Program-made: the position numbers and the translations under genes | The notes under the pieces: generated by a model | Databases searched by the model: none | What the model was told of the DNA's origin: nothing | Seen by the model: only the letters and a program-made list of their open reading frames with translations | Shown: piece after piece, positions 1 through 64,000 of the stretch | Position numbering within the stretch: position 1 is the first letter of the stretch | Layout of the letters: each line of letters begins with the position of its first letter | From: Segatella baroniae B14 | GTDB taxonomy: Bacteria; Bacteroidota; Bacteroidia; Bacteroidales; Bacteroidaceae | Assembly: GCF_022024235.1 (NCBI RefSeq) | Contig: NZ_CP091800.1 | Location: 1,032,001 to 1,096,000, forward strand | Length of the DNA: 64,000 bases | Reading direction: 5' to 3'

Positions 1-622
1 ATGATTTTGCTTCACCCGAGACTTTCTTATCTGATTTCATTTCCTTTAGATAAGCAGCATTAGCTTTCTCCTTGAAAGATGTTGTATATTCAACAAGGTC
101 ATCAAACTTTCTTATGTCTGAAAATTTATCTACTAAATCCTTCAGTGCAGCAGGATTATTAAAAACATTAAGTTCTGATTCTCCTTTAAACATACTAAAT
201 CTTTGAATAAAGGCATCATAGCATCTATCTATAAGATTTTTACCGCTTACTTTAACACGTTCTGACCCAGATGTCTCATACCCAATATAATTAAGTGAGC
301 CAATCCTGAAATTATTATCATCGGTACGTTCAACAGAGAAAGATTTTTCAACATACTTTTCTCCGTCATGTTCAAATAACATTGATACAGAAACTTCGTC
401 CTTCTCACCTATATCTAACTTAGATTTTCGCATTTCAGACACGTGGTCTATATTGCCTTTGTCAATAGTTGTATTGAATAACCATTGCAAAGCTTCAAAA
501 AACGTAGTCTTTCCATCACCATTATCTCCAAGAATAAGTGTAAGTCCATCCGAGAACTCAAACTTATTGTTATCTCCGTAATAACTACGGAAATTTTTGA
601 TACAAATTTCCTTGATTATCAT
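1..622 (-). CDS. DndD-like SMC-family ATPase, N-terminal part (cut by window edge)
   Basis: The reading frame starts at the ATG at 622-620 and runs open to the window edge, giving about 207 residues. The N-terminus has the SMC/RecF/DndD layout: a short strand pair (IIKEICIKNFRSY), then a P-loop GDNGDGKTT at residues 32-40, followed by FFEALQWLFN. Walker B, the signature motif and the coiled coil would lie outside the window. Its ATG overlaps the stop of the upstream 75-residue gene as ATGA, indicating translational coupling. In Dnd phosphorothioation systems DndD is an SMC-like ATPase acting with DndC, and a DndC-like gene lies three genes upstream here. Assignment to DndD rather than another SMC-type defence ATPase is inference from context. 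Confidence 0.75.
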   Translation of the reverse strand, partial: MIIKEICIKNFRSYYGDNNKFEFSDGLTLILGDNGDGKTTFFEALQWLFNTTIDKGNIDHVSEMRKSKLDIGEKDEVSVSMLFEHDGEKYVEKSFSVERTDDNNFRIGSLNYIGYETSGSERVKVSGKNLIDRCYDAFIQRFSMFKGESELNVFNNPAALKDLVDKFSDIRKFDDLVEYTTSFKEKANAAYLKEMKSDKKVSGEAKS

Positions 623-846
623 ACGTTGTCGATTAAAAATTTATCTATTTCTTTCCAAAGTTCTTTATCAGAAGCACCTTCCCCTATTCTTTTAATAATC
701 TGTGCAACTACATTAATTACATAATTATCAGAGTCTAAAGCCTGATCAATAGTACTGATATCAGATGGTGTATAACGTCCAAAACTCATCAGATTGCTAT
801 CAGACAAGACTGCTTGCAGCATTTTGTTATCATTACTTCTTGCCAT
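619..846 (-). CDS. 75-residue orphan protein in defence operon
   Basis: Small acidic protein with no motif I recognise. It begins MARSNDNKMLQAVL and looks helical. The gene lies 2 bp downstream of the PLD-helicase gene and its stop overlaps the start of the DndD-like ATPase gene, so it is almost certainly a real member of the operon. A small protein next to DndC- and DndD-like genes recalls DndE by position, but the sequence does not resemble what I know of DndE (a basic, DNA-binding protein of about 110 residues). It could be a bridging subunit or an immunity-like factor. Confidence 0.7.
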   Translation of the reverse strand: MARSNDNKMLQAVLSDSNLMSFGRYTPSDISTIDQALDSDNYVINVVAQIIKRIGEGASDKELWKEIDKFLIDNV

Positions 847-848
847 AA

Positions 849-3125
849 TCAGAATAAATTTATGTTATAATATGATAAAATTTGGTTTAACTCATTATAT
901 GTAAAGTCAGCATTTTCAGATAATACAGCAAAATCACGAACTCTTTTTAATTCACTCCTTAACAGATTACGTTCCATTTTATAGTTTTCTTGAGCTGAAT
1001 TTATTTTAGGAGCAACGACTAAATCATGTATGATAGCCATATGTTTATCTGGATGCTTTCTTAAGATACGTCCCCTTCGCTGGATGAACTGTCTTGGATT
1101 ACCTGTACTGGCACAAAAAATAGCCATTTCACTGCGAGGCACATCGACACCTTCATCAAGACATTTCATAGATGTCAATACTTCAATCTCACCATTTGCA
1201 TATTTTTCAAGGATTTTATTTCTTTCTTTAATTCCTGATACGAATTTTTTCACGGTTGTTGTTTTACTAACATTTTGCACAATACGGGTATATATATCTA
1301 TCAGATTTTCTGAATAATCATCATCTATTATACTATCAGTGCTGTCAAAAACATCAGCCATTTCATTGTCAGGGTTCGCCCCTTCAGGTACATAGACCAA
1401 GGTATATTTCAAGTTACCTTTTTCTGCAAATCTATCTTCAACAATCTGCCTAAATATTATTTCCTTTTCACGTGCTTTATGAACTATTCGTTTACGTTTA
1501 AGTAATAAACGCATTAATATATCATCACCTTTGGGGAATGAATCTTTTTCACTATTATAAAATTTAGCTAACTGAAGTGATATACGCATGTATTCTGCCA
1601 TTTCTTCCTCGTTAAGTTTCACTACATGAGGAAAATATTTGTATCTGCATAAATATCCTTTGTCAATAGCTTCTTGCATATTAAATTCAAAGGTATAGCT
1701 TTTTTCACAGCCGAAGAATTCCATAATAGCCCGATTTCCACTTTCGTCAAACTGGCGTTCTGGAGTTGCAGATAGTCCTATACGACGGGGGAATTTTATT
1801 CCACCCAATCTGTCCAATATTCTTCCGGCACCCATATTGTGTGCTTCATCTGCAATCAATAAAATTTGTCGTGTTGTGTTTCGATTGAAATCAATTAATT
1901 CTCTAAATATGCTTTCACGAGCAAAAGAGGCATATGTGGCAATAATTATGAATGAGGAATTGTCATCTTCAATCACAATACTTTCTTTGATTTTTATATT
2001 ATCGAGTTCTATCTTCCATTTAGGATTTTTGGAACTTACTTTAATTATATTATTAAAATGAAACCTTTTACACTCTTCCTCCCATTGATCAACGAGCGTA
2101 ATTGTTGGTACCAATATTAGTGCTTTGTAAAAATGATATTTTTTCCAAATATTCAACAAACAATTCAATGAAGTAAGTGTTTTTCCTGTTCCTGTTGCCA
2201 TAGCAAACAATCCTTTTTGCGTTACCTTCCAAAGATCATAAGCTTGTTTTTGGTAATCTCGTGGTTCATCAAAAGGAAATTTTGGCTCAACTTTATCTGA
2301 GGCTTTAATTTCTAACCGCTCTATCTGTTGAATTATAAATTCAGTTTTTTTTCTTGCCTTATTCAAAATGGCTTGAATGCTTTGAGGAAGGTTATCATTA
2401 AGGCGCCGTGAAATAAGAGCCTGTTCTTCGCGCATCAGCTCACCTATATCCTTATGCCTGAAGTTTGCACTTATTCCTGCTTTTACTTCGTCGGCCTTTA
2501 GATAGCAGACAGAATCATCATTGCCTGAAAAAGTCTTTTCAAAATCTTCGACAATGTCGTTTATCTTACAAATGTCGCCTTGTCCATCCCAATCACAAAA
2601 CGCTGTGAGACTTTCCAGATTTTCAATTAAAGCCGTGCGTGAAAAGTTGCAAGACCCATCAAATGCGACCTTATTCAATCCATCAGAAAAAGAACCACAT
2701 TTGGAATGAGCGATGCCTTCACCGCTCTTAGGTACAACTATTTTTATTTCCAGCCGATTGTTCTTAATCAACCAAGACAAGCACTCGAAGAAATGCTGAT
2801 TACGCTCCGACAAGGTGCGCTTTACTTCTTGCAGATTGTGCAAGTCAAAATATGGCAAGGAAACACTATCATCACTCACCATCATTGCTTGCTGATCTTC
2901 AATAGACAGAACATCATTGATTACCATACGCATTCGTCCCCCATTATAGAGGAATGTGGCAAATCCATCACACAAAACGTTAATGGCAGAAGACGAAAAA
3001 AAACCAAGTTTTATATCAAACTCCGTTGCATTGCACAAAGCCTCGGAAAAAAAGCCGATTGGCTCCCATTCCGTTCTGGACTTAAATCTACGGCTAGCTG
3101 GCCACAATACGTTGTTCTTTAACAT
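849..3125 (-). CDS. PLD-like nuclease fused to SF2 (DEAH) helicase
   Basis: 758 residues in two parts. The N-terminal part (about 1-200) has one phospholipase-D-type HxK motif (H140, K142) followed by a GSCNFS stretch, as in PLD-family nucleases that act as dimers. The C-terminal part is an SF2 helicase: P-loop ATGTGKT at 310-316, DEAH at 426-429, SAT at 452-454, a CLDEGVDVP block and a QRRGR motif VI near 670. Such fusions are typical restriction effectors that translocate on DNA and cut it. It lies 17 bp downstream of the PAPS-reductase-like gene and 2 bp upstream of the 75-residue gene, so it is probably the restriction arm of this operon. That role is inferred. Confidence 0.85.
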   Translation of the reverse strand: MLKNNVLWPASRRFKSRTEWEPIGFFSEALCNATEFDIKLGFFSSSAINVLCDGFATFLYNGGRMRMVINDVLSIEDQQAMMVSDDSVSLPYFDLHNLQEVKRTLSERNQHFFECLSWLIKNNRLEIKIVVPKSGEGIAHSKCGSFSDGLNKVAFDGSCNFSRTALIENLESLTAFCDWDGQGDICKINDIVEDFEKTFSGNDDSVCYLKADEVKAGISANFRHKDIGELMREEQALISRRLNDNLPQSIQAILNKARKKTEFIIQQIERLEIKASDKVEPKFPFDEPRDYQKQAYDLWKVTQKGLFAMATGTGKTLTSLNCLLNIWKKYHFYKALILVPTITLVDQWEEECKRFHFNNIIKVSSKNPKWKIELDNIKIKESIVIEDDNSSFIIIATYASFARESIFRELIDFNRNTTRQILLIADEAHNMGAGRILDRLGGIKFPRRIGLSATPERQFDESGNRAIMEFFGCEKSYTFEFNMQEAIDKGYLCRYKYFPHVVKLNEEEMAEYMRISLQLAKFYNSEKDSFPKGDDILMRLLLKRKRIVHKAREKEIIFRQIVEDRFAEKGNLKYTLVYVPEGANPDNEMADVFDSTDSIIDDDYSENLIDIYTRIVQNVSKTTTVKKFVSGIKERNKILEKYANGEIEVLTSMKCLDEGVDVPRSEMAIFCASTGNPRQFIQRRGRILRKHPDKHMAIIHDLVVAPKINSAQENYKMERNLLRSELKRVRDFAVLSENADFTYNELNQILSYYNINLF

Positions 3126-3142
3126 GAACTATCCCCCCTATA

Positions 3143-4246
3143 TTATATAAAGCAGTTCGCACACATGATATCATCACCTAGGATTTCTGCAAGGGTCGTC
3201 CCCTTATTATTTGCCTTGTTTTCTTTTTGTCGTCGGATAATGTCAAGTTTAATCTGACGAATACGCTCTGGTTTAATGAGATCTTTCAAACTTTCATTCT
3301 GATTCCAAGTATATCCATCTTTCTCGAATTCCATTGCCTTTCTAAAAAGGTCCGGATGCTGTTCATAAAGCCATACCCACTCTATTTTCTGCTGAAAGAA
3401 ACAAAAGTAGCACCCTGAACGACTACGGCAATAGGTACCAGTCTGACCATCCACCTCAAAAGGAATTTCCTCGTAATAGGCTGGTACCCCCACACCACTT
3501 TCTCTAAGCAAACGGAATATGTCGTCTTTAATCAATATATCAGTATTATCAAGCAATGGGAAATCATCGAGCTTTCCCACAGGATAATCTGTTGTTTTCA
3601 AGAATTCAAAAACAGCATGATTAAACAATTTAACGTCATAGTCAAGTAAAGCATTCATTTTCTTAGAATAGAAAAATTGCTTAGTAATCGGCTTTTTAAC
3701 GGTTTCTATTATTTCTTCTCGTAAGAAACTTTGAGGACATAAACGTTCATAGATTTCAACTATCTGATCTAAATTTTCTTTGTGCAGAAATTTGTTGATA
3801 ACATCAATACTCCAGATATTTTTACGAAATGGGAAAACTGCTTGAATATTTGGTTTTGATGATATATAGCCATCTCTGTCTTCATCGCCACGAATACCCA
3901 CATACGAAACAGCATAATCGTCCCCCACATATTCCTCAAACTTATCTAGCTTCATCTTCTTAGTGCACCATCGAGCTTGAGGAGAAGGTAAGAAGCCACC
4001 CATTGCTTTAAGGAAGTGATGGAATGGAGTCGGCTCCGGGCTCCCTTCGGCGGCACGGAGTCTCTCAATCTTACCTAAATAGGCTTCCAAACGATTAATT
4101 AACGTTTCTGTTTCTGCAAGTTCACATCCAGTATCAGAATTATAATACTCTATCTTCAATGATGGGTATGTTTTTTTTAGATAAATAGCAAGAGCTGCAC
4201 TATCTTTACCACCAGATATGCCTAATATGTGTCTAACCTTTGTCAT
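3143..4246 (-). CDS. PAPS-reductase/DndC-family protein
   Basis: Adenine-nucleotide alpha-hydrolase (PP-loop ATPase) fold: the SGGKDS loop is at residues 11-16. Later motifs are RWCT with C94, a cysteine cluster C273/C279/C282, and C362xxC365 at the very C-terminus. Such cysteines could bind an Fe-S cluster, as in DndC. An in-frame ATG at 4285 exists, but I chose 4246 because it overlaps the preceding stop as ATGA. In Dnd systems DndC activates the DNA backbone for sulfur insertion; BREX type 4 also carries a PAPS-reductase-family protein (BrxP). Both precedents link this family to DNA modification or defence. Ordinary sulfate assimilation is unlikely, as no cys genes are nearby. Which system it belongs to is unresolved. 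Confidence 0.85.
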   Translation of the reverse strand: MTKVRHILGISGGKDSAALAIYLKKTYPSLKIEYYNSDTGCELAETETLINRLEAYLGKIERLRAAEGSPEPTPFHHFLKAMGGFLPSPQARWCTKKMKLDKFEEYVGDDYAVSYVGIRGDEDRDGYISSKPNIQAVFPFRKNIWSIDVINKFLHKENLDQIVEIYERLCPQSFLREEIIETVKKPITKQFFYSKKMNALLDYDVKLFNHAVFEFLKTTDYPVGKLDDFPLLDNTDILIKDDIFRLLRESGVGVPAYYEEIPFEVDGQTGTYCRSRSGCYFCFFQQKIEWVWLYEQHPDLFRKAMEFEKDGYTWNQNESLKDLIKPERIRQIKLDIIRRQKENKANNKGTTLAEILGDDIMCANCFI

Positions 4247-7200
4247 TTGATTATTTTTTTGTTTAGTATCGACAGTAATGTACATACATCGATATTAGTA
4301 TCACCAGAAAGTAATTGGGTAATTTTCCTTTCAAGCTCAGTAGCTTTCTTTCTATCCTTTTTGGGGAGTATGTACGTCTGCGTTCTCATACTAGTACCCT
4401 TATTGGTAACCATATCAAATGAATACGCATCTGACGTATTTTCATCATCAATCTTAGTAGATATATCAGAATATTTCTCGCACTCACGGAACAAATAGAC
4501 CAAATCATCAGACAATTTATCCTCTTGTTCATCCTTTAGAGTATCAAGTCGTTGCTCTAGAATAGTATAACAAATTGATTGATACCATTGGACTCGATTA
4601 TCATATACTGTCATTACATGATGGTAGAACTCACGTTGTTTATCTGTCAATAGATAGTCTCTAACATGAGCCAGTCTCTCACGAATCTCAATAATATACT
4701 CTGAATAATCATAGCTCTGCAACCCAAACTGCTCCACCAATCTTGATTCTATACGGTCTATCAACTGAGAGTAACAAGATCGTAGTTCTCTAATTGCACT
4801 CTGAATAATTCGTCCATATTCTGTGATGAATTCTTCTTGCTTTAGATTCTCTTGTGTAAAGCCAAGAGCTTCTGGTAAATCTTCGAAAAAAGCCTTTTCA
4901 GGATCTTTGGCTTGAGATAACACATCTCGGAATTTCATAGTTGTCCCATGATTAAATTTTCGAGTGTGCTTTGTATATTCATTAAGTCGCACATAGAAAC
5001 TCAGGAAAGGCTTAATCGTTTCAATGAAACTATCATTGGTTATCGATATTTCCTCTCCAAGATTAATAAAATGACGATATTGATTAAAAAAATCCAACTT
5101 TACACCATCAACAGAGAATTTCTTTACCTCATAATCACCTGGATGCTTTTGAAGTAAATCAAAGAATTCCATATTAACATTTGGCATGAATGCACCTCTT
5201 GATGCATCATAAAGTGCAAAGTCTTGACGCTTAATAAACAGATACGTTGGAATCCAAAAATCCAGAAATCCCTGTTTTAATTTATATGGCTTAGTTGATA
5301 GCAACTTAATTAACTCTGAAATTTTTCGAGCTTTATTTTCTGAATTACGTAAAAATTCTTCACAAGCCTCCCATAAAGGCATAAATCCCTTATTCGTTGG
5401 AACATCTGCAAATTTACCATTTTGATGCAAACCTGTATTTAATAATAGAGATGCATAGATGGTTTTTTCCGGTGGGTATTTTTCATCAGTAAATCCCATT
5501 CCATTTTCAGAATAATGTTCTGTCAAATAAGTAAGATAACTTTTGCGAGCAGCAATAATCGCTCTACTGAGTTTATGTTTATTAAACAATTCATTTACCA
5601 TCACAGGCGTTTTGCTATAAACCTCGTTACAAACCTTGGACAAAAGCCTATTAAAGTCACGATGTGATTCTACTTTCTGCTCTTTTCCGCCATACACCCA
5701 AACAACTCGGTTCTCATATGAAAACAAATTATCATTTATAGCCTTGTTGAGTAAAACTTCTTCATACTCCTTTAGTTTCCGAATTTCTTTTACAGCCACC
5801 CTATCATTTTTATCAAGTACATGATCCAACAAATATATGTACTTCTTGATATTGTAAAGATGATCTATAATATCCTTTGTATCGATGAATAAAGCGAATA
5901 CTAGTGCATTATTGGTTTCGGAACTGAATTTTATAATCTCCTCTAATGCATTTTTATGTGTAGAGAAAATTAGTTCAATGTAACCATCCGTATCACCGGT
6001 AGGCACAATATCAATTGGTTCTTCACGAATAATATAGTCAAAAAAACGTGGCGTCCCTTTCTGATAGTAATGAGCTTTGACTGGTGAAATTCTGCGATTA
6101 AAAAAGACATTCAGCTCGTCCACAAAAGCAATAGGACGTGAAACCATCATGCCTGCCTCACGAATTTCTGCTTCAAGATCCACATCAGTACCTTCAAACA
6201 AAATTAATCGTTCTTTGTATGCAGCATAGCGTACAATTTTCTTGGAAGAAAGCTTCTGTATAATCTCTGTAGCATTGTATATTGCCATTGCTTCTCGGGC
6301 ATATACAGCGAGATTATTTACCGTAAGTTTGAATCCTGCTGTTCCGAAAAGATTCAAAAGCCCAATTGCTTTTACCAACATTACGGCTTGTAGCATTTCC
6401 TTTTCTGTAGTCCAATCCTGTCCTTCAACTCGTTCGATTGAAACCTGTATTGTACTCCAGCTCATAGAATCAGAGTTAGCATCCTTCAAATAGGAATAGA
6501 AGTTATAATGTATGTAATCATACACCATTGAAAGGTTATACGTTTGATGCTTTGCAGGCCTAAATTCAGAAATAGAGTTAGTACCTCGAACTGATAAAAA
6601 TGTAAAAAGAGAACGCTCATTCTGCCCATACCGTTGAATAGCAGTTGTTATGGTATAAGCAGCAAAAATATCCAATGGAAACAACTGAATAGCCGTGCCC
6701 AATAAGAAATCTTTAGAAACATACCTTGTTTCTTTCGCCAAATCTAATAAAGGTTTGACATTGTCCGAATTGTATATATTTTTTTTCTCATGCAACTGAG
6801 TAGATGCCAAATATAGCAATTGTTCTATTGGCTCTACAAATGCAATTTCCTTAAATCGCCCTTTAACCTTTATCCACTCATTTATTTGCGATTCTGTCAG
6901 ACCTTTTGCATATGCACCAAAATTTTGATGAAGGGTTGTTAAAAGCATCATATTCCTACTTGGAACATTCACCAATTCTGAAAATTTCTGTAAGAAATAT
7001 AATTCCTTTTCAGGATTATTTTTTGCTGCGTGTTCTAACACCTTACCAAACTCATCAATTACTATAAGCAAGAATTTTCCCTTATTCTGACATTGGGTGT
7101 AATAATCTTTTAGACTATCAAGAATGCTAGTTGTATTTCCTTCAACGTTCAAAGCTCTTCTAAGTAATATTGACATCTCGACATAATCACCTACAATGTT

Positions 7201-7470
7201 CATTATCTCAAATCCCTTTGCATCGGACAGATTCTTGGCATCAAGCAGATATGTCTTTTTCCCTCTATTATTCAAATCTGATTCTAGTGCCAAAAGGAAA
7301 CTTGATTTGCCTGTGCCATAAGAACCAATGATAGTAAAAGTATGAATGCCTGAACGAAAATCATTTACTATGTTATGAATAGCATTCTTTGCATTAGGAG
7401 TTACCAAATATTGACTACCTTCTGCAAAGCCATTCTTTATATTTGCCGATAAACTAAATGTTTCTACCAT
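4243..7470 (-). CDS. Large P-loop ATPase, BrxC/PglY- or DUF499-like
   Basis: 1075-residue protein with an N-terminal AAA-type ATPase: Walker A GSYGTGKSS at 49-57 and Walker B IVIDEFG at 136-142. It is followed by a long region without motifs I recognise and a charged, helical C-terminus. Size and N-terminal layout resemble the large ATPases of BREX (BrxC/PglY) and related defence islands. This is a judgement from architecture, not from an alignment. Its start overlaps the end of the DUF4007 gene by 17 bp and its stop overlaps the start of the PAPS-reductase-like gene by 4 bp, so all three are probably translated together. Confidence 0.75.
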   Translation of the reverse strand: MVETFSLSANIKNGFAEGSQYLVTPNAKNAIHNIVNDFRSGIHTFTIIGSYGTGKSSFLLALESDLNNRGKKTYLLDAKNLSDAKGFEIMNIVGDYVEMSILLRRALNVEGNTTSILDSLKDYYTQCQNKGKFLLIVIDEFGKVLEHAAKNNPEKELYFLQKFSELVNVPSRNMMLLTTLHQNFGAYAKGLTESQINEWIKVKGRFKEIAFVEPIEQLLYLASTQLHEKKNIYNSDNVKPLLDLAKETRYVSKDFLLGTAIQLFPLDIFAAYTITTAIQRYGQNERSLFTFLSVRGTNSISEFRPAKHQTYNLSMVYDYIHYNFYSYLKDANSDSMSWSTIQVSIERVEGQDWTTEKEMLQAVMLVKAIGLLNLFGTAGFKLTVNNLAVYAREAMAIYNATEIIQKLSSKKIVRYAAYKERLILFEGTDVDLEAEIREAGMMVSRPIAFVDELNVFFNRRISPVKAHYYQKGTPRFFDYIIREEPIDIVPTGDTDGYIELIFSTHKNALEEIIKFSSETNNALVFALFIDTKDIIDHLYNIKKYIYLLDHVLDKNDRVAVKEIRKLKEYEEVLLNKAINDNLFSYENRVVWVYGGKEQKVESHRDFNRLLSKVCNEVYSKTPVMVNELFNKHKLSRAIIAARKSYLTYLTEHYSENGMGFTDEKYPPEKTIYASLLLNTGLHQNGKFADVPTNKGFMPLWEACEEFLRNSENKARKISELIKLLSTKPYKLKQGFLDFWIPTYLFIKRQDFALYDASRGAFMPNVNMEFFDLLQKHPGDYEVKKFSVDGVKLDFFNQYRHFINLGEEISITNDSFIETIKPFLSFYVRLNEYTKHTRKFNHGTTMKFRDVLSQAKDPEKAFFEDLPEALGFTQENLKQEEFITEYGRIIQSAIRELRSCYSQLIDRIESRLVEQFGLQSYDYSEYIIEIRERLAHVRDYLLTDKQREFYHHVMTVYDNRVQWYQSICYTILEQRLDTLKDEQEDKLSDDLVYLFRECEKYSDISTKIDDENTSDAYSFDMVTNKGTSMRTQTYILPKKDRKKATELERKITQLLSGDTNIDVCTLLSILNKKIIK

Positions 7471-8356
7471 AGTACTTGTCTAACACTTGTTTTATTTCCA
7501 AGTTCCTTATAAATTGAATTTGTTTAATTCCTGCCACATCACTATATGTGAAATATTGTCTATATTCATTTGACAACTTTTTCAACATTTCAATAGTCTC
7601 GAAATCTTGCATACAAAATACAAGCCCTACATTCTCTTGTATAGTCTCAAATGCAATAGTATTATCACCTTCAACCTGTTTAAGTTTCAAAAGGCCATAA
7701 AGAAAAATTTCTTTTGATACTTTTCGTTTGCCATCTACATTGAAATAATAGCTTTTCCCATCTGAACTCTGCCGAATCAGATCTAACTCAATCAACAATG
7801 ACGAAAAATCCTCATTTGATTGAGGATTACGAGGAAGACAATAGTTTTGTAGCAATACACTGATATCCTTTTTTACAGTATTTACATTATAGTTATTTTG
7901 TTTACCTGCTTCAGCGACCTTCAATTTTATATAAGTTTGAATTTGCTCACGTTCAAACTGAGTACGTTCTCTTTGAAGTCCACAAAAAAACATATTATAC
8001 AGTGATGCATCCTTTGAAAATACAAGATTAAAATGAAGAATCCAAATCGTAGCCAAATCCTCCATATATTTATCCTTGCCACTATTGTCATTAAAAAGAT
8101 AATCCCCTAACTTGGTTGGCATATCATTTTCACAAATTCCAAAAACACGAAGCCAATAGCGAATTGACGATACCATGTTTTTTCCAACGCCCAATTTGAT
8201 AACCGCATCCGCATTATTGAAATTATTTTTATTGACAACAAAATCATATCCTTTTTTCAACCACAAGGCTTTGCAAGAAAATGATTCATGTCCAGAGAAG
8301 ATAAATTTGTTTTCGCAAGTTGTCACTTTTGCTTTCAATTTAAGTGTAACATTCAT
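7454..8356 (-). CDS. DUF4007-family protein, head of defence operon
   Basis: 300 residues. The N-terminal FSGHESFSCKALWLKKGYDF block and the following LGVGKNMVSSIRYWLR block fit DUF4007, a family of unknown biochemistry that I recall from phosphorothioation-type and BREX-type islands (not checked). The second block may be a helix-turn-helix-like DNA contact. The chosen ATG at 8356 lies only 1 bp from the arm of the putative invertible element. The ribosome-binding region (AAGAG) falls inside that repeat arm, so an inverted or intact arm could change initiation. I see no promoter facing this gene in the present orientation of the element. Confidence 0.75.
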   Translation of the reverse strand: MNVTLKLKAKVTTCENKFIFSGHESFSCKALWLKKGYDFVVNKNNFNNADAVIKLGVGKNMVSSIRYWLRVFGICENDMPTKLGDYLFNDNSGKDKYMEDLATIWILHFNLVFSKDASLYNMFFCGLQRERTQFEREQIQTYIKLKVAEAGKQNNYNVNTVKKDISVLLQNYCLPRNPQSNEDFSSLLIELDLIRQSSDGKSYYFNVDGKRKVSKEIFLYGLLKLKQVEGDNTIAFETIQENVGLVFCMQDFETIEMLKKLSNEYRQYFTYSDVAGIKQIQFIRNLEIKQVLDKYYGRNI

Positions 8357-8357
8357 T

Positions 8358-8549
8358 CATCTCTTCCCAAGAGATGTATTGAAACAAAAAAGTGTTGATA
8401 TACAGATGTTTACGAAGATGTTCTGATGCGTTTTGCTAAACAAATGGCAAAAAAGCGATGCCTAAAACCCGTTTTTTGGGCATAAAAATGTGCGGTTTGC
8501 GAAAAAAAGAGTACCTTTGTACTCAGAATCCGTCTCTTGGGAAGAGATG
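8358..8549. promoter_or_regulatory. Putative invertible promoter element, copy 1
   Basis: Bounded by 19-bp arms: CATCTCTTCCCAAGAGATG at 8358-8376 and CGTCTCTTGGGAAGAGATG at 8531-8549. They are reverse complements of each other with one mismatch, and each arm is itself nearly palindromic. The 154-bp core is homologous, in reverse complement, to the core of the element at 51303-51496, with identical blocks of about 15-29 bp. The core carries a Bacteroidetes promoter at 8489-8519 that reads away from the DUF4007 gene. Inversion between the arms would point that promoter straight into the defence operon. No invertase gene is in the window. A MITE-like repeat is the main alternative. Confidence 0.6.
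8489..8519 (+). promoter_or_regulatory. Promoter inside element copy 1
   Basis: TGTG at 8489-8492, 19 bases, then TACCTTTG at 8512-8519, matching the Bacteroidetes -33/-7 pattern. The -7 box is nested in the dyad GAGTAC-CTTT-GTACTC. The predicted start, near 8526, is just inside the right arm at 8531. The same arrangement and spacing are conserved in copy 2. On the plus strand downstream there is no convincing gene. Confidence 0.55.
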
Positions 8550-8918
8550 AAGATTTTTGCTAAACATTTTTTCGTTTCGTTGTGGTTTTAGCACTCCCAA
8601 CTCTCTTTGCTCTCTCTACTTTTTTGCTTTCCTGTCCCTATTTTCCCTACTCTCTTCTTGCACGCTAAATTTTCTTAAATACGCTTTACTCGAATTCTCC
8701 GCACTAACTCTATTTTTCCGTACCAAGCTTACACACCCAACCGCCCTTACGTCCCTTGCCCGCTTGACTTTCTTTCTTTGCGTCTTGACGCTCTTAGCGA
8801 GAAAAAATCCGCCATCTGTCAAATAAAATGGCCAAAATCAGGGTCTTCCGAAAATCGCCATCTAGCTCGAAAAATTCAACTTTTAGACTGCCCACTTTGT
8901 CGCTTACACACACACTTG
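8550..8918. other. Gene-free, pyrimidine-rich stretch
   Basis: No convincing coding sequence. The plus strand is rich in CTCT/TTTC runs, and the open frames on both strands here are low-complexity by-products of that bias. This is the DNA that the promoter in element copy 1 would transcribe in its present orientation. Confidence 0.5.
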
Positions 8919-9029
8919 CGGCAAAACCCCAGCTCCTATACCCCAAAAGCTTAGACTTTAGCCGCTAAAACCTATGACCTTATCGCATAAACTCTTAGCT
9001 TTTGGGGTATAGGAGCTGGGGTTTTGCCG
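8919..9029. repeat. 33-bp perfect inverted repeat with 45-bp spacer
   Basis: The left arm, 8919-8951, begins CGGCAAAACCCCAGCTCC. The right arm, 8997-9029, is its exact reverse complement, and the match continues for a few bases after one mismatch. The spacer is 8952-8996. No T-run follows on either strand, so a simple intrinsic terminator is unlikely. It could be a cruciform-forming site, a second small invertible segment or a remnant of a mobile element. Confidence 0.8.
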
Positions 9030-9308
9030 GGCATTTCTTAACGCCCCAAAACAGCTATCAGCTAACTCGCAATGAATCAGGCAGTTACAAACTATCGCAA
9101 AATTCGCATATTTCAGTCTTTCTAACATGCCGACTGCAAATAAGCGAATTATAAGGCGGTTCATGTCAACAAAATTCAAAACAACATATTTTGCTCTTAT
9201 TGCAATATTTCTAAATAATATTTCTATCACTTGGTTATATATATATAATATTTTAAATATTTTACAATCCCCGCTCAGCCCAGTGTTTATCGGGCTTGAG
9301 CGCATGTG

Positions 9309-9436
9309 TAACGGATCGACTTGGTAAGGGTAGCGGATCGGTTTGGTTAAGCAAAAACCTTCTAACGGATCGACTTGGTAAGTCCTAACGGATCGACTTG
9401 GTAACATTTTTGAGGGCTAACGGATCGACTTGGTAA
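9309..9436 (+). repeat. Five direct repeats of a 19-bp unit (iteron-like array)
   Basis: Unit TAACGGATCGACTTGGTAA occurs exactly at 9309-9327, 9363-9381, 9386-9404 and 9418-9436, with a degenerate copy at 9331-9350. Start-to-start distances are 22, 32, 23 and 32 bp, close to two and three helical turns, so proteins bound to the copies would sit on roughly one face of the DNA. This suggests a cooperative regulator or replication-initiator-type site. No Rep-like gene is in the window. Confidence 0.8.
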
Positions 9437-9600
9437 CTTTCAAAAGCAAAAATAAAAATAAACTAAAACATGTACAATAAAAATATCACTTTTTTTTGCA
9501 CAAGAAATGAGCTTTTATGGCTAATCTATGACCATGTCCTTTTGAAGAAAGACATCAAGCAAGTAAATATGTATAAACCTATAAACCAAACACTTACACA

Positions 9601-9649
9601 CAAAAATAGCCTTAAAACAAGGGGGCGAAAAACCCCTCATTTTAAGGCT
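9601..9649 (-). terminator. Intrinsic terminator downstream of the YbjQ-family gene
   Basis: Stem AGCCTTAAAA (9608-9617) pairs with TTTTAAGGCT (9640-9649), with an inner GGGG/CCCC stem. On the minus strand it is followed by ATTTTTG. It lies about 70 bp past the stop of the YbjQ-family gene. Confidence 0.6.
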
Positions 9650-9717
9650 AAAAATAAAATGAGGTACTATATGCGAGTTTAGCCATTTTTGTCAGCTAAA
9701 CGGTACATTTTGCAACT

Positions 9718-10050
9718 TTAGTCGATTACCACCGCTGTACCACTCACAGCAACCATAAGCATAGAACCCTGTGCACCAATCGTTTCGTAGTCAATATCGA
9801 CACCTACTACAGCATTGGCTCCCATTTGCTGAGCACGCTCTATCATCTCACGCATGGAGGTATCCTTAGCCTCGCGCAACACACTCTCATAACTGCCCGA
9901 ACGACCACCAATAATATCGCGAATACTTGCGAAAAAATCTTTAAAAACATTGGCGCCAATAATCGTTTCGCCAGTAACAACTCCTCTATAACTTAAAATG
10001 CGATGTCCCTCTACGGTTGGGGTGGTGGTTACCATCATGTTGTTGATCAT
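9718..10050 (-). CDS. YbjQ/UPF0145-family protein
   Basis: 110 residues matching the whole length of the YbjQ/UPF0145 family (heavy-metal-binding-domain-like). Features are a TPTVEGH start of the core, [27 protein letters not shown], a [18 protein letters not shown] helix-strand unit and a C-terminal VSGTAVVI. These proteins form small oligomeric rings; their physiological role is not established. It stands alone, between the iteron-like array and a candidate RNA gene, with its own likely terminator. Confidence 0.9.
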
Positions 10051-10182
10051 ATTTTTAAATATTTAAGTGTTAATAATCGTATTCCATTACCATTCTTTTT
10101 GGGGGTATTTATAATACGACAAAGATAGTATTATCTGATTTAAAAAACAAATTTACATGCTGATTTTTTCCTCCTGAAACAA

Positions 10183-10430
10183 CATAAAAAAATATAAGCA
10201 GATTTGTCGTCACGACGAATCTGCCTATCACTTGACTTGTAAAAAACCTACAAAACTTTTTAAAAACTACGTCTAGTAAAACCTAAATAAAATTAACTAA
10301 ACTAGTTATTAAACTCACATATTGAGACAGGCGATTGAACGGTAAATCGAAATACCTGCCTTAAATGGATGAGTTGACCTAAATTCACATCTAAACAGAA
10401 TGCAGTTCGCTTACCACAAGTTCTAAAGAC
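10183..10430 (-). ncRNA. Candidate structured RNA, rod-like (6S-like size)
   Basis: No ORF. On the minus strand a TATTTTTG box (10443-10436) predicts a start near 10430. The transcript would end in a 13-bp GC-containing hairpin (10198-10224) followed by a T-rich run (to 10183), about 235-245 nt. Nested pairings in order are ACTTGT/ACAAGT (outer), AACTCA/TGAGTT, GGCAGG/CCTGTC and CGATT/AATCG around a small loop. Together they make a long rod. Size and shape would fit 6S RNA, but I do not recognise a diagnostic sequence. The -33 element is weak. Confidence 0.4.
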
Positions 10431-10561
10431 AATTGCAAAAATAAATAATATCTATCAGTAAAACTTTGCAAAAAGTACCAAATAATTTGTCATTTGTAAC
10501 GAATACAAAAAAATATATCCTAAATTTTGAACAAATTATAGCTCATGTTACATTTTCTTTA

Positions 10562-10569
10562 TATATTTG
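10562..10569 (+). promoter_or_regulatory. Probable -7 box of the cation efflux gene
   Basis: TATATTTG at 10562-10569, 28 bp before the ATG at 10598. No clear TTTG lies 19-21 bases upstream, so this is a weak call. Confidence 0.35.
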
Positions 10570-10597
10570 CTCTTCAAAGGTTTAAAGCACGTGAGAA

Positions 10598-11581
10598 ATG
10601 GAATATAAAAGCACTGACTCTTCTGATGACTCACCCTTACGCGAAAAAAAACTATTTCGCATCACTTTGAGGGGAAGTTTGATTAATGTGATATTGCTTA
10701 TTCTGAAATTTGCAGCAGGTATTTGGGGACATTCGGCTGCGATATTAGCCGATGCTGTGCACTCGCTGACCGACTTCGCTACCGATATCGTTGTCATCGT
10801 GTTTGTGAAATTAAGCAACAAACCGAAAGATAAAAGTCATGATTATGGTCATGGTAAATACGAAACCTTAGCTACGGCCATCATTGGTACCAGCCTCTTA
10901 GGTGTTGGTCTGATGGTCTGTTATAGTGGCATTTCGCAAATCATACAGAGCCTACGGGGCGAAAATCTTGGGCAACCGAGATGGATAGCTCTAGCTGCAG
11001 CACTGATGAGTATCGCTCTGAAAGAATGGGCCTATCGATTTACGGCTGCTGCTGGCAAAAAATACAAGTCGGAAGCCGTTACGGCTAATGCTTGGCATCA
11101 TCGCAGCGATGCCCTTTCTTCTATAGGTACAGCTCTAGGTATCGGCGGTGCTATCCTGTTAGGACCAAATTGGGCTGTTCTCGACCCTATTGCGGCTGTC
11201 GTAGTGAGCTTTTTTATTTCGAAATCTTCTTACAAACTGATAAGGGATGCTCTGTCAGAACTGCTCGAGGCGAGTCTGGGTGATGAAACGGAAAATGAAA
11301 TCATACAAATAGCTGAAAGCGAGGACGGGGTAATAGATGCCCACAACCTGCAAACCCGACGTATTGGCAATACGATAGCTATTGAGATGCATATACGTAT
11401 GCCAGGACATATTACCTTATATGAAGCGCATCAGCATGCTACCCATATAGAACATCGATTACAGGCTAAATTTGGTAAACAAACACATATCGGACTGCAT
11501 CTGGAACCGATAAAAATAAACGGGAAATACGAAAAGCCAGTCGTTAACACGAATCATCAAAAATTAGGATTGCATGATTGA
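10598..11581 (+). CDS. Cation diffusion facilitator (CDF) family efflux transporter
   Basis: 327 residues with the FieF/ZitB-type layout. About six membrane helices span the first two thirds. Two metal-site motifs sit in helices II and V: the region ADAVHSLTDFATD and HHRSDALSS, giving the paired Asp/His residues typical of CDF site A. A cytoplasmic C-terminal ferredoxin-like domain follows, with LEASLGDETENEI and a late HIGLHLEP. The family exports Zn, Fe, Co, Cd or Mn in exchange for protons; metal choice cannot be read here. Its end lies 47 bp before the hemE start and overlaps the hemE promoter, so it may be co-transcribed with the haem operon in part. Confidence 0.9.
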   Translation: MEYKSTDSSDDSPLREKKLFRITLRGSLINVILLILKFAAGIWGHSAAILADAVHSLTDFATDIVVIVFVKLSNKPKDKSHDYGHGKYETLATAIIGTSLLGVGLMVCYSGISQIIQSLRGENLGQPRWIALAAALMSIALKEWAYRFTAAAGKKYKSEAVTANAWHHRSDALSSIGTALGIGGAILLGPNWAVLDPIAAVVVSFFISKSSYKLIRDALSELLEASLGDETENEIIQIAESEDGVIDAHNLQTRRIGNTIAIEMHIRMPGHITLYEAHQHATHIEHRLQAKFGKQTHIGLHLEPIKINGKYEKPVVNTNHQKLGLHD

Positions 11582-11600
11582 TGTATTTTTTGTACCTTTG
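11570..11600 (+). promoter_or_regulatory. Promoter of the hem operon
   Basis: TTG at 11570-11572, 20 bases, TACCTTTG at 11593-11600, with the hemE ATG at 11629. The -33 element lies inside the end of the cation efflux gene. This position rules out the upstream in-frame start of hemE at 11578. Confidence 0.65.
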
Positions 11601-11628
11601 CAACGATTTTGTACAAAGACAGTATGAC

Positions 11629-12648
11629 ATGAACGATTTGATACTTCGTACGTTACAAGGTAAAAAGACTGAGCGACCAGCAGTATGGTTTATGAGACAG
11701 GCAGGAAGAGTACTGCCCGATTATCTGAAACTACGCGATCTCCACAGTTTTGACGAGATTATGCACACACCTGATTTGTGTGCACAGGTAACGCTTATGC
11801 CTGTACATACCATTGGCGTAGATGCTGCTATCTTATTCAGTGATATTCTGGTAGTGCCTACTGCGATGGGCGCTAATATCAGTTGGACTGACAAAGGACC
11901 GGTATTCAGTACTCCGCTCTGCCAATATTCTGACGCAAGCAAACAGCTGAAACCTGATGCAAGCAAACTGGATTATATCTATCGCAATATCGATGAAATA
12001 AAAAGTAGAATATCAGACGGCACACCGCTAATCGGTTTCTGCGGCGGGCCGCTCACTACACTTTGCTATATGCTTCAGGGTAGAAGCACGGATAATCAGT
12101 TTAACGATGCTGTAAGTTATATTTTCAGTAATCCGGCAGAAACCGACCGACTCATCGAAGCCCTCACAGAGATGACCATCGAATATGCCCGTAACCAGGT
12201 AAAGCATGGTGTACAACTCTTCCAAATCTTCGAAACAAATGCCGGTGTACTACCTCAAAATGAATATATCGCCCACTTTATGCCTGCCATACGACGTATC
12301 GGACAAGCTGTGAAAGAAATGGGTGTTCCCGTAATATACTTTGCAAAAGGTCTGGGACTTGGCTTGCAAGCTGTAACCCCAGATATGTGCGACTTTGTAA
12401 ACATAGACTGGCAGATGGACTTTTATGAGGCAAGAAAATTGGTGAACCCTGCCATCGGCCTACAAGGTAATCTAGACCCAAGGATTCTCTTCGCCAGTGA
12501 AGAGATTATCCAGCAAAAACTTGAAAGCTATCGCCCATATTGGGAAGAGCACCACAACTGGATACTCAACTTGGGTCATGGCGTTCCGCCACAAGCTCCA
12601 CTCAAGAGCCTACAGTTTATCACCAATTACGTAAAAAGATCATGGTAA
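11629..12648 (+). CDS. hemE: Uroporphyrinogen decarboxylase
   Basis: 339 residues, usual length for UroD. The N-terminal RPAVWFMRQAGRVLP block carries the conserved substrate-binding RQAGR loop. ILFSDILV with the catalytic Asp follows, then GFCGGPLT and, near the end, NLGHGVPP. UroD removes four carboxyls from uroporphyrinogen III to give coproporphyrinogen III. I use the ATG at 11629 because the promoter -7 box lies between the upstream in-frame start (11578) and this one. It is the first gene of the six-gene tetrapyrrole operon and overlaps hemA by 7 bp. No later haem genes (hemN, hemG, hemH) are in the window. Confidence 0.95.
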   Translation: MNDLILRTLQGKKTERPAVWFMRQAGRVLPDYLKLRDLHSFDEIMHTPDLCAQVTLMPVHTIGVDAAILFSDILVVPTAMGANISWTDKGPVFSTPLCQYSDASKQLKPDASKLDYIYRNIDEIKSRISDGTPLIGFCGGPLTTLCYMLQGRSTDNQFNDAVSYIFSNPAETDRLIEALTEMTIEYARNQVKHGVQLFQIFETNAGVLPQNEYIAHFMPAIRRIGQAVKEMGVPVIYFAKGLGLGLQAVTPDMCDFVNIDWQMDFYEARKLVNPAIGLQGNLDPRILFASEEIIQQKLESYRPYWEEHHNWILNLGHGVPPQAPLKSLQFITNYVKRSW

Positions 12649-13535
12649 CTTATCAATCAATAAATTTTAAAAATACTTCATTACAAGATCGCGAATCATA
12701 TTTTAAAACGATCGAAAACCAGATGCCACCAGAGTCTGTTTTTCTACAGACTTGTAACCGTATGGAACTCTATTCGGGTAATGGTGATGTTCCCAAGCGT
12801 GTGGCTCGCCATCTTTTCCGCGTGGTGAGTGGACTGGAATCGGCTATCGTAGGCGAAAGAGCTGTTCAGGGACAGGTGAAAGAGGCTTATCTGAAAGCAC
12901 GTAACGATCATCATCTGCCTGCCGGTATTCACAAACTCTTTGAGTGTGCTCTCGAAGTGGGTAAACGTGTGCGTAATGAGACCGAAATATCTCATGGTGC
13001 TGTAAGCCATAGTTTGGCTGCTGTAGAAATTATGGAAGAAGAACAGGTAGACTTGAAGCATGCACGTATTACGATTATCGGTGTCAACAAGTTGACCAGC
13101 GATATTCTGAAATTCTTGCAGAATAAAGGTGCGCAACTTCTTTTCTTGGGTAACCGAAGTCTGGACCGAGCTCACGAACTGGCTGATCCACTCGGCATAC
13201 AGGTATTCGGTCTGGAGGAAAAGAAGAACTATCTGAAAAATACGGATATCTTGATTAGTGCTACTTCTGCTCCAAGTCTGGTGGTGACAACAGACGATAT
13301 CGAGCGCGACCAGAAGTTGCTGGCTATCGACCTTGCTTTCCCTCGTGATATCGATGCAGAAATCGCTACTTATCCTAACGTGCATCTCTATAACTTGCGC
13401 GATTTGGAAAACCGTGTGAAGAAGAATATAGAGGTAAGATCAAGTGAGGTGGAAAAGGCTGAAGCTATTATAGAAGATGAAATCGAGATACTCGAGGATA
13501 TCATGGAAAGGAGAAAATTATATGCCACAAAATAA
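12642..13535 (+). CDS. hemA: Glutamyl-tRNA reductase, short form
   Basis: 297 residues against roughly 420 in the usual enzyme. The catalytic QTCNRMELY motif (nucleophile Cys near residue 39), SGLESAIVGE, GQVKEAYLKA and the ISHGAVSHS block identify GluTR. The NADPH domain follows (TIIGVNKLTSDI, GNRSLDRAHELA), with the usual GAGEM loop replaced by GVNKL. The protein stops within the long spinal helix, so the C-terminal dimerisation domain is missing, and the spacing after the CNR motif is also shortened. The reaction is NADPH reduction of Glu-tRNA to glutamate-1-semialdehyde, the substrate of HemL in the same operon. Start at the ATG inside the hemE end; the longer frame only shadows hemE. Confidence 0.88.
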   Translation: MVTYQSINFKNTSLQDRESYFKTIENQMPPESVFLQTCNRMELYSGNGDVPKRVARHLFRVVSGLESAIVGERAVQGQVKEAYLKARNDHHLPAGIHKLFECALEVGKRVRNETEISHGAVSHSLAAVEIMEEEQVDLKHARITIIGVNKLTSDILKFLQNKGAQLLFLGNRSLDRAHELADPLGIQVFGLEEKKNYLKNTDILISATSAPSLVVTTDDIERDQKLLAIDLAFPRDIDAEIATYPNVHLYNLRDLENRVKKNIEVRSSEVEKAEAIIEDEIEILEDIMERRKLYATK

Positions 13536-14202
13536 GGAATTAGCGCCTATTAGGGTTATCGCCAGAAGAAGCAAACTGAGCCAGCTACAGGTAGCTGAGG
13601 TCTTCAATAGACTGAAGGATATACCTTATACGATCGTCTTTACGGATACCTTCGGCGACAAAAGACTGGATTTGTCTTTACTCAACGGTGAGGCTCCTGA
13701 CGATATGTTTACTCGTGAACTCGACTGGGCGCTGCTGCATGATGATGCGGATATCGCTATACACTCTGCCAAGGATCTGCCTGAACATTTGCACCCTGAT
13801 TTGGAAGTGATTGCGCTGTATGAGGCTTTTGATAAAACAGATGCTCTGGTAAGTAGAGACCATATCAAACTGATGGATTTGCCTGCTGGAAGTACCGTAG
13901 GTACCAGTTCGCCGCTGCGTAAGAAAGGCTTGTCAGAACTGCGACCAGACTTAAAGATTGTGGGGATACGTGGTTGTATCGAAGACCGCGTAGCTCAGGT
14001 AAGAGACGGCAAGCTAGACTGCGCTATCGTGGCTACTTGTGCTCTGAAACGACTGGGCATGGAAGACGAAATCACAGAGATTCTACCTTTCCCTACCCAT
14101 CCGATGCAGGGAAGACTGGCTATTACAGCCAAAAGAGGTGAAGCTGCCGAAAACTTGAAAAAGTGGTTTGCACCTGGTAATATTCTTAACGAAACGATCT
14201 AA
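13522..14202 (+). CDS. hemC: Hydroxymethylbilane synthase, lacks domain 3
   Basis: 226 residues; the family is about 300. Domain 1 is present (IRVIARRSKLSQLQVAEV; HSAKDLPEHL with the catalytic Asp). So is domain 2 (TVGTSSPLRKKGL; VGIRGCIEDRV; CALKRLG). The sequence ends soon after HPMQGRLAI, before the region that normally holds the cysteine attaching the dipyrromethane cofactor. No frameshifted remainder lies downstream: hemD starts 12 bp later. A good Shine-Dalgarno (AAGGAG) precedes the ATG at 13522, which overlaps hemA by 14 bp. Either the cofactor is held differently or activity is altered; the intact operon argues for function. Confidence 0.85.
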   Translation: MPQNKELAPIRVIARRSKLSQLQVAEVFNRLKDIPYTIVFTDTFGDKRLDLSLLNGEAPDDMFTRELDWALLHDDADIAIHSAKDLPEHLHPDLEVIALYEAFDKTDALVSRDHIKLMDLPAGSTVGTSSPLRKKGLSELRPDLKIVGIRGCIEDRVAQVRDGKLDCAIVATCALKRLGMEDEITEILPFPTHPMQGRLAITAKRGEAAENLKKWFAPGNILNETI

Positions 14203-14214
14203 TCATCATCGCCT

Positions 14215-14841
14215 ATGCGTCTCTATACCGGACTCACATGTAAAGATCAAACGGCCATTCATACTCCGCTGATCGAAATAAGAGGACTGGAAGATGATAC
14301 CTTACTGCAGCAAGCGGCTGCCTCTATCACCGACCATGATATTCTGCTGATGACCAGCAGGATGACGGTGAAATACTGGTATGAAGCCATGCAGAAGGTG
14401 AAGGCTCCATGGCACGGGCAGGTGGTGGCAATCGGACATACTACTGCCCAGGCACTGCAAGAGAGAGGCGCACAAAACCTCATTATCGCTCCTCAAGACG
14501 ATTCTTATGGGGTTATCGAACTATTCCGTACAGACGAAAGACTTCTACATCGCCACGTTATATTTCCACGATCGGCTATAGCACTACCCATTATCCCTGA
14601 CGGATTAAGAGAGTTAGGCTATACCGTACAAACGCTGACCGCCTACCAGAATGTAATGCCCGAACACCCGAAGAGAGTGGACCTCGCGACGATAGACACC
14701 ATCGTATTTACATCGCCAAGTACCATCGACAACTTCTTGAAACTCTATGGTACGCTGCCCGAAGATAAAACGTATGAAACCCGAGGAGCTATTACACAAG
14801 CCCATCTGGAAAAACAACTGAAAAAAAGAAACCATATATAA
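14215..14841 (+). CDS. hemD: Uroporphyrinogen-III synthase
   Basis: 208 residues, somewhat short for HemD (about 250). The two-lobed pattern is visible: DHDILLMTSRMTVKYWYEAM (first lobe), VVAIGHTTAQALQERGA (crossover), VIFPRSAIALPIIPDGLRELGYTVQTLTAYQNV and TIVFTSPSTIDNFL (second lobe). HemD closes and inverts ring D of hydroxymethylbilane to form uroporphyrinogen III. The gene sits between hemC (12 bp) and hemB (12 bp). HemD proteins diverge strongly, so the assignment rests on motifs plus operon position. Confidence 0.88.
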   Translation: MRLYTGLTCKDQTAIHTPLIEIRGLEDDTLLQQAAASITDHDILLMTSRMTVKYWYEAMQKVKAPWHGQVVAIGHTTAQALQERGAQNLIIAPQDDSYGVIELFRTDERLLHRHVIFPRSAIALPIIPDGLRELGYTVQTLTAYQNVMPEHPKRVDLATIDTIVFTSPSTIDNFLKLYGTLPEDKTYETRGAITQAHLEKQLKKRNHI

Positions 14842-14853
14842 AAAGATATAACA

Positions 14854-15846
14854 ATGAAAAGATTCAGAGAATATCGTAAAGATCAAAGTACACGCGATCG
14901 TTATGCTGACGTATTTGTCAACGCAGAAGATTTTATCTACCCTTACTTTGTCGTAGAAGGTGAAAACGTAAAACACGAAATTGCATCTATGCCAGGTGTA
15001 TATCACTTCTCTATCGACCTGCTGCTCAAGGATATCGCAGAAGTGAAAGAGTTGGGTATCAATAAGTTGCTTCTCTTTGGCGTTATACCAGACGAAGAGA
15101 AAGACGAGCGTGGATCTGCCGGTTACGATGAAAATGGTATTATCTGCAAGGCTATCCGTGCTATCAAGGCCGAATACCCAGATATGATTGTCATCGCCGA
15201 CGTATGTCTCTGCGAATATACCAGTCACGGTCACTGTGGACTGATTCATAATCACGATGTGGACAACGACTCTACCCTGCCATTGTTGGCTCAGGAAGCA
15301 TACGTATATGCTAAGGCTGGTGCCGACTGGGTAGCTCCTTCTGCAATGATGGACGGACAGATTGCTGCCATCAAGAGCAAACTTGTAGAAAACGGCTTGT
15401 ATCCTAAGTGTAAGATATTGGGTTACTCTGCCAAATATGCATCAGCCTTCTACGGTCCTTTCCGTGATGCTGCTGACTCTACCCCAGCCTTCGGTGACCG
15501 CAGAACCTATCAGATGGACTATCGTACACACGATCAGGGACTTGAAGAGATTGCAGACGATATCGAAGAAGGTGTAGATGCTACTATGGTTAAACCAGGT
15601 ATGCCATATCTCGACATGATCGCTCGTGCCGTAGAGCGTTTCCCTGAAATACCAATGGTAACTTATCAGGTAAGTGGCGAATATAGTATGCTCAAGGCTG
15701 CTTCGCTGAAGGGCTGGCTTGATGAGCCACGTGTCGTATTCGAAAGTCTTATCGCCTTTAAGCGCGCAGGTGCAAAATATATCATTTCCTATTATGCTAA
15801 GGAATATATGCAGAAGTGGGCTGAACGCTATACCATTAAGAAGTAA
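14854..15846 (+). CDS. hemB: Delta-aminolevulinic acid dehydratase (porphobilinogen synthase)
   Basis: 330 residues, full length. The zinc-type cysteine region DVCLCEYTSHGHCG, the first Schiff-base lysine region SAKYASAFYGPFRDA, and the catalytic lysine in MVKPGMPYLD are all present. HemB condenses two aminolevulinates to porphobilinogen in the cytosol. Three cysteines in the metal loop indicate a zinc-dependent enzyme. It lies 12 bp after hemD and 18 bp before hemL, within the same transcript. Confidence 0.96.
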   Translation: MKRFREYRKDQSTRDRYADVFVNAEDFIYPYFVVEGENVKHEIASMPGVYHFSIDLLLKDIAEVKELGINKLLLFGVIPDEEKDERGSAGYDENGIICKAIRAIKAEYPDMIVIADVCLCEYTSHGHCGLIHNHDVDNDSTLPLLAQEAYVYAKAGADWVAPSAMMDGQIAAIKSKLVENGLYPKCKILGYSAKYASAFYGPFRDAADSTPAFGDRRTYQMDYRTHDQGLEEIADDIEEGVDATMVKPGMPYLDMIARAVERFPEIPMVTYQVSGEYSMLKAASLKGWLDEPRVVFESLIAFKRAGAKYIISYYAKEYMQKWAERYTIKK

Positions 15847-15864
15847 TCAAGCAGCTATAAAACT

Positions 15865-17139
15865 ATGAACGAAAGAAAAAATTCAAAGTTGGCTTTCGAA
15901 CGGGCCTGCAACGTCATTCCAGGTGGCGTAAACAGTCCTGTACGTGCTCTGAAAGCAGTAGGAACAACACCGCTGTTTGTTAGCCATGCCAAGGATACTT
16001 ATATATATGATATCGACGATAACAAGTTTATCGATTTCTGTATGTCTTGGGGTGTATTCATCCTCGGTCATAATCAGGATACAGTGAGCAAGGCTGCTGC
16101 AGAAGCTGTCATGCGTGGCAGTAGCTATGGTATCTGTACTGAGGCTGAAACTGTGCTTGCCAATAAGGTAAGGGAAGCTTTCCCAAGCATGGAAAAACTG
16201 CGCTTTGTCAACTCGGGTACAGAGGCTACGATGAGTGCTATCCGTGTAGCTCGCGGCTATACAGGAAGAGATATTTTGGTAAAATTTGAAGGTTGCTATC
16301 ATGGTCATGCTGATCATCTGCTGGTAGCTGCTGGTAGTAGTGTAGCTACGCTGAACAATGCCTCTTCTGCAGGTGTTCCTCAGGGATTTACCCAGTATAC
16401 CGTGGTATTGCCTTATAATGACACTGAAGCGCTGGAGAAATATTTCGCAGAACATGGTGACGAAGTAGCAGCACTGATTCTTGAACCTGTAGCTTGTAAT
16501 ATGGGTGTAGTTCCTCCTACCCGTGAATTCTTGGAAGCTACTCGCCGTCTCACTAGTGCTCATGGTAGCGTACTTATCTTTGATGAGGTTATTACCGGTT
16601 TCCGTTTGAGTTTTGGTGGCGCCCAACAGCGATTTGGTATCAAACCGGATATGACAACTGTCGGTAAGATTGTTGGTGGTGGATTCCCTGCTGCTGCCTT
16701 TGGAGGTAAGAAAGAAATCATGGATATGCTTGCCCCAGAAGGTCCTGTTTACCAGGCTGGTACACTAAGTGGTAACCCTGTAGCGATGGCTGCCGGCATT
16801 GCCACACTAGACCAACTGAAGCAGCCAGGATTTTATGACGAGCTCGAAGAGCGTGCTAACGACTTCTGCGCCCGCCTTGAGAAGATCATCGAAGGTAAAG
16901 ACATCTATCTGAACCATTGTGGTACGATGTTCACCCTTTTCTTCAACCAAAAGAATCCAACTAATTTCCAGGAGACCAAGGCCAGCGATCAGGAGAGATT
17001 CGCCCGTTACTTCAACAATATGTTGGAAAGAGGTATCTATGTTAGTCCATCACAATTTGAAGGCAACTTCATCAGTCGTTGTCACACTCCTGAAATTCTC
17101 GACTACGTGCTCAAGAGTATCGAGGAAAGTATCGAATAA
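15865..17139 (+). CDS. hemL: Glutamate-1-semialdehyde 2,1-aminomutase
   Basis: 424 residues, full length, class-III aminotransferase fold. Features are the N-terminal PGGVNSPVRA, the cofactor-binding NSGTEATMSAIRVARGYTGR, FDEVITGFR with the PLP-ring Asp, and TTVGKIVGGGFPAAAFGG with the Schiff-base lysine. It converts the HemA product to 5-aminolevulinate, so the operon holds both steps of the C5 route plus the four enzymes leading to coproporphyrinogen III. It is the last gene before the strong terminator at 17181. Confidence 0.96.
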   Translation: MNERKNSKLAFERACNVIPGGVNSPVRALKAVGTTPLFVSHAKDTYIYDIDDNKFIDFCMSWGVFILGHNQDTVSKAAAEAVMRGSSYGICTEAETVLANKVREAFPSMEKLRFVNSGTEATMSAIRVARGYTGRDILVKFEGCYHGHADHLLVAAGSSVATLNNASSAGVPQGFTQYTVVLPYNDTEALEKYFAEHGDEVAALILEPVACNMGVVPPTREFLEATRRLTSAHGSVLIFDEVITGFRLSFGGAQQRFGIKPDMTTVGKIVGGGFPAAAFGGKKEIMDMLAPEGPVYQAGTLSGNPVAMAAGIATLDQLKQPGFYDELEERANDFCARLEKIIEGKDIYLNHCGTMFTLFFNQKNPTNFQETKASDQERFARYFNNMLERGIYVSPSQFEGNFISRCHTPEILDYVLKSIEESIE

Positions 17140-17180
17140 AATAGGAAAAAGCACCGTAGGTGCAAACTGTACATATATAA

Positions 17181-17221
17181 AAGAGGAAATGTTCACAGCA
17201 AATGAACATTTCCTCTTTTTA
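17181..17221 (+). terminator. Intrinsic terminator of the hem operon
   Basis: A 15-bp perfect stem, AAGAGGAAATGTTCA (17181-17195) with TGAACATTTCCTCTT (17203-17217), ends in TTTTT. It follows hemL by about 40 bp. Confidence 0.9.
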
Positions 17222-17247
17222 TGCTAATGGAATTGGGCTAAATCAAA

Positions 17248-17607
17248 TCAGTGACTAACAGAAATTATAACCCACTTACCATCATTATCCTTGCCTTCAC
17301 GCTTCAGAGCACCAAGCTTCTGTAAAGCAGAAAGGTCACGCTCAATGGTGCGTTGGCTCACCGACAAAGTCTCCGACATTTGTTTGCCAGTTATTGTCGG
17401 AGATTCTTTGATAAGATTAAGCATTTTCTGCTGACGCTCAGTGAGTTTCGTCTCCGACACGTCTCCGTAATGGTCTCCGACATTCGAGGTGTCGGAAGAG
17501 GCAAAGGTCTCATTACAAATGCGCGTGAGTCCACTACCTCGCTTTTCCATATAGTCAAGCTGAGCCATCACATTTGCAAGTATGGGATTACGCCTTTCAG
17601 ACGACAC
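17248..17607 (-). pseudogene. C-terminal fragment of an AlbA_2/COG2865-type regulator
   Basis: 119 residues. The start RRNPILANVMAQLDYMEKRGSGLTRIC is the well-known tail of the ATPase-like domain of AlbA_2-type transcriptional regulators (DNA-binding ATP-binding proteins of 400-500 residues). It is followed by a complete winged helix-turn-helix (KLTERQQKMLNLI; ITGKQMSETLSVSQRTIERDLSALQKLG). The N-terminal two thirds are missing and the upstream DNA encodes an unrelated membrane protein that overlaps by 11 bp. The fragment could still bind DNA as a free winged helix, but I read it as a remnant. Confidence 0.7.
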
Positions 17608-18568
17608 ATCTTTGATGAGATTTTTTCTTGGGTAAATATTCTGCGTCTTTTAGTACGATATAATACCAAATGATGGATATTACGAATATTCCTAAAGTCC
17701 ATAAGATATCTTCAAGATATTGCTTATAAAGATTAAATGCTCTAACAAACACAGGTTCTCCGTATTTGGTGTGCGGATCATCTGAAATAGCCATTCTAAA
17801 AGCAGAGCGATTGTAACCGTATTCATCATCAAGAACCTCTATATACGTTGAATCTTCTGATGAATAATTTTTCATCTCGGCCGTTGCCCTATTTACGAAT
17901 TTCCGCATTTTTTCTCCACTATACCACAAAAAGCAATGTTCTCGGACATCAAAACACAACCATACACGCTTTTGAGATTTCACAGGAACAACTCCATTGA
18001 AATACATCTTTGTTCCGCTTCTTGAACTACTTTCTGTATGATAGTTTACCCCAAAATGTGTAGTGTCGATTTCAACTCCAGCAATTTTATAGTAGCAAAA
18101 ACCTGGATTGCGCTTAATCTGATTTACATTTGAAATTCTAGTAATCTTTCTGTGTAACCGAAGTGTCAACAAACTGGAAAGGCCCATCATCAACCACATA
18201 AAAAGGATAAATGGTATGCATATTGCCACCAGCTTTGTTTTTCTACGTCTATAATCTCTTATTACTACATATCGGAGTGTTGGCCATACAAGAAGCAGAC
18301 AAGCCAAAACAGACACACCAAATTGAATCAAGTTGTGCATATGTTTGTCAAATACCGATGGCATCAGTTCAAACACAATCTCTGTAACCAACATATTAAG
18401 AACCAGAATAACAAGTTCTATAGTGCCAAACTTAACAAGCACATTTTTAAGATTCTCCTTAATATAGTAAATATTGTATCTTAATTTCATTTCACTTAAC
18501 TCAATATGCCAATGTGTACCGGGGTCTGGATGAACGAGGGACGGTTCATTTTCGTCAGGTAAAGTCAT
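17597..18568 (-). CDS. Membrane protein of unknown function
   Basis: 323 residues with about four hydrophobic segments: roughly 47-70, 80-100, 112-137 and 292-312. A soluble, probably extracytoplasmic region of about 150 residues lies between the third and fourth. The soluble part contains GFCYYKIAGVEIDTTHFGV and KRVWLCFDVREHCFLWYS, which I do not recognise. It has its own promoter with three operator-like dyads, suggesting regulated expression, perhaps by a regulator of the AlbA_2 type now present only as fragments on either side. Confidence 0.75.
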   Translation of the reverse strand: MTLPDENEPSLVHPDPGTHWHIELSEMKLRYNIYYIKENLKNVLVKFGTIELVILVLNMLVTEIVFELMPSVFDKHMHNLIQFGVSVLACLLLVWPTLRYVVIRDYRRRKTKLVAICIPFILFMWLMMGLSSLLTLRLHRKITRISNVNQIKRNPGFCYYKIAGVEIDTTHFGVNYHTESSSRSGTKMYFNGVVPVKSQKRVWLCFDVREHCFLWYSGEKMRKFVNRATAEMKNYSSEDSTYIEVLDDEYGYNRSAFRMAISDDPHTKYGEPVFVRAFNLYKQYLEDILWTLGIFVISIIWYYIVLKDAEYLPKKKSHQRCVV

Positions 18569-18574
18569 AACTAT

Positions 18575-18673
18575 TATACCTTAACGGGTACAAAGTTATA
18601 TATTTTTTTAATAATATACCAAAACGGGTATATTTTTTAATGTAATCTTTTGTTTTATACCCGAACTGATATA
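18575..18673 (-). promoter_or_regulatory. Promoter with three 18-bp operator-like dyads
   Basis: Dyads centred on TATACC-N5-GGGTATA occur at about 18575-18592, 18615-18632 (TATACCAAAACGGGTATA, best copy) and 18656-18673 (TATACCCGAACTGATATA). They are 40-41 bp apart, close to four helical turns. A -7 box TAACTTTG (minus, CAAAGTTA on plus near 18591-18598) lies against the first dyad. The arrangement suggests cooperative repression of the membrane-protein gene at 18568. Confidence 0.55.
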
Positions 18674-18790
18674 TTTTTCAAAGAATTACACGCAATCACC
18701 AAAGGGAAAGAGTTTATCATTTAAGATACGGTACACATTTACGGATTTCCACGGGAATCGTCTCAACCTGGGATGAATCCCGTGTGATTT

Positions 18791-19669
18791 TCAGGCGGAC
18801 CATGCAGGCGCGGGTGTTAATGTGAAGATATAACCGAAGTCTGTCTCTTTTATTTTTACATCACCTCCATATAGGTCATCATATGTCCCTAAAAAGAAAC
18901 TGGTTATGATAGCAAATCTTCCTTCGACGCCTAATGATTTGAAAGCGTCTTTGATTTCAGAGAATCGAATCCGATAAATAGCTTCTGCTCGATGCATTAG
19001 AAATTGTACATTGTAGTGCTGCCAGATGTTTCCTTGTATCTCATACAGATATAATTCTGGTGTTTCGTAGATCCATGTGCCATTGTCTTGGAACATTTCC
19101 TTCTTCATCTTGTATGCAGATTGGAAGCAACGAGCATCTCCTATGGGAAGTGTAGAATGGTATTGTTCCTCCATCACAGGTAATCCTGAGGCAAACTGAG
19201 GTAATGCTTCTGTAAATTCCGCAATCAGTCGGTTCACCCTTTCCTCTGACACACCTTCTGCTTGTATTCCATTCGTTTCGTTTTTCAGCAATGGTTTCCC
19301 TAAATCTGTCAAGTAATACTTTTGAGTTGGACTTTTAGGTGAATTAGGATGTGTCATAGCGACCAATCCCTCCGAAATAAGAGGATCTATAACATTCGCC
19401 TTGAAATAGGTTGAATCTTTCTGCCCACAAAAATGTCTCATGTTTTTTGCCGACATGGGAGAGACCATTTTTCGAAGCAGTTCACCAATGTTGGGGATAC
19501 TTAGTGACAGCTTAACGATTACTTGGTGATTACTTAGCGACTGCTTAGTGACCACATGTTCTTTACTTATTTCTGGTTTCGCTATTATCTCATTTCCCTT
19601 GGCATCATATTCCACAGAGTATATGATTGTCATAAACTGGCTTATAGTTGATTTGAATACAGGTTTCAA
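18791..19669 (-). pseudogene. Regulator-like protein, probably a truncated AlbA_2-type regulator joined to another tail
   Basis: 292 residues. Residues 1-40 look like the last strands of the ATPase-like domain of AlbA_2/COG2865 regulators. Residues about 60-130 are a winged helix (SAKNMRHFCGQKDSTYFKANVIDPLISEGLVAMTHP, then KYYLTDLGKPLL), as in the tail of that family. The C-terminal half (about 140-292) is not part of that family as I know it, and I do not recognise it. The N-terminal ATPase and DNA-binding parts are absent. It may be an expressed chimera rather than dead; the frame is clean. Confidence 0.5.
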
Positions 19670-19774
19670 GTCTTCCGCACCGTTTGCCCACTATACATGC
19701 CACCTGGAGAAATTAATTGAAGTTCTTCTACTGTACAATTCCTACTTTTCATGAATTCTACCAATATTATAAGT

Positions 19775-20098
19775 TCATTTAACAGGTACAAAACAATTAA
19801 CCTCGCCTAATTTATTTTTCATAACAAGTGTATCCTTGCGAAATGAAATATGTTGTACGATAGTTTCTCCCCAATAATCTAGGGACATACTATCGCCTGC
19901 AAACTGATAAGGGACTGCCACAATAGGATACTCATCTACATAATACAAACTATCCTTATCGATTTTGAACACTGTAACCTCATCACCACTTGGCGCCCAA
20001 AAACCAAATAATCGGGACTGTAAACTTTGTTGAGGCGAAGAGGCCATGCAAGACAACAGGGCAAAAGCTACTATTGAAATAAAAAATATTTTTTTCAT
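19775..20098 (-). CDS. Small lipoprotein of unknown function
   Basis: 107 residues from the ATG at 20098, where a typical lipoprotein signal begins: MKK, hydrophobic core, then LLSC as lipobox (Cys near residue 17). The longer frame upstream would place the signal peptide internally. The mature part is short and beta-rich (LFGFWAPSGDEVTVFKID; LDYWGETIVQHISFRKDTLVM), resembling small Bacteroidales lipoproteins that carry one lipocalin-like fold. Function unknown. Confidence 0.65.
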   Translation of the reverse strand: MKKIFFISIVAFALLSCMASSPQQSLQSRLFGFWAPSGDEVTVFKIDKDSLYYVDEYPIVAVPYQFAGDSMSLDYWGETIVQHISFRKDTLVMKNKLGEVNCFVPVK

Positions 20099-20195
20099 AT
20101 TCAAACAAATCTTATAATATAAACATTTTTTTAAAACAATTAGTATAACTAATAGCATCATTTTTTAATGATACTATCAGTTATTAAAGATATTG

Positions 20196-20417
20196 CTAGT
20201 ATTGTTTTATTTCTATATGAAATGCAGGATCATGAGAATTAAGTGGATCTAGTAATTTTGTCACTCGCTTCAACAGCGCATTATGAAACACACTTCGCTT
20301 ATCAATAGGAACTCTTTGATAGGAAATATCAATAACATTTATTTTCTTTAATGTTTCAGGTGTTCCACAATAATGAGATACATTATAAGGTCCTACTTCA
20401 TAGATTTTATCTATCAT
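20196..20417 (-). pseudogene. C-terminal gene fragment of unknown family
   Basis: About 73 residues starting MIDKIYEVG and ending DPAFHIEIKQY. A terminal HIEI motif recalls M15-type peptidase-like domains, but the fragment is too short to assign. Its start overlaps the broken end of the KilA-N gene by 4 bp, so it seems to have been joined there by a deletion or insertion. Confidence 0.4.
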
Positions 20418-20878
20418 CTTTTGATGGCATCTGTATGGATGCGATAGTTGATTTTGGATAGCTCTCTCTTGGCAGTCCATCCCAATTGTTTCTGTTCCTC
20501 CTCTTTCAGTCTCTGGAACTCGTCAATTAGGTAGAGTTTGAAGGTAACACTAATGGCAGTTCCAAACTCGAAAGCAATATCTTTGAATGCGTAGGTGCCA
20601 CCATAGCGCCCTTTTTTCACAATGATACCAATGGCATTAGTCTTCTCAATCCATTCACTCACGCTCATCACGAAACTTGGCAAACCTGCCTGCATTCTAA
20701 AGTGGTCAAATTCGACCACTTTAAAATAGGGATTGTGTATCATCTCCCAAGTTCCCAGAAACTCTATAGTATAGCGAGTGCGAATCCAGTTCTTGATGAT
20801 GTCTGCTGCACGGCTTTCACTTTGCTTGCCGTTTGCCATATCGGTGAGTGATATGTAGTCTTTGTCGTTATAAGACAA
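20414..20878 (-). pseudogene. KilA-N domain protein, truncated
   Basis: 154 residues covering the KilA-N DNA-binding domain (YNDKDYISLTDMANGK; IIKNWIRTRYTIEFLGTWE; GRYGGTYAFKDIAFEFGTAIS) and the start of the conserved tail (INYRIHTDAIK). The family normally continues for about 100 more residues; here it stops at IKR. At the 5' end the only usable start is TTG at 20878. Family-like residues (VQNTEITVL) can be read further upstream in frame, but a stop precedes them with no ATG, suggesting a second lesion. KilA-N proteins occur on phages and mobile islands. Confidence 0.75.
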
Positions 20879-20938
20879 GACTGTTATTTCCGTGTTCTGA
20901 ACCGTTTTGTTATCTCATATATTCTATGCACCTTTGTC

Positions 20939-20982
20939 CCCGACAACGAGCCATTGAAACAGGCTGGTGGCTCAGCGTCGGG
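20939..20982. terminator. GC-rich hairpin between KilA-N remnant and immunity-like gene
   Basis: CCCGAC/GTCGGG outer stem and GAGCCA/TGGCTC inner stem around a short loop. It follows the immunity-like gene (minus, stop at 20998) by 16 bp, so it may end that transcript, but there is no U-run. Confidence 0.4.
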
Positions 20983-20997
20983 AAGTCTTTGATTCGA

Positions 20998-21351
20998 TTA
21001 TTCTAATTGATCTTCTAGGACAAAGGAAAATAAAGGCCTATCACAAGAATGATTTTTAAAAGTCCTTATGTAAGATTCAGATTTATTACAACTATTTTGC
21101 ACGTAATCATAAAATGACTCATTTGGAATCCTATCATAATACCAATTATCATCTGAGTTCTCTATAGTAGAATTATTCATACTATATACATCACCACCTA
21201 AGATTGGAATCACTAAAAGTTTGCATATTTGCACTATTTTAAGCGCTTCTTGGTATGGAAAAGCATAGCCTTCAATACCTAAATTTTTCAAGGAATAATA
21301 TTCGGAAATATCATTATCTTGAATAATTGAAATTATATCATTCTGTTTCAT
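20998..21351 (-). CDS. Imm40-like immunity protein (orphan)
   Basis: 117 residues. The order of a hydrophobic AL-rich helix (YQEALKIVQICKLLVIPILGGDVY), DNWYYDRIPNESFYDYVQNS and SYIRTF recalls the Imm40 family of polymorphic-toxin immunity proteins. No toxin gene is adjacent, so this would be an orphan immunity gene, as is common in Bacteroidales that acquire protection against contact-dependent or T6SS toxins. The family call is from memory of the pattern and is moderate. Confidence 0.5.
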   Translation of the reverse strand: MKQNDIISIIQDNDISEYYSLKNLGIEGYAFPYQEALKIVQICKLLVIPILGGDVYSMNNSTIENSDDNWYYDRIPNESFYDYVQNSCNKSESYIRTFKNHSCDRPLFSFVLEDQLE

Positions 21352-21460
21352 TTAAAGGGACTAAATAATCTATGATTAATATCTCCGTTTGGCTCTTTGA
21401 TAAATTCAAAATAGTCTTATTACAAATAGTTTCATATCTAATAAACGTACTTAAAATTAT

Positions 21461-22108
21461 TTAATCAAACATGAATATTATCATTTTCTTTTTAATATCC
21501 ATAGGGCATTTATCAAATGGTAGTATTCGTTTACGATATATATATCCGATAAATAAACTCCCATCATCAGAATAAGCCCTGCACCAATCACTTCCCCAAA
21601 TTGGGGTATATAAAAATATCTGGTTCCTACGAATCTTTGTCTTTACTTTTGACTTCGTTGAAGGTCTCTCTCTGACATAGGTGAAACCATCTGGGTCATT
21701 AATCACAGCAGGAAATTTCATGTAATCCTCTTTATATAGAAGATTACATCCTTTACTATCATAGACGCAATTGATATCAGAATATCTGAAGCTGCGAGGT
21801 GGTTCAGTAGTTACCATAAAATACAGTGCTTTATTCCCCAAACCAAGTTCTACAACGGAATCTAACGGGTTACCGTAACTGAAAACATGTGCCTTGGTGA
21901 TTGCTGCAAAAATAATACTATCACTTTTGTCTTGATAGAGCGACTTGACAGAATAAGTATTGTCCCCTATATCTATGCATTTTGACTGGCATGTTCCTAA
22001 CACTTTATAAAGATCATATATACAATCTTTACAAGAGTGTTGTGCATGTGTGGATAAAAAGCATACGCATGCTAAAATTAACACAGTTGTACATTTCTTC
22101 ATAATCAT
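21461..22108 (-). CDS. Secreted protein with SH3-like domain
   Basis: 215 residues. Signal peptide MIMKKCTTVLILACVCFLSTHA with cleavage near residue 22. The central part has two CxxC-type pairs near the start of the mature protein. The C-terminal third is a bacterial SH3-like domain (DPDGFTYVRERPSTKSKVKTKI, then DWCRAYSDDGSLFIGYIYRKRI). Such domains in exported Bacteroidales proteins are usually thought to bind cell wall. The gene stands alone among accessory genes. Confidence 0.65.
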   Translation of the reverse strand: MIMKKCTTVLILACVCFLSTHAQHSCKDCIYDLYKVLGTCQSKCIDIGDNTYSVKSLYQDKSDSIIFAAITKAHVFSYGNPLDSVVELGLGNKALYFMVTTEPPRSFRYSDINCVYDSKGCNLLYKEDYMKFPAVINDPDGFTYVRERPSTKSKVKTKIRRNQIFLYTPIWGSDWCRAYSDDGSLFIGYIYRKRILPFDKCPMDIKKKMIIFMFD

Positions 22109-22221
22109 AATTTATTGAATCTGCACATTTAGATGAACTTATGAGGTGAAATATATGAGAAAATAAAATTAACAACATTCCAATCTCCATCAGGGATTGT
22201 GTAACTTTTGCAGTTAGAGGC

Positions 22222-22692
22222 TCATATATGAATTAAAACACATACAAGAACAGCCCCCACTATCATGTCAGCAATCACAAACAACAAGCATTGATAACGC
22301 CATTTTTTTATATTGATGTCACGTATGCTTTCGAAGTACTCAAAATAGCAATGGTCATATTTTGATATGGACATCATATAAAGCGACAAACAAAATAATA
22401 TCAATACAATATAGCAGACCATTATTTTGTGCCCTAGAAAGAGGCTAAATAGAACCATAAACAACAAGGCTATAGGTGCAGAAAGAATACCAATTATAGC
22501 GATTGAATGATTGTTAGCCACCCATAGCGAATTACGTCTTAATCGTTTTTTATCATAATGCCCTAGTATGTTTTTGCCAAATGTTATCTTTGCGTCTATT
22601 GCCAAATCCCATTGGGAAAGCATATCACTTATAACATAATTTAGAATATTGTAATAATAGACAAATGTTCCCAAATAATTTCTTTTCTTCAT
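22222..22692 (-). CDS. Small membrane protein of unknown function
   Basis: 156 residues with about three hydrophobic segments (roughly 64-86, 88-108 and 134-155). A KKRLRRN stretch before the first suggests a cytoplasmic N-terminus. I do not recognise the family. The promoter upstream includes a 12-bp inverted repeat containing two opposed -7 boxes. Confidence 0.55.
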   Translation of the reverse strand: MKKRNYLGTFVYYYNILNYVISDMLSQWDLAIDAKITFGKNILGHYDKKRLRRNSLWVANNHSIAIIGILSAPIALLFMVLFSLFLGHKIMVCYIVLILFCLSLYMMSISKYDHCYFEYFESIRDINIKKWRYQCLLFVIADMIVGAVLVCVLIHI

Positions 22693-22705
22693 ATTTTAAT
22701 TATTG

Positions 22706-22740
22706 GTTACCTTTGCAAAGAATCTATCTGCAAAGGTAAC
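22706..22740. promoter_or_regulatory. Dyad with two opposed TACCTTTG boxes
   Basis: GTTACCTTTGCA (22706-22717) and TGCAAAGGTAAC (22729-22740) are exact reverse complements, 11 bp apart. Each holds a TACCTTTG -7 box, one per strand; the minus-strand box faces the membrane-protein gene starting at 22692. It may be an operator or just paired boxes. Confidence 0.45.
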
Positions 22741-22895
22741 ACTTTTTTATTAAGAAACTATTTATATACTTCAATATTATACCCGATATTAGCGCCAATC
22801 CGTGTTATACCTTATCTTCCCCTGAGCAGAGGATAAGAAAGGTATAGCTGAAAACATGAGTAAGGACACTATTGCAACTCACTTATAAATTTCCT

Positions 22896-23894
22896 TTATT
22901 TGCGGATACCCGTTATCAATTTTAAATGATTGAAAACTCCATCATAATAGTATCCATCAAAATTTCCTGACCATCCAAAATTGCAGTGCAAATAATATTT
23001 CTTTTCATAAGAAATACCTTCTACCTTACCGTAAATAGAATAGTCTGTCATCGTTCTTATAAGTTCTCTCGCACCATCAATAAGCCAGCAATGACCAAGA
23101 TAGTCTGTACTTACTTCAAAGCCTAACACGTAATGCTTCTTATACAAATCACTGCCTGAAACCAAGACTGGAGCACCTTGACGAATTTCACTCAATACTG
23201 CATCATAACTATAGTCCACTTCCTGACCACAAGATGAATAGCCAAAATGAGCTAAAGTGCGAGAAATATCTGCAATATGTCCATCATTTTCTATTACAGG
23301 TGTAAAATTATTATACGGATATCCTTGATCCCATTGTACTTTGCATGGACCTTCTGGTAAATCGATATACTCTTCACTCCAAGGGCTGTATACAATGCTA
23401 TCTTTTATACGATGATTTGGTATACCCTGCTTCGCAAGGACGTTGTAGCTTGCATCTGTATATTCTAAGAAAAGGATGAATCCCGGATTATTAATCACAG
23501 AATCCTTCTTCAACTGTCCTGTCTCTGTGATAGCCAAAAGTGGACCAAGACGAGTATCATTGGACATGATAGCATAACCACCATTATCCTTAAAATTGAA
23601 GACATAGACATAATTAGAGTCTACGTTCTCTCCAGAAGTACTACGGCTTACGAGTTTCTGAGTACTATACCCTTCAGCTATCTGTGGAATCTGCCCTTTA
23701 TTTGCTCGAGTAGATTGAATAGAAAGAGAACGAAGAATAGATTCCAAGGAATCTTTTGCAGCATCAAACGTTAAGTGAGTAGACTTTTCTGCTGTAGGTT
23801 CGTACCCGGGAATTGGATCCGGTAGATACACATCCTTCTGACGGCATCCGGTCAGGAGAACGATAAATAATAAAAAAGATAAAAATTGTTTCAT
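22896..23894 (-). CDS. C10 (streptopain-type) protease-like lipoprotein without nucleophile region
   Basis: 332 residues from the ATG at 23894, which starts a lipoprotein signal ending LLTGC. The upstream ATG at 23930 lies inside the promoter. The prodomain is present (YVYVFNFKDNGGYAIMSNDTR), then KVQWDQGYPYNNF. The family then normally has a GCVATA motif carrying the catalytic Cys and about 80 more residues; here the chain goes directly to ISRTLAHFGYSSCG. The later His region (GHCWLIDGA) and the NFGWSG motif remain. The reading frame is clean, so a pseudo-protease or inhibitor-like protein is possible, or a decayed enzyme. Confidence 0.75.
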   Translation of the reverse strand: MKQFLSFLLFIVLLTGCRQKDVYLPDPIPGYEPTAEKSTHLTFDAAKDSLESILRSLSIQSTRANKGQIPQIAEGYSTQKLVSRSTSGENVDSNYVYVFNFKDNGGYAIMSNDTRLGPLLAITETGQLKKDSVINNPGFILFLEYTDASYNVLAKQGIPNHRIKDSIVYSPWSEEYIDLPEGPCKVQWDQGYPYNNFTPVIENDGHIADISRTLAHFGYSSCGQEVDYSYDAVLSEIRQGAPVLVSGSDLYKKHYVLGFEVSTDYLGHCWLIDGARELIRTMTDYSIYGKVEGISYEKKYYLHCNFGWSGNFDGYYYDGVFNHLKLITGIRK

Positions 23895-23927
23895 AATGGT
23901 TATTTTAATAAAATCTCTCTTTGCTTG

Positions 23928-23959
23928 CAAAATTACTAATTTATCACGAAAAAAACAAA
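23928..23959 (-). promoter_or_regulatory. Promoter of the C10-like gene
   Basis: Minus-strand TTTG (23959-23956), 20 bases, TAATTTTG (23935-23928). The predicted start near 23921 supports translation from 23894. Confidence 0.65.
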
Positions 23960-24138
23960 CATATTGATTTTTTTTAAATAAAAGATATAATTTATATTAT
24001 CTGTAATAATTTTAGTACTAAATGGAATATTATACCGATTTTTTATTTATAGAAAAACTTTTATAAGACTGATATTTATAGGCTCCATTTATCAACTCTT
24101 ATAACCTAGAACCGTTTAAATCCTATATAGTAAAATTA

Positions 24139-24172
24139 GGCAGTACCCTCTGTGATGGTACTGCCTGTTTTT
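24139..24172. terminator. Bidirectional terminator
   Basis: GGCAGTACC (24139-24147) pairs with GGTACTGCC (24157-24165), followed by TGTTTTT on plus and TAATTTTA on minus. It lies just past the end of the DUF2149 remnant. The stretch 23960-24138 is AT-rich and I see nothing else in it. Confidence 0.6.
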
Positions 24173-24228
24173 ACTATTTACTAATCTAATCATCAACGAG
24201 GCCTTCGCCTCGCTGGATGTGGAAACAC

Positions 24229-24659
24229 CTATTCAGGAACATAGATGATTTCACCATTATCAAGTTGATAGGCTACACCCACCTTCTTTCCTTTGTTTTG
24301 ATTCTTTGAAGACTGATTCTTTGAAGGGGTATATCGGTTTATCTTCTTGCCCTCCTTGGTGATAATCTCCATATTCTCCTTGCCGGGATTCTTCACCATA
24401 CTGAAATCTTCCTGATATACGCAATGACAAGCACGTTATCTGTCTTTGGGAGTTTTGCTATGACATCATCAAGTGTCTCGGCTGTCACATCCGTGAGTGC
24501 CTTTCGCACATAAGCCGACATCTTTCTGATGGTGAGATACTGCCCAAAGAAACTACCAATAAGCAGTAGTGCACGAATAAAGACGATGATAAGAATGACA
24601 ATGACTGGCACAAGCAGTCCTGTGCTAATCCAGTAAAGTATGTCTGAAATTATTTCCAT
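24229..24659 (-). pseudogene. MotA/TolQ/ExbB-type channel joined to DUF2149 tail (remnant)
   Basis: The first part (24659-24393, 88 residues) is the N-terminus of a MotA/TolQ/ExbB-family proton channel: one long hydrophobic helix, then FFGQYLTIRKM and a LPKTDN loop. It breaks off. In another frame, 24420-24229 encodes the conserved C-terminus of a DUF2149 protein (MVKNPGKENMEIITKEGKKI, then VAYQLDNGEIIYVPE). In Bacteroidetes these two genes are neighbours in hmu-type haem-uptake operons, so an internal deletion has fused what is left of both. Confidence 0.65.
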
Positions 24660-25177
24660 TTTTTTTGTTTTTTTCTAAAATAACCAATTCCACCACAAAG
24701 GACGGCGATTGCGATAAATGTAAGTAGGGCTCGCCATTCTATCGGGTCTGATCCCTTGAAATTTGTGCTGCCATTGACTGTACTAACTATGCCAAGGATA
24801 AGTACCAGAGCTGCGGATAGAAAGAGCAGTTCAAGCCGGAGTGCCTTTTGTGGCAACAATAATCGGAGAGCGTAAGTACCTCCTATCATAGTAAACGGTG
24901 CGCCGGCTAACTTTGCCATCGTAGATAAGTTTGCCAGAAAGCATACAGTATGCCATTTGCCATATTACCTCAAGCGTGAGCACAACCGAAGTATCGAGCA
25001 TGAGTTGCTGATTTCCCAACCACGCACTTGATCGAGCGTCAGGGAATCGTACAATGCTGTTTCCTTGTCGTGTTTTATATTACCCTTTAGCGTATTATGA
25101 TCAATGTCTGCCGCCTGTATGGTAGGAGCCACACTGGCAAGCAGAACATTTGAAAGAAATTTACTAAATAAAAACAA
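24650..25177 (-). pseudogene. Frame-broken fragments upstream of the ExbB remnant
   Basis: Overlapping short frames in different phases. At 25177-24965 a signal-like start is followed by LTLDQVRGWEISN. At 25019-24831 the frame LMLDTSVVLTLEVIWQMAY reads as if continuing it after a shift. At 24919-24650 two hydrophobic helices lie before RKKQKKWK. The RGWEISN and LMLDTSVVLTLEVIWQM pieces may be the C-terminus of a CobN-like chelatase, the usual upstream neighbour; this is a guess. The whole looks like a decayed operon. Confidence 0.45.
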
Positions 25178-25336
25178 GACTTTTGATTATGCTAAATATA
25201 CCCCTAAAGATGAATAGATTATATAATAATGTATAACGACGACTTCGTATTTGACAAGTACAGTTATCAAAACACCTATAACATTCCTCATTTAACCCAA
25301 GTGTTGCCCCCAAACAGGACAAAAAGATAAAATATA

Positions 25337-25368
25337 TTTGGAACTTATTTGAATATTTTATATCTTTG
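25337..25368 (+). promoter_or_regulatory. Promoter of hppA
   Basis: TTTG (25337-25340), 20 bases, TATCTTTG (25361-25368). It leaves an untranslated leader of about 185 nt before the ATG at 25561. That leader has two near copies of TGTATATCAA and of CATATCAT. From 25178 to 25336 I see nothing. Confidence 0.75.
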
Positions 25369-25560
25369 TTCTTGCGTTTATTCGCAAATGTATATCAAGT
25401 TTCAGCATATCATACAACTAAATGTTTCAACAAATAAAAATCGTTATATAAAAAATATTATCGAATATATGTTTCAGCAAAGACTATACACGTTATATTA
25501 ATACAATGTATATCAATATGGACATATCATGGAAATCAGTAACAATTAACTTATATCAAT

Positions 25561-27996
25561 ATGAAAAAATTACTTATGTTAATGTTGACCGCAACCTGCG
25601 CAACACCACTTTTGGCAAGCGAAGCTGATCTGGTCATTCCTGAAAGTATCCACGAGTTTGGATTTTTACATTGGGGATTTTTGGTAACACTCCTCGGGTT
25701 TATCTTCGGTATTTATTATTTCGCCAAAACAAAGGCTCTTCCTGTACATGAGCGTATGGAAGACATCGGAGAAGTAATCTATAAAACATGTTCTACTTAT
25801 CTGAAACAGCAAGGTAAATTTCTTGCAACCCTTTTTATTTTCATCGGTGTTATCGTAGCCCTTTACTTCGGTGTTCTCTCAGAAGGCACTACTACTGGCG
25901 GTGTCCTCCTTATTTTATTATGGACCATTATCGGTATCTGTGGCTCATACGGTGTAGCTGCTTACGGTATCCGTATGAACACGTATGCTAATGCACGTAT
26001 GGCCTTTGCATCACTGAAGCGAAATCCACTCAACCTGCTTAATATTCCTCTGAATGCTGGTATGAGTATCGGTGTGATGTTGGTATGTGTAGAGCTCTTC
26101 TTGATGCTCGTCATCCTGCTTTTCATGCCTACCAACTTGGCTGGTAGCTGTTTCGTAGGTTTCGCCATTGGTGAGTCTTTGGGTGCTTCAGCCCTTCGTA
26201 TCGCAGGTGGTATCTTTACCAAAATTGCTGATATCGGTTCAGACTTGATGAAAGTAATCTTCAAGATTGGTGAGGATGACCCACGTAACCCTGGTGTTAT
26301 CGCAGACTGTACGGGTGATAATGCAGGAGACTCTGTAGGTCCTACTGCTGATGGTTTCGAGACATACGGTGTGACAGGTGTTGCATTAGTTTCATTTGTA
26401 CTACTCGCAGTACCAAATGCTGCCGCTCAGACTCAGCTTCTTATCTGGATCTTCTCTATGCGTATTCTGATGGCTGTAACATCTGTTGTTGCCTTCTATA
26501 TTAATAAAGGTGTAAGCAATGCTAAATATGGCGGTAACGAAGACCTCGACTTTGAAGCTCCACTGACGAACTTAATCTGGATTGCTTCTATCCTTAGTAT
26601 CATTGCTACCTATGCCGTATCATACTTCCAGCTGGCAAGTATGGGTAATGACCTTTGGTGGATTTTCGCTACTATCATTTCTTTGGGTACTTTGGGAGCA
26701 GCTGTTATTCCAGAGATTACCAAGGTATTTACCTCTCCAAAGAGTGGCCACGTACTCGAAGTAGTAAAGGCTTCTCATCATGGTGGCGCTTCGCTGAATA
26801 TCCTTTCTGGTTTCGTAACGGGTAACTTCTCTGGCTTCTGGACAGGTTTAGTCTTCGTATTGCTTATGTTCGTGGGCTATGCTGCAAGTATCAATATCGA
26901 AGAAAGCCTGATGTCTTACCCAGCTATCTTTGCCTTCGGCCTAATCGCTTTCGGTATGCTCGGTATGGGTCCTGTGACTATCGCAGTAGACTCTTATGGC
27001 CCTGTAACTGATAATGCACAGAGTGTATACGAATTGAGCCTTATCGAGGATATGCCTAATAAGGATCAGGAAATCGAACAGAATTATGGTTTTACTCCTG
27101 ATTGGGAGAAGAGTAAATATTATCTGGAGCAGAACGATGGTGCTGGTAACACTTTCAAAGCTACAGCTAAACCGGTATTGATCGGTACTGCAGTAGTAGG
27201 TGCAACAACCATGATTTTCTCTATTATCTTGGTTATCAAAAACGTTTTGGGTATCGATCCAGCAAGTGTACTGAATATTTTAAATCCTTATACCATTCTT
27301 GGTTTCTTGTTGGGTGGTTGTGTTATTTACTGGTTTACCGGTGCAAGTACACAGGCTGTTACTGTAGGTGCTAACCGCGCCGTTGCCTTTATCAAGGATC
27401 ACATCAAACTCGATCCTAACGCACCTAAGAAGGCTGACTCTAAGAGTAGTGTTGAGGTGGTTAAGATATGTACACAGTATGCTCAGAAGGGTATGTGGAA
27501 TATCTTTATCGCTATCTTCTTCTTTGCATTAGGTTTTGCTTGTTTAGCTTCTCCTGCAAGTATCGGTGGTAACAATGCGGTATCATTATTCGTTAGTTAT
27601 CTTATCAGTATTGCCCTCTTTGGTTTGTTCCAGGCTGTATTTATGGCTAATGCAGGTGGTAGCTGGGATAATGCTAAGAAGGTGGTGGAAGTAGATCTGG
27701 CTTTGAAGGGCACAGACCTTCACGATGCTTCTGTAGTAGGTGATACTGTAGGTGATCCATTTAAGGATACTTCTTCTGTATCGCTGAACCCTATCATCAA
27801 GTTTACTACCCTCTTCGGTTTGTTGGCTATGGAGATGGCTATTAGCGAATCTTTCCGTGAGTTGGCACCATATTTTGGTATTCTCTTCGTGCTTATCGCT
27901 ATCGTCTTCGTATGGCGTTCATTCTACAAGATGCGTATCGATGACTCTATGGAGAATATCCTGGAACAGTACAACAATAAGAAAACTGAAGAATAA
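25561..27996 (+). CDS. hppA: Membrane-bound ion-pumping pyrophosphatase
   Basis: 811 residues with about 16 membrane helices. The catalytic loops are intact: GDNAGDSVGPTADGFETYG, VDSYGPVTDNAQ, MANAGGSWDNAKK and ASVVGDTVGDPFKDTSS. These acidic residues bind Mg-pyrophosphate in the cytosolic funnel. The family couples PPi hydrolysis to H+ and/or Na+ export. The length and insertions fit the K+-dependent Bacteroidetes type, where Na+ or dual Na+/H+ pumps are known, but ion choice cannot be settled from reading alone. The gene is monocistronic, with its own promoter and two hairpins downstream. Confidence 0.95.
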   Translation: MKKLLMLMLTATCATPLLASEADLVIPESIHEFGFLHWGFLVTLLGFIFGIYYFAKTKALPVHERMEDIGEVIYKTCSTYLKQQGKFLATLFIFIGVIVALYFGVLSEGTTTGGVLLILLWTIIGICGSYGVAAYGIRMNTYANARMAFASLKRNPLNLLNIPLNAGMSIGVMLVCVELFLMLVILLFMPTNLAGSCFVGFAIGESLGASALRIAGGIFTKIADIGSDLMKVIFKIGEDDPRNPGVIADCTGDNAGDSVGPTADGFETYGVTGVALVSFVLLAVPNAAAQTQLLIWIFSMRILMAVTSVVAFYINKGVSNAKYGGNEDLDFEAPLTNLIWIASILSIIATYAVSYFQLASMGNDLWWIFATIISLGTLGAAVIPEITKVFTSPKSGHVLEVVKASHHGGASLNILSGFVTGNFSGFWTGLVFVLLMFVGYAASINIEESLMSYPAIFAFGLIAFGMLGMGPVTIAVDSYGPVTDNAQSVYELSLIEDMPNKDQEIEQNYGFTPDWEKSKYYLEQNDGAGNTFKATAKPVLIGTAVVGATTMIFSIILVIKNVLGIDPASVLNILNPYTILGFLLGGCVIYWFTGASTQAVTVGANRAVAFIKDHIKLDPNAPKKADSKSSVEVVKICTQYAQKGMWNIFIAIFFFALGFACLASPASIGGNNAVSLFVSYLISIALFGLFQAVFMANAGGSWDNAKKVVEVDLALKGTDLHDASVVGDTVGDPFKDTSSVSLNPIIKFTTLFGLLAMEMAISESFRELAPYFGILFVLIAIVFVWRSFYKMRIDDSMENILEQYNNKKTEE

Positions 27997-28017
27997 TCTA
28001 TCTTAACGCATATTACT

Positions 28018-28116
28018 CATCTTGCACTTCGTAGGCAAGTTCTCAATAGAAGTGCAAGATGACTGATTCAACTTAAAAAGTCTCCATCTTAAACTATATA
28101 AGATGGAGACTTTTTT
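28018..28116 (+). terminator. Two hairpins after hppA, the second an intrinsic terminator
   Basis: CATCTTGCACTTC (28018-28030) pairs with GAAGTGCAAGATG (28049-28061). A second stem, AAAAGTCTCCATCTT with AAGATGGAGACTTTT (about 28076-28115), ends in a T-run. The second is the likely terminator. From 28117 to 28262 I see only loosely repeated ATCAGATA words. Confidence 0.85.
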
Positions 28117-28262
28117 GCATCCCTACGCATGTACACTTGCTTATCCATCAGATAACGCCTAACTATCAAGAGCTACTAACTATCAGATATAGCAGCTTTA
28201 CCATCAGATAGCAGCTTAGCGGCGGCTAACTTATCCAGCAGCATTCCCCCATGAGTAAAGAC

Positions 28263-28311
28263 ATAAAAAAACGATATAATTCCATATCGACAAAAATATG
28301 AAATTATATCG
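28263..28311 (-). terminator. Intrinsic terminator of the kinase-like gene
   Basis: CGATATAATTCCATAT (28272-28287) pairs with ATATGAAATTATATCG (28296-28311) with one mismatch. On the minus strand it is followed by TTTTTTT. It lies about 105 bp past the kinase stop. Confidence 0.75.
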
Positions 28312-28416
28312 GTCTATTGAAACTCTAAAAATACCGTCGTCAGCTACGTTTTAATCTTCAACAGAGCTGACGCTTTAACTTGTATCTACCTATAGTTTTA
28401 TTTACTTCTTGGCTTA

Positions 28417-29607
28417 TTACTTCTTGAGCTGAGCCTTCTTGCCATTAATATAATCAGCAAAGAATTTATCAAAAGCCTCAAGATCAGCGCCTTTCAACTG
28501 ATAAGCACGAAGAATACCTTTATAATAACGAGCGACCTGCTTACCAGGATAACCCTGTTTTACACCATTAATATAAGGGGCAAATATTTTATCGAGATCG
28601 GCAGTAACTGCACCCTGAATCTGATTAACAGCATCACTGGCCGTTGCGGCAGCTGGTTGATTCTCCACAGTTGCTGCAGCTTGGTCTGGTGCAGGAGTCT
28701 GAGCAGGAGCACTCGCCTGTGCATCAGCATAAGCAGCGTTACCATTAGCACTGGCATCACCATTCTCTGAAGCCACAGTCTCAGTAGAATCTGTCTGAGC
28801 TGTATCGTCTGCAGCAGTAACGTCACCTCCAAACTGAGTTACAGCTAAGAAGATGGCCAACACAATAACAGCAGCACCAACGATGCCACCCACAAGCTTG
28901 AGATTAAGCTCACCACCATGATTACCACCATGTTCGAGTGCCTGAATTGCATCCTCTGCTTGCTCATAACGCTCATAACGGCCAAAAGAACAACACCGCT
29001 CGATAACCTTGGTAGCCATACTGCCTAAATTCATATCCTTAAGCAACATACCAATGGAATAGATATCAGCATAACCATCTACCGTCATTGTTCCATCTCG
29101 AAGCTCTGGTGCAAGATACTTCAACGAAACACTCTGTTCAGCACTCTCATCCGTATCGAGGAAACGGAAATCAATAAGTTTAACCTGATCACCTTGATTC
29201 GTAATCAAAATATTAGATGGCTTCAGATTACCATGAACCACCTTATTCTTATGCAGATAATCTACAGCAGAAGCCAACTGATGTAAAACTGCAAACTTTT
29301 CTTCGTCAGAGTGTCGCTCTTGAATATACTCCTTTAACGAACGACCATTGATATATTCCAATACGATACACGTACCCTGATTCTCGGTTTCGATCAAGTC
29401 GATGTATTTTACAATACCCTCATGATTCAAAGCAGAGCACTTTTTGTACTCACGCTGCAAAAGGTGAGCAAACTGCTTACGAGACTGATATTCTAACTTA
29501 AGTCCCTTTAAGATATAGGTATCCTTGCCACTTTGACAAGAATAATAGGCATAGATTCCCTTGCTGCGAATCTGCTTAATTTCTGTGTAATTCATCTCTT
29601 CACTCAT
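28417..29607 (-). CDS. Membrane-anchored Ser/Thr protein kinase-like protein, probable pseudokinase
   Basis: 396 residues. The kinase fold covers about 10-230: ILK with the ATP-site lysine K34, an EY hinge near 83, and the catalytic loop HGNLKPSN at 125-132. There the expected Asp of HRD/HGD is Asn; the DFG motif is DFR at 146-148 and APEL follows. A single membrane helix spans about 237-258. An Ala/Gln/Thr-rich linker and a C-terminal helical domain, presumably outside the cytoplasm, follow. Loss of the catalytic-base Asp suggests a signalling scaffold or ATP sensor rather than an active kinase. The gene is divergent from the HD gene. Confidence 0.85.
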   Translation of the reverse strand: MSEEMNYTEIKQIRSKGIYAYYSCQSGKDTYILKGLKLEYQSRKQFAHLLQREYKKCSALNHEGIVKYIDLIETENQGTCIVLEYINGRSLKEYIQERHSDEEKFAVLHQLASAVDYLHKNKVVHGNLKPSNILITNQGDQVKLIDFRFLDTDESAEQSVSLKYLAPELRDGTMTVDGYADIYSIGMLLKDMNLGSMATKVIERCCSFGRYERYEQAEDAIQALEHGGNHGGELNLKLVGGIVGAAVIVLAIFLAVTQFGGDVTAADDTAQTDSTETVASENGDASANGNAAYADAQASAPAQTPAPDQAAATVENQPAAATASDAVNQIQGAVTADLDKIFAPYINGVKQGYPGKQVARYYKGILRAYQLKGADLEAFDKFFADYINGKKAQLKK

Positions 29608-29638
29608 TTCGCATTGAAAATAACTTCATTTTAAGTTT

Positions 29639-29813
29639 CAAAGTTACAAATCATTTTGTAATTTTAAAAGAATAAATGATTATTCACTCCTAATATTAAG
29701 CAATTTTAAATAATTGATTAAAAAAATGCTAAATTTCAAATGATTTTACTTCTGAAAAAGGAAAGTTTTTATTTAAAAGATAGCGACTATATCAGAAAAT
29801 TTCGCTATTTTTG
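29639..29813. promoter_or_regulatory. Divergent promoter region of kinase-like and HD genes
   Basis: A minus-strand -7 box TAACTTTG (CAAAGTTA at 29639-29646) faces the kinase-like gene. A plus-strand TATTTTTG (29806-29813) lies 61 bp before the HD gene ATG. The -33 elements are not clear. The stretch between is AT-rich. Confidence 0.4.
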
Positions 29814-29874
29814 CAATCACATCTATGCACTTCTTGGAATAGTAAAGAAAAATTTTGCAATGGTTTAGACTCAA

Positions 29875-30543
29875 ATGAAGCTAAAACAAGATATCTTACA
29901 AAGCCAACCTCATCGTGTACAAAAACTATTCACACAATGGGAAAACTATATGGAAGCTCATGTTGCTTTTTGGTCTTTACCTGGCAATCTGGACATTCAT
30001 ACGGAAGCACATAGTGCACGTGTACTGCTCCATGCACTCCGCATTGGCCAGTTAAGAAATCTTAGCGATAATGCCATGACTGCTCTTGCTCATACCTGCA
30101 TTTTTCACGACACTCGTCGCAAAGATAATTATAGGGATATCGGTCATGGGGATCGTGCCGCTGAATATTATGCGGATTTCTGCAAACTGCAGAGTCAAGA
30201 GAATAAAACTTCTATTTCCTTTTACCAAGAGGCTTACGATGCTATGAAATATCATGATCGTAATGATGATATCGGGGATAAAGCTATCGCTGTGTCGCAT
30301 ATCGGAAATGACGAGGGTACGACTATAGGACAGGAAATATATCATATCTTCAAAGATGCTGATGCACTCGATAGATATCGACTGGGGGACTGGTGTTTGG
30401 ATGAACGCTTTTTGAGAACTCCCGAATCGAAAAATATGACCAAGTTCGCTCTTGATCTGGTATTATGCACAACCCCACCAGACGAGCTCAAGAAGGTTTG
30501 GGATCTGACACTACCCTTTAAGCCCAAGAATTCTAATCATTAA
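29875..30543 (+). CDS. HD-domain phosphohydrolase
   Basis: 222 residues with the metal-binding order H...HD...D: HTEAHSARVLL, then CIFHDTRR, and KDADALDRYR near the end. The spacing and the extra KYHDRND loop fit small HD-family hydrolases of nucleotides or phosphates. The substrate cannot be told. Twenty bases separate it from the HU gene, so they are probably co-transcribed and share the terminator at 30863. Confidence 0.8.
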   Translation: MKLKQDILQSQPHRVQKLFTQWENYMEAHVAFWSLPGNLDIHTEAHSARVLLHALRIGQLRNLSDNAMTALAHTCIFHDTRRKDNYRDIGHGDRAAEYYADFCKLQSQENKTSISFYQEAYDAMKYHDRNDDIGDKAIAVSHIGNDEGTTIGQEIYHIFKDADALDRYRLGDWCLDERFLRTPESKNMTKFALDLVLCTTPPDELKKVWDLTLPFKPKNSNH

Positions 30544-30563
30544 ACTATATAAATATAATAAAT

Positions 30564-30848
30564 ATGAATAAGACAGAACTTATAAGCAAGGTAGCAGAAC
30601 AGGCTAACTTGACTAAAGCTGAATCTAGCAAATTAGTTAACGCTGTATTAGGTGCTATCGCAGACAACCTCTGCGAAGGTGACGGTCTGTTGGCTATTCC
30701 TGACTTTGGCCGCTTTCAGGTAAAGCAAGTGCCTGAGCGTACTGGTATCAATCCTTCTACTAAAGAGAAGATTGTTATCCCTGCTCACGATAAAATCGTA
30801 TTTAAGGCTTCAGATAATATGAGCATCTATAGCAGAAAACATCAGTAA
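30564..30848 (+). CDS. HU-family DNA-binding protein
   Basis: 94 residues, full length for HU. N-terminal helices MNKTELISKVAEQANLTKAESSKLVNAVLGAI, the beta-arm start FGRFQVKQVPERTGINPSTKEKI with the DNA-intercalating Pro in the RTGINP tip, and a helix at the C-terminus are all present. HU proteins bend and compact DNA. It could also serve as an architectural cofactor for site-specific inversion, but that is speculation. Confidence 0.95.
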   Translation: MNKTELISKVAEQANLTKAESSKLVNAVLGAIADNLCEGDGLLAIPDFGRFQVKQVPERTGINPSTKEKIVIPAHDKIVFKASDNMSIYSRKHQ

Positions 30849-30862
30849 ACTGAATGTCATAT

Positions 30863-30901
30863 AAAAAGGACACTTCTATTGAAATAGAGGTGTCCTTTTT
30901 G
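30863..30901. terminator. Bidirectional intrinsic terminator between HU and aat
   Basis: AAAAAGGACACTTCTAT and ATAGAGGTGTCCTTTTT form a 16-17 bp stem with a 4-nt loop and T-runs on both strands. It serves the HU transcript (plus) and the clpS-clpA-aat transcript (minus). Confidence 0.9.
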
Positions 30902-30927
30902 TATGTAGGTATATTCAGTCGGAATCA

Positions 30928-31587
30928 TTAAAAATCTTCGTGAATCAGTCTGAGATATTCATCATAGTCAATATACTTAGCGCCCATCGACTTGAGATGA
31001 GGAGTTTCTAACTGACAATCGATTACCGTACCTCCTCTATCTTTCATCATATTGGAAAGATAGATTAAAGCGAGTTTAGATGCCGAAGGCTCAAGAGAGA
31101 ACATACTTTCGCCGAAGAAGGCTCTACCCAAAGTTACGCCATAAAGACCACCTACTAATTTGTCGCCATTCCACACTTCCACACTTGCAGCGAATCCTTG
31201 ATGATATAGTTCGGTATAAGCCTGAATCATATCTTCACCAAGCCATGCCCCTTCCTGCTCGATACGATTTTGTGCTTTACTGCATCCCTGTATCACTTCA
31301 TCAAAAGCCTTATTGAACGTAACGCGATATTTTCCACTACGAATAAGTTGCTTCATAGAGTGACTAACATGAGCTTCGCCTGGAATAATGACGAAGCGTT
31401 TCATCGGACAAAACCACATGATATCGGGTGCATCCCTGAAACTATACCATGGAAATATACCATAGTTATAAGCTAACAACAGGCGGTCAATACTCAGATC
31501 GCCACCTATTGCTATCAGTCCATCTTCATCTCCACCTCGCGGATCTGGAAATGCGATTTCATTTTTATCTAATTCGTATACTGCCAT
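30928..31587 (-). CDS. aat: Leucyl/phenylalanyl-tRNA-protein transferase
   Basis: 219 residues, full length. Signatures are FPDPRGGDEDGLIAIGGDLS, LLAYNYGIFPW, WFCPMKRFVI and GGLYGVTLGRAFFGESMFS. Aat attaches Leu or Phe to proteins with N-terminal Lys or Arg, creating N-degrons. It lies 33 bp downstream of clpA on the same strand, in a transcript that also encodes ClpS and ClpA, which recognise and unfold those substrates. Confidence 0.95.
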   Translation of the reverse strand: MAVYELDKNEIAFPDPRGGDEDGLIAIGGDLSIDRLLLAYNYGIFPWYSFRDAPDIMWFCPMKRFVIIPGEAHVSHSMKQLIRSGKYRVTFNKAFDEVIQGCSKAQNRIEQEGAWLGEDMIQAYTELYHQGFAASVEVWNGDKLVGGLYGVTLGRAFFGESMFSLEPSASKLALIYLSNMMKDRGGTVIDCQLETPHLKSMGAKYIDYDEYLRLIHEDF

Positions 31588-31620
31588 TTAAGGGTAAATT
31601 GATAAATTTGTCACGACATC

Positions 31621-34086
31621 CTATTTCAAGATAAACTTACCATCTTGATACTCGACATCGACATGGCCACCTTTTCGAAGTTTGCCATAAAGTATCTCCT
31701 TCATCAGTAGCGGTTTTAACTCTCGTGCTATAACACGGTCCATTTCGCGAGCACCATATTCTTGAGTAAAACCACGTTTAACGAGTTCTGCAATAGCCTC
31801 ATCTGTCAAGGTCAAGGTAACGTGCTTATTTTGCAATTTAGCCTCTAACTCGCTCACCTTCTTCTGCAAGATCAACGATGCCATCTTCTCGTCCATATCG
31901 TGGAAGACAACAATACCTGAAAGACGGTTAATAAACTCAGGCTTGAACGTTTTCTTCACGGTGGCAAGCATAGCGTCACCACGACTGACAGCACTCTGGA
32001 ATCCGACACTAGCCTGTGAGGCAAACTGAGCACCCGCATTACTGGTCATAATAACCACGACATGACGGAAATCAGCTTTCTGACCTTTATTATCAGTAAG
32101 TTTTGCATAATCCATGACCTGCAAGAGGATATTGAAGATATCACTATGCGCTTTCTCGATTTCGTCGAGCAATAGTACACAGTTCGGAGTCTTGCGAATA
32201 GCATCTACCAACAATCCACCATCTTCATAACCAACATAACCAGCAGGGGAACCGATAAGTTTAGCCACGGCATGTTTCTCCATATACTCAGACATATCGA
32301 AACGTACCAATTCTATTCCTAACTGTTGTGCGAGTACACGAGCGACTTCTGTTTTACCCACACCTGTCGGACCGACAAAGAGCAGACTCGCCAATGGTTT
32401 ATTATCATCTTGTAAACCCGCTTTAGCCATTTCCACAGCCTCGACCACCTGAGATATCGCCTCGTCTTGCCCATAGATACGCTCAGCCATACGCTTATAC
32501 AACGTTTTAAGCTGTTTGTTATCATCCTCTTTCATCACAGAAGCATCTATCTTGCAAGTACGCTGTAATACCTTAGCAATCAAATCTTTAGTAACATACT
32601 GAGTAGACTTATCATTCGGATGAATCTCAAGATACGCACCAGCCTCATCCACCAGGTCTATAGCTTTATCCGGAAGAAATCGGTCGTTAATATATTTGGC
32701 AGAAGCCCTCACCGCAAACTCTATAGCCTCTGGACGATAAACCACATGATGATACTTCTCATAATTCTTTTGCAAGCCCTTGATAATAGCTATCGTCTCG
32801 TCGATACTTGGTTCGTTAATATCGATTTGCTGGAATCTTCGCACAATACTCTTAGACTTGGCAAAGAAGCGGTTATACTCCTCATACGTCGTACTACCGA
32901 TAAAACGGATGGTACCCGCTTCAAGATAAGGTTTAAGCATATTAGAAGCATCAAGAGCAGAATCACTTGTAGTACCCGCTCCAACCAAAGTATGTATTTC
33001 GTCAATATAAATGATAACATTCGTCTCGCGAGCAGCACCACTCATAATCTTCTTGATACGCTTCTCCATATCACCACGAAACTGTGTACCGGCAACCAGC
33101 GAAGCCATCTCAAGACTATAAATCTGACTATTTTTCAGTCGATCAGGCACTTCACCCTTATTAATACGGTCGGCCAATCCATACACCAAAGCCGTTTTTC
33201 CTACACCCGGTTCACCCACATGAAGCGGATTATTCTTATCCTTGCGACAAAGAATCTGCACCGTACGGTCAAGTTCCTTATCACGTCCGATAAGAGGATT
33301 ATGCCCCTCTACCAGAGGATTAATATGCGTTACATATTTTTTCCAACTGTCATCATCGGCATCATCTTCGGCATCATTAGGAAGAGGCTGAAAATTTCCA
33401 AATGCACCAGGGATAAAAGGAATACGAATTACACCGTCCTTATTACCGATTTCGACCTCTGCGTTAGGATCTATATCATCAAAATCCTGATCTGAGTCAT
33501 CAAAACTTTCATAATTTACAGAATCATCATCCGTATTACCGAAATGGATAAGTGGCTGTATATTCGAAACATCTATAGTAGGGTCGAGTGGCTGAACGAA
33601 ATTTTCATGAGAAGCTTTGCAACGCTTCATCAGTGCCTTCATGAAAGGCTCGAAGTTACCGAATTCACTGAATTCTAGAATATATTTCTTGAGATAGAAT
33701 GAAGCCCAAGACTCAGGTAAATTCCATAAACTGATGATAATGATCTGTAAAGGTATACGGCACTCAAAACCTCTACCTGCAGAATTCGCCATCAAAGCAG
33801 CATTCTTAAAAAGTTGCGTCAACTGAAAAGAACTCTCCACATTTTCGGGTTCTTCATCCAACATATCAAGACCGTCGGTATAAGACTTTAAATCCTTCAT
33901 CATGCCTTGAAGATCTACATGATAAGGACGACAAGTCTCTATGAATATATCGTCAGAGATGATGGTTTCAAGCAAATGCTCCGGGGTAATAATTTCGCAA
34001 TGACTCTTTTTGCAGTTTGATTCAGCCCCTCTAATGTAATATTCTACTAAACCTGAAAAAATAAAATCAGAATCCTCTACTATCAT
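31621..34086 (-). CDS. clpA: ClpA-type AAA+ unfoldase of the Clp protease
   Basis: 821 residues, two AAA modules. After an N-domain of about 150 residues and an acidic linker, module 1 has GEPGVGKTAL and VIIYIDEIHTLVGAG. Module 2 has GPTGVGKTEVARV and VLLLDEIEKAH. A VGF tripeptide loop in the expected place (QASVGFQSA) fits ClpP docking. The missing middle coiled coil distinguishes it from ClpB and ClpC. It unfolds substrates for ClpP, which is not in the window. It follows clpS by 2 bp. Confidence 0.95.
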   Translation of the reverse strand: MIVEDSDFIFSGLVEYYIRGAESNCKKSHCEIITPEHLLETIISDDIFIETCRPYHVDLQGMMKDLKSYTDGLDMLDEEPENVESSFQLTQLFKNAALMANSAGRGFECRIPLQIIIISLWNLPESWASFYLKKYILEFSEFGNFEPFMKALMKRCKASHENFVQPLDPTIDVSNIQPLIHFGNTDDDSVNYESFDDSDQDFDDIDPNAEVEIGNKDGVIRIPFIPGAFGNFQPLPNDAEDDADDDSWKKYVTHINPLVEGHNPLIGRDKELDRTVQILCRKDKNNPLHVGEPGVGKTALVYGLADRINKGEVPDRLKNSQIYSLEMASLVAGTQFRGDMEKRIKKIMSGAARETNVIIYIDEIHTLVGAGTTSDSALDASNMLKPYLEAGTIRFIGSTTYEEYNRFFAKSKSIVRRFQQIDINEPSIDETIAIIKGLQKNYEKYHHVVYRPEAIEFAVRASAKYINDRFLPDKAIDLVDEAGAYLEIHPNDKSTQYVTKDLIAKVLQRTCKIDASVMKEDDNKQLKTLYKRMAERIYGQDEAISQVVEAVEMAKAGLQDDNKPLASLLFVGPTGVGKTEVARVLAQQLGIELVRFDMSEYMEKHAVAKLIGSPAGYVGYEDGGLLVDAIRKTPNCVLLLDEIEKAHSDIFNILLQVMDYAKLTDNKGQKADFRHVVVIMTSNAGAQFASQASVGFQSAVSRGDAMLATVKKTFKPEFINRLSGIVVFHDMDEKMASLILQKKVSELEAKLQNKHVTLTLTDEAIAELVKRGFTQEYGAREMDRVIARELKPLLMKEILYGKLRKGGHVDVEYQDGKFILK

Positions 34087-34088
34087 AA

Positions 34089-34385
34089 TTATTCAGCTTG
34101 CATTTCTATACGTAATGGGAACCCTGCCTTGTGAGCCATTTCACTAGCATTTGTGGTCTTGGTTAAAGCTATATCATAGCTATATACACCTACAACGGCA
34201 CTACCATTGAGATGAACCTTCATCATCAATTCTTCTGCTTCTTGATAAGCTTTATGAAACACAGTCGTGAGCACCTCGATTACAAAATCCATAGTCGTTA
34301 CATCATCGTTGAAAAAGATAACCTGGTAACGTCTAGGCTCTTTCAATTTAATTCTTTCTTTAATATTGCTGTTTGTTTGAGACAT
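34089..34385 (-). CDS. clpS: ClpS adaptor for N-degron recognition
   Basis: 98 residues. Core YQVIFFNDDVTTMDFVIEVL contains the N-end residue binding NDD motif and the hydrophobic pocket Met. VGVYSYDIALTK carries further core residues. ClpS binds proteins with N-terminal Leu, Phe, Trp or Tyr and passes them to ClpA, encoded 2 bp downstream. Probably the first gene of the operon; I see no convincing promoter in 34386-34503. Confidence 0.95.
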   Translation of the reverse strand: MSQTNSNIKERIKLKEPRRYQVIFFNDDVTTMDFVIEVLTTVFHKAYQEAEELMMKVHLNGSAVVGVYSYDIALTKTTNASEMAHKAGFPLRIEMQAE

Positions 34386-34503
34386 ACTTTAACTAATAAC
34401 TATTGTTTCGTAAAAGTACAAAAATTATGCCAACTCAAAAAACTTTCTCTCAAAAAATTAAGATAACAAATAATTCTTGATATAAATTCATTTCTTTGCA
34501 TAG

Positions 34504-36291
34504 CTATACTTGACTTGCGACAGCTTTACGATATTCGGTTGAGGTCATCCCCATAAAATCCTTAAACGTTCGCTGAAAGGTGCGCAGAGAACTGAATCCA
34601 CAATCTTGAGCAATAGCCTCTATCGTATATTCAGGATGCTCTTTTAGCTCCAAGCAACATTTCTTGATACGTATGCCATTGATAACTTTAATGAGCGAAT
34701 CGCCGTTCATCGTATACTTCAGCACTGCACTGAGTTCAGCATCCTTGATCACTAACTTGCGGAGCACCATTGCACGCGTAAGAGTAGGATCTTTATATAA
34801 TTTCTCTTCATCCAGATACTGTAACAACTTCAGTCGGATAGCCTTCAGAGAATGCATATCGTAGCCTTCTGGTACTTTATCCGATAAGCTATCAGTTTGT
34901 TTCTGTAGCTTTTCTGATGCATGAGCCCCCGTCTGAAAACTTGCCATCTCCCTATTTTCACGTTCAACCTCCTCCTTGTATCTCACATTCTGATCATCCA
35001 CCTGACGGTTGAATGCTTCATATTCTTCTATCAACTTCCGATTTTTAGCCTGCATAGCTTTACTGTGGCGCACATAGGCAATAAATATACCTATAAGAAT
35101 AGCTATGAGAACGAGCACTACAGCTACTATAATATTCAGAATATTACGCTGATTAATCTTTTCTTGTACCTCAGCCCGTAATTGTTCTGTCTTAAATTGC
35201 TCCTGCATGTGAGCCGTAGTCTGTAAATATTCAAAAGCCCTCAGACTATCCTTGAGATTACTAATCGTATGAAGTTTAACAATAGCAGCTTTCAAATTAC
35301 CTTGATGCTCGAGGGCAATACTCTCAAGGCGAAGCAGTTTGATAAAATCATCACTTATCGTATCACTGCCTTTATAAGCCATGATATCCTGATGATACGA
35401 CAACAACTGGCTGTACTTGCCACTATAAAAGAGGTAAGGTATTATCGCCATCTTGCCTACAGCCGTTTGCGCCATCTTAGTACCCCAAAACTTTTTGACA
35501 TAGCTTTCAGCCTCAGCTTTATTACCCAAGAGCACATTGATATGAGCCATGTCAGCATAACAATACCCCCTGGCACGATCTAAGTTGACATCGCTTACTT
35601 GTGCCAAACTATCGATGAGACTCTCATGCTTTTTACTCAACTGCCAGGCATCTTCCAGTTTCCGCTCTTCAATCAAAAAGAAAGCAGCTTTACCAATAGA
35701 TTTAGAAAGCAGCAGTTTTGCTTCTATACTAGGATCTATCCTCTCAAGCAGTGCTATACTATGCATCATTTCGCGCATACCGACATCACGAGCGCCTGTA
35801 CACCAAAGAGCCTGTCCTACATTAAACATAAAAAAGCCATAACGGCTACTGTCACGGAGTTCTTGAGCCAAGCGAAGCCCTTGTTTAGAATAATGTGTAG
35901 CCACAACATAATTATTACGTTGCAACGCAATCGTACTAATTAATTCAAATACCTTCAAACGTCTTTTAGGCGATGCGAGCACACTGTCATCTTTAACTAT
36001 CGAACGAATAAGTACGGCAGCAGAATCGATATCATTATAATATCGTAAAAAGATGGAGGCTTTTTCTCGAACAGCATCGGCATGGCACATCATTCCTTTT
36101 CTCTCTGCATCATCGCAAAGATGTAAGGCGTCTTCTGGATTTCTCGCTGATACCTTATTAATATATGAGGAAAGGTATATGGAATCGCCCGGGTTTTGGA
36201 CTAGTGCTGTTTTATCCTTATGAATACAAGAATTAATAAGCAGTACCATTAATACTAACAGCACGGTGGTTATAGCGTTTTTCATTACCAA
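34504..36291 (-). CDS. TPR membrane lipoprotein with AraC-type DNA-binding domain
   Basis: 595 residues. Lipoprotein signal with LLINSC, then TPR-like helical repeats to about residue 370, one membrane helix (NIIVAVVLVLIAILIGIFIAYV, about 385-406), a coiled-coil stretch and a C-terminal AraC double helix-turn-helix (YTIEAIAQDCGFSSLRTFQRTFKDFMGMTSTEYRK). This is the Bacteroidetes pattern of an envelope sensor whose cytoplasmic tail binds DNA. The lipobox before an internal membrane helix is odd for such an orientation; the Cys may be coincidental. Divergent from the thiamine operon; no evidence that it controls it. Confidence 0.85.
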   Translation of the reverse strand: MVMKNAITTVLLVLMVLLINSCIHKDKTALVQNPGDSIYLSSYINKVSARNPEDALHLCDDAERKGMMCHADAVREKASIFLRYYNDIDSAAVLIRSIVKDDSVLASPKRRLKVFELISTIALQRNNYVVATHYSKQGLRLAQELRDSSRYGFFMFNVGQALWCTGARDVGMREMMHSIALLERIDPSIEAKLLLSKSIGKAAFFLIEERKLEDAWQLSKKHESLIDSLAQVSDVNLDRARGYCYADMAHINVLLGNKAEAESYVKKFWGTKMAQTAVGKMAIIPYLFYSGKYSQLLSYHQDIMAYKGSDTISDDFIKLLRLESIALEHQGNLKAAIVKLHTISNLKDSLRAFEYLQTTAHMQEQFKTEQLRAEVQEKINQRNILNIIVAVVLVLIAILIGIFIAYVRHSKAMQAKNRKLIEEYEAFNRQVDDQNVRYKEEVERENREMASFQTGAHASEKLQKQTDSLSDKVPEGYDMHSLKAIRLKLLQYLDEEKLYKDPTLTRAMVLRKLVIKDAELSAVLKYTMNGDSLIKVINGIRIKKCCLELKEHPEYTIEAIAQDCGFSSLRTFQRTFKDFMGMTSTEYRKAVASQV

Positions 36292-36381
36292 AAAATACTA
36301 CTTGAGTGTCATTTTACATTGCAAATGTAAGAAAAATAAGGGTATATCACAAATAATATCATTAAAAATCTATGTTTTGTA

Positions 36382-36410
36382 TTGACTTTTCAAGAAAAAG
36401 TGTAACTTTG
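36382..36410 (+). promoter_or_regulatory. Promoter of the thiamine operon
   Basis: TTG (36382-36384), 18 bases, TAACTTTG (36403-36410), with a predicted start a few bases before the riboswitch aptamer. Confidence 0.7.
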
Positions 36411-36425
36411 CACTCGTAAAAGAAT

Positions 36426-36606
36426 ACTCGGGGTGCTCTACACGAAGCCAATAGGCTTAACATGTAGGGCTGAGATGATACCCATTAAACCTGATGCTGG
36501 TAATTCAGCCGTAGGAAATGAGCAAGCTAGAATAGCAATAGAAAGAAAGTATAGACAAGATCCCGGGTAATGACGTAGTTATATGTCGTTGCTCGGGCTT
36601 TTTTTG
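36426..36606 (+). promoter_or_regulatory. TPP riboswitch with transcription terminator
   Basis: The aptamer (about 36426-36525) has the THI-box sequence blocks: GGGGTGC at 36430, CTGAGAT at 36470, AACCTGAT at 36488, CTGGTAATTCAGCC and a closing segment. Downstream, 36562-36604, a long stem between CCCGGGTAATGACGTA and TATGTCGTTGCTCGGG runs into TTTTTTT, forming the expression platform. With TPP bound, transcription of thiS-thiE-thiG-thiC-thiH and the TenI-like gene should stop here. Confidence 0.95.
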
Positions 36607-36664
36607 ATACGGACTTGTATCATCTTAATCCCCCTTGATGCGAATACTAATCAGGATTAAGAAT

Positions 36665-36862
36665 ATGAATATTACACTTAACGACAAGTCACACCAGACC
36701 AATGCTGCTAATCTGCAACAACTGGCAGAAGAATTAGCTTTGCCTGCTTCAGGCGTAGCTATCGCCCTAAACTCAGAACTTATTATTCGTGACGAATGGA
36801 GTACTACAGCTCTTGCTGATGGTGCAGATATTCTCGTGATAACAGCTGCTTGTGGCGGATGA
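36665..36862 (+). CDS. thiS: Thiamine sulfur carrier protein
   Basis: 65 residues, beta-grasp fold, ending in the required CGG (the di-glycine that is adenylated and thiocarboxylated). I start at the ATG at 36665 (MNITLND), which gives the family length. The upstream in-frame start at 36635 would add unusual residues. Its stop overlaps the thiE start. The adenylyltransferase that normally charges it, ThiF, is not in this operon. Confidence 0.92.
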   Translation: MNITLNDKSHQTNAANLQQLAEELALPASGVAIALNSELIIRDEWSTTALADGADILVITAACGG

Positions 36863-37476
36863 TACAGTTTATTAGCCATTACACCGAGCACTACAGTTAT
36901 CTCGATGGTATACGCATGGCTCTTCAAGGAGGATGTCGATGGATACAGCTTCGCATGAAAGATGCTACAGACGAAGAGATCAGACCTATCGCCTTGCAGG
37001 CTATGCAACTCTGCAAGGATGCACACGCTACTTTCATCATCGATGACCATGTAGCTCTAGTAAAAGAACTGGGGGCTGACGGTGTTCACTTAGGCAAAAA
37101 AGATATGCCTATCGACCAAGCCCGACAGATACTAGGACCACAAACTATCATCGGTGGTACGGCGAACACTTTTGAAGATATCCAAGCACACGCTGCTTCT
37201 GGAGCCAATTATATCGGTTGTGGTCCCTTTCGATTTACAACCACGAAAAAAGGTCTCTCACCTATTTTGGGATTAGAAGGCTATCGACAGATCGTAAGTT
37301 TGATGCGCAAAGCACATATCGATTTACCTATTGTGGCGATAGGTGGCATTACAGCCCAAGATATACCTGATATTATGCAGACAGGTGTAAACGGAATAGC
37401 GCTAAGCGGAACTGTGCTGAGAGCAGACAACCCGATTAAGGAAATGCAGCGACTACTCCAACTCATCAAAGAATAA
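36859..37476 (+). CDS. thiE: Thiamine-phosphate synthase
   Basis: 205 residues, TIM barrel. Motifs WIQLRMKD, FIIDDHVAL, ADGVHLGKKDMP, GGTANTFED, GCGPFRFTTTKKG and VAIGGIT match ThiE. It joins hydroxymethylpyrimidine diphosphate and the thiazole phosphate to thiamine phosphate. The ATG overlaps the thiS stop as ATGA. Confidence 0.95.
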   Translation: MIQFISHYTEHYSYLDGIRMALQGGCRWIQLRMKDATDEEIRPIALQAMQLCKDAHATFIIDDHVALVKELGADGVHLGKKDMPIDQARQILGPQTIIGGTANTFEDIQAHAASGANYIGCGPFRFTTTKKGLSPILGLEGYRQIVSLMRKAHIDLPIVAIGGITAQDIPDIMQTGVNGIALSGTVLRADNPIKEMQRLLQLIKE

Positions 37477-37495
37477 ATAAAGCTATCATAAAGCA

Positions 37496-39972
<2,477 letters not shown>

Positions 39973-40015
39973 ATAATAAAATAAATATATAAACATATAA
40001 GAAACATTAGAATCA

Positions 40016-41149
40016 ATGTTTTCAGACGAATTAGCAAATATAAGTTGGGATGAGACCACAGAGCGAATTGCTCAGATGACTGATAATGATGTGGTTAGGG
40101 CTCTCCATAAGTCCTATTGCGATGTCAATGACTTTATGGCATTGATTTCACCTGCTGCCATTCCTCATTTAGAAGAAATGGCACGGTTGAGCCGCAAATA
40201 TACCGAACAGCGTTTTGGTAGATGCGTATCGATGTTTATTCCGCTCTATATTACCAACTCATGCTCTAACAGTTGCGTGTATTGCGGTTTTCATCGCCAA
40301 AACCCGATGGCTAGAACCATCTTAACACCAGAACAGATTGAAAATGAATATAAGGCCATCAAGAAACTTGCACCCTTTGAAAACATTCTTCTGGTAACAG
40401 GTGAGAATCCCGCCAAAGCGGGGGTGCCTTATCTGGCTAAAGCGTGTGATATCGCCAAAAAATATTTCGCGAATGTTAAAATCGAGGTCATGCCACTTAG
40501 TACCGAAGATTATCGCGAACTGACTCATCATGGCATGAATGGTGTGATCTGTTTTCAAGAGACCTATCACAGAGAGAACTATAAACTGTATCATCCTGCC
40601 GGCATGAAGAGTAACTTTGAGTGGCGACTCAATGGTTTCGACCGTATGGGTATGGCTGGTGTTCATTCTATTGGTATGGGGGCTCTGTTAGGGCTGGAAA
40701 AAGAATGGCGCACGGATGTGGTCATGATGGCTTACCACCTACGCTATTTGCAGAAGCATTACTGGAAGACCAAATACTCAGTAAACTTCCCACGTATGCG
40801 TCCTGCACATAATGAAGGGTTCCAGCCAAACTGCTTTGTTACAGATAAGGAACTGGCGCAGATGACTTTTGCTATGCGTATCTTCGACCATGACGTAGAT
40901 ATCTCTTACTCTACACGCGAACCTAAGGAAATTCGCGATAACATGGCTACATTGGGGGTTACAACAATGTCGGCTGAATCGCATACTAATCCTGGTGGTT
41001 ATCATACGTATCCACAAGCACTCGAGCAATTTAGTGTAAGTGATAACCGTACTGCTGTAGAAATTAATCGAAGATTACACGAAATAGGCCGTGAACCTGT
41101 CTGGAAAGATTGGGATGCTAGTTTCGATGAAACTTTCCGCGTAGGATAA
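40016..41149 (+). CDS. thiH: Dehydroglycine (2-iminoacetate) synthase, radical SAM
   Basis: 377 residues. CxxxCxxC in NSCSNSCVYCGFHRQN binds the cluster. Later GALLGLEKEWRTD and NFPRMRPAHNEGF match ThiH. It cleaves tyrosine to supply the thiazole nitrogen precursor, the anaerobic route, consistent with an anaerobic host. Five bases separate it from the TenI-like gene, leaving no room for thiF at its common place. Confidence 0.95.
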   Translation: MFSDELANISWDETTERIAQMTDNDVVRALHKSYCDVNDFMALISPAAIPHLEEMARLSRKYTEQRFGRCVSMFIPLYITNSCSNSCVYCGFHRQNPMARTILTPEQIENEYKAIKKLAPFENILLVTGENPAKAGVPYLAKACDIAKKYFANVKIEVMPLSTEDYRELTHHGMNGVICFQETYHRENYKLYHPAGMKSNFEWRLNGFDRMGMAGVHSIGMGALLGLEKEWRTDVVMMAYHLRYLQKHYWKTKYSVNFPRMRPAHNEGFQPNCFVTDKELAQMTFAMRIFDHDVDISYSTREPKEIRDNMATLGVTTMSAESHTNPGGYHTYPQALEQFSVSDNRTAVEINRRLHEIGREPVWKDWDASFDETFRVG

Positions 41150-41154
41150 AACAG

Positions 41155-41748
41155 ATGTTCACAACTGTTGTTATAACGATGCCCGATAAGATAGAGCGAG
41201 AAGCACAACGTATCGTTGAGCTTCTCGCTTCTGCTCATTCGGCTAACCGAGAAGGTCTTCATGTATCAACCACAAACCCTAAACGGAAATATGCTGACCT
41301 CATTCATATACGTAAGCCCAACTGGACTTTCTCTCAAATCGAAGCCTTGATACGAGAGATACCCGAAGATTACTATTCACGTATCGTCTTACACGATCAT
41401 CACGAACTGGCAATTCGCTATCATCTGTATGGCATACACCTGAATCGCCGCAATCCTGAACCCATAGAAGGATGGCAAGGTAGCATCAGCAAAAGTTGCC
41501 ACAGCATCGAGGAAGTAATCACGTGGAAAAAACGATGCAACTACGTTAGCCTTTCTCCTATTTACAATTCGATATCCAAAATAGGATATCAGGCCGCTTT
41601 TACAAAGAGTCAGATAGAGCAAGCCGTTAAAGATGGTATCATTACCTCAAAAGTATATGCCTTAGGCGGTGTTACCTACGATAAACTACAAGAATTAGAA
41701 CATACGGGATTTGGAGGAGCACTACTATTAGGTGATGCCTGGAGGTAA
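41155..41748 (+). CDS. TenI/ThiE-family protein (ThiE paralogue)
   Basis: 197 residues, ThiE-like barrel: YSRIVLHDHHELAIRYHLYGIHLNRRN in the place of DDHVAL...GVHL, CNYVSLSPIYNSISK in place of the GPFFPT-type loop, and YALGGVT. The substitutions suggest TenI (thiazole tautomerase-type) rather than a second ThiE. Last gene of the thiamine operon. From 41749 to 41957 the DNA is AT-rich, with a -7-like TAAATTTG at 41916-41923 for the next gene. Confidence 0.75.
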   Translation: MFTTVVITMPDKIEREAQRIVELLASAHSANREGLHVSTTNPKRKYADLIHIRKPNWTFSQIEALIREIPEDYYSRIVLHDHHELAIRYHLYGIHLNRRNPEPIEGWQGSISKSCHSIEEVITWKKRCNYVSLSPIYNSISKIGYQAAFTKSQIEQAVKDGIITSKVYALGGVTYDKLQELEHTGFGGALLLGDAWR

Positions 41749-41957
41749 GTACTCTGACAAATAGTCTTATTGCATTTATAAACAAAAATACTTTGTCTAT
41801 TAGATATTTTGAGTATTCTACATTGCCAAATATAAAAAAATGTATTATTATATTGTAGAATATAAAATAAGCAACTAAAATAATAAAATTAGCTAGCTAT
41901 TTACCGCTAATTTCGTAAATTTGCTAAACGTTTTACTATAACCAAGGTAGAAAAAGA

Positions 41958-42320
41958 TTGAAAAAAGTTCTGAATCATAGACGAATATGGAAAGCTCGAA
42001 TACTGCTAGCAGTATTCATTCCTATGTTGCTTCTATCAGTAACTCATATCCACCATGAATCAGAACGAAGTGAACAAGCATGTTATGAGTGCTTGCACCA
42101 TATCAACCATGCAGGTCATATTACCAACCAAACGGTCAGTATAGACCATTGCATACTCTGTTCATTTCTTTCTCTACCATATATCACACCTACTATATTA
42201 GTCGCTGCTTTAACAGCAGTCTATAGTTATGTTTGCTTCGGATTGAAGCGAACAGTTATTCTCAAACAGAGGATAACGGGTGTCGGATTACGTGCACCTC
42301 CATTCTTTTCATTTTCTTAA
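41958..42320 (+). CDS. His/Cys-rich small membrane protein next to TonB receptor
   Basis: 120 residues, TTG start at 41958 after an AAGGTAG ribosome-binding site. One N-terminal hydrophobic helix, then a cluster rich in His and Cys (THIHHESE, CYECLHHINHAGH, DHCILCSF) and a second hydrophobic segment. The metal-ligand density suggests a metal chaperone or sensor in the periplasm. It precedes the TonB receptor by 92 bp. I know similar small proteins from Bacteroidetes only by their position; no function is established. Confidence 0.65.
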   Translation: MKKVLNHRRIWKARILLAVFIPMLLLSVTHIHHESERSEQACYECLHHINHAGHITNQTVSIDHCILCSFLSLPYITPTILVAALTAVYSYVCFGLKRTVILKQRITGVGLRAPPFFSFS

Positions 42321-42412
42321 TACGGCATAAAACCGTACTCATTTAAATCAGTAGCCCATGATATAAAAGAAATCGTGGGACAGTATTACATACATATATA
42401 GCAACAACGAAA

Positions 42413-44683
42413 ATGAAAAAAATAATGGTTATGCTCCTTATCCAGATGATTATAATAGGAGCATGGGCAGAACCTATGCGTGAATCTGCCACATTTACAG
42501 GTCAAGTAACTGATGCCAGCGATGGTAAACCTCTCATCGGAGTAACAATCTATTTTCCAGAACTACGTCAGGGTACTACCACAGACACAGATGGTAACTT
42601 CAAACTAAGTGGATTACCTGCCAAAAAAGCTGAGGTGCAAGTTTCTTACCTCGGTCACCAAACTATCGTAAAGGTAATCGACTTATCACAAACACAACAC
42701 ATGAATTTTGTACTGAAAGAGTCGAATGCACTCATCAATGAGGTAGTAGTAACCGGACTTACAGGCCATACCCTAATGAAAGATTCACCTACACCGATCT
42801 CTGTCATCAGTACACAACAATTGGTCAGTACTTCATCAACCAATATCATTGACGCACTCAGCCATCAACCTGGTATATCACAGCTTACAACAGGTAGCGG
42901 TATCTCTAAACCTATCATCAGAGGACTTGGAAGCAACCGTGTGGTAGTTGTCAATGATGGTATACGTCAGGAAGGTAACCAGTGGGGTGCAGAACATGGA
43001 ATAGAAATCGATGGAAATGGTATCTCTTCTGCAGAAATACTCAAAGGTCCAGCTTCGCTCATGTATGGTTCTGATGCCATGGCAGGTGTGATTGTCTTTC
43101 ATGGTGACCAGATAGCACCTAACCATACCATGCAAGCCAACTTATCGTCAGAATATCAAACCAACAATGGACTTTTTGACTACTCCGTAAACTTCAAAGG
43201 CAACGAAAACGGTTTTGTATGGAATGGGCGATGGTCTGATAAAATGGCACACGACTATAAAAACAAATACGACAACTATGTACAAGGCTCTCAATTTCGC
43301 GAACGAGCAGCTGAAGCCATGGCGGGACTCAATAAAAACTGGGGATTTTCACATCTACTCTTGAGCTACTATCACCTTACACCTGGTATTATTGAGGGTG
43401 AACGAGGAGATACCTATAGCTACAGCAAAGAATTACCGTTTCAACAAGTACATCACTATAAAGTAGTAAGCGACAACTCTTTCTATATTGGAGATGGAAC
43501 ACTTAAAGCAACACTCGCCTATCAGCAAAACCGCCGACAGGAATACGAAGAAAGTATGGATGAAGCCGGACTTGATTTTCAGTTGCATACCATCAACTAT
43601 GATCTGAAATATCTTATAGCGGAACATAGTAACTGGAAGATAGCCACCGGTGTTAACGGTATGTATCAGCGCTCTCTTAACCATGGTGACGAGTATCTGA
43701 TACCAGCCTACCAGCTCTTTGATATCGGTGTATTTGGCACCACAACCTATAAAACGGGTAAGTGGACATTAAGTGGCGGTTTGAGATATGACCACAGACA
43801 CTTACACAGCTTTGCACTCGAGGAACAATTCGACCAGTTTTCGCGAAACTTTTCAAACATCACCGGCAGTGCAGGTGCAGTATACGAAATACAACCTAAT
43901 ATGAATGTCAGAGTAAATCTGTCTCGTGGATTCAGAGCACCTAACCTCAGTGAACTTGCATCAAATGGTGTACACGAGGGATCTGTACAATATGAGCTTG
44001 GTAACCACGATCTTAAACCAGAAAATAGTTGGCAGATTGATGCAGGATGGGACTATACCACCCCTAAAGTAACCCTACAACTATCTCTATTCAGTAATTG
44101 GATCAATAACTATATCTTCACGGAAAAACTAGAAGGTATACAAATAGAAGGTTACGACACCTATCAATACACACAAGGCCATGCCCGACTGATGGGTGGT
44201 GAATGCAGTATCGACTGGCATCCGATAGAACAGATACATTGGCAGAATGCCTTCTCATACGTAAACGCAGTACAGTTAAATCAACCTGAAGACAGAAAGT
44301 ATCTGCCGTTTACTCCAGCACCTAAGTGGACCTCAGATTTTCGTTACGATATCATAAGAGACGGTAAGGTGCTCGATAACACCTATATCAATATCAATAT
44401 GGAATGTCATCTGAAACAAGACCATTACTATGCATACAACGATACTGAAACCGCTACACCAAGCTATACACTCGTAAATATAGGTATGGGTACAGACTTG
44501 AAGATAAAAGGCAAGAAAAGAGCAAGTCTATACATAACAGCAAACAACTTGTTCGACCGCGCCTATCAAGATCATTTAAGCAGGCTCAAATATACTACCT
44601 ATAATCCTGAAAATGGTAAAATGGGAATTTACAATATGGGCAGAAACTTTGGTTTCAAACTGCTAATTCCGATACTCATGTAA
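42413..44683 (+). CDS. TonB-dependent outer-membrane receptor
   Basis: 756 residues. Signal peptide 1-19; a carboxypeptidase-D-regulatory-like domain at about 27-110 (TFTGQVTDASDGKPLIGVTIYF); plug domain at about 115-235 with VVVVNDGIRQEGNQWGAEHG and ILKGPASLMYGSDAMAGVI; 22-strand barrel to the end, with late NLFDRAYQDHLSRL. Single gene without a SusD partner, so not a glycan system; the His/Cys-rich upstream gene favours a metal or metal-complex substrate such as zinc (inference). Confidence 0.9.
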   Translation: MKKIMVMLLIQMIIIGAWAEPMRESATFTGQVTDASDGKPLIGVTIYFPELRQGTTTDTDGNFKLSGLPAKKAEVQVSYLGHQTIVKVIDLSQTQHMNFVLKESNALINEVVVTGLTGHTLMKDSPTPISVISTQQLVSTSSTNIIDALSHQPGISQLTTGSGISKPIIRGLGSNRVVVVNDGIRQEGNQWGAEHGIEIDGNGISSAEILKGPASLMYGSDAMAGVIVFHGDQIAPNHTMQANLSSEYQTNNGLFDYSVNFKGNENGFVWNGRWSDKMAHDYKNKYDNYVQGSQFRERAAEAMAGLNKNWGFSHLLLSYYHLTPGIIEGERGDTYSYSKELPFQQVHHYKVVSDNSFYIGDGTLKATLAYQQNRRQEYEESMDEAGLDFQLHTINYDLKYLIAEHSNWKIATGVNGMYQRSLNHGDEYLIPAYQLFDIGVFGTTTYKTGKWTLSGGLRYDHRHLHSFALEEQFDQFSRNFSNITGSAGAVYEIQPNMNVRVNLSRGFRAPNLSELASNGVHEGSVQYELGNHDLKPENSWQIDAGWDYTTPKVTLQLSLFSNWINNYIFTEKLEGIQIEGYDTYQYTQGHARLMGGECSIDWHPIEQIHWQNAFSYVNAVQLNQPEDRKYLPFTPAPKWTSDFRYDIIRDGKVLDNTYININMECHLKQDHYYAYNDTETATPSYTLVNIGMGTDLKIKGKKRASLYITANNLFDRAYQDHLSRLKYTTYNPENGKMGIYNMGRNFGFKLLIPILM

Positions 44684-44701
44684 TACATGAAACAAACAAC
44701 A

Positions 44702-44739
44702 AAAAAGGGAGATTGTCTCACGACAGTCTCCCTCTTTTT
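44702..44739. terminator. Intrinsic terminator after the TonB receptor, bidirectional
   Basis: GGGAGATTGTC (44707-44717) pairs with GACAGTCTCCC (44722-44732), with A- and T-runs on both sides. Confidence 0.85.
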
Positions 44740-44897
44740 GTTTCTTTTATTAAGAAACACAAATTTAAGCGATTTATGTTTAAACTTCAATACATAAAAT
44801 ATTAACTCAAGTAGTCTTTTCAATATAGATCAATACCTTATAAGAAGATTATGGAGCTAATTGTATACATCTATCTCCTGTGTTGGTTGTTTTTATT
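44702..44897 (-). ncRNA. Candidate small minus-strand transcript
   Basis: On the minus strand TTG, 18 bases, TATCTTTG (CAAAGATA at 44904-44911) forms a promoter without a downstream gene; a transcript from about 44897 would end at the bidirectional terminator. It includes AGGAGATAG followed by a ten-codon open frame (MYTISSIIFL, near 44855). Could be a small RNA or a leader peptide, or chance. Confidence 0.3.
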
Positions 44898-45052
44898 TTG
44901 ATGCAAAGATATACCATTTCACATAAAAACAAGCAGTAACCTATAGATTGAAAAGCAAAAGTAAATTTTCAAGGTATTTAAACAGCTGATAATAAACATT
45001 TTAGAATATAAATACATGAAATAAGATAGTAATTGTAAATACTGATAATTTA

Positions 45053-45084
45053 TTTGGTAATAATTGGAAATATTAGTATCTTTG
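45053..45084 (+). promoter_or_regulatory. Promoter of the TPR membrane regulator gene
   Basis: TTTG (45053-45056), 20 bases, TATCTTTG (45077-45084). It rules out the ATG at 45064 and supports 45106. Confidence 0.75.
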
Positions 45085-45105
45085 CCAAAAATAATTCAAT
45101 TTCTT

Positions 45106-46734
45106 ATGTTTCGAAACATATTTGTTATCATTATATACCTCACCATGTCTATGTCTGGGATAGCACAGACCTTCGATATAGACAAAGATCTTGATCGCTT
45201 GGATAACGTCGTATCCAAGGCCAAGTGGTATTACGCCGACAAGGAAAAAGAAATAGGAAAACTTAAGCTGCAGAATACAACATCATATGGTGACCAAGAC
45301 CTATATACTTACCTGCTATCAATTACAGATGCATATCTAAAATATAACAGTGACTCTGCTCTATATTATGCCAACCAATGCCATCAAATCGCATTGAGTG
45401 ACAAACAAGCAGAAGAAATACTCGACATAGAACTCCGTCTTATATTAATACATATATATAGAGGTGAGATTGACCAGGCTATGCATATGCTAACTCAAAA
45501 AGGAGATATAAAAAAGGCGCCTATACCGTGCCAACAATTAATGGCCATCATATCAATCGAACTAGAAGGCAGATACCTGGGAAGAAAATATCCTCTGTTC
45601 TCAAAAGCCTTCAAACTGCATAGTAAAAAGATTTGGAGCAAATACGGCCAGTATATATCTAAGGATAACTGGCTGTACTATTACTATCGAAACTTTTATC
45701 TAGGAGATGTCAGCAAATCTACCTTACAAAAACTGCTTCAAAAAGCCCGCCCCAATACCATACAGGCAGCAATGCTTAACATCGCTCTAAGCAAAATATA
45801 CAGACAAGAAAAAAATCAAAATGCATACGCTCACTATTTGATAGAATCAGCTATTAACGATATCACCAGTAGCAACCGTGAAGCTATGTCACTTCTCTTT
45901 CTACTGAAGACGCCTTATATAGAGCAAGGTAGTAGTAGAGCTGCTGAATATGCGCTACTCTGCACAGACAATGCCACTTCTTTTCATGACGGCTTGCGAA
46001 GTTTGGACATTGTCAAGGCCCACTCTATCATTACCCGAAAATACGAGGAAAAGATGAAACGCAATGAGAAATATCTGGTTACAGGTATTATTCTGCTTTT
46101 TCTTACCTTAATTGCTATCATCATTCTCTCTTATCTCATGTATCTACGAGCTCAAAATCGAAAGATAATGGTCGATGATATGCAAAGAATGAATCGCTCA
46201 TTACACTACTCTATCGATTCTGAACGCCAACTTCAGGAGAAACTGAAAATTAATAATCGTAAACTGCTAGAAGAAATCAAAAAAAGAAACAGAAACTTCA
46301 TCGAGGTATATAGACTGATTACTAATTATCTCGGCGATATCGACGAATTCAAAAAAGGCGTCTATAATCTGCTGATTACAGGACAAATAGAAAAAGCAAA
46401 AACGATGCTTACCTCATCAGGTAACCTCGAGAAATATCTCCAAAATTTCTATTACCAGTTTGATATTGCTTTCCTCGATTCACATCCTGATTTCGTGATG
46501 CGCTTTAATGCACTGCTGAAACCTGAAGCACAAATCAAACAGCCCAAACCAAATATACTTACTGTAGATCTACGCATTTATGCCCTTATCAGCATGGGTA
46601 TAACAGACAGTGTATCTATCGCCAGCTTCCTGCATTTCTCAGTACAGACCGTATACAACTATCGCTCCAAGATACGAAAAAGTGCTATCAGTCCGGCTGA
46701 CTTTGCCGAACAAATAGCACAATTATATAGTTAA
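45106..46734 (+). CDS. TPR membrane regulator (DUF6377-like)
   Basis: 542 residues. N-terminal signal segment ending GIAQT, TPR-like repeats to about 310, one membrane helix (VTGIILLFLTLIAIIILSYLMYL), a coiled coil, and a C-terminal region DLRIYALISMGITDSVSIASFLHFSVQTVYNYRSKIRKS with a helix-turn-helix character. Typical Bacteroidetes sensor-regulator type. Convergent with glmS, only 13 bp apart. Confidence 0.8.
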   Translation: MFRNIFVIIIYLTMSMSGIAQTFDIDKDLDRLDNVVSKAKWYYADKEKEIGKLKLQNTTSYGDQDLYTYLLSITDAYLKYNSDSALYYANQCHQIALSDKQAEEILDIELRLILIHIYRGEIDQAMHMLTQKGDIKKAPIPCQQLMAIISIELEGRYLGRKYPLFSKAFKLHSKKIWSKYGQYISKDNWLYYYYRNFYLGDVSKSTLQKLLQKARPNTIQAAMLNIALSKIYRQEKNQNAYAHYLIESAINDITSSNREAMSLLFLLKTPYIEQGSSRAAEYALLCTDNATSFHDGLRSLDIVKAHSIITRKYEEKMKRNEKYLVTGIILLFLTLIAIIILSYLMYLRAQNRKIMVDDMQRMNRSLHYSIDSERQLQEKLKINNRKLLEEIKKRNRNFIEVYRLITNYLGDIDEFKKGVYNLLITGQIEKAKTMLTSSGNLEKYLQNFYYQFDIAFLDSHPDFVMRFNALLKPEAQIKQPKPNILTVDLRIYALISMGITDSVSIASFLHFSVQTVYNYRSKIRKSAISPADFAEQIAQLYS

Positions 46735-46747
46735 TATCTTAAAACTC

Positions 46748-48592
46748 TTACTCTACAGTAACCGACTTCGCCAAGTTACGAGGCATATCCACATTCAGGC
46801 CCTTATCTACAGCGACATAATAAGAGAGTAGCTGCAAAGGAATAACACTCAATAATGGCACCAACCAGTTAATGGTAGATGGCACATAGATAATTTCGTC
46901 GGCTATCTTGCTAATCTCTTCATCACCCTCTGTAGCGACAGCGATGATATTACCACCACGAGCCTTTACTTCCTGCATGTTACTGATAATTTTCTCGTAA
47001 CCCTCATGGTGTGTAGCAATAAAGAGACAAGGCATATCAGCATCAACCAAGGCAATCGGACCGTGCTTCATCTCTGCAGCAGGATATCCCTCAGCATGAA
47101 TATAACTGATTTCTTTCAACTTCAATGCTCCTTCGAGCGCTACAGGATAATTCCATCCACGCCCCAAGTACAAGAAGTTATGAGCATAGGTAAATCGACG
47201 AGCCAAATGCTCTATCGCATCATCCTGCTCCAAGATTTTCTCTATCTTCTCAGGAATAACCTGCAACTCCTCTACCATCTCCTTATAACGCTTGTCATCA
47301 AGCTTACCATTAGCCTTACCTAATGCCAAAGCGAGCATTTCGAAACAAAATACCTGACCTGTAAAGGCTTTCGTAGAAGCCACGCCAATTTCTGGTCCTA
47401 CATGGATATAAATACCCGTATCTGTCTCTCGAGCGATACTACTACCTACAGCGTTGACAATACCGAAAATCATACAACCATTATCCTTAGCCAAGCGGAT
47501 AGCAGCCAATGTATCGGCAGTCTCACCAGACTGAGACACAGCGATAACCACATCATCTGGATAAAGTACCGGGTTACGATAGCGGAACTCTGAAGCATAA
47601 TCTACCTCTACCGGAATACGACAGAACTCCTCGATGAGCTGCTTGCCGATAAGACCAGCATGCCATGAAGTACCACAAGCCACAATAATAAAACGGCGAG
47701 CATGCAACAGACGATTGCCGAAATTATCCACTGCAGATAGTTTGATTTCATCATCTACAATACGTCCACGCATACAGTCACGCATACAGTCAGGCTGATC
47801 ATGAATCTCCTTCAACATAAAGTGAGGATAACCACCCTTACTCAGCATATTGATATCCAAGTCTACATGCTTTACCACAATCTCAGCCTGCGTCTCGTCA
47901 AGATTATAAATCTGCAAATCCTTGCCACACTCGATACAAGCCACCTGCTCATCGTCTACATACACCACATTTTTCGTATATTCCACGATAGGAGTCGCAT
48001 CACTGGCGATGAAAAATTCCTCATTATTCTGACCTACACCGATCACCATAGGCGAACCCTTACGAGCCGCTACAATCTGATTAGGACAATTCCTATCGAC
48101 GACCACGATAGCATACGCACCAATACATTTGCGCAAGGCATTAGTTACAGCCTCAAGCAAATTAAATCCGTGCTCATCGATACCGAACTGAATAAGCTGA
48201 ACCAGCACTTCAGTATCTGTATCACTCTGAAAATGATACCCCTTAGCTTTGAGTTGCTCACGCAATACCGCGTAATTCTCGATGATACCATTATGCACTA
48301 TCGCAAGGTTACCACTCTCAGATACATGAGGATGCGCATTACGAACAGAAGGTTCACCATGAGTAGCCCATCGTGTATGAGCGATACCGATAGAACCCGA
48401 ACAATCTTTATCAGCTGCTACCGTTTCCAAATCGGCCACCTTACCCTTCGCTTTATAAATATTAAGTTCATCTTTCTGGTTAAGCAAAGCTACACCAGCG
48501 GAGTCATAACCACGATACTCTAGGCGATGCAATCCCTTTATCAAAATTGGGAAAGCATCTCTATTACCTATATATCCAACTATTCCACACAT
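46748..48592 (-). CDS. glmS: Glutamine-fructose-6-phosphate aminotransferase (isomerizing)
   Basis: 614 residues. Begins MCGIVGYIG with the N-terminal nucleophile Cys after Met removal; the glutaminase domain has HTRWATHGEP; two SIS isomerase domains carry CGTSWHAG, SQSGETADTL and the C-terminal DMPRNLAKSVTVE. It makes glucosamine-6-phosphate for cell wall and LPS. I see no glmS ribozyme in the leader 48593-48720; a minus-strand -7 box TATCTTTG lies at 48655-48648. Confidence 0.97.
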   Translation of the reverse strand: MCGIVGYIGNRDAFPILIKGLHRLEYRGYDSAGVALLNQKDELNIYKAKGKVADLETVAADKDCSGSIGIAHTRWATHGEPSVRNAHPHVSESGNLAIVHNGIIENYAVLREQLKAKGYHFQSDTDTEVLVQLIQFGIDEHGFNLLEAVTNALRKCIGAYAIVVVDRNCPNQIVAARKGSPMVIGVGQNNEEFFIASDATPIVEYTKNVVYVDDEQVACIECGKDLQIYNLDETQAEIVVKHVDLDINMLSKGGYPHFMLKEIHDQPDCMRDCMRGRIVDDEIKLSAVDNFGNRLLHARRFIIVACGTSWHAGLIGKQLIEEFCRIPVEVDYASEFRYRNPVLYPDDVVIAVSQSGETADTLAAIRLAKDNGCMIFGIVNAVGSSIARETDTGIYIHVGPEIGVASTKAFTGQVFCFEMLALALGKANGKLDDKRYKEMVEELQVIPEKIEKILEQDDAIEHLARRFTYAHNFLYLGRGWNYPVALEGALKLKEISYIHAEGYPAAEMKHGPIALVDADMPCLFIATHHEGYEKIISNMQEVKARGGNIIAVATEGDEEISKIADEIIYVPSTINWLVPLLSVIPLQLLSYYVAVDKGLNVDMPRNLAKSVTVE

Positions 48593-48725
48593 AGTTACAT
48601 TCTTTTAATTTCTATCTTTATTAAACTTTTGTATCCAAAAGTAAACACAAAGATAATGCTTTTTCACCGGATACACCACTTTTTCATATAAAAAGTGTCC
48701 TTTAACCAATTTTACACTATTTTTA

Positions 48726-48757
48726 TTTGGTGTAATTCATATAATCATTTATCTTTG
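48726..48757 (+). promoter_or_regulatory. Promoter of the isomerase gene
   Basis: TTTG (48726-48729), 20 bases, TATCTTTG (48750-48757); leader of about 75 nt. Confidence 0.75.
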
Positions 48758-48837
48758 CAACAAGATTTACAACCTATGAATTTTGTATCTAAGCAATTTT
48801 TCATACTAAGTATATATATTACAAAAACATTAAATAT

Positions 48838-50322
48838 ATGGTATCTAATAACATTCCTACAGTGAAGCTCGGTATTATTGCCGTAAGCCGTGACTGTTTC
48901 CCTATCGCACTGTCAACTCAGCGTCGTGAAAACATTGTAAAAGAGTATAAAGGCGAAATTTTCAACTGCCAGACTACAGTAGAAAATGAAGCTGATATGA
49001 ACAAAGCTGTTGAAGAAGTAAAGGCAGCAGGTTGCAACGCACTCGTTGTATTCCTTGGTAACTTCGGTCCTGAGACCCCAGAAACTCTTATCGCAAAGAA
49101 GTTTGACGGTCCTTGCATGTTTGTTGCAGCTGCAGAAGGCGATGGCGACATGATCAATGGTCGTGGTGATGCTTATTGTGGTATGCTCAACTGCTCATAC
49201 AACCTTGGCATGCGTCACTTGAAGGGTTTCATTCCTGCTTATCCTGTAGGTACAGCTAATGAAATCGCTAAAATGATTGAAGACTTCATTCCTGTAGCTC
49301 GCGTAATCTTGGGTCTTAAAGGTTTGAAGATTATCACTTTCGGTCCACGTCCTCAGGACTTCTTCGCTTGTAACGCTCCTATCAAGGGTCTTTATGAACT
49401 TGGTGTAGAAATCGAAGAGAATTCAGAGCTCGACCTTCTTGTATCTTATCGTGAGCACGCTAACGATCCACGTATCGCTGACGTTTGCGAGGATATGCGT
49501 AAGGAAATGGGCGAAGGCAAATATTACGAAGAATTGCTCGCTCGTATGGCACAGTTTGAGTTGACATTGCTCGATTGGGCTGAAGCTCACAAGGGTGACC
49601 GTCAGTATGTAGCATTTGCAGACAAGTGCTGGCCAGCATTCCCAAGTCAGTTTGGTTTCGAGCCTTGCTATGTTAACTCTCGTCTTGTTAGTCGTGGTAT
49701 TCCTGTAGCATGCGAGGTAGATATCTATGGTGCGCTCTCTGAGTACATCGGTATGTGTGCAAGCGATGACACCGTTACATTGCTCGATATCAACAACTCT
49801 ACTCCACAGTACATCTACGATGAGGACATCGTACCTAAGTATGGTCAGAAGTATAGTCTTACAGATACATTCATGGGCTTCCACTGTGGTAACACTCCTT
49901 CTTGCAAGATGTGTTCTAACCGTGCTATCAAGTTCCAGCTTATCCAGAACCGCTTGCTCGAGAATGGTTGCACACCAGACTTCACACGTGGTACACTTGA
50001 GGGTGATATTGCTGCTAGCCCTGTTACATTCTATCGTCTGCAGTGTGATTCAGAGGGTAACCTCCGTTCTTACATCGCTGAGGGTGAGGTACTTGATGTT
50101 CCTACACGTTCATTCGGTGGTATCGGTATCTTCGCTATTCCAGAGATGGGTCGTTTCTATCGTCACGTATTGATCCAGAAGGGTTATCCACACCACGGTG
50201 CTGTAGCCTTCAATCATGTTGGTCGCATCCTCTTCGACGTATTCAAGTACCTCGGTATCAAGGATGTTGCTTACAACCAGCCTAAGAGCTTACCTTACCC
50301 AACAGAAAATCCTTGGGCTTAA
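48838..50322 (+). CDS. L-fucose/L-arabinose isomerase-family protein
   Basis: 494 residues of the COG2407 type: an N-terminal Rossmann-like domain (ALVVFLGNFGPETPETLIAK), FGPRPQDFFACNAP and, in the C-terminal catalytic region, CEVDIYGALSEYIG with the metal-ligand Glu/Asp, DTFMGFHCGNTPSC and a His near the end. The family interconverts aldoses and ketoses. Substrate is not readable; no fucose catabolic genes are adjacent. Its codon choice looks optimised (frequent GGT, CGT, GTT), suggesting high expression. Confidence 0.85.
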   Translation: MVSNNIPTVKLGIIAVSRDCFPIALSTQRRENIVKEYKGEIFNCQTTVENEADMNKAVEEVKAAGCNALVVFLGNFGPETPETLIAKKFDGPCMFVAAAEGDGDMINGRGDAYCGMLNCSYNLGMRHLKGFIPAYPVGTANEIAKMIEDFIPVARVILGLKGLKIITFGPRPQDFFACNAPIKGLYELGVEIEENSELDLLVSYREHANDPRIADVCEDMRKEMGEGKYYEELLARMAQFELTLLDWAEAHKGDRQYVAFADKCWPAFPSQFGFEPCYVNSRLVSRGIPVACEVDIYGALSEYIGMCASDDTVTLLDINNSTPQYIYDEDIVPKYGQKYSLTDTFMGFHCGNTPSCKMCSNRAIKFQLIQNRLLENGCTPDFTRGTLEGDIAASPVTFYRLQCDSEGNLRSYIAEGEVLDVPTRSFGGIGIFAIPEMGRFYRHVLIQKGYPHHGAVAFNHVGRILFDVFKYLGIKDVAYNQPKSLPYPTENPWA

Positions 50323-50373
50323 GGTCTGCTTTTCAACAAAGAATACTTTGTCGAAACCAAATAAACATCAACT

Positions 50374-50404
50374 AGGAGTGTCAGTTTTTGACACTCCTTT
50401 TTTA
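50374..50404 (+). terminator. Intrinsic terminator of the isomerase gene
   Basis: AGGAGTGTCA (50374-50383) pairs with TGACACTCCT (50389-50398), followed by TTTTTT. Confidence 0.9.
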
Positions 50405-50416
50405 TATGACCACTAT

Positions 50417-51052
50417 ATGTATATAAAGAAAATATTAATTATACTCATTAACATACTCATGTGTTTGCACATGCAAGCACAAAAGAAGAAAAATCCATAT
50501 ATGAATCTTACTTATAGCACCCCAACGATAGAAGCTATAGAAGGGAAATTACCATATATGTTTGATGAAAAGATAAAGACTTCTCTTGATTGTTCCAAGG
50601 CTATATATATGCCCAAAAAGATAAAATATGACCCGTATGGAAATAAATTATCTGCACCAAAAATTACAGGAAGTAGCTTCCATATTTTTCTGGAAAAATA
50701 CAAAAGAGATAAGGATTGGGCAGAGAAGTCCTTATCATACTTCTGTGAACATTTTAATGAAAAATCATCTAACATCATTACCTGCATTGATTGCGATACG
50801 ACCAATTATGAACTTGTCATAAGAGTATTAGAAGTCTATAAGAATGGTTATATCAAGGCACATGTTATTTTAAAGGATACGAAAACAGACAAGGAACTTT
50901 GTTACTTTGAAGTAAATAGTAAAGATGGTGATACAGATGACGAAATAACACTCAGAGATCAGATGAAGGATATTGGAGATACTATAGGCTCCATAATGAC
51001 AACAATACAGAAATATGAGGCAAAGCAAATGAGAAAAAATAAAACGCACTAA
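50417..51052 (+). CDS. Secreted protein of unknown function
   Basis: 211 residues from the ATG at 50417, which starts a signal peptide (MYIKKILIILINILMCLHMQAQ). The frame open further upstream only shadows the isomerase gene. The mature part is charged and mixed; KSSNIITCIDCDTTNYELVIRVLEV resembles Bacteroidales proteins with a lipoprotein-like beta domain, but I do not recognise the family. It starts 13 bp after the preceding terminator, so expression is probably by read-through or an unseen promoter. Confidence 0.65.
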   Translation: MYIKKILIILINILMCLHMQAQKKKNPYMNLTYSTPTIEAIEGKLPYMFDEKIKTSLDCSKAIYMPKKIKYDPYGNKLSAPKITGSSFHIFLEKYKRDKDWAEKSLSYFCEHFNEKSSNIITCIDCDTTNYELVIRVLEVYKNGYIKAHVILKDTKTDKELCYFEVNSKDGDTDDEITLRDQMKDIGDTIGSIMTTIQKYEAKQMRKNKTH

Positions 51053-51079
51053 TCCAAGAGTACCTCTACTCTACTATAT

Positions 51080-51139
51080 AATAATGACTTAGCCTACATA
51101 CATTACCGTATAGTAATGTATGTAGGCTAAGTCATTATT
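51080..51139. repeat. 27-bp perfect hairpin
   Basis: Arms 51080-51106 and 51113-51139 are exact reverse complements (core ATGACTTAGCCTACATACAT) around the loop CGTATA. It follows the secreted-protein gene by 28 bp and could end that transcript, but there is no strong T-run. From 51140 to 51302 I see nothing else. Confidence 0.8.
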
Positions 51140-51302
51140 GCTAATACCAAGAATACGGAAACTTCTACGAGCTCTCATCACGCAGCAATACACTAAGGTA
51201 TCAACAAAATTAACCTCACTTCATTGAAAATACGGATAAATAATAAGGCTAAAATAGATAAAAGAATTATTGCAAACCCGGGATTTGTTTTGCAAATTTC
51301 TA

Positions 51303-51496
51303 CATCTCTTTCTAAGAGACGGATTATTGAGTACAAAGGTACTCTTTTTTTCGCAAAATGCACATTTTTATGCCAAAAAAACGGGGTTCTAGTCTTCGCT
51401 TTTTTGCCCTTTGTTTAGCAAAACGCATCATACCTTTCTTGTAAACACCTGTGTATCAACGCTTTTTTATTTCGCTCCGTCTCTTAGAAAGAGACG
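51303..51496. promoter_or_regulatory. Putative invertible promoter element, copy 2
   Basis: Arms CATCTCTTTCTAAGAGACG (51303-51321) and CGTCTCTTAGAAAGAGACG (51478-51496) are reverse complements with one mismatch. The 156-bp core matches, in reverse complement, the core of the element at 8358-8549, including an identical 21-bp block around TTTGTTTAGCAAAACGCATC. A minus-strand promoter TGTG (51364-51361), 19 bases, TACCTTTG (51341-51334) points away from the SNF2 gene. Relative to its defence operon the orientation equals that of copy 1. I see no promoter facing the SNF2 gene in 51497-51617. Confidence 0.6.
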
Positions 51497-51617
51497 AAGG
51501 AAAATTTCTCGACAAAAGCTACTAAAATGCCAACTGGTAAACAATCTAATTAAATATCATTATTGCGCAATAAAAAGGTAGAGCTGTAAATCGAGATATA
51601 GCATAGAGACTTTTATA

Positions 51618-54464
51618 ATGACAAATGCGATAACTCGTTTTCATGCAAAATACTATGCTGCCCTTCTAAACGGGCAGTCAGCAAATGGTGACATAGGTTC
51701 ACTCTCACAATCGCTGCTGAGTAGTACTGTAGACATCAATCCTCATCAGATTGATGCCGCTTTGTTTGCTTTTGCATCGCCATTTTCTAAGGGCGTGGTT
51801 CTTGCTGATGAAGTGGGCTTGGGAAAAACCATCGAAGCGGGTCTGGTCGTTTGTCAGTATTGGGCAACAGGAAAGAGAAAGATTCTAATTGTTTGTCCAG
51901 CCTCTCTGCGCAAACAATGGGAAGCAGAATTGCTCGATAAGTTCGGAATCCCCAGTGAAATTCTTGACACTAAGAACTTTAATGCTTATCGTCGCGAAGG
52001 GAAGAATCCACTAAGTCCCAAGCATGCCATAATATGCAGCTACAACTTTGTGGCAAAACACAAAGAAGACATTTTGCTTCATGGTTTTGACTTGGCGGTT
52101 ATAGATGAGGCTCACAAGATGCGTAATGTCTATCGTTCTTCTGCCCGAACTTCTGCCGAAGTACGTGATGCTTTGACTGGTGTAAAGAAACTGTTGCTTA
52201 CAGCCACACCCTTCCAGAATTCTTTGATGGAACTATATGGTCTTACAAGTATCATTGACGACCGTCTGTTTGGCAGTGAAAAAAGTTTCCGAAGACAATA
52301 TGGAAAAGGAGAAAATCTGAAAGAACTGCGTCAACGCATTGAGAAGTTATATACCCGTACTTTGCGACGCGACGTAAAGGAATATATCAATTATACCCAT
52401 CGTCTTCCACTTACACAAAAGTTTAATGCTACCGATGAGGAGCAACAACTATATCAGGCTGTAAGCGATTTTCTGCGTAGGAACGATATCTATAGCGTTC
52501 CAGCTGCGCAGAAGAAGCTCACGACTATGATTGTGCGTAAGATTCTGGCTTCTTCTACCTACGCACTCATCTATACCCTTACACATATTAAAGAACGTCT
52601 CCAACGGATGCTCGAAAGCCAAAAACAGGAGCGTCTTGACATCGAAGACCTTGTAGATGAAGACACTTGGGACGCTTATGAAGACGAGGCTGCTGATGCT
52701 GGATATGATGAAGATGAGCAGCTTGATTTTGAAGATATTGATGTTCCTCGTTTGAAAGAGGAAATCAAAACCATAGAGGGCTTCATTGAAAAAGCAAAAT
52801 CGATAAAAACCGAATCGAAATCAAAGGCTTTGCTCGTTGCTTTGGAAGAATCGTTTACCAAACTTCAAGAACAGGGTGCAGAAAGGAAAGCTCTTATCTT
52901 CACTGAATCAACAAAGACGCAGGCTTTTCTGCGTGAGTTTCTTGAAGCTAATGGCTATGCCGACCGTGTCGTGTTATTCAACGGCAAGGCAAGTGAACCA
53001 CAGACCAACGAGATATACAAACGCTGGTGTCTGGAGCATCCAGACAAAGTAAGCGGCATCAAGGCTGCTGACCGAAGAGCTGCTGCTGTGGATTATTTCC
53101 AACACAAAGCAGACATCATGATTGCTACGGAAGCTGCAGCTGAAGGTCTGAACCTGCAATTCTGCTCATTGGTTATTAACTACGACCTGCCGTGGAACCC
53201 GCAACGCATAGAGCAGCGTATTAGTCGATGTCACCGCTACGGACAGAAGTACGATGTTGTGGTGGTCAATTTCCTCAATATGCGCAACTATGCTGATGTG
53301 CGTGTATTCCAATTACTTTCCACGAAGTTTAAGCTCTTCAACGATGTGTTTGGAGCCAGTGATGAAGTGTTGGGACAGGCTGACACCATTGATATAGAAT
53401 CGCGTATCTGGGAGATTTACCAACAGTGTCGTAGTGAGGAGGAAATAAATCAGGCTTTCGAACAACTGCAAAATGAGATGCAGGAACAGATAGATGAGCG
53501 TATGACGGAAGTACGTTCACAGGTACTGGAGAATTTCGACATCAATGTGCAGGAGCATCTTCGTATGACGCGCGATAACACCACAGGATTCCTCAATCGT
53601 TATGAGCATATTTTCTGGGAACTGACGAAATACATTCTCAGCAAGGAGGCTGTTTTCAATGACAAGAACCACAGCTTTTTCCTTCGTGTTCCTGTTGCAG
53701 GCCAACGCCCGGGTAAATATGCGATGCTTCAGCAGACAGATGACGCCACACCTTACCGTCTGAGTCATCCGTTAGCACAACATGTCATCAATTCTGCATT
53801 GTCACTTTCACTTGAAGATGCCGAGGTGGAATTTGACCAAAAAGCACTTTCTATAAATGCCGACCTTCCCGATTACCTTCAAGGGCAGAGCGGTGTGCTT
53901 ATCCTTTCTTCTTTGGCGGTATCTGCCTTGGCAGAAGAACAGTATATGCTCTTCAATGCTATCACCGACGATGGGCGGATTGTTTCTCAGGAGGATTGTG
54001 AGAAGCTTTTCCTCAACGGTGGAAAGGAAGTCCCATGCGAACAAGTGGAAGAGCAGACACGTCTGCGACTGCAAAAGGATGTACTCCAACATAGTGCGGC
54101 AAAACTGAAAGAGCTGGACACTCGCAATCTGTCTTTCTTCAAAGTGGAAGAAGACCGTATTTATCAATGGGAACATGATGTTATTGACGGAATAGAGGCA
54201 GAACTATCTACTATCAAGAAGCAGATACTGCAAACGGAAAGAGACGCCCGTAATGCAGAATCGGTGGCTGAGAAACTGGCCTTGGAAAAGAAAGTGGACG
54301 AACTGAAACGTAAGAAACGCCGTCTGCGAAACGAACTTGACGATCGGGAGGAGGAAGTAAGCGAGCAGCGCAAATCGATGATTACGGAATTGGAACAACG
54401 CATGGTGAAACAGACGGAACAGCAGAATCTGTTTGTTATTCGCTGGAAAGTAAAAGAGAATTAA
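51618..54464 (+). CDS. SNF2-family helicase (RapA/HepA-like) of defence locus
   Basis: 948 residues. SNF2 motifs: DEVGLGKTIEAG (P-loop near 63-71), VIDEAHKMRN, LTATPFQNS, EAAAEGLNLQF and a motif VI QRISRCHRYGQ. A long coiled coil with alternating Lys/Glu runs to the C-terminus. SNF2 proteins translocate on double-stranded DNA. It is the first gene of a three-gene locus, 13 bp upstream of the methyltransferase. In DISARM a SNF2-like helicase also accompanies a methyltransferase, but the other DISARM genes are absent. Confidence 0.9.
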   Translation: MTNAITRFHAKYYAALLNGQSANGDIGSLSQSLLSSTVDINPHQIDAALFAFASPFSKGVVLADEVGLGKTIEAGLVVCQYWATGKRKILIVCPASLRKQWEAELLDKFGIPSEILDTKNFNAYRREGKNPLSPKHAIICSYNFVAKHKEDILLHGFDLAVIDEAHKMRNVYRSSARTSAEVRDALTGVKKLLLTATPFQNSLMELYGLTSIIDDRLFGSEKSFRRQYGKGENLKELRQRIEKLYTRTLRRDVKEYINYTHRLPLTQKFNATDEEQQLYQAVSDFLRRNDIYSVPAAQKKLTTMIVRKILASSTYALIYTLTHIKERLQRMLESQKQERLDIEDLVDEDTWDAYEDEAADAGYDEDEQLDFEDIDVPRLKEEIKTIEGFIEKAKSIKTESKSKALLVALEESFTKLQEQGAERKALIFTESTKTQAFLREFLEANGYADRVVLFNGKASEPQTNEIYKRWCLEHPDKVSGIKAADRRAAAVDYFQHKADIMIATEAAAEGLNLQFCSLVINYDLPWNPQRIEQRISRCHRYGQKYDVVVVNFLNMRNYADVRVFQLLSTKFKLFNDVFGASDEVLGQADTIDIESRIWEIYQQCRSEEEINQAFEQLQNEMQEQIDERMTEVRSQVLENFDINVQEHLRMTRDNTTGFLNRYEHIFWELTKYILSKEAVFNDKNHSFFLRVPVAGQRPGKYAMLQQTDDATPYRLSHPLAQHVINSALSLSLEDAEVEFDQKALSINADLPDYLQGQSGVLILSSLAVSALAEEQYMLFNAITDDGRIVSQEDCEKLFLNGGKEVPCEQVEEQTRLRLQKDVLQHSAAKLKELDTRNLSFFKVEEDRIYQWEHDVIDGIEAELSTIKKQILQTERDARNAESVAEKLALEKKVDELKRKKRRLRNELDDREEEVSEQRKSMITELEQRMVKQTEQQNLFVIRWKVKEN

Positions 54465-54477
54465 AGAATACATAGAT

Positions 54478-57400
54478 ATGGCACAGAATTATTACGAGAG
54501 TTTCAAGAAGAAACTAGAAGAAATCTTCATGATGGATCATGCCGAACTGGACTTCGGTATCTACCGCATCATGAACCAGAAACGTAATGACATCCAACAT
54601 TTTCTAGATTTTGAGCTACTCCCGCAGGTTAAACAGGTGCTTAAAGGTAATGATGGCGGTGATGCCGACAGGACTAAGAAACGTATGGAAGAGATTGTTG
54701 CCTCAGTGGGTGGCAATGTCGAGGTATTGCCTAAAGGCACACCAATACGCGATGAATACGACAAATTGGAAACCCAATTGGCGCATTCTGGTGATACGGA
54801 ATCCATGCAGGCAGAGGTGTTCAGCCATCTTGTTACCTTCTTCTCGCGCTATTACGATGGTGGCGATTTCCTGTCTAAGCGTCGCTACAAGGACAATACC
54901 TATGCTATACCCTATAACGGAGAGGAAGTGAAACTGCATTGGGCTAACAGCGACCAGTACTATATCAAGACTTCAGAGTATTTCCGCGATTATACTTTCG
55001 TGTTGCCTACATCACGCAAGAAAGTACACTTTGTGCTAAAAGATGCCAGCACAGAACAAAACAACAATCGTGCCGCCAACAACATGGAGCGGCGCTTTGC
55101 TCTATGGGTGCCTACGCCAGAGGACGAGCTAACCACTCCCCTCGCCATTCGGAGAGGGGCTGAGGGTGAGGCTGAGTTAGATATCTATTTCACCTACGAA
55201 CTGATGCCAAAGGCTACAAAGCAGAAGGATTTGTTAGCAGCAGCCTTAGAGGGTATCATGCCTCTTGTACCTGCCGACTTCGAGGAAGTGCTTACCACTA
55301 AAGCTCCTACAAAGGATAATCCCAACCGCACTTTGCTGGAGAAGCACTTGACGGACTACACAGCCAAGAATTCATTTGATTACTTTATCCATAAGGACCT
55401 TGGCGGCTTCCTTCATCGTGAGTTGGACTTCTATATCAAGAATGAAGTGCTGCATATTGATGACCTTGATGCACAGCTCATCAACAGTCAGCTGACTATT
55501 GTCCGTGCCATCAAGCAGGTGGGCGAGAAGATTATCCGTATGTTGGCTCAACTCGAAAACTTCCAACGTAAGCTGTGGTTGAAAAAGAAGTTTGTGGTTC
55601 AAAGCGACTATTGCATCACGCTTGACCGTGTGCCTGAGAAACTATATCCTGAGATTATTGCCAACGAAGCACAACGTAAGGAATGGGTACGCTTGTTTGC
55701 CATTGACGAGATTAAGGGTGACTTGACGACAGAGGCATATAGTGAACCGCTAACCATTGAGTTCTTAAAACAAAACTCTTTCCTTGTTCTTGATACCGCT
55801 TTCTTCGATGCTAAGTTTAAGCATCAGTTAGTAAAGAGCATGGAGAATATTGATGAGCAGACAAATGGTTTGCTGATTAATAGTGAGAACTTCCAAGCAT
55901 TGGAATTGTTGCAGGAGAAATATAGAGAACGAGTTAAGTGTGTGTATATAGACCCTCCTTATAACACTGGTAGTGATGGATTTGCCTACAAAGACCAATA
56001 TAAAGATTCTTCGTGGCTGACAATGATGGAAAACAGGTTGTTAATAGTGAAACAACTTATGACTCTTGATAGTAGTATCTCTATAAGTATTAATGAAAAC
56101 GAACTATTCAATTCTAAATGTTTACTCGATAGTATGTTTTCTAAATATTTAACGACTTTCAGCGTTAAAGTTAGGCATGAAGATAGAATTCTAAAAGGAG
56201 ATAAAGACTTTCATGAGGTTTATGAATCTCTTCTTCTCTATGCTTTAAGCGACTCCTTTAAGCCTTTAAAACGACAAAAAGATAACAGTTCTGATGCTGA
56301 CTATCTATATACGATAGAAACCGAGGGGGGACCCGATGAAGTTTTGTCATTAGGTAATAAGGAAGTAGAAGTATATGCACCAGAGCATTATAAAATAATA
56401 AAACATCAAGAATCGAGTTTTGATTACACAAAACCTATAAGTGTTAGAGGTTCAATACGAGAAGGTAACTCTAGTGGACGCTTTTATGTTGCCTATCTTG
56501 AAAATTTAGCAGCTTCACACCCAGGTTTTATTTTCAAAGTTCCAAATATGGGGGATGACAAATTTGGTTTCAGATATTTTTGGACTCCATCTGTTGAGAG
56601 TGGAAGAAAAAACGGAGATTATTATCAAGGGGCACCAATAAATAGAAAAGATACTATAGAAATCCCTTACCCAAATTATGTTGACTTTGAGAAAGCATTT
56701 AATGACGCAACTGATGAAGGTGGTGTTTCTTTTAGAAACGGTAAAAAACCTATATCGTTTATTCAACATGTTCTCTCATTACAAAATATAGGAAAAGACA
56801 AAAATGCCTTGATTATTGATTTCTTCGCTGGTTCTGCTTCTACAGGTCATGCAGTAATTGAAATGAACAAAGACCAAGGTAATAGAAAATATCTTCTTTC
56901 TCAGGTAGGAGATATTTTTGACGATGTAACCAAGCCTCGAATGGAAAGGACTGTTTATTCTGATAGTTGGAAAGACGGTAAACCCGTATCTCGCCAAGGC
57001 ATCTCTCAATGCTTCAAATACATCCGATTGGAGCAGTACGAAGATACGTTGAACAACCTTGAAATAAAGAAGCAGCAGATTGATTGGCGTGATGATGAGT
57101 TCCATGAGAGCTATATGCTCAGTTATATGCTCGATACAGAGACACGTGACTCTCTGCTGAACCAGAAGATGTTCGTCAATCCATTCAATATGTCACTGAA
57201 AACCACCAAAGACAATGAGTTGGTGGAAACAAAGGTGGATATGGTAGAGACTTTCAACTACCTTATTGGCTTGAACGTGGAAACGGAAGACTGGTTCGAG
57301 AATGACAATATCTGCGTTGTTCAAGGAAAGACACATCGTAGAGGATTGAAGACACTCGTCATCTGGCGTAACTGCGAGGAGATAGACAACGAGAAACTTT

Positions 57401-57564
57401 GCCGTTTCTTTGAACGCATGGACTTCCGCACCCGAGATTCTGAATTCGACCTTATCTATGTGAATGGTGACAACACTTTGCCAAACCTGCGCAGAGACGA
57501 GGAAAACTGGAAAGTGGTGCTGACGGAAGAGGAATTCGCAAAACGTATGTTTGAAGAGGCTTGA
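54478..57564 (+). CDS. Type III-like DNA adenine methyltransferase (Mod)
   Basis: 1028 residues. Beta-class N6-adenine methyltransferase order: catalytic DPPYNTGSDGF near residue 490, then FFAGSASTGHAVIEMN (SAM-binding FxGxG) near 782. The N-terminal 480 residues form a large extra domain. The DNA between the two motifs (about 55900-56950), where the target-recognition domain lies, is visibly more AT-rich than both flanks, as if exchanged by recombination. It overlaps neither neighbour; the Res start follows the stop by 1 bp. Methylation would protect host sites from the Res product. Confidence 0.9.
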   Translation: MAQNYYESFKKKLEEIFMMDHAELDFGIYRIMNQKRNDIQHFLDFELLPQVKQVLKGNDGGDADRTKKRMEEIVASVGGNVEVLPKGTPIRDEYDKLETQLAHSGDTESMQAEVFSHLVTFFSRYYDGGDFLSKRRYKDNTYAIPYNGEEVKLHWANSDQYYIKTSEYFRDYTFVLPTSRKKVHFVLKDASTEQNNNRAANNMERRFALWVPTPEDELTTPLAIRRGAEGEAELDIYFTYELMPKATKQKDLLAAALEGIMPLVPADFEEVLTTKAPTKDNPNRTLLEKHLTDYTAKNSFDYFIHKDLGGFLHRELDFYIKNEVLHIDDLDAQLINSQLTIVRAIKQVGEKIIRMLAQLENFQRKLWLKKKFVVQSDYCITLDRVPEKLYPEIIANEAQRKEWVRLFAIDEIKGDLTTEAYSEPLTIEFLKQNSFLVLDTAFFDAKFKHQLVKSMENIDEQTNGLLINSENFQALELLQEKYRERVKCVYIDPPYNTGSDGFAYKDQYKDSSWLTMMENRLLIVKQLMTLDSSISISINENELFNSKCLLDSMFSKYLTTFSVKVRHEDRILKGDKDFHEVYESLLLYALSDSFKPLKRQKDNSSDADYLYTIETEGGPDEVLSLGNKEVEVYAPEHYKIIKHQESSFDYTKPISVRGSIREGNSSGRFYVAYLENLAASHPGFIFKVPNMGDDKFGFRYFWTPSVESGRKNGDYYQGAPINRKDTIEIPYPNYVDFEKAFNDATDEGGVSFRNGKKPISFIQHVLSLQNIGKDKNALIIDFFAGSASTGHAVIEMNKDQGNRKYLLSQVGDIFDDVTKPRMERTVYSDSWKDGKPVSRQGISQCFKYIRLEQYEDTLNNLEIKKQQIDWRDDEFHESYMLSYMLDTETRDSLLNQKMFVNPFNMSLKTTKDNELVETKVDMVETFNYLIGLNVETEDWFENDNICVVQGKTHRRGLKTLVIWRNCEEIDNEKLCRFFERMDFRTRDSEFDLIYVNGDNTLPNLRRDEENWKVVLTEEEFAKRMFEEA

Positions 57565-57565
57565 T

Positions 57566-60500
57566 ATGGCAAAGAAGAATACAAAAAGACCAGCACGTCT
57601 ACAAGAAGCACTGGTACTGCATAAATACATCCTGCATCTGTTGGGATGCAAGGACTTGGAAGCTTTGAGCCAAGACTTAAAGGATCCAGCACTGGAAGGT
57701 GTGGATGACGAAGGAACGTCGCGTATTTTCTATGCGTTGAAGATGCACATGTATGACTATGAAATCAAGGAAGAAAAGCTCTATGAGTATGACCGCAACA
57801 TAGTGAAACATACAAAGGAGATCAACGAACGGCGAGAGGAAAAGATAACGTGGAAGTATTACCAATACTTGGCTCTGCTCTTCACAGAAATTTATCTCGA
57901 CCGCTTTTTCTCGGACAAGCAACGTCTACTTGATGACATCAACACGTTTTTGATGCATGACTTCAACCTGCGCACGGAAACATGGCACGACATGCCCATG
58001 TTCACTGAGGACGACCTGAACAAGGTGGCATTTTGGGCAGCAACCGGTTCGGGTAAAACATTGATGATGCATGTGAACATCAAGCAGTATTTGCATTATG
58101 CAGAGAAACACAATGCCAAAAAACTGAACCGCATCATGATTCTGACACCTAACGAGGGTTTGTCTAACCAACATATTGAAGAGCTGCATAAATCAAACTT
58201 TGATGCACAGCTTTTTACAAAGCAAAGTCGTGGTAGTTTCTTTGAAGGCAAAACCATTGATGTAATAGACATCAATAAACTGGCAGAACAGGATGGTGAC
58301 AAGACGGTAGCAGTTGATAGTTTCGAAGGTAACAATCTGGTACTTGTTGACGAAGGACATAAAGGTAGTGGTGGAGAAGTGTGGAAAGGCTATCGGAATA
58401 AACTGACTCAGGAAGGTTTCTCGTTTGAATACTCGGCAACCTTTGGACAAGCTATTGCTGCCCAAACAGGAGCAAGCCGCAAAGCCTTAATAGAAGAATA
58501 TGGTAAGGCAACGCTCTTCGACTACAGCTACCGCTACTTCTATAATGATGGTTATGGTAAAAACTACCGCATCATGAACATGGCTACTGTAGAAAACGAG
58601 GAACTGCTGAATATGTACCTAACAGCCTATCTGCTGTGCCTCTATGAGCAGACACTGGCTTTCGATGGCGATATGAACATAAAAAACAAGTTCCTCATCG
58701 CTCGTCCATTAGGCATCTTTGTTGGTAGCTCTGTAAATGCTGTACGCACAGAAAAAAAACGTAAGATAAGTGATGTCGTGAAGATACTTCTTTTCTTCCA
58801 ATCCTTCATTAATAGACCTTCGGAGTTTAGCGGCTACATCAAACGACTGCTTAATCCTAATGATGGCATCAAGAATCTACGTGGATATTCGCTATTTGCC
58901 AATAATTTCTTATTGACAAAACAAGGATTGAAACTTGGTGAGGAAGATGCTTTCGCTGCCCAGACATATCATAAGATCATGGAAAAGCTATTCCACAGCA
59001 ATGTGCCCAATGCCAATTTGCATATAGATAAACAGAAAGGTGGTGATGGCGAAATTGGTCTTCGCGTAGGAAATGCTCCTTACTTCGGAGTTATAAATGT
59101 GGGTGACAGTGATACGCTTATCAAACTGTGTGAATCGAACGACTTGGACTGTGAGACACGTGAGTTTGGTAACAATTCTCTGTTTTCACACATTAACGAT
59201 GATGACTCTACAATCAACATCCTTATAGGTTCCAAGAAGTTCAGTGAAGGATGGAGTAGCTGGCGTGTCAGCGCTATGGGCTTGATGAACGTAGGACGTA
59301 GTGAAGGCTCGGAAATCATTCAGCTCTTTGGTCGTGGTGTGCGCTTGAAAGGCTACAAGTATTCTTTGAAACGAAGCACAGCCCTTGACAGTAGTTACAA
59401 TCCTGGCAATCTGCCAAAAGGATTGCGAGAGATAGAAACACTGAATATCTTTGGCGTAAGGGCAGATTATATGGATACTTTCCGAAAATATCTGGAAGAT
59501 GAAGGATTGCCAGCAAATGAAGAAGCATATACGGAAGTGAAGATTCCAACCGTCAACTTGCTTGGTGAGACGAAACTGAAAGTGGTTCGTCTGAAAGAAG
59601 GATATGACTTCAAGAAAACGGTAGTGGTGCATCCTGAAGAATGCATCGATAAAGTGCGTGTCAAGGTGGACTGGCTGCCAAAGGTTGATGCATTGTGGAG
59701 TAAAAAGGCTGGTGTAGAGGAAGGTGCAGTAATGCCTAAAGGCAAATTACGTTCCAGTCATCTTGCATTGCTCAATTGGAACAAGATATTCTTTGCCATT
59801 GAGCAGATGAAAAATGAACGTAGTTGGTGGAATATGGAGCTAAGCATGGGAACATTGCAAAGTTTGATGCAGTCCTCAGATTGGTATGAATTGTTTATTC
59901 AAGAAGATGACCTCACGCCAAAAGACTTTGGAAGGGATGTGGCTCGATGGGAGGAGATTACCATTGCTTTGCTACGTGCATACATTGATCGTGCCTACAA
60001 GATGAGCAAAGGAAAGTGGGAATCAAAGTATATGGAGACTGTCTATTTGTCGCCAAACGATCCAAACTTCTTTGAGGAATACACTGTGGAAGTCCGCAAT
60101 GACAGACAAGAATGGATAGACAAACTGCACGAGCTTCGCGAGCAGATATTATCAGGCAATTTGGAACGTGACTTCTCTATCTACGGACCTTGGATAACAT
60201 CACTTCGTTTCGACCAGCATCTTTTCTATCCGTTGCTATGCCTACAGGATAGAAACGCTAATGGTAAGAAGCAACTGGTGGATAAAGATACCAACGAACC
60301 ACTGATAAAGATTTCTCCTGTAGCTCTTAATCCTGGGGAAAAACGATTTGTGTCCGATGTAAGGAAATTCTTTGATGACAATAGGAATGGAATGCTTGCT
60401 AATAAGGAAATATACCTTCTCAGAAACGAGAGCCGTAAGGGCATAGGCTTTTTTGAAGCAAGTGGATTCTATCCTGACTTTATCCTTTGGGTGAACGATG

Positions 60501-60778
60501 GGGAACATCAGCATGTCACTTTCATTGATCCAAAAGGAATCCGTAACCTAAAGGGATTGCAAGACCCGAAGATTCAACTCTACAAAACGCTGAAGGAAGA
60601 AGTGGAACCTACGCTTCATGATGCAGACATTACACTCGATAGTTATATTCTCTCCAACACAGCATATCAAGACGTGAATTTCTGGGGTACACGTCCCGAG
60701 TTTGCCGAAAACCATGTACTGTTTGATGAAGATGATAATTATATAGAAAATATCTTCAAGAATATAATGAACAGCTGA
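57566..60778 (+). CDS. Type III-like restriction helicase-nuclease (Res)
   Basis: 1070 residues from the ATG at 57566. SF2 helicase: ATGSGKTLMM (near 157-163), DEGHKGSGG as Walker B, SATFGQA as motif III, SEGWSSWRVS and QLFGRGVRLKG as motif VI. Near the C-terminus YPDFILWV followed by VTFIDPKG has the PD-(D/E)xK nuclease pattern with Asp and Lys in place. It thus fits the restriction subunit of a type III-like system. An upstream ATG at 57551 lies inside mod; I prefer 57566. A hairpin at 60795-60827 follows the stop. Confidence 0.9.
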   Translation: MAKKNTKRPARLQEALVLHKYILHLLGCKDLEALSQDLKDPALEGVDDEGTSRIFYALKMHMYDYEIKEEKLYEYDRNIVKHTKEINERREEKITWKYYQYLALLFTEIYLDRFFSDKQRLLDDINTFLMHDFNLRTETWHDMPMFTEDDLNKVAFWAATGSGKTLMMHVNIKQYLHYAEKHNAKKLNRIMILTPNEGLSNQHIEELHKSNFDAQLFTKQSRGSFFEGKTIDVIDINKLAEQDGDKTVAVDSFEGNNLVLVDEGHKGSGGEVWKGYRNKLTQEGFSFEYSATFGQAIAAQTGASRKALIEEYGKATLFDYSYRYFYNDGYGKNYRIMNMATVENEELLNMYLTAYLLCLYEQTLAFDGDMNIKNKFLIARPLGIFVGSSVNAVRTEKKRKISDVVKILLFFQSFINRPSEFSGYIKRLLNPNDGIKNLRGYSLFANNFLLTKQGLKLGEEDAFAAQTYHKIMEKLFHSNVPNANLHIDKQKGGDGEIGLRVGNAPYFGVINVGDSDTLIKLCESNDLDCETREFGNNSLFSHINDDDSTINILIGSKKFSEGWSSWRVSAMGLMNVGRSEGSEIIQLFGRGVRLKGYKYSLKRSTALDSSYNPGNLPKGLREIETLNIFGVRADYMDTFRKYLEDEGLPANEEAYTEVKIPTVNLLGETKLKVVRLKEGYDFKKTVVVHPEECIDKVRVKVDWLPKVDALWSKKAGVEEGAVMPKGKLRSSHLALLNWNKIFFAIEQMKNERSWWNMELSMGTLQSLMQSSDWYELFIQEDDLTPKDFGRDVARWEEITIALLRAYIDRAYKMSKGKWESKYMETVYLSPNDPNFFEEYTVEVRNDRQEWIDKLHELREQILSGNLERDFSIYGPWITSLRFDQHLFYPLLCLQDRNANGKKQLVDKDTNEPLIKISPVALNPGEKRFVSDVRKFFDDNRNGMLANKEIYLLRNESRKGIGFFEASGFYPDFILWVNDGEHQHVTFIDPKGIRNLKGLQDPKIQLYKTLKEEVEPTLHDADITLDSYILSNTAYQDVNFWGTRPEFAENHVLFDEDDNYIENIFKNIMNS

Positions 60779-60973
60779 ATACAAATCCTAAATAAGGGGT
60801 CGTGTCTTTTATTTTTGACACGGCCTCATGCCCGGAGCTATATTTTCCGCAATGTTTACCTCTATAGTATTTGATTATTCTGTAAGACAAAAAGTTGGTG
60901 GAACTAATATAACTCCTGTTGTTGTTTAGTGCAAATCCAAATTGACTTGCGATTAATATTACCATATTCTAAA

Positions 60974-61139
60974 CTTATTTTGGGCGGAAACAGCCAAAAT
61001 AATCAAGTTTCCGCCCAAGATAAGTAACAATCTTGCACCTAAATTTGTGGTAAAACATGATTTATTTCGGGCGGAAACATTAAAAAATGCAAGTTTCCGC
61101 CCGAAATAAATCTTATTTAAAATATTCTTTGTATCTTTG
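60974..61139 (+). promoter_or_regulatory. Two long palindromes and promoter before AAA ATPase gene
   Basis: Palindrome 1: arms 60974-60991 and 61007-61024, one mismatch. Palindrome 2: arms 61059-61078 and 61093-61112, perfect, 20 bp. Both contain GGGCGGAAAC / GTTTCCGCCC around a spacer of 14-15 bp. A -7 box TATCTTTG lies at 61132-61139, so palindrome 2 covers the -33 region and may be an operator. From 60828 to 60973 I see nothing. Confidence 0.6.
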
Positions 61140-61211
61140 TATCAGCAATTTATGATAGAATCATAATATTTCTACCCATTATTTTTTGAATCGACAAAAT
61201 ACAAGGTCAAA

Positions 61212-62627
61212 ATGGAAAGAATTATTAGTAGGGAATCGGAATTAGAAAGACTTTCTGACTACTTTAAGTCAGGAAGGAGTGAATTCATAGCCTTATATGG
61301 TCGTCGCCGTGTTGGCAAGACCTTTCTTATCCGTAGTTTCTTCAAGGATCAATTTGACTTCTACGCAACAGGAGTCATTGACGGGTCACGAGAAACAGAG
61401 ATGGAGGCTTTCCATAATGCATTGGTACGCTATGGCCACAAAGGAGACAAAGCATCCTCATGGATTGAGGCTTTTACACAACTTGCGGAACTCTTGGAGA
61501 GGAAAAACAAAAATCGCAAGCGTCGTCTGACTGTGTTCATTGATGAATTGCCTTGTTTCGATACGCGTCGTTCTGGATTTCTACAAGCATTGGATTTATT
61601 TTGGAACAGTCGTGCCTCATGGTTAGATAACATTTACTTGGTTGTATGCGGTTCTGCTACCTCATGGATGATGCGCAATATTGTCAACAACAAGGCAGGA
61701 CTCCATAAGCGTACCACACACACCATGCACCTACGTCCTTTCTCTCTTGGACAAACAGAGGAATATCTAAAAAGCAGGAAATTCCGTTGGCCAAGAATTG
61801 CCGTATTGCAGGCTTATATGGTGCTTGGTGGAGTACCATACTATTTGAGTCTGCTTGATCCGAAGAAAAATGTGCCAGACAACATAGATTCTCTTTTCTT
61901 TTCAGCAGAGCCTGAACTGGAGAATGAATACCAGAGACTCTTCAACTCTCTTTTTAAGAATGCTGATTCATATATGGAAATTATACGACTGCTCAGCACA
62001 CGTCGAGATGGTTACACTCGTTCAGAGATAGCGAAAGAATTGAAGATTGCAGACAATGGCCATCTAAGTGACATGTTGGATGATTTGGAGCACTGTGACT
62101 TTATTCGCCGTTATAACAATGGCTCATTGCTGAAAAACGGAATCTACCAGTTGATAGATTTTTTCTCTCTATTCCACTATCGTTTTGGAACTCGCAGAGT
62201 GACGGATGAACATTTCTGGCGCAACACACTCGGTACGCCCGAACAAAACAATTGGTATGGTCTTACTTTCGAACGTGTTTGTCTGTGGCATGTAAGACAG
62301 ATCATACATGGTTTGAGGCTTGATGCTATCAGACATGAATACTATGCATGGCGCAGTCAGAAAAGCCGACCTGCCGTCCAGATAGACTTGGTAATAGACC
62401 GTGCAGACGGTATTGTGACTATCTGTGAGATGAAATACTCAAAGGATGACTACACTCTTAATGAGACTGAATACAGAAACATCGTCCGTCGCATGGAAAC
62501 TTTTCAAAAGGAAACAGGGCACAAAGGCGGAGTGCAGGTAAGCCTCGTAACGACATACGGGCTAAATGAGAATATGTATTCGGAAATCTCTCCGATACCT
62601 ATTACCATGGACGAGTTATTTGGATAA
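61212..62627 (+). CDS. Archaeal-type AAA ATPase (COG1672/DUF234 type)
   Basis: 471 residues. ATPase domain with IALYGRRRVGKTFLIRSFF (P-loop), VFIDELPCFD (Walker B) and a VVCGSATSWM sensor block. A winged helix (YTRSEIAKELKIADNGHLSDMLDDLEHCDFIRRY) follows, and a C-terminal DUF234/PD-(D/E)xK-like domain (RPAVQIDLVIDRADGIVTICEMKY), where D, E and K are in nuclease-like order. These genes are widespread in Bacteroidetes accessory regions; function is unresolved. Preceded by the tandem palindromes. Confidence 0.85.
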   Translation: MERIISRESELERLSDYFKSGRSEFIALYGRRRVGKTFLIRSFFKDQFDFYATGVIDGSRETEMEAFHNALVRYGHKGDKASSWIEAFTQLAELLERKNKNRKRRLTVFIDELPCFDTRRSGFLQALDLFWNSRASWLDNIYLVVCGSATSWMMRNIVNNKAGLHKRTTHTMHLRPFSLGQTEEYLKSRKFRWPRIAVLQAYMVLGGVPYYLSLLDPKKNVPDNIDSLFFSAEPELENEYQRLFNSLFKNADSYMEIIRLLSTRRDGYTRSEIAKELKIADNGHLSDMLDDLEHCDFIRRYNNGSLLKNGIYQLIDFFSLFHYRFGTRRVTDEHFWRNTLGTPEQNNWYGLTFERVCLWHVRQIIHGLRLDAIRHEYYAWRSQKSRPAVQIDLVIDRADGIVTICEMKYSKDDYTLNETEYRNIVRRMETFQKETGHKGGVQVSLVTTYGLNENMYSEISPIPITMDELFG

Positions 62628-62713
62628 AAATGAAGGACTATGTAACCAGTATATTTGCAGTTAAACTAGTATATAATCACCTTAGACTTGTAAAAAAACC
62701 TGAATAATCAATT

Positions 62714-64000
62714 ATGAAAAAAATATTTTTATCTCTACTATTGATATCCTTGCCCTTATTCTTGCCGTTATCTTTGTCTGCTCAATCACGGACACGGCTT
62801 GCCCTTGATGGTCAGTGGCAGTTTGCGCTCGATCCGCTGGGCTCGTTGTCTATCAATTCGCCATTTAGCGATCTGGTTTCGCTTCCCGGAACTACTGATA
62901 CGAATCGCAAGGGGGTCGCTATCAAAGATACTACTGAGACTACGCATCTTTCTCGTCTTTTCTCGTATAAGGGTAAAGCGTGGTATAGCCGTAACATCTA
63001 CATCGACAAAAGTTGGAAGAATCATACTATTATCCTCCATCTTGAACGCACTAAGACTACTACTATCTTTGTTGACGGCAAACTGTGTGGAGGCAGTAAT
63101 GATGTATCTACTCCCCAGACTTTTGATCTCTCTAAGGTTCTTACACCAGGACAGCATACGCTTACTATTCTTGTGGATAACGGCAGTGGGGTTCCTGAAC
63201 AAGTATACGCTTCTTCACATGCCTACACAGAAGATACTCAGACGAACTGGAACGGTATCATCGGACAACTGTATCTGGAGGCCATCCACCCTACTCACTT
63301 CACCGATTTGCAAGTCCGCACAGACATTGAGCACCCTACCGTGGCACAGGTGACCTTCCGCTGTACGCCGAATCTGAAACGCAAAGACAAAATCATTTTC
63401 TCTGTTATCGATACCGATGGCGACAAAGAAAAGATTATCGCTCAAAAATCTTTCCCGATAGCATCACTGCTCCATGAACAAGACAAGGATGCTACTATTC
63501 ATTTCGACTTGTCTGAAACATCTAAACGATGGAGTGAGTTTCATCCTAACCTCTTCCGACTGAAAGCTGAAATTGTAGGTAAAGATATCTATGAAACAAC
63601 CTTTGGACTTACCAAAATGGAAACTCGGAATCATCACTTTTATGTGAATGATACCCTCACTTTTCTACGAGGTAAACATGATGCCTGCGTATGGCCACAA
63701 ACGGGACATGTTGCCATGAAGACTGATGACTGGAAAGAATATCTCACGCAGCTCAGTACCTATGGCATCAACCACATTCGGTTCCATTCCTGGTGTCCAC
63801 CTGAAGCTGCATTTCAGGCAGCTGATGAGTTGGGTATCTACTTACAACCAGAACTTCCTTTTTGGGGGATTTCAAGGCTGAAGATTCTACCCTCATGACC
63901 TTTCTTCTGAAAGAAGGCAAGAATATTATCCGTACCTATGGACATCATCCTAGTTTCCAAATGATGGCTTTAGGTAATGAACTCTGGGGTTCTATCGAAG
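62714..64000 (+). pseudogene. Glycoside hydrolase family 2 enzyme, frameshifted and cut by window edge
   Basis: Signal peptide 1-24, then the GH2 sugar-binding (DGQWQFALDPLG) and immunoglobulin-like domains, then the barrel start (HIRFHSWCPPEAAFQAADELGIYLQPELPFWG). The frame stops at 63898. After the G5 run at 63864-63868 the sequence continues correctly in another frame: DFKAEDSTLMTFLLKEGK and then MALGNELWG, which holds the acid/base Glu. One base is missing (or two extra). The cause may be a sequencing error, true decay or slippage. Substrate may be a beta-galactoside or beta-glucuronide; not determinable. Confidence 0.75.

What the first reader, a model, noticed from the sequence alone, without database searches (positions are those of the whole stretch)
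8358..8549. Putative invertible promoter directly upstream of the DUF4007 defence operon
Seen: 19-bp inverted arms (one mismatch) bound a 154-bp core that holds one good Bacteroidetes promoter close to one arm and directed away from the operon, while no TAnnTTTG box faces DUF4007. The operon start codon lies 1 bp from the other arm and its ribosome-binding site is inside that arm. Known: Bacteroidales use invertible promoters of about this size. Inference: inversion would switch the operon ON; this assembly shows OFF.
Basis: partly seen in the sequence, partly recalled or inferred. Interest (0 to 1): 0.9.

Follow-up and report, generated by a model that had tools for sequence, protein, structure and literature searches.

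The report
Flip-switch promoter for phage-defence genes
A 190-base DNA segment in front of a bacterial anti-phage operon belongs to a family of promoter switches that flip between two orientations and repeatedly sit in front of phage-defence genes, so cells may be turning immunity on and off at random.

Summary
Window 8356-8551 is a 25-bp inverted repeat (23/25) around a core with one good promoter, which points away from a DUF4007 (SspB) operon. It is one of three paralogues in this genome. Each faces a different defence operon with the same end, and all three are assembled OFF. The arm palindrome TCTCTTNNNAAGAGA occurs at six places in the genome: three pairs. With the central 3 bp left free, they are reverse-complementary within a pair in 35 of 35 elements (23 of 24 in a second, overlapping set): a crossover signature. 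In many relatives the element lies just 3' of a tyrosine recombinase gene. In one pair of genomes a 188-bp element is 99.5% identical but inverted between collinear flanks. So inversion is shown for the family; for this copy it is inferred. An intact 75%-identical recombinase is encoded 61 kb away. Invertible promoters with tyrosine invertases are known for capsules and resistance genes. New here is a subfamily, mobile in relatives, with frequent defence cargo (20 of 36 loci tested, 12 of these by candidate models), and a conserved structured leader RNA before many of these operons, with no Rfam hit in six loci searched.

The parts
8356..8380 (.). left arm of element A (palindromic 15-mer TCTCTTCCCAAGAGA at 8360-8374)
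8527..8551 (.). right arm of element A (15-mer TCTCTTGGGAAGAGA at 8533-8547)
8375..8532 (.). invertible core of element A, 158 bp between the 15-mers
   Evidence: length; core 88% identical to that of B; element with flanks 84% (B) and 82% (C) identical
8512..8519 (+). -7 box TACCTTTG, 21 nt from the right 15-mer, pointing away from sspB (OFF)
   Evidence: family spacing
7454..8356 (-). sspB / DUF4007, first gene of the controlled operon
   Evidence: Pfam PF13182 7.1e-80, PADLOC SspB 2.1e-90
4243..7470 (-). sspC
   Evidence: PADLOC SspC, 1228.9 bits
3143..4285 (-). sspD
   Evidence: PADLOC SspD 1.6e-86
849..3125 (-). pbeA-like helicase (left of the window follows an SMC-type ATPase with weaker LmuB/PbeC matches)
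   Evidence: PADLOC PbeA, 1101.9 bits
51305..51494 (.). element B, paralogue of A; 15-mers 51305-51319 and 51480-51494, centres TCT/AGA; -7 box on - strand at 51334-51341 (OFF)
51618..60778 (+). operon behind element B: SNF2 helicase (DrmD-like), type III methyltransferase, type III restriction subunit
51192..51301 (.). probable decayed 3' end of a tyrosine recombinase gene beside element B
   Evidence: DNA local alignment score 37 against 18 for the best of 200 shuffles; tblastn found no protein-level match there
51499..51606 (+). weak match to the structured leader RNA model between element B and its operon
   Evidence: 29.3 bits, E 0.006

Best explanation
Element A is a site-specific invertible promoter (phase-variation switch). 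A tyrosine recombinase binds the palindromic half-sites in both arms, exchanges strands at the central bases, and inverts the ~158-bp core. In the assembled state the single core promoter points away from sspB, so the SspBCD-PbeA defence operon is OFF. After inversion the -7 box would lie at 8388-8395 on the - strand, 31 nt before the sspB start codon (arithmetic on the coordinates), and the operon would be ON. A, B and C are three such cassettes in one genome, each in front of a different defence operon, probably served in trans by the one close recombinase, encoded at G000:C2:1100990-1102186. Shown: anatomy, paralogy, arm-centre matching, inversion in relatives, an intact recombinase gene in the genome. 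Inferred: inversion of A itself, that this recombinase acts on A, that the promoter is active, that ON confers phage resistance.
For: 1) L051 and L071: the 188-bp element is 99.5% identical in opposite orientation, while the recombinase side (2237 bp, 89%) and the cargo side (1923 bp, 94%) align plus/plus. The L052/L071 element is 92.6% identical and opposite; L090/L122 is 83% and opposite. 2) Of 80 recombinase loci (one search kept the best 80 of 129), 42 have the element within 600 bp 3' of the gene; 10 of the 38 others have under 260 bp left. The exact -7 box faces cargo in 7, the recombinase in 28, and the call is unclear in 7. 3) Central trinucleotides, left free, are reverse-complementary in 35 of 35 pairs with non-identical cores among the loci held (many are related), and in 23 of 24 partly overlapping pairs from the genus; the exception is a third palindrome beside a matching pair. 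4) TCTCTTNNNAAGAGA lies at 6 places in the genome, the three pairs, with 0 for the backward control. 24 of 398 genus genomes, this one included, carry the paired pattern. 5) Of 53 distinct elements with an exact -7 box 19-26 nt from an arm, none has it at both arms; 12 entries, not deduplicated, had none there. 6) Own recombinase: 75% identical, no stops, Arm-DNA-bind_5 + Phage_int_SAM_5 + Phage_integrase; the presumed catalytic R, K, R, H, Y (positions assigned from recall) are conserved in an alignment of 8.
Against: No read, strain or second assembly shows A inverted. A has no recombinase gene beside it, and its centres (CCC/GGG) differ from those of B and C (TCT/AGA). B's neighbouring recombinase gene is decayed, so A could be a stranded switch. 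Two more distant tyrosine recombinases (25% and 30% identity) could also be the agent. None of 15 SspB homologues read in relatives has the element, so control of sspB by it is not conserved. The -33 spacing is not canonical. Readthrough from upstream cannot be excluded.
Confidence: 0.8

Rival explanations
1. A is a stranded switch: descended from the invertible family but no longer flipped, so the operon is locked OFF or driven by readthrough.
For: No recombinase gene next to A, a decayed one next to B. Relatives hold one-armed relics with the promoter still pointing at the leader: G376 with a type I R-like gene behind it, and G100:C22 with no obvious gene directly behind.
Against: A's arms are matched (23/25), its core promoter and spacing are kept, and an intact close recombinase is encoded in the same genome.
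Confidence: 0.17
2. Two operators of a shared transcription factor: the palindromes are binding sites of a defence regulon, and the inverted-repeat look follows from each being a palindrome.
For: Each arm is a palindrome; three defence operons share it.
Against: Centre trinucleotides differ among elements yet match in inverse sense within each; orientation is reversed between relatives with collinear flanks; a recombinase gene often sits beside it.
Confidence: 0.02
3. A MITE-like transposable repeat that happens to insert in defence islands.
For: Three copies with terminal inverted repeats in one genome.
Against: No target duplication seen by eye next to A; the same end faces the operon in A, B and C; flanks are shared between relatives; inversion in place.
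Confidence: 0.01

Closest known systems
Invertible promoters of Bacteroidales capsule loci with tyrosine invertases (PMC12118408, passages seen: internally palindromic repeats in B. xylanisolvens and P. distasonis, tyrosine-type invertases beside such promoters in B. thetaiotaomicron)
   Same: Short inverted repeats with internal palindrome around a promoter; invertase nearby; ON/OFF orientation
   Different: Different arm sequence; cargo there is capsule, here often DNA-modification and anti-phage operons (20 of 36 loci tested)
Invertible promoters regulating antibiotic resistance genes on ICEs (Yan et al. 2022, PMC8748976, passages seen)
   Same: Mobile element carries invertase, invertible promoter and a variable cargo site behind it
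   Different: Cargo is resistance genes on ICEs; here mobilisation genes and defence operons in relatives, and copies in the window's genome with no recombinase gene beside them
Inverton group 145 (PMC11892184, passages seen)
   Same: Tyrosine recombinase, relaxase and MobC genes enriched nearby; linked to restriction
   Different: Those invertons overlap restriction subunit S genes; here a promoter would switch whole operons
SspABCD and Dnd-PbeABCD phosphorothioation defence (PMC8092258, PMC6459918; only the search listing seen)
   Same: SspB, SspC, SspD and PbeA homologues in one operon
   Different: No link to an invertible promoter found: one search gave 0 papers; none of the 15 papers listed (of 134) holds 'invertible promoter'
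B. fragilis Mpi master invertase (mentioned in PMC5903667, passage seen)
   Same: One recombinase serving many dispersed switches is the arrangement proposed here
   Different: Mpi is a serine recombinase

Membership tests
Bacteroidales invertible promoter (inverton) with tyrosine invertase | inverted repeats bounding a promoter-bearing segment of about 100-350 bp | tested here: met
Bacteroidales invertible promoter (inverton) with tyrosine invertase | both orientations exist in otherwise collinear DNA | tested here: met
   met for family members L051/L071 and L090/L122; not testable for copy A itself
Bacteroidales invertible promoter (inverton) with tyrosine invertase | cognate tyrosine recombinase | tested here: met
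   adjacent in 42 of 80 recombinase loci; only in trans in the own genome; activity not tested
Bacteroidales invertible promoter (inverton) with tyrosine invertase | orientation changes transcription of the neighbouring operon | not testable with these tools
   needs RNA data
Mpi-type serine invertase regulon | serine recombinase and its site | tested here: not met
   the two enzymes tested are tyrosine recombinases; arms lack the Mpi consensus by eye (consensus recalled)
MITE | target-site duplication and insertion at unrelated sites | tested here: not met
   no duplication seen by eye next to A; shared flanks across relatives
Ssp/Pbe phosphorothioation defence | SspB, SspC, SspD and a Pbe partner in one operon | tested here: met
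Ssp/Pbe phosphorothioation defence | cysteine desulfurase SspA and actual DNA phosphorothioation | not tested
   no search for SspA; modification needs chemistry

The most novel reading that the evidence does not exclude
A subfamily of invertible promoters, mobile in relatives, has become a general switch for bacterial immunity. One trans-acting recombinase randomises, cell by cell, the expression of several unrelated DNA-modification and defence systems in the same genome. Distinct arm centres (CCC against TCT) keep neighbouring switches on one replicon from recombining with each other, and a conserved pseudoknotted leader RNA adds a second layer of control on many of the same operons.
Probability: 0.5. 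Interest if true: 0.85.

Novelty: new variant of a known kind. Interest (0 to 1): 0.74.

Why it matters
Promoter inversion in gut Bacteroidales is known mostly for surface structures. A portable promoter switch in front of SspBCD-Pbe, Dnd, BREX-type, type II and type III systems would mean that methylation, phosphorothioation and phage resistance vary between sister cells, and that defence systems are scored 'present' in genomes where they are OFF. It also gives a ready test: count orientations in existing read sets, with and without phage. Nothing in the listings of ten paper searches (open-licence library only; some searches listed 20 of 79, 12 of 21 and 15 of 134 papers) was seen to describe it.

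Tried and rejected
Operator-pair and MITE readings were considered and set aside (see rivals). The element was not found in plasmid or phage records by blastn at E 1e-5. The leader gave no Rfam hit at gathering score in six loci. The first MAFFT alignment of A, B and C was made with C in the wrong orientation and was discarded. A first screen for arms used 76 of the 80 recombinase loci and was replaced, which used all 80. Strain-level proof for copy A was not possible: the genome sets hold one genome per species, and metagenome scans are capped at 0. The viral contig collection was not scanned.

SspB homologues were examined for a conserved switch: none in 15 (five partial matches, L175-L179, were dropped). 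The cargo control is small: 1 of 9 recombinase loci without an element has a PADLOC hit downstream, against 20 of 36 with one. The two sets also differ in recombinase divergence, and I chose one or a few downstream genes per locus, not always the first.

Full report
The observation. Window 8356-8551 has 25-nt arms, 92% complementary, 146 nt apart. The only TAnnTTTG in the core is at 8512-8519 on the + strand, pointing away from the operon; none inside the element points to it. Two arm pairs of this quality exist in the window and none in ten Markov simulations. The operon start codon is at 8356.

What the operon is. The 300-aa gene is DUF4007 (PF13182) and PADLOC SspB. The next genes are SspC, SspD and a PbeA helicase. 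Beyond the window lies an SMC-type ATPase with weaker LmuB and PbeC matches. This is a phosphorothioation-type defence operon.

Three paralogues. The element has two more copies in the genome, 84% and 82% identical. B (window 51305-51494) faces a SNF2 helicase, a type III methyltransferase and a type III restriction subunit. C (C1:617885-618072) faces a cytosine methyltransferase operon with a SNF2 helicase. In all three the same end faces the defence operon and the promoter points away: all OFF. The palindrome TCTCTTNNNAAGAGA occurs at six places in 3.63 Mb, exactly the six arms.

The recombinase. In many relatives the element lies just 3' of a tyrosine recombinase gene, most often 31 bp from its end to the 15-mer (offsets 20-323). 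In L036 that gene stands beside relaxase and MobC genes (Pfam); L037 and L038 have similar genes by my reading of their ORFs. Beyond the element lies cargo: DndC, a PbeC/DndD-like ATPase, DndE and PbeA in L050, BrxC in L044. L044, L045 and L050 appear to be the same contigs as G008, G167 and G127 (equal lengths). Of 80 loci taken with the recombinase (one search kept the best 80 of 129), 42 have the element within 600 bp; 10 of the 38 others have under 260 bp of sequence left. At least two more, L068 and L103, have it just beyond 600 bp or reaching past it. The window's genome has one close copy (75%) at C2:1100990-1102186, 5 kb beyond the window, intact, with no mobilisation gene or element seen beside it, and two distant ones (25% and 30%). 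In a tree of 37 recombinases it falls in a supported group of 24 (98/95, midpoint root); 16 of its 21 labelled members have defence cargo. Over the whole tree the defence label needs 7 changes against 10.9 in shuffles, and 2 of 500 shuffles are as low. Beside B lies what looks like a decayed 3' end of such a gene: DNA alignment score 37 against 18 for the best of 200 shuffles, though tblastn saw nothing there.

Inversion. The -7 box mostly starts 21-23 nt from one arm. With an exact box it faces cargo in 7 and the recombinase in 28 of 42; 7 are unclear. L051 and L071 are the direct proof: the 188-bp element is 99.5% identical in opposite orientation between flanks that align plus/plus over 2237 and 1923 bp. 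L090/L122 and L052/L071 agree. The inner bases next to the palindrome move with the core and the outer ones stay (sequences printed), so exchange is inside the 15-mer. These are metagenome-assembled genomes of different taxa, not two states of one strain.

Crossover signature. With the central three bases left free, 35 of 35 pairs with non-identical cores among the loci held have reverse-complementary centres, of 14 types. In the genus 23 of 24 do (partly the same elements), the exception being a third palindrome beside a true pair. 24 of 398 genus genomes, this one included, hold at least one exact pair; the control columns show 0.

Cargo. Of 36 recombinase loci with an element whose downstream genes I tested, 20 have a PADLOC match at E at most 1e-20. 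Eleven of the 20 are SNF2/HKD helicases whose best model is C3a139, and one matches only HEC-02A; I take both to be candidate-system models. The other eight are BrxC, Dnd, DrmD, type II (including IIG-like) and type III methyltransferases. Sixteen have none; the genes there that I put to Pfam include BspA-type repeats, fimbrillin, a TonB receptor, OmpA, SrfB and a ketosynthase, and two loci without any family. Seven of the 42 element loci were not tested. So the subfamily often carries defence cargo but is not confined to it, and near-identical recombinases (L046, L079) carry different cargo. The control, 1 of 9 loci without an element, is small.

sspB elsewhere. 21 of 298 genomes searched, this one included, have a match to SspB. 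Of 15 homologues whose upstream DNA was read, none has the element, and 13 have a sense-strand TAnnTTTG within 450 bp (one of them, L174, was read from a doubtful ORF). I infer that the switch was captured by this operon, not inherited with it.

Leader RNA. Between element and first gene, C and 13 other loci share a ~110-nt leader (alignment). A four-helix fold with a pseudoknot (CUCGACA with UGUCGAG) is formed in 93.5% of cells, with 14 double-changed cells against 5.6 in shuffles and 1-3 in slid controls; the number of further pair types does not exceed shuffles (186 of 500 as high), and the fold was read from these same sequences. Rfam gives no hit in six loci. The model, built from 12 of these sequences, finds it in 19 of 299 genus genomes. 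Of 18 of its 20 loci examined, 8 have the paired arms and 10 do not; two of the ten are one-armed relics and one is cut by a contig end. The genes behind nine of these ten, as I read their translations without a family search, look like helicases, a type I R subunit, BrxC, a cytosine methyltransferase and a GIY-YIG protein. Element A lacks this leader; B has a weak match.

Literature. Palindromic-arm invertible promoters with tyrosine invertases are known for capsules (PMC12118408, passages), and ICE-borne ones for resistance genes (PMC8748976, passages). Inverton group 145 is linked to mobilisation genes but overlaps restriction subunit S genes (PMC11892184, passages). A methylome study of the B. 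fragilis group mentions invertible promoters as a possible switch of methyltransferases (PMC10333322, passages). None of the listings of ten searches showed this element.

Limits. No data show copy A flipping. Orientation statistics come largely from metagenome-assembled genomes of different species. Promoter activity and anti-phage effect are inferred.

Noticed in passing
L003:1773-1891 (C1:618113-618231) and alignments A2/A3: A conserved, covarying, pseudoknotted leader RNA before defence genes, with or without the invertible element; no Rfam hit at gathering score in six loci.
   Followed up: partly
G376:C97 (L185) and G100:C22 (L040:6326 on): One-armed relics with the promoter pointing at the leader, as if locked: in G376 a type I R-like gene lies behind it, in G100 no obvious gene lies directly behind.
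   Followed up: partly
window 9305-9440: Four copies and one variant of about 15 bp (GGATCGACTTGGTAA), seen by eye in the long non-coding stretch right of element A.
   Followed up: no
window 8919-9029: 50-nt inverted repeat, 90% complementary with an 11-nt loop, in the same non-coding stretch.
   Followed up: no
genomes G437, G318, G468, G000: Some genomes with several elements have different arm centres in each (G437: TCG, TCC, TTC; G318: TCT, CGT), which might stop recombination between elements; G468 has two with the same centre, and G000 has TCT in both B and C, on different contigs.
   Followed up: partly
window 61212-62627: ATPase with a strong match to PADLOC model PDC-S27 just behind the type III operon of element B.
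   Followed up: no
window 36419-36534: TPP riboswitch just above the gathering score.
   Followed up: no
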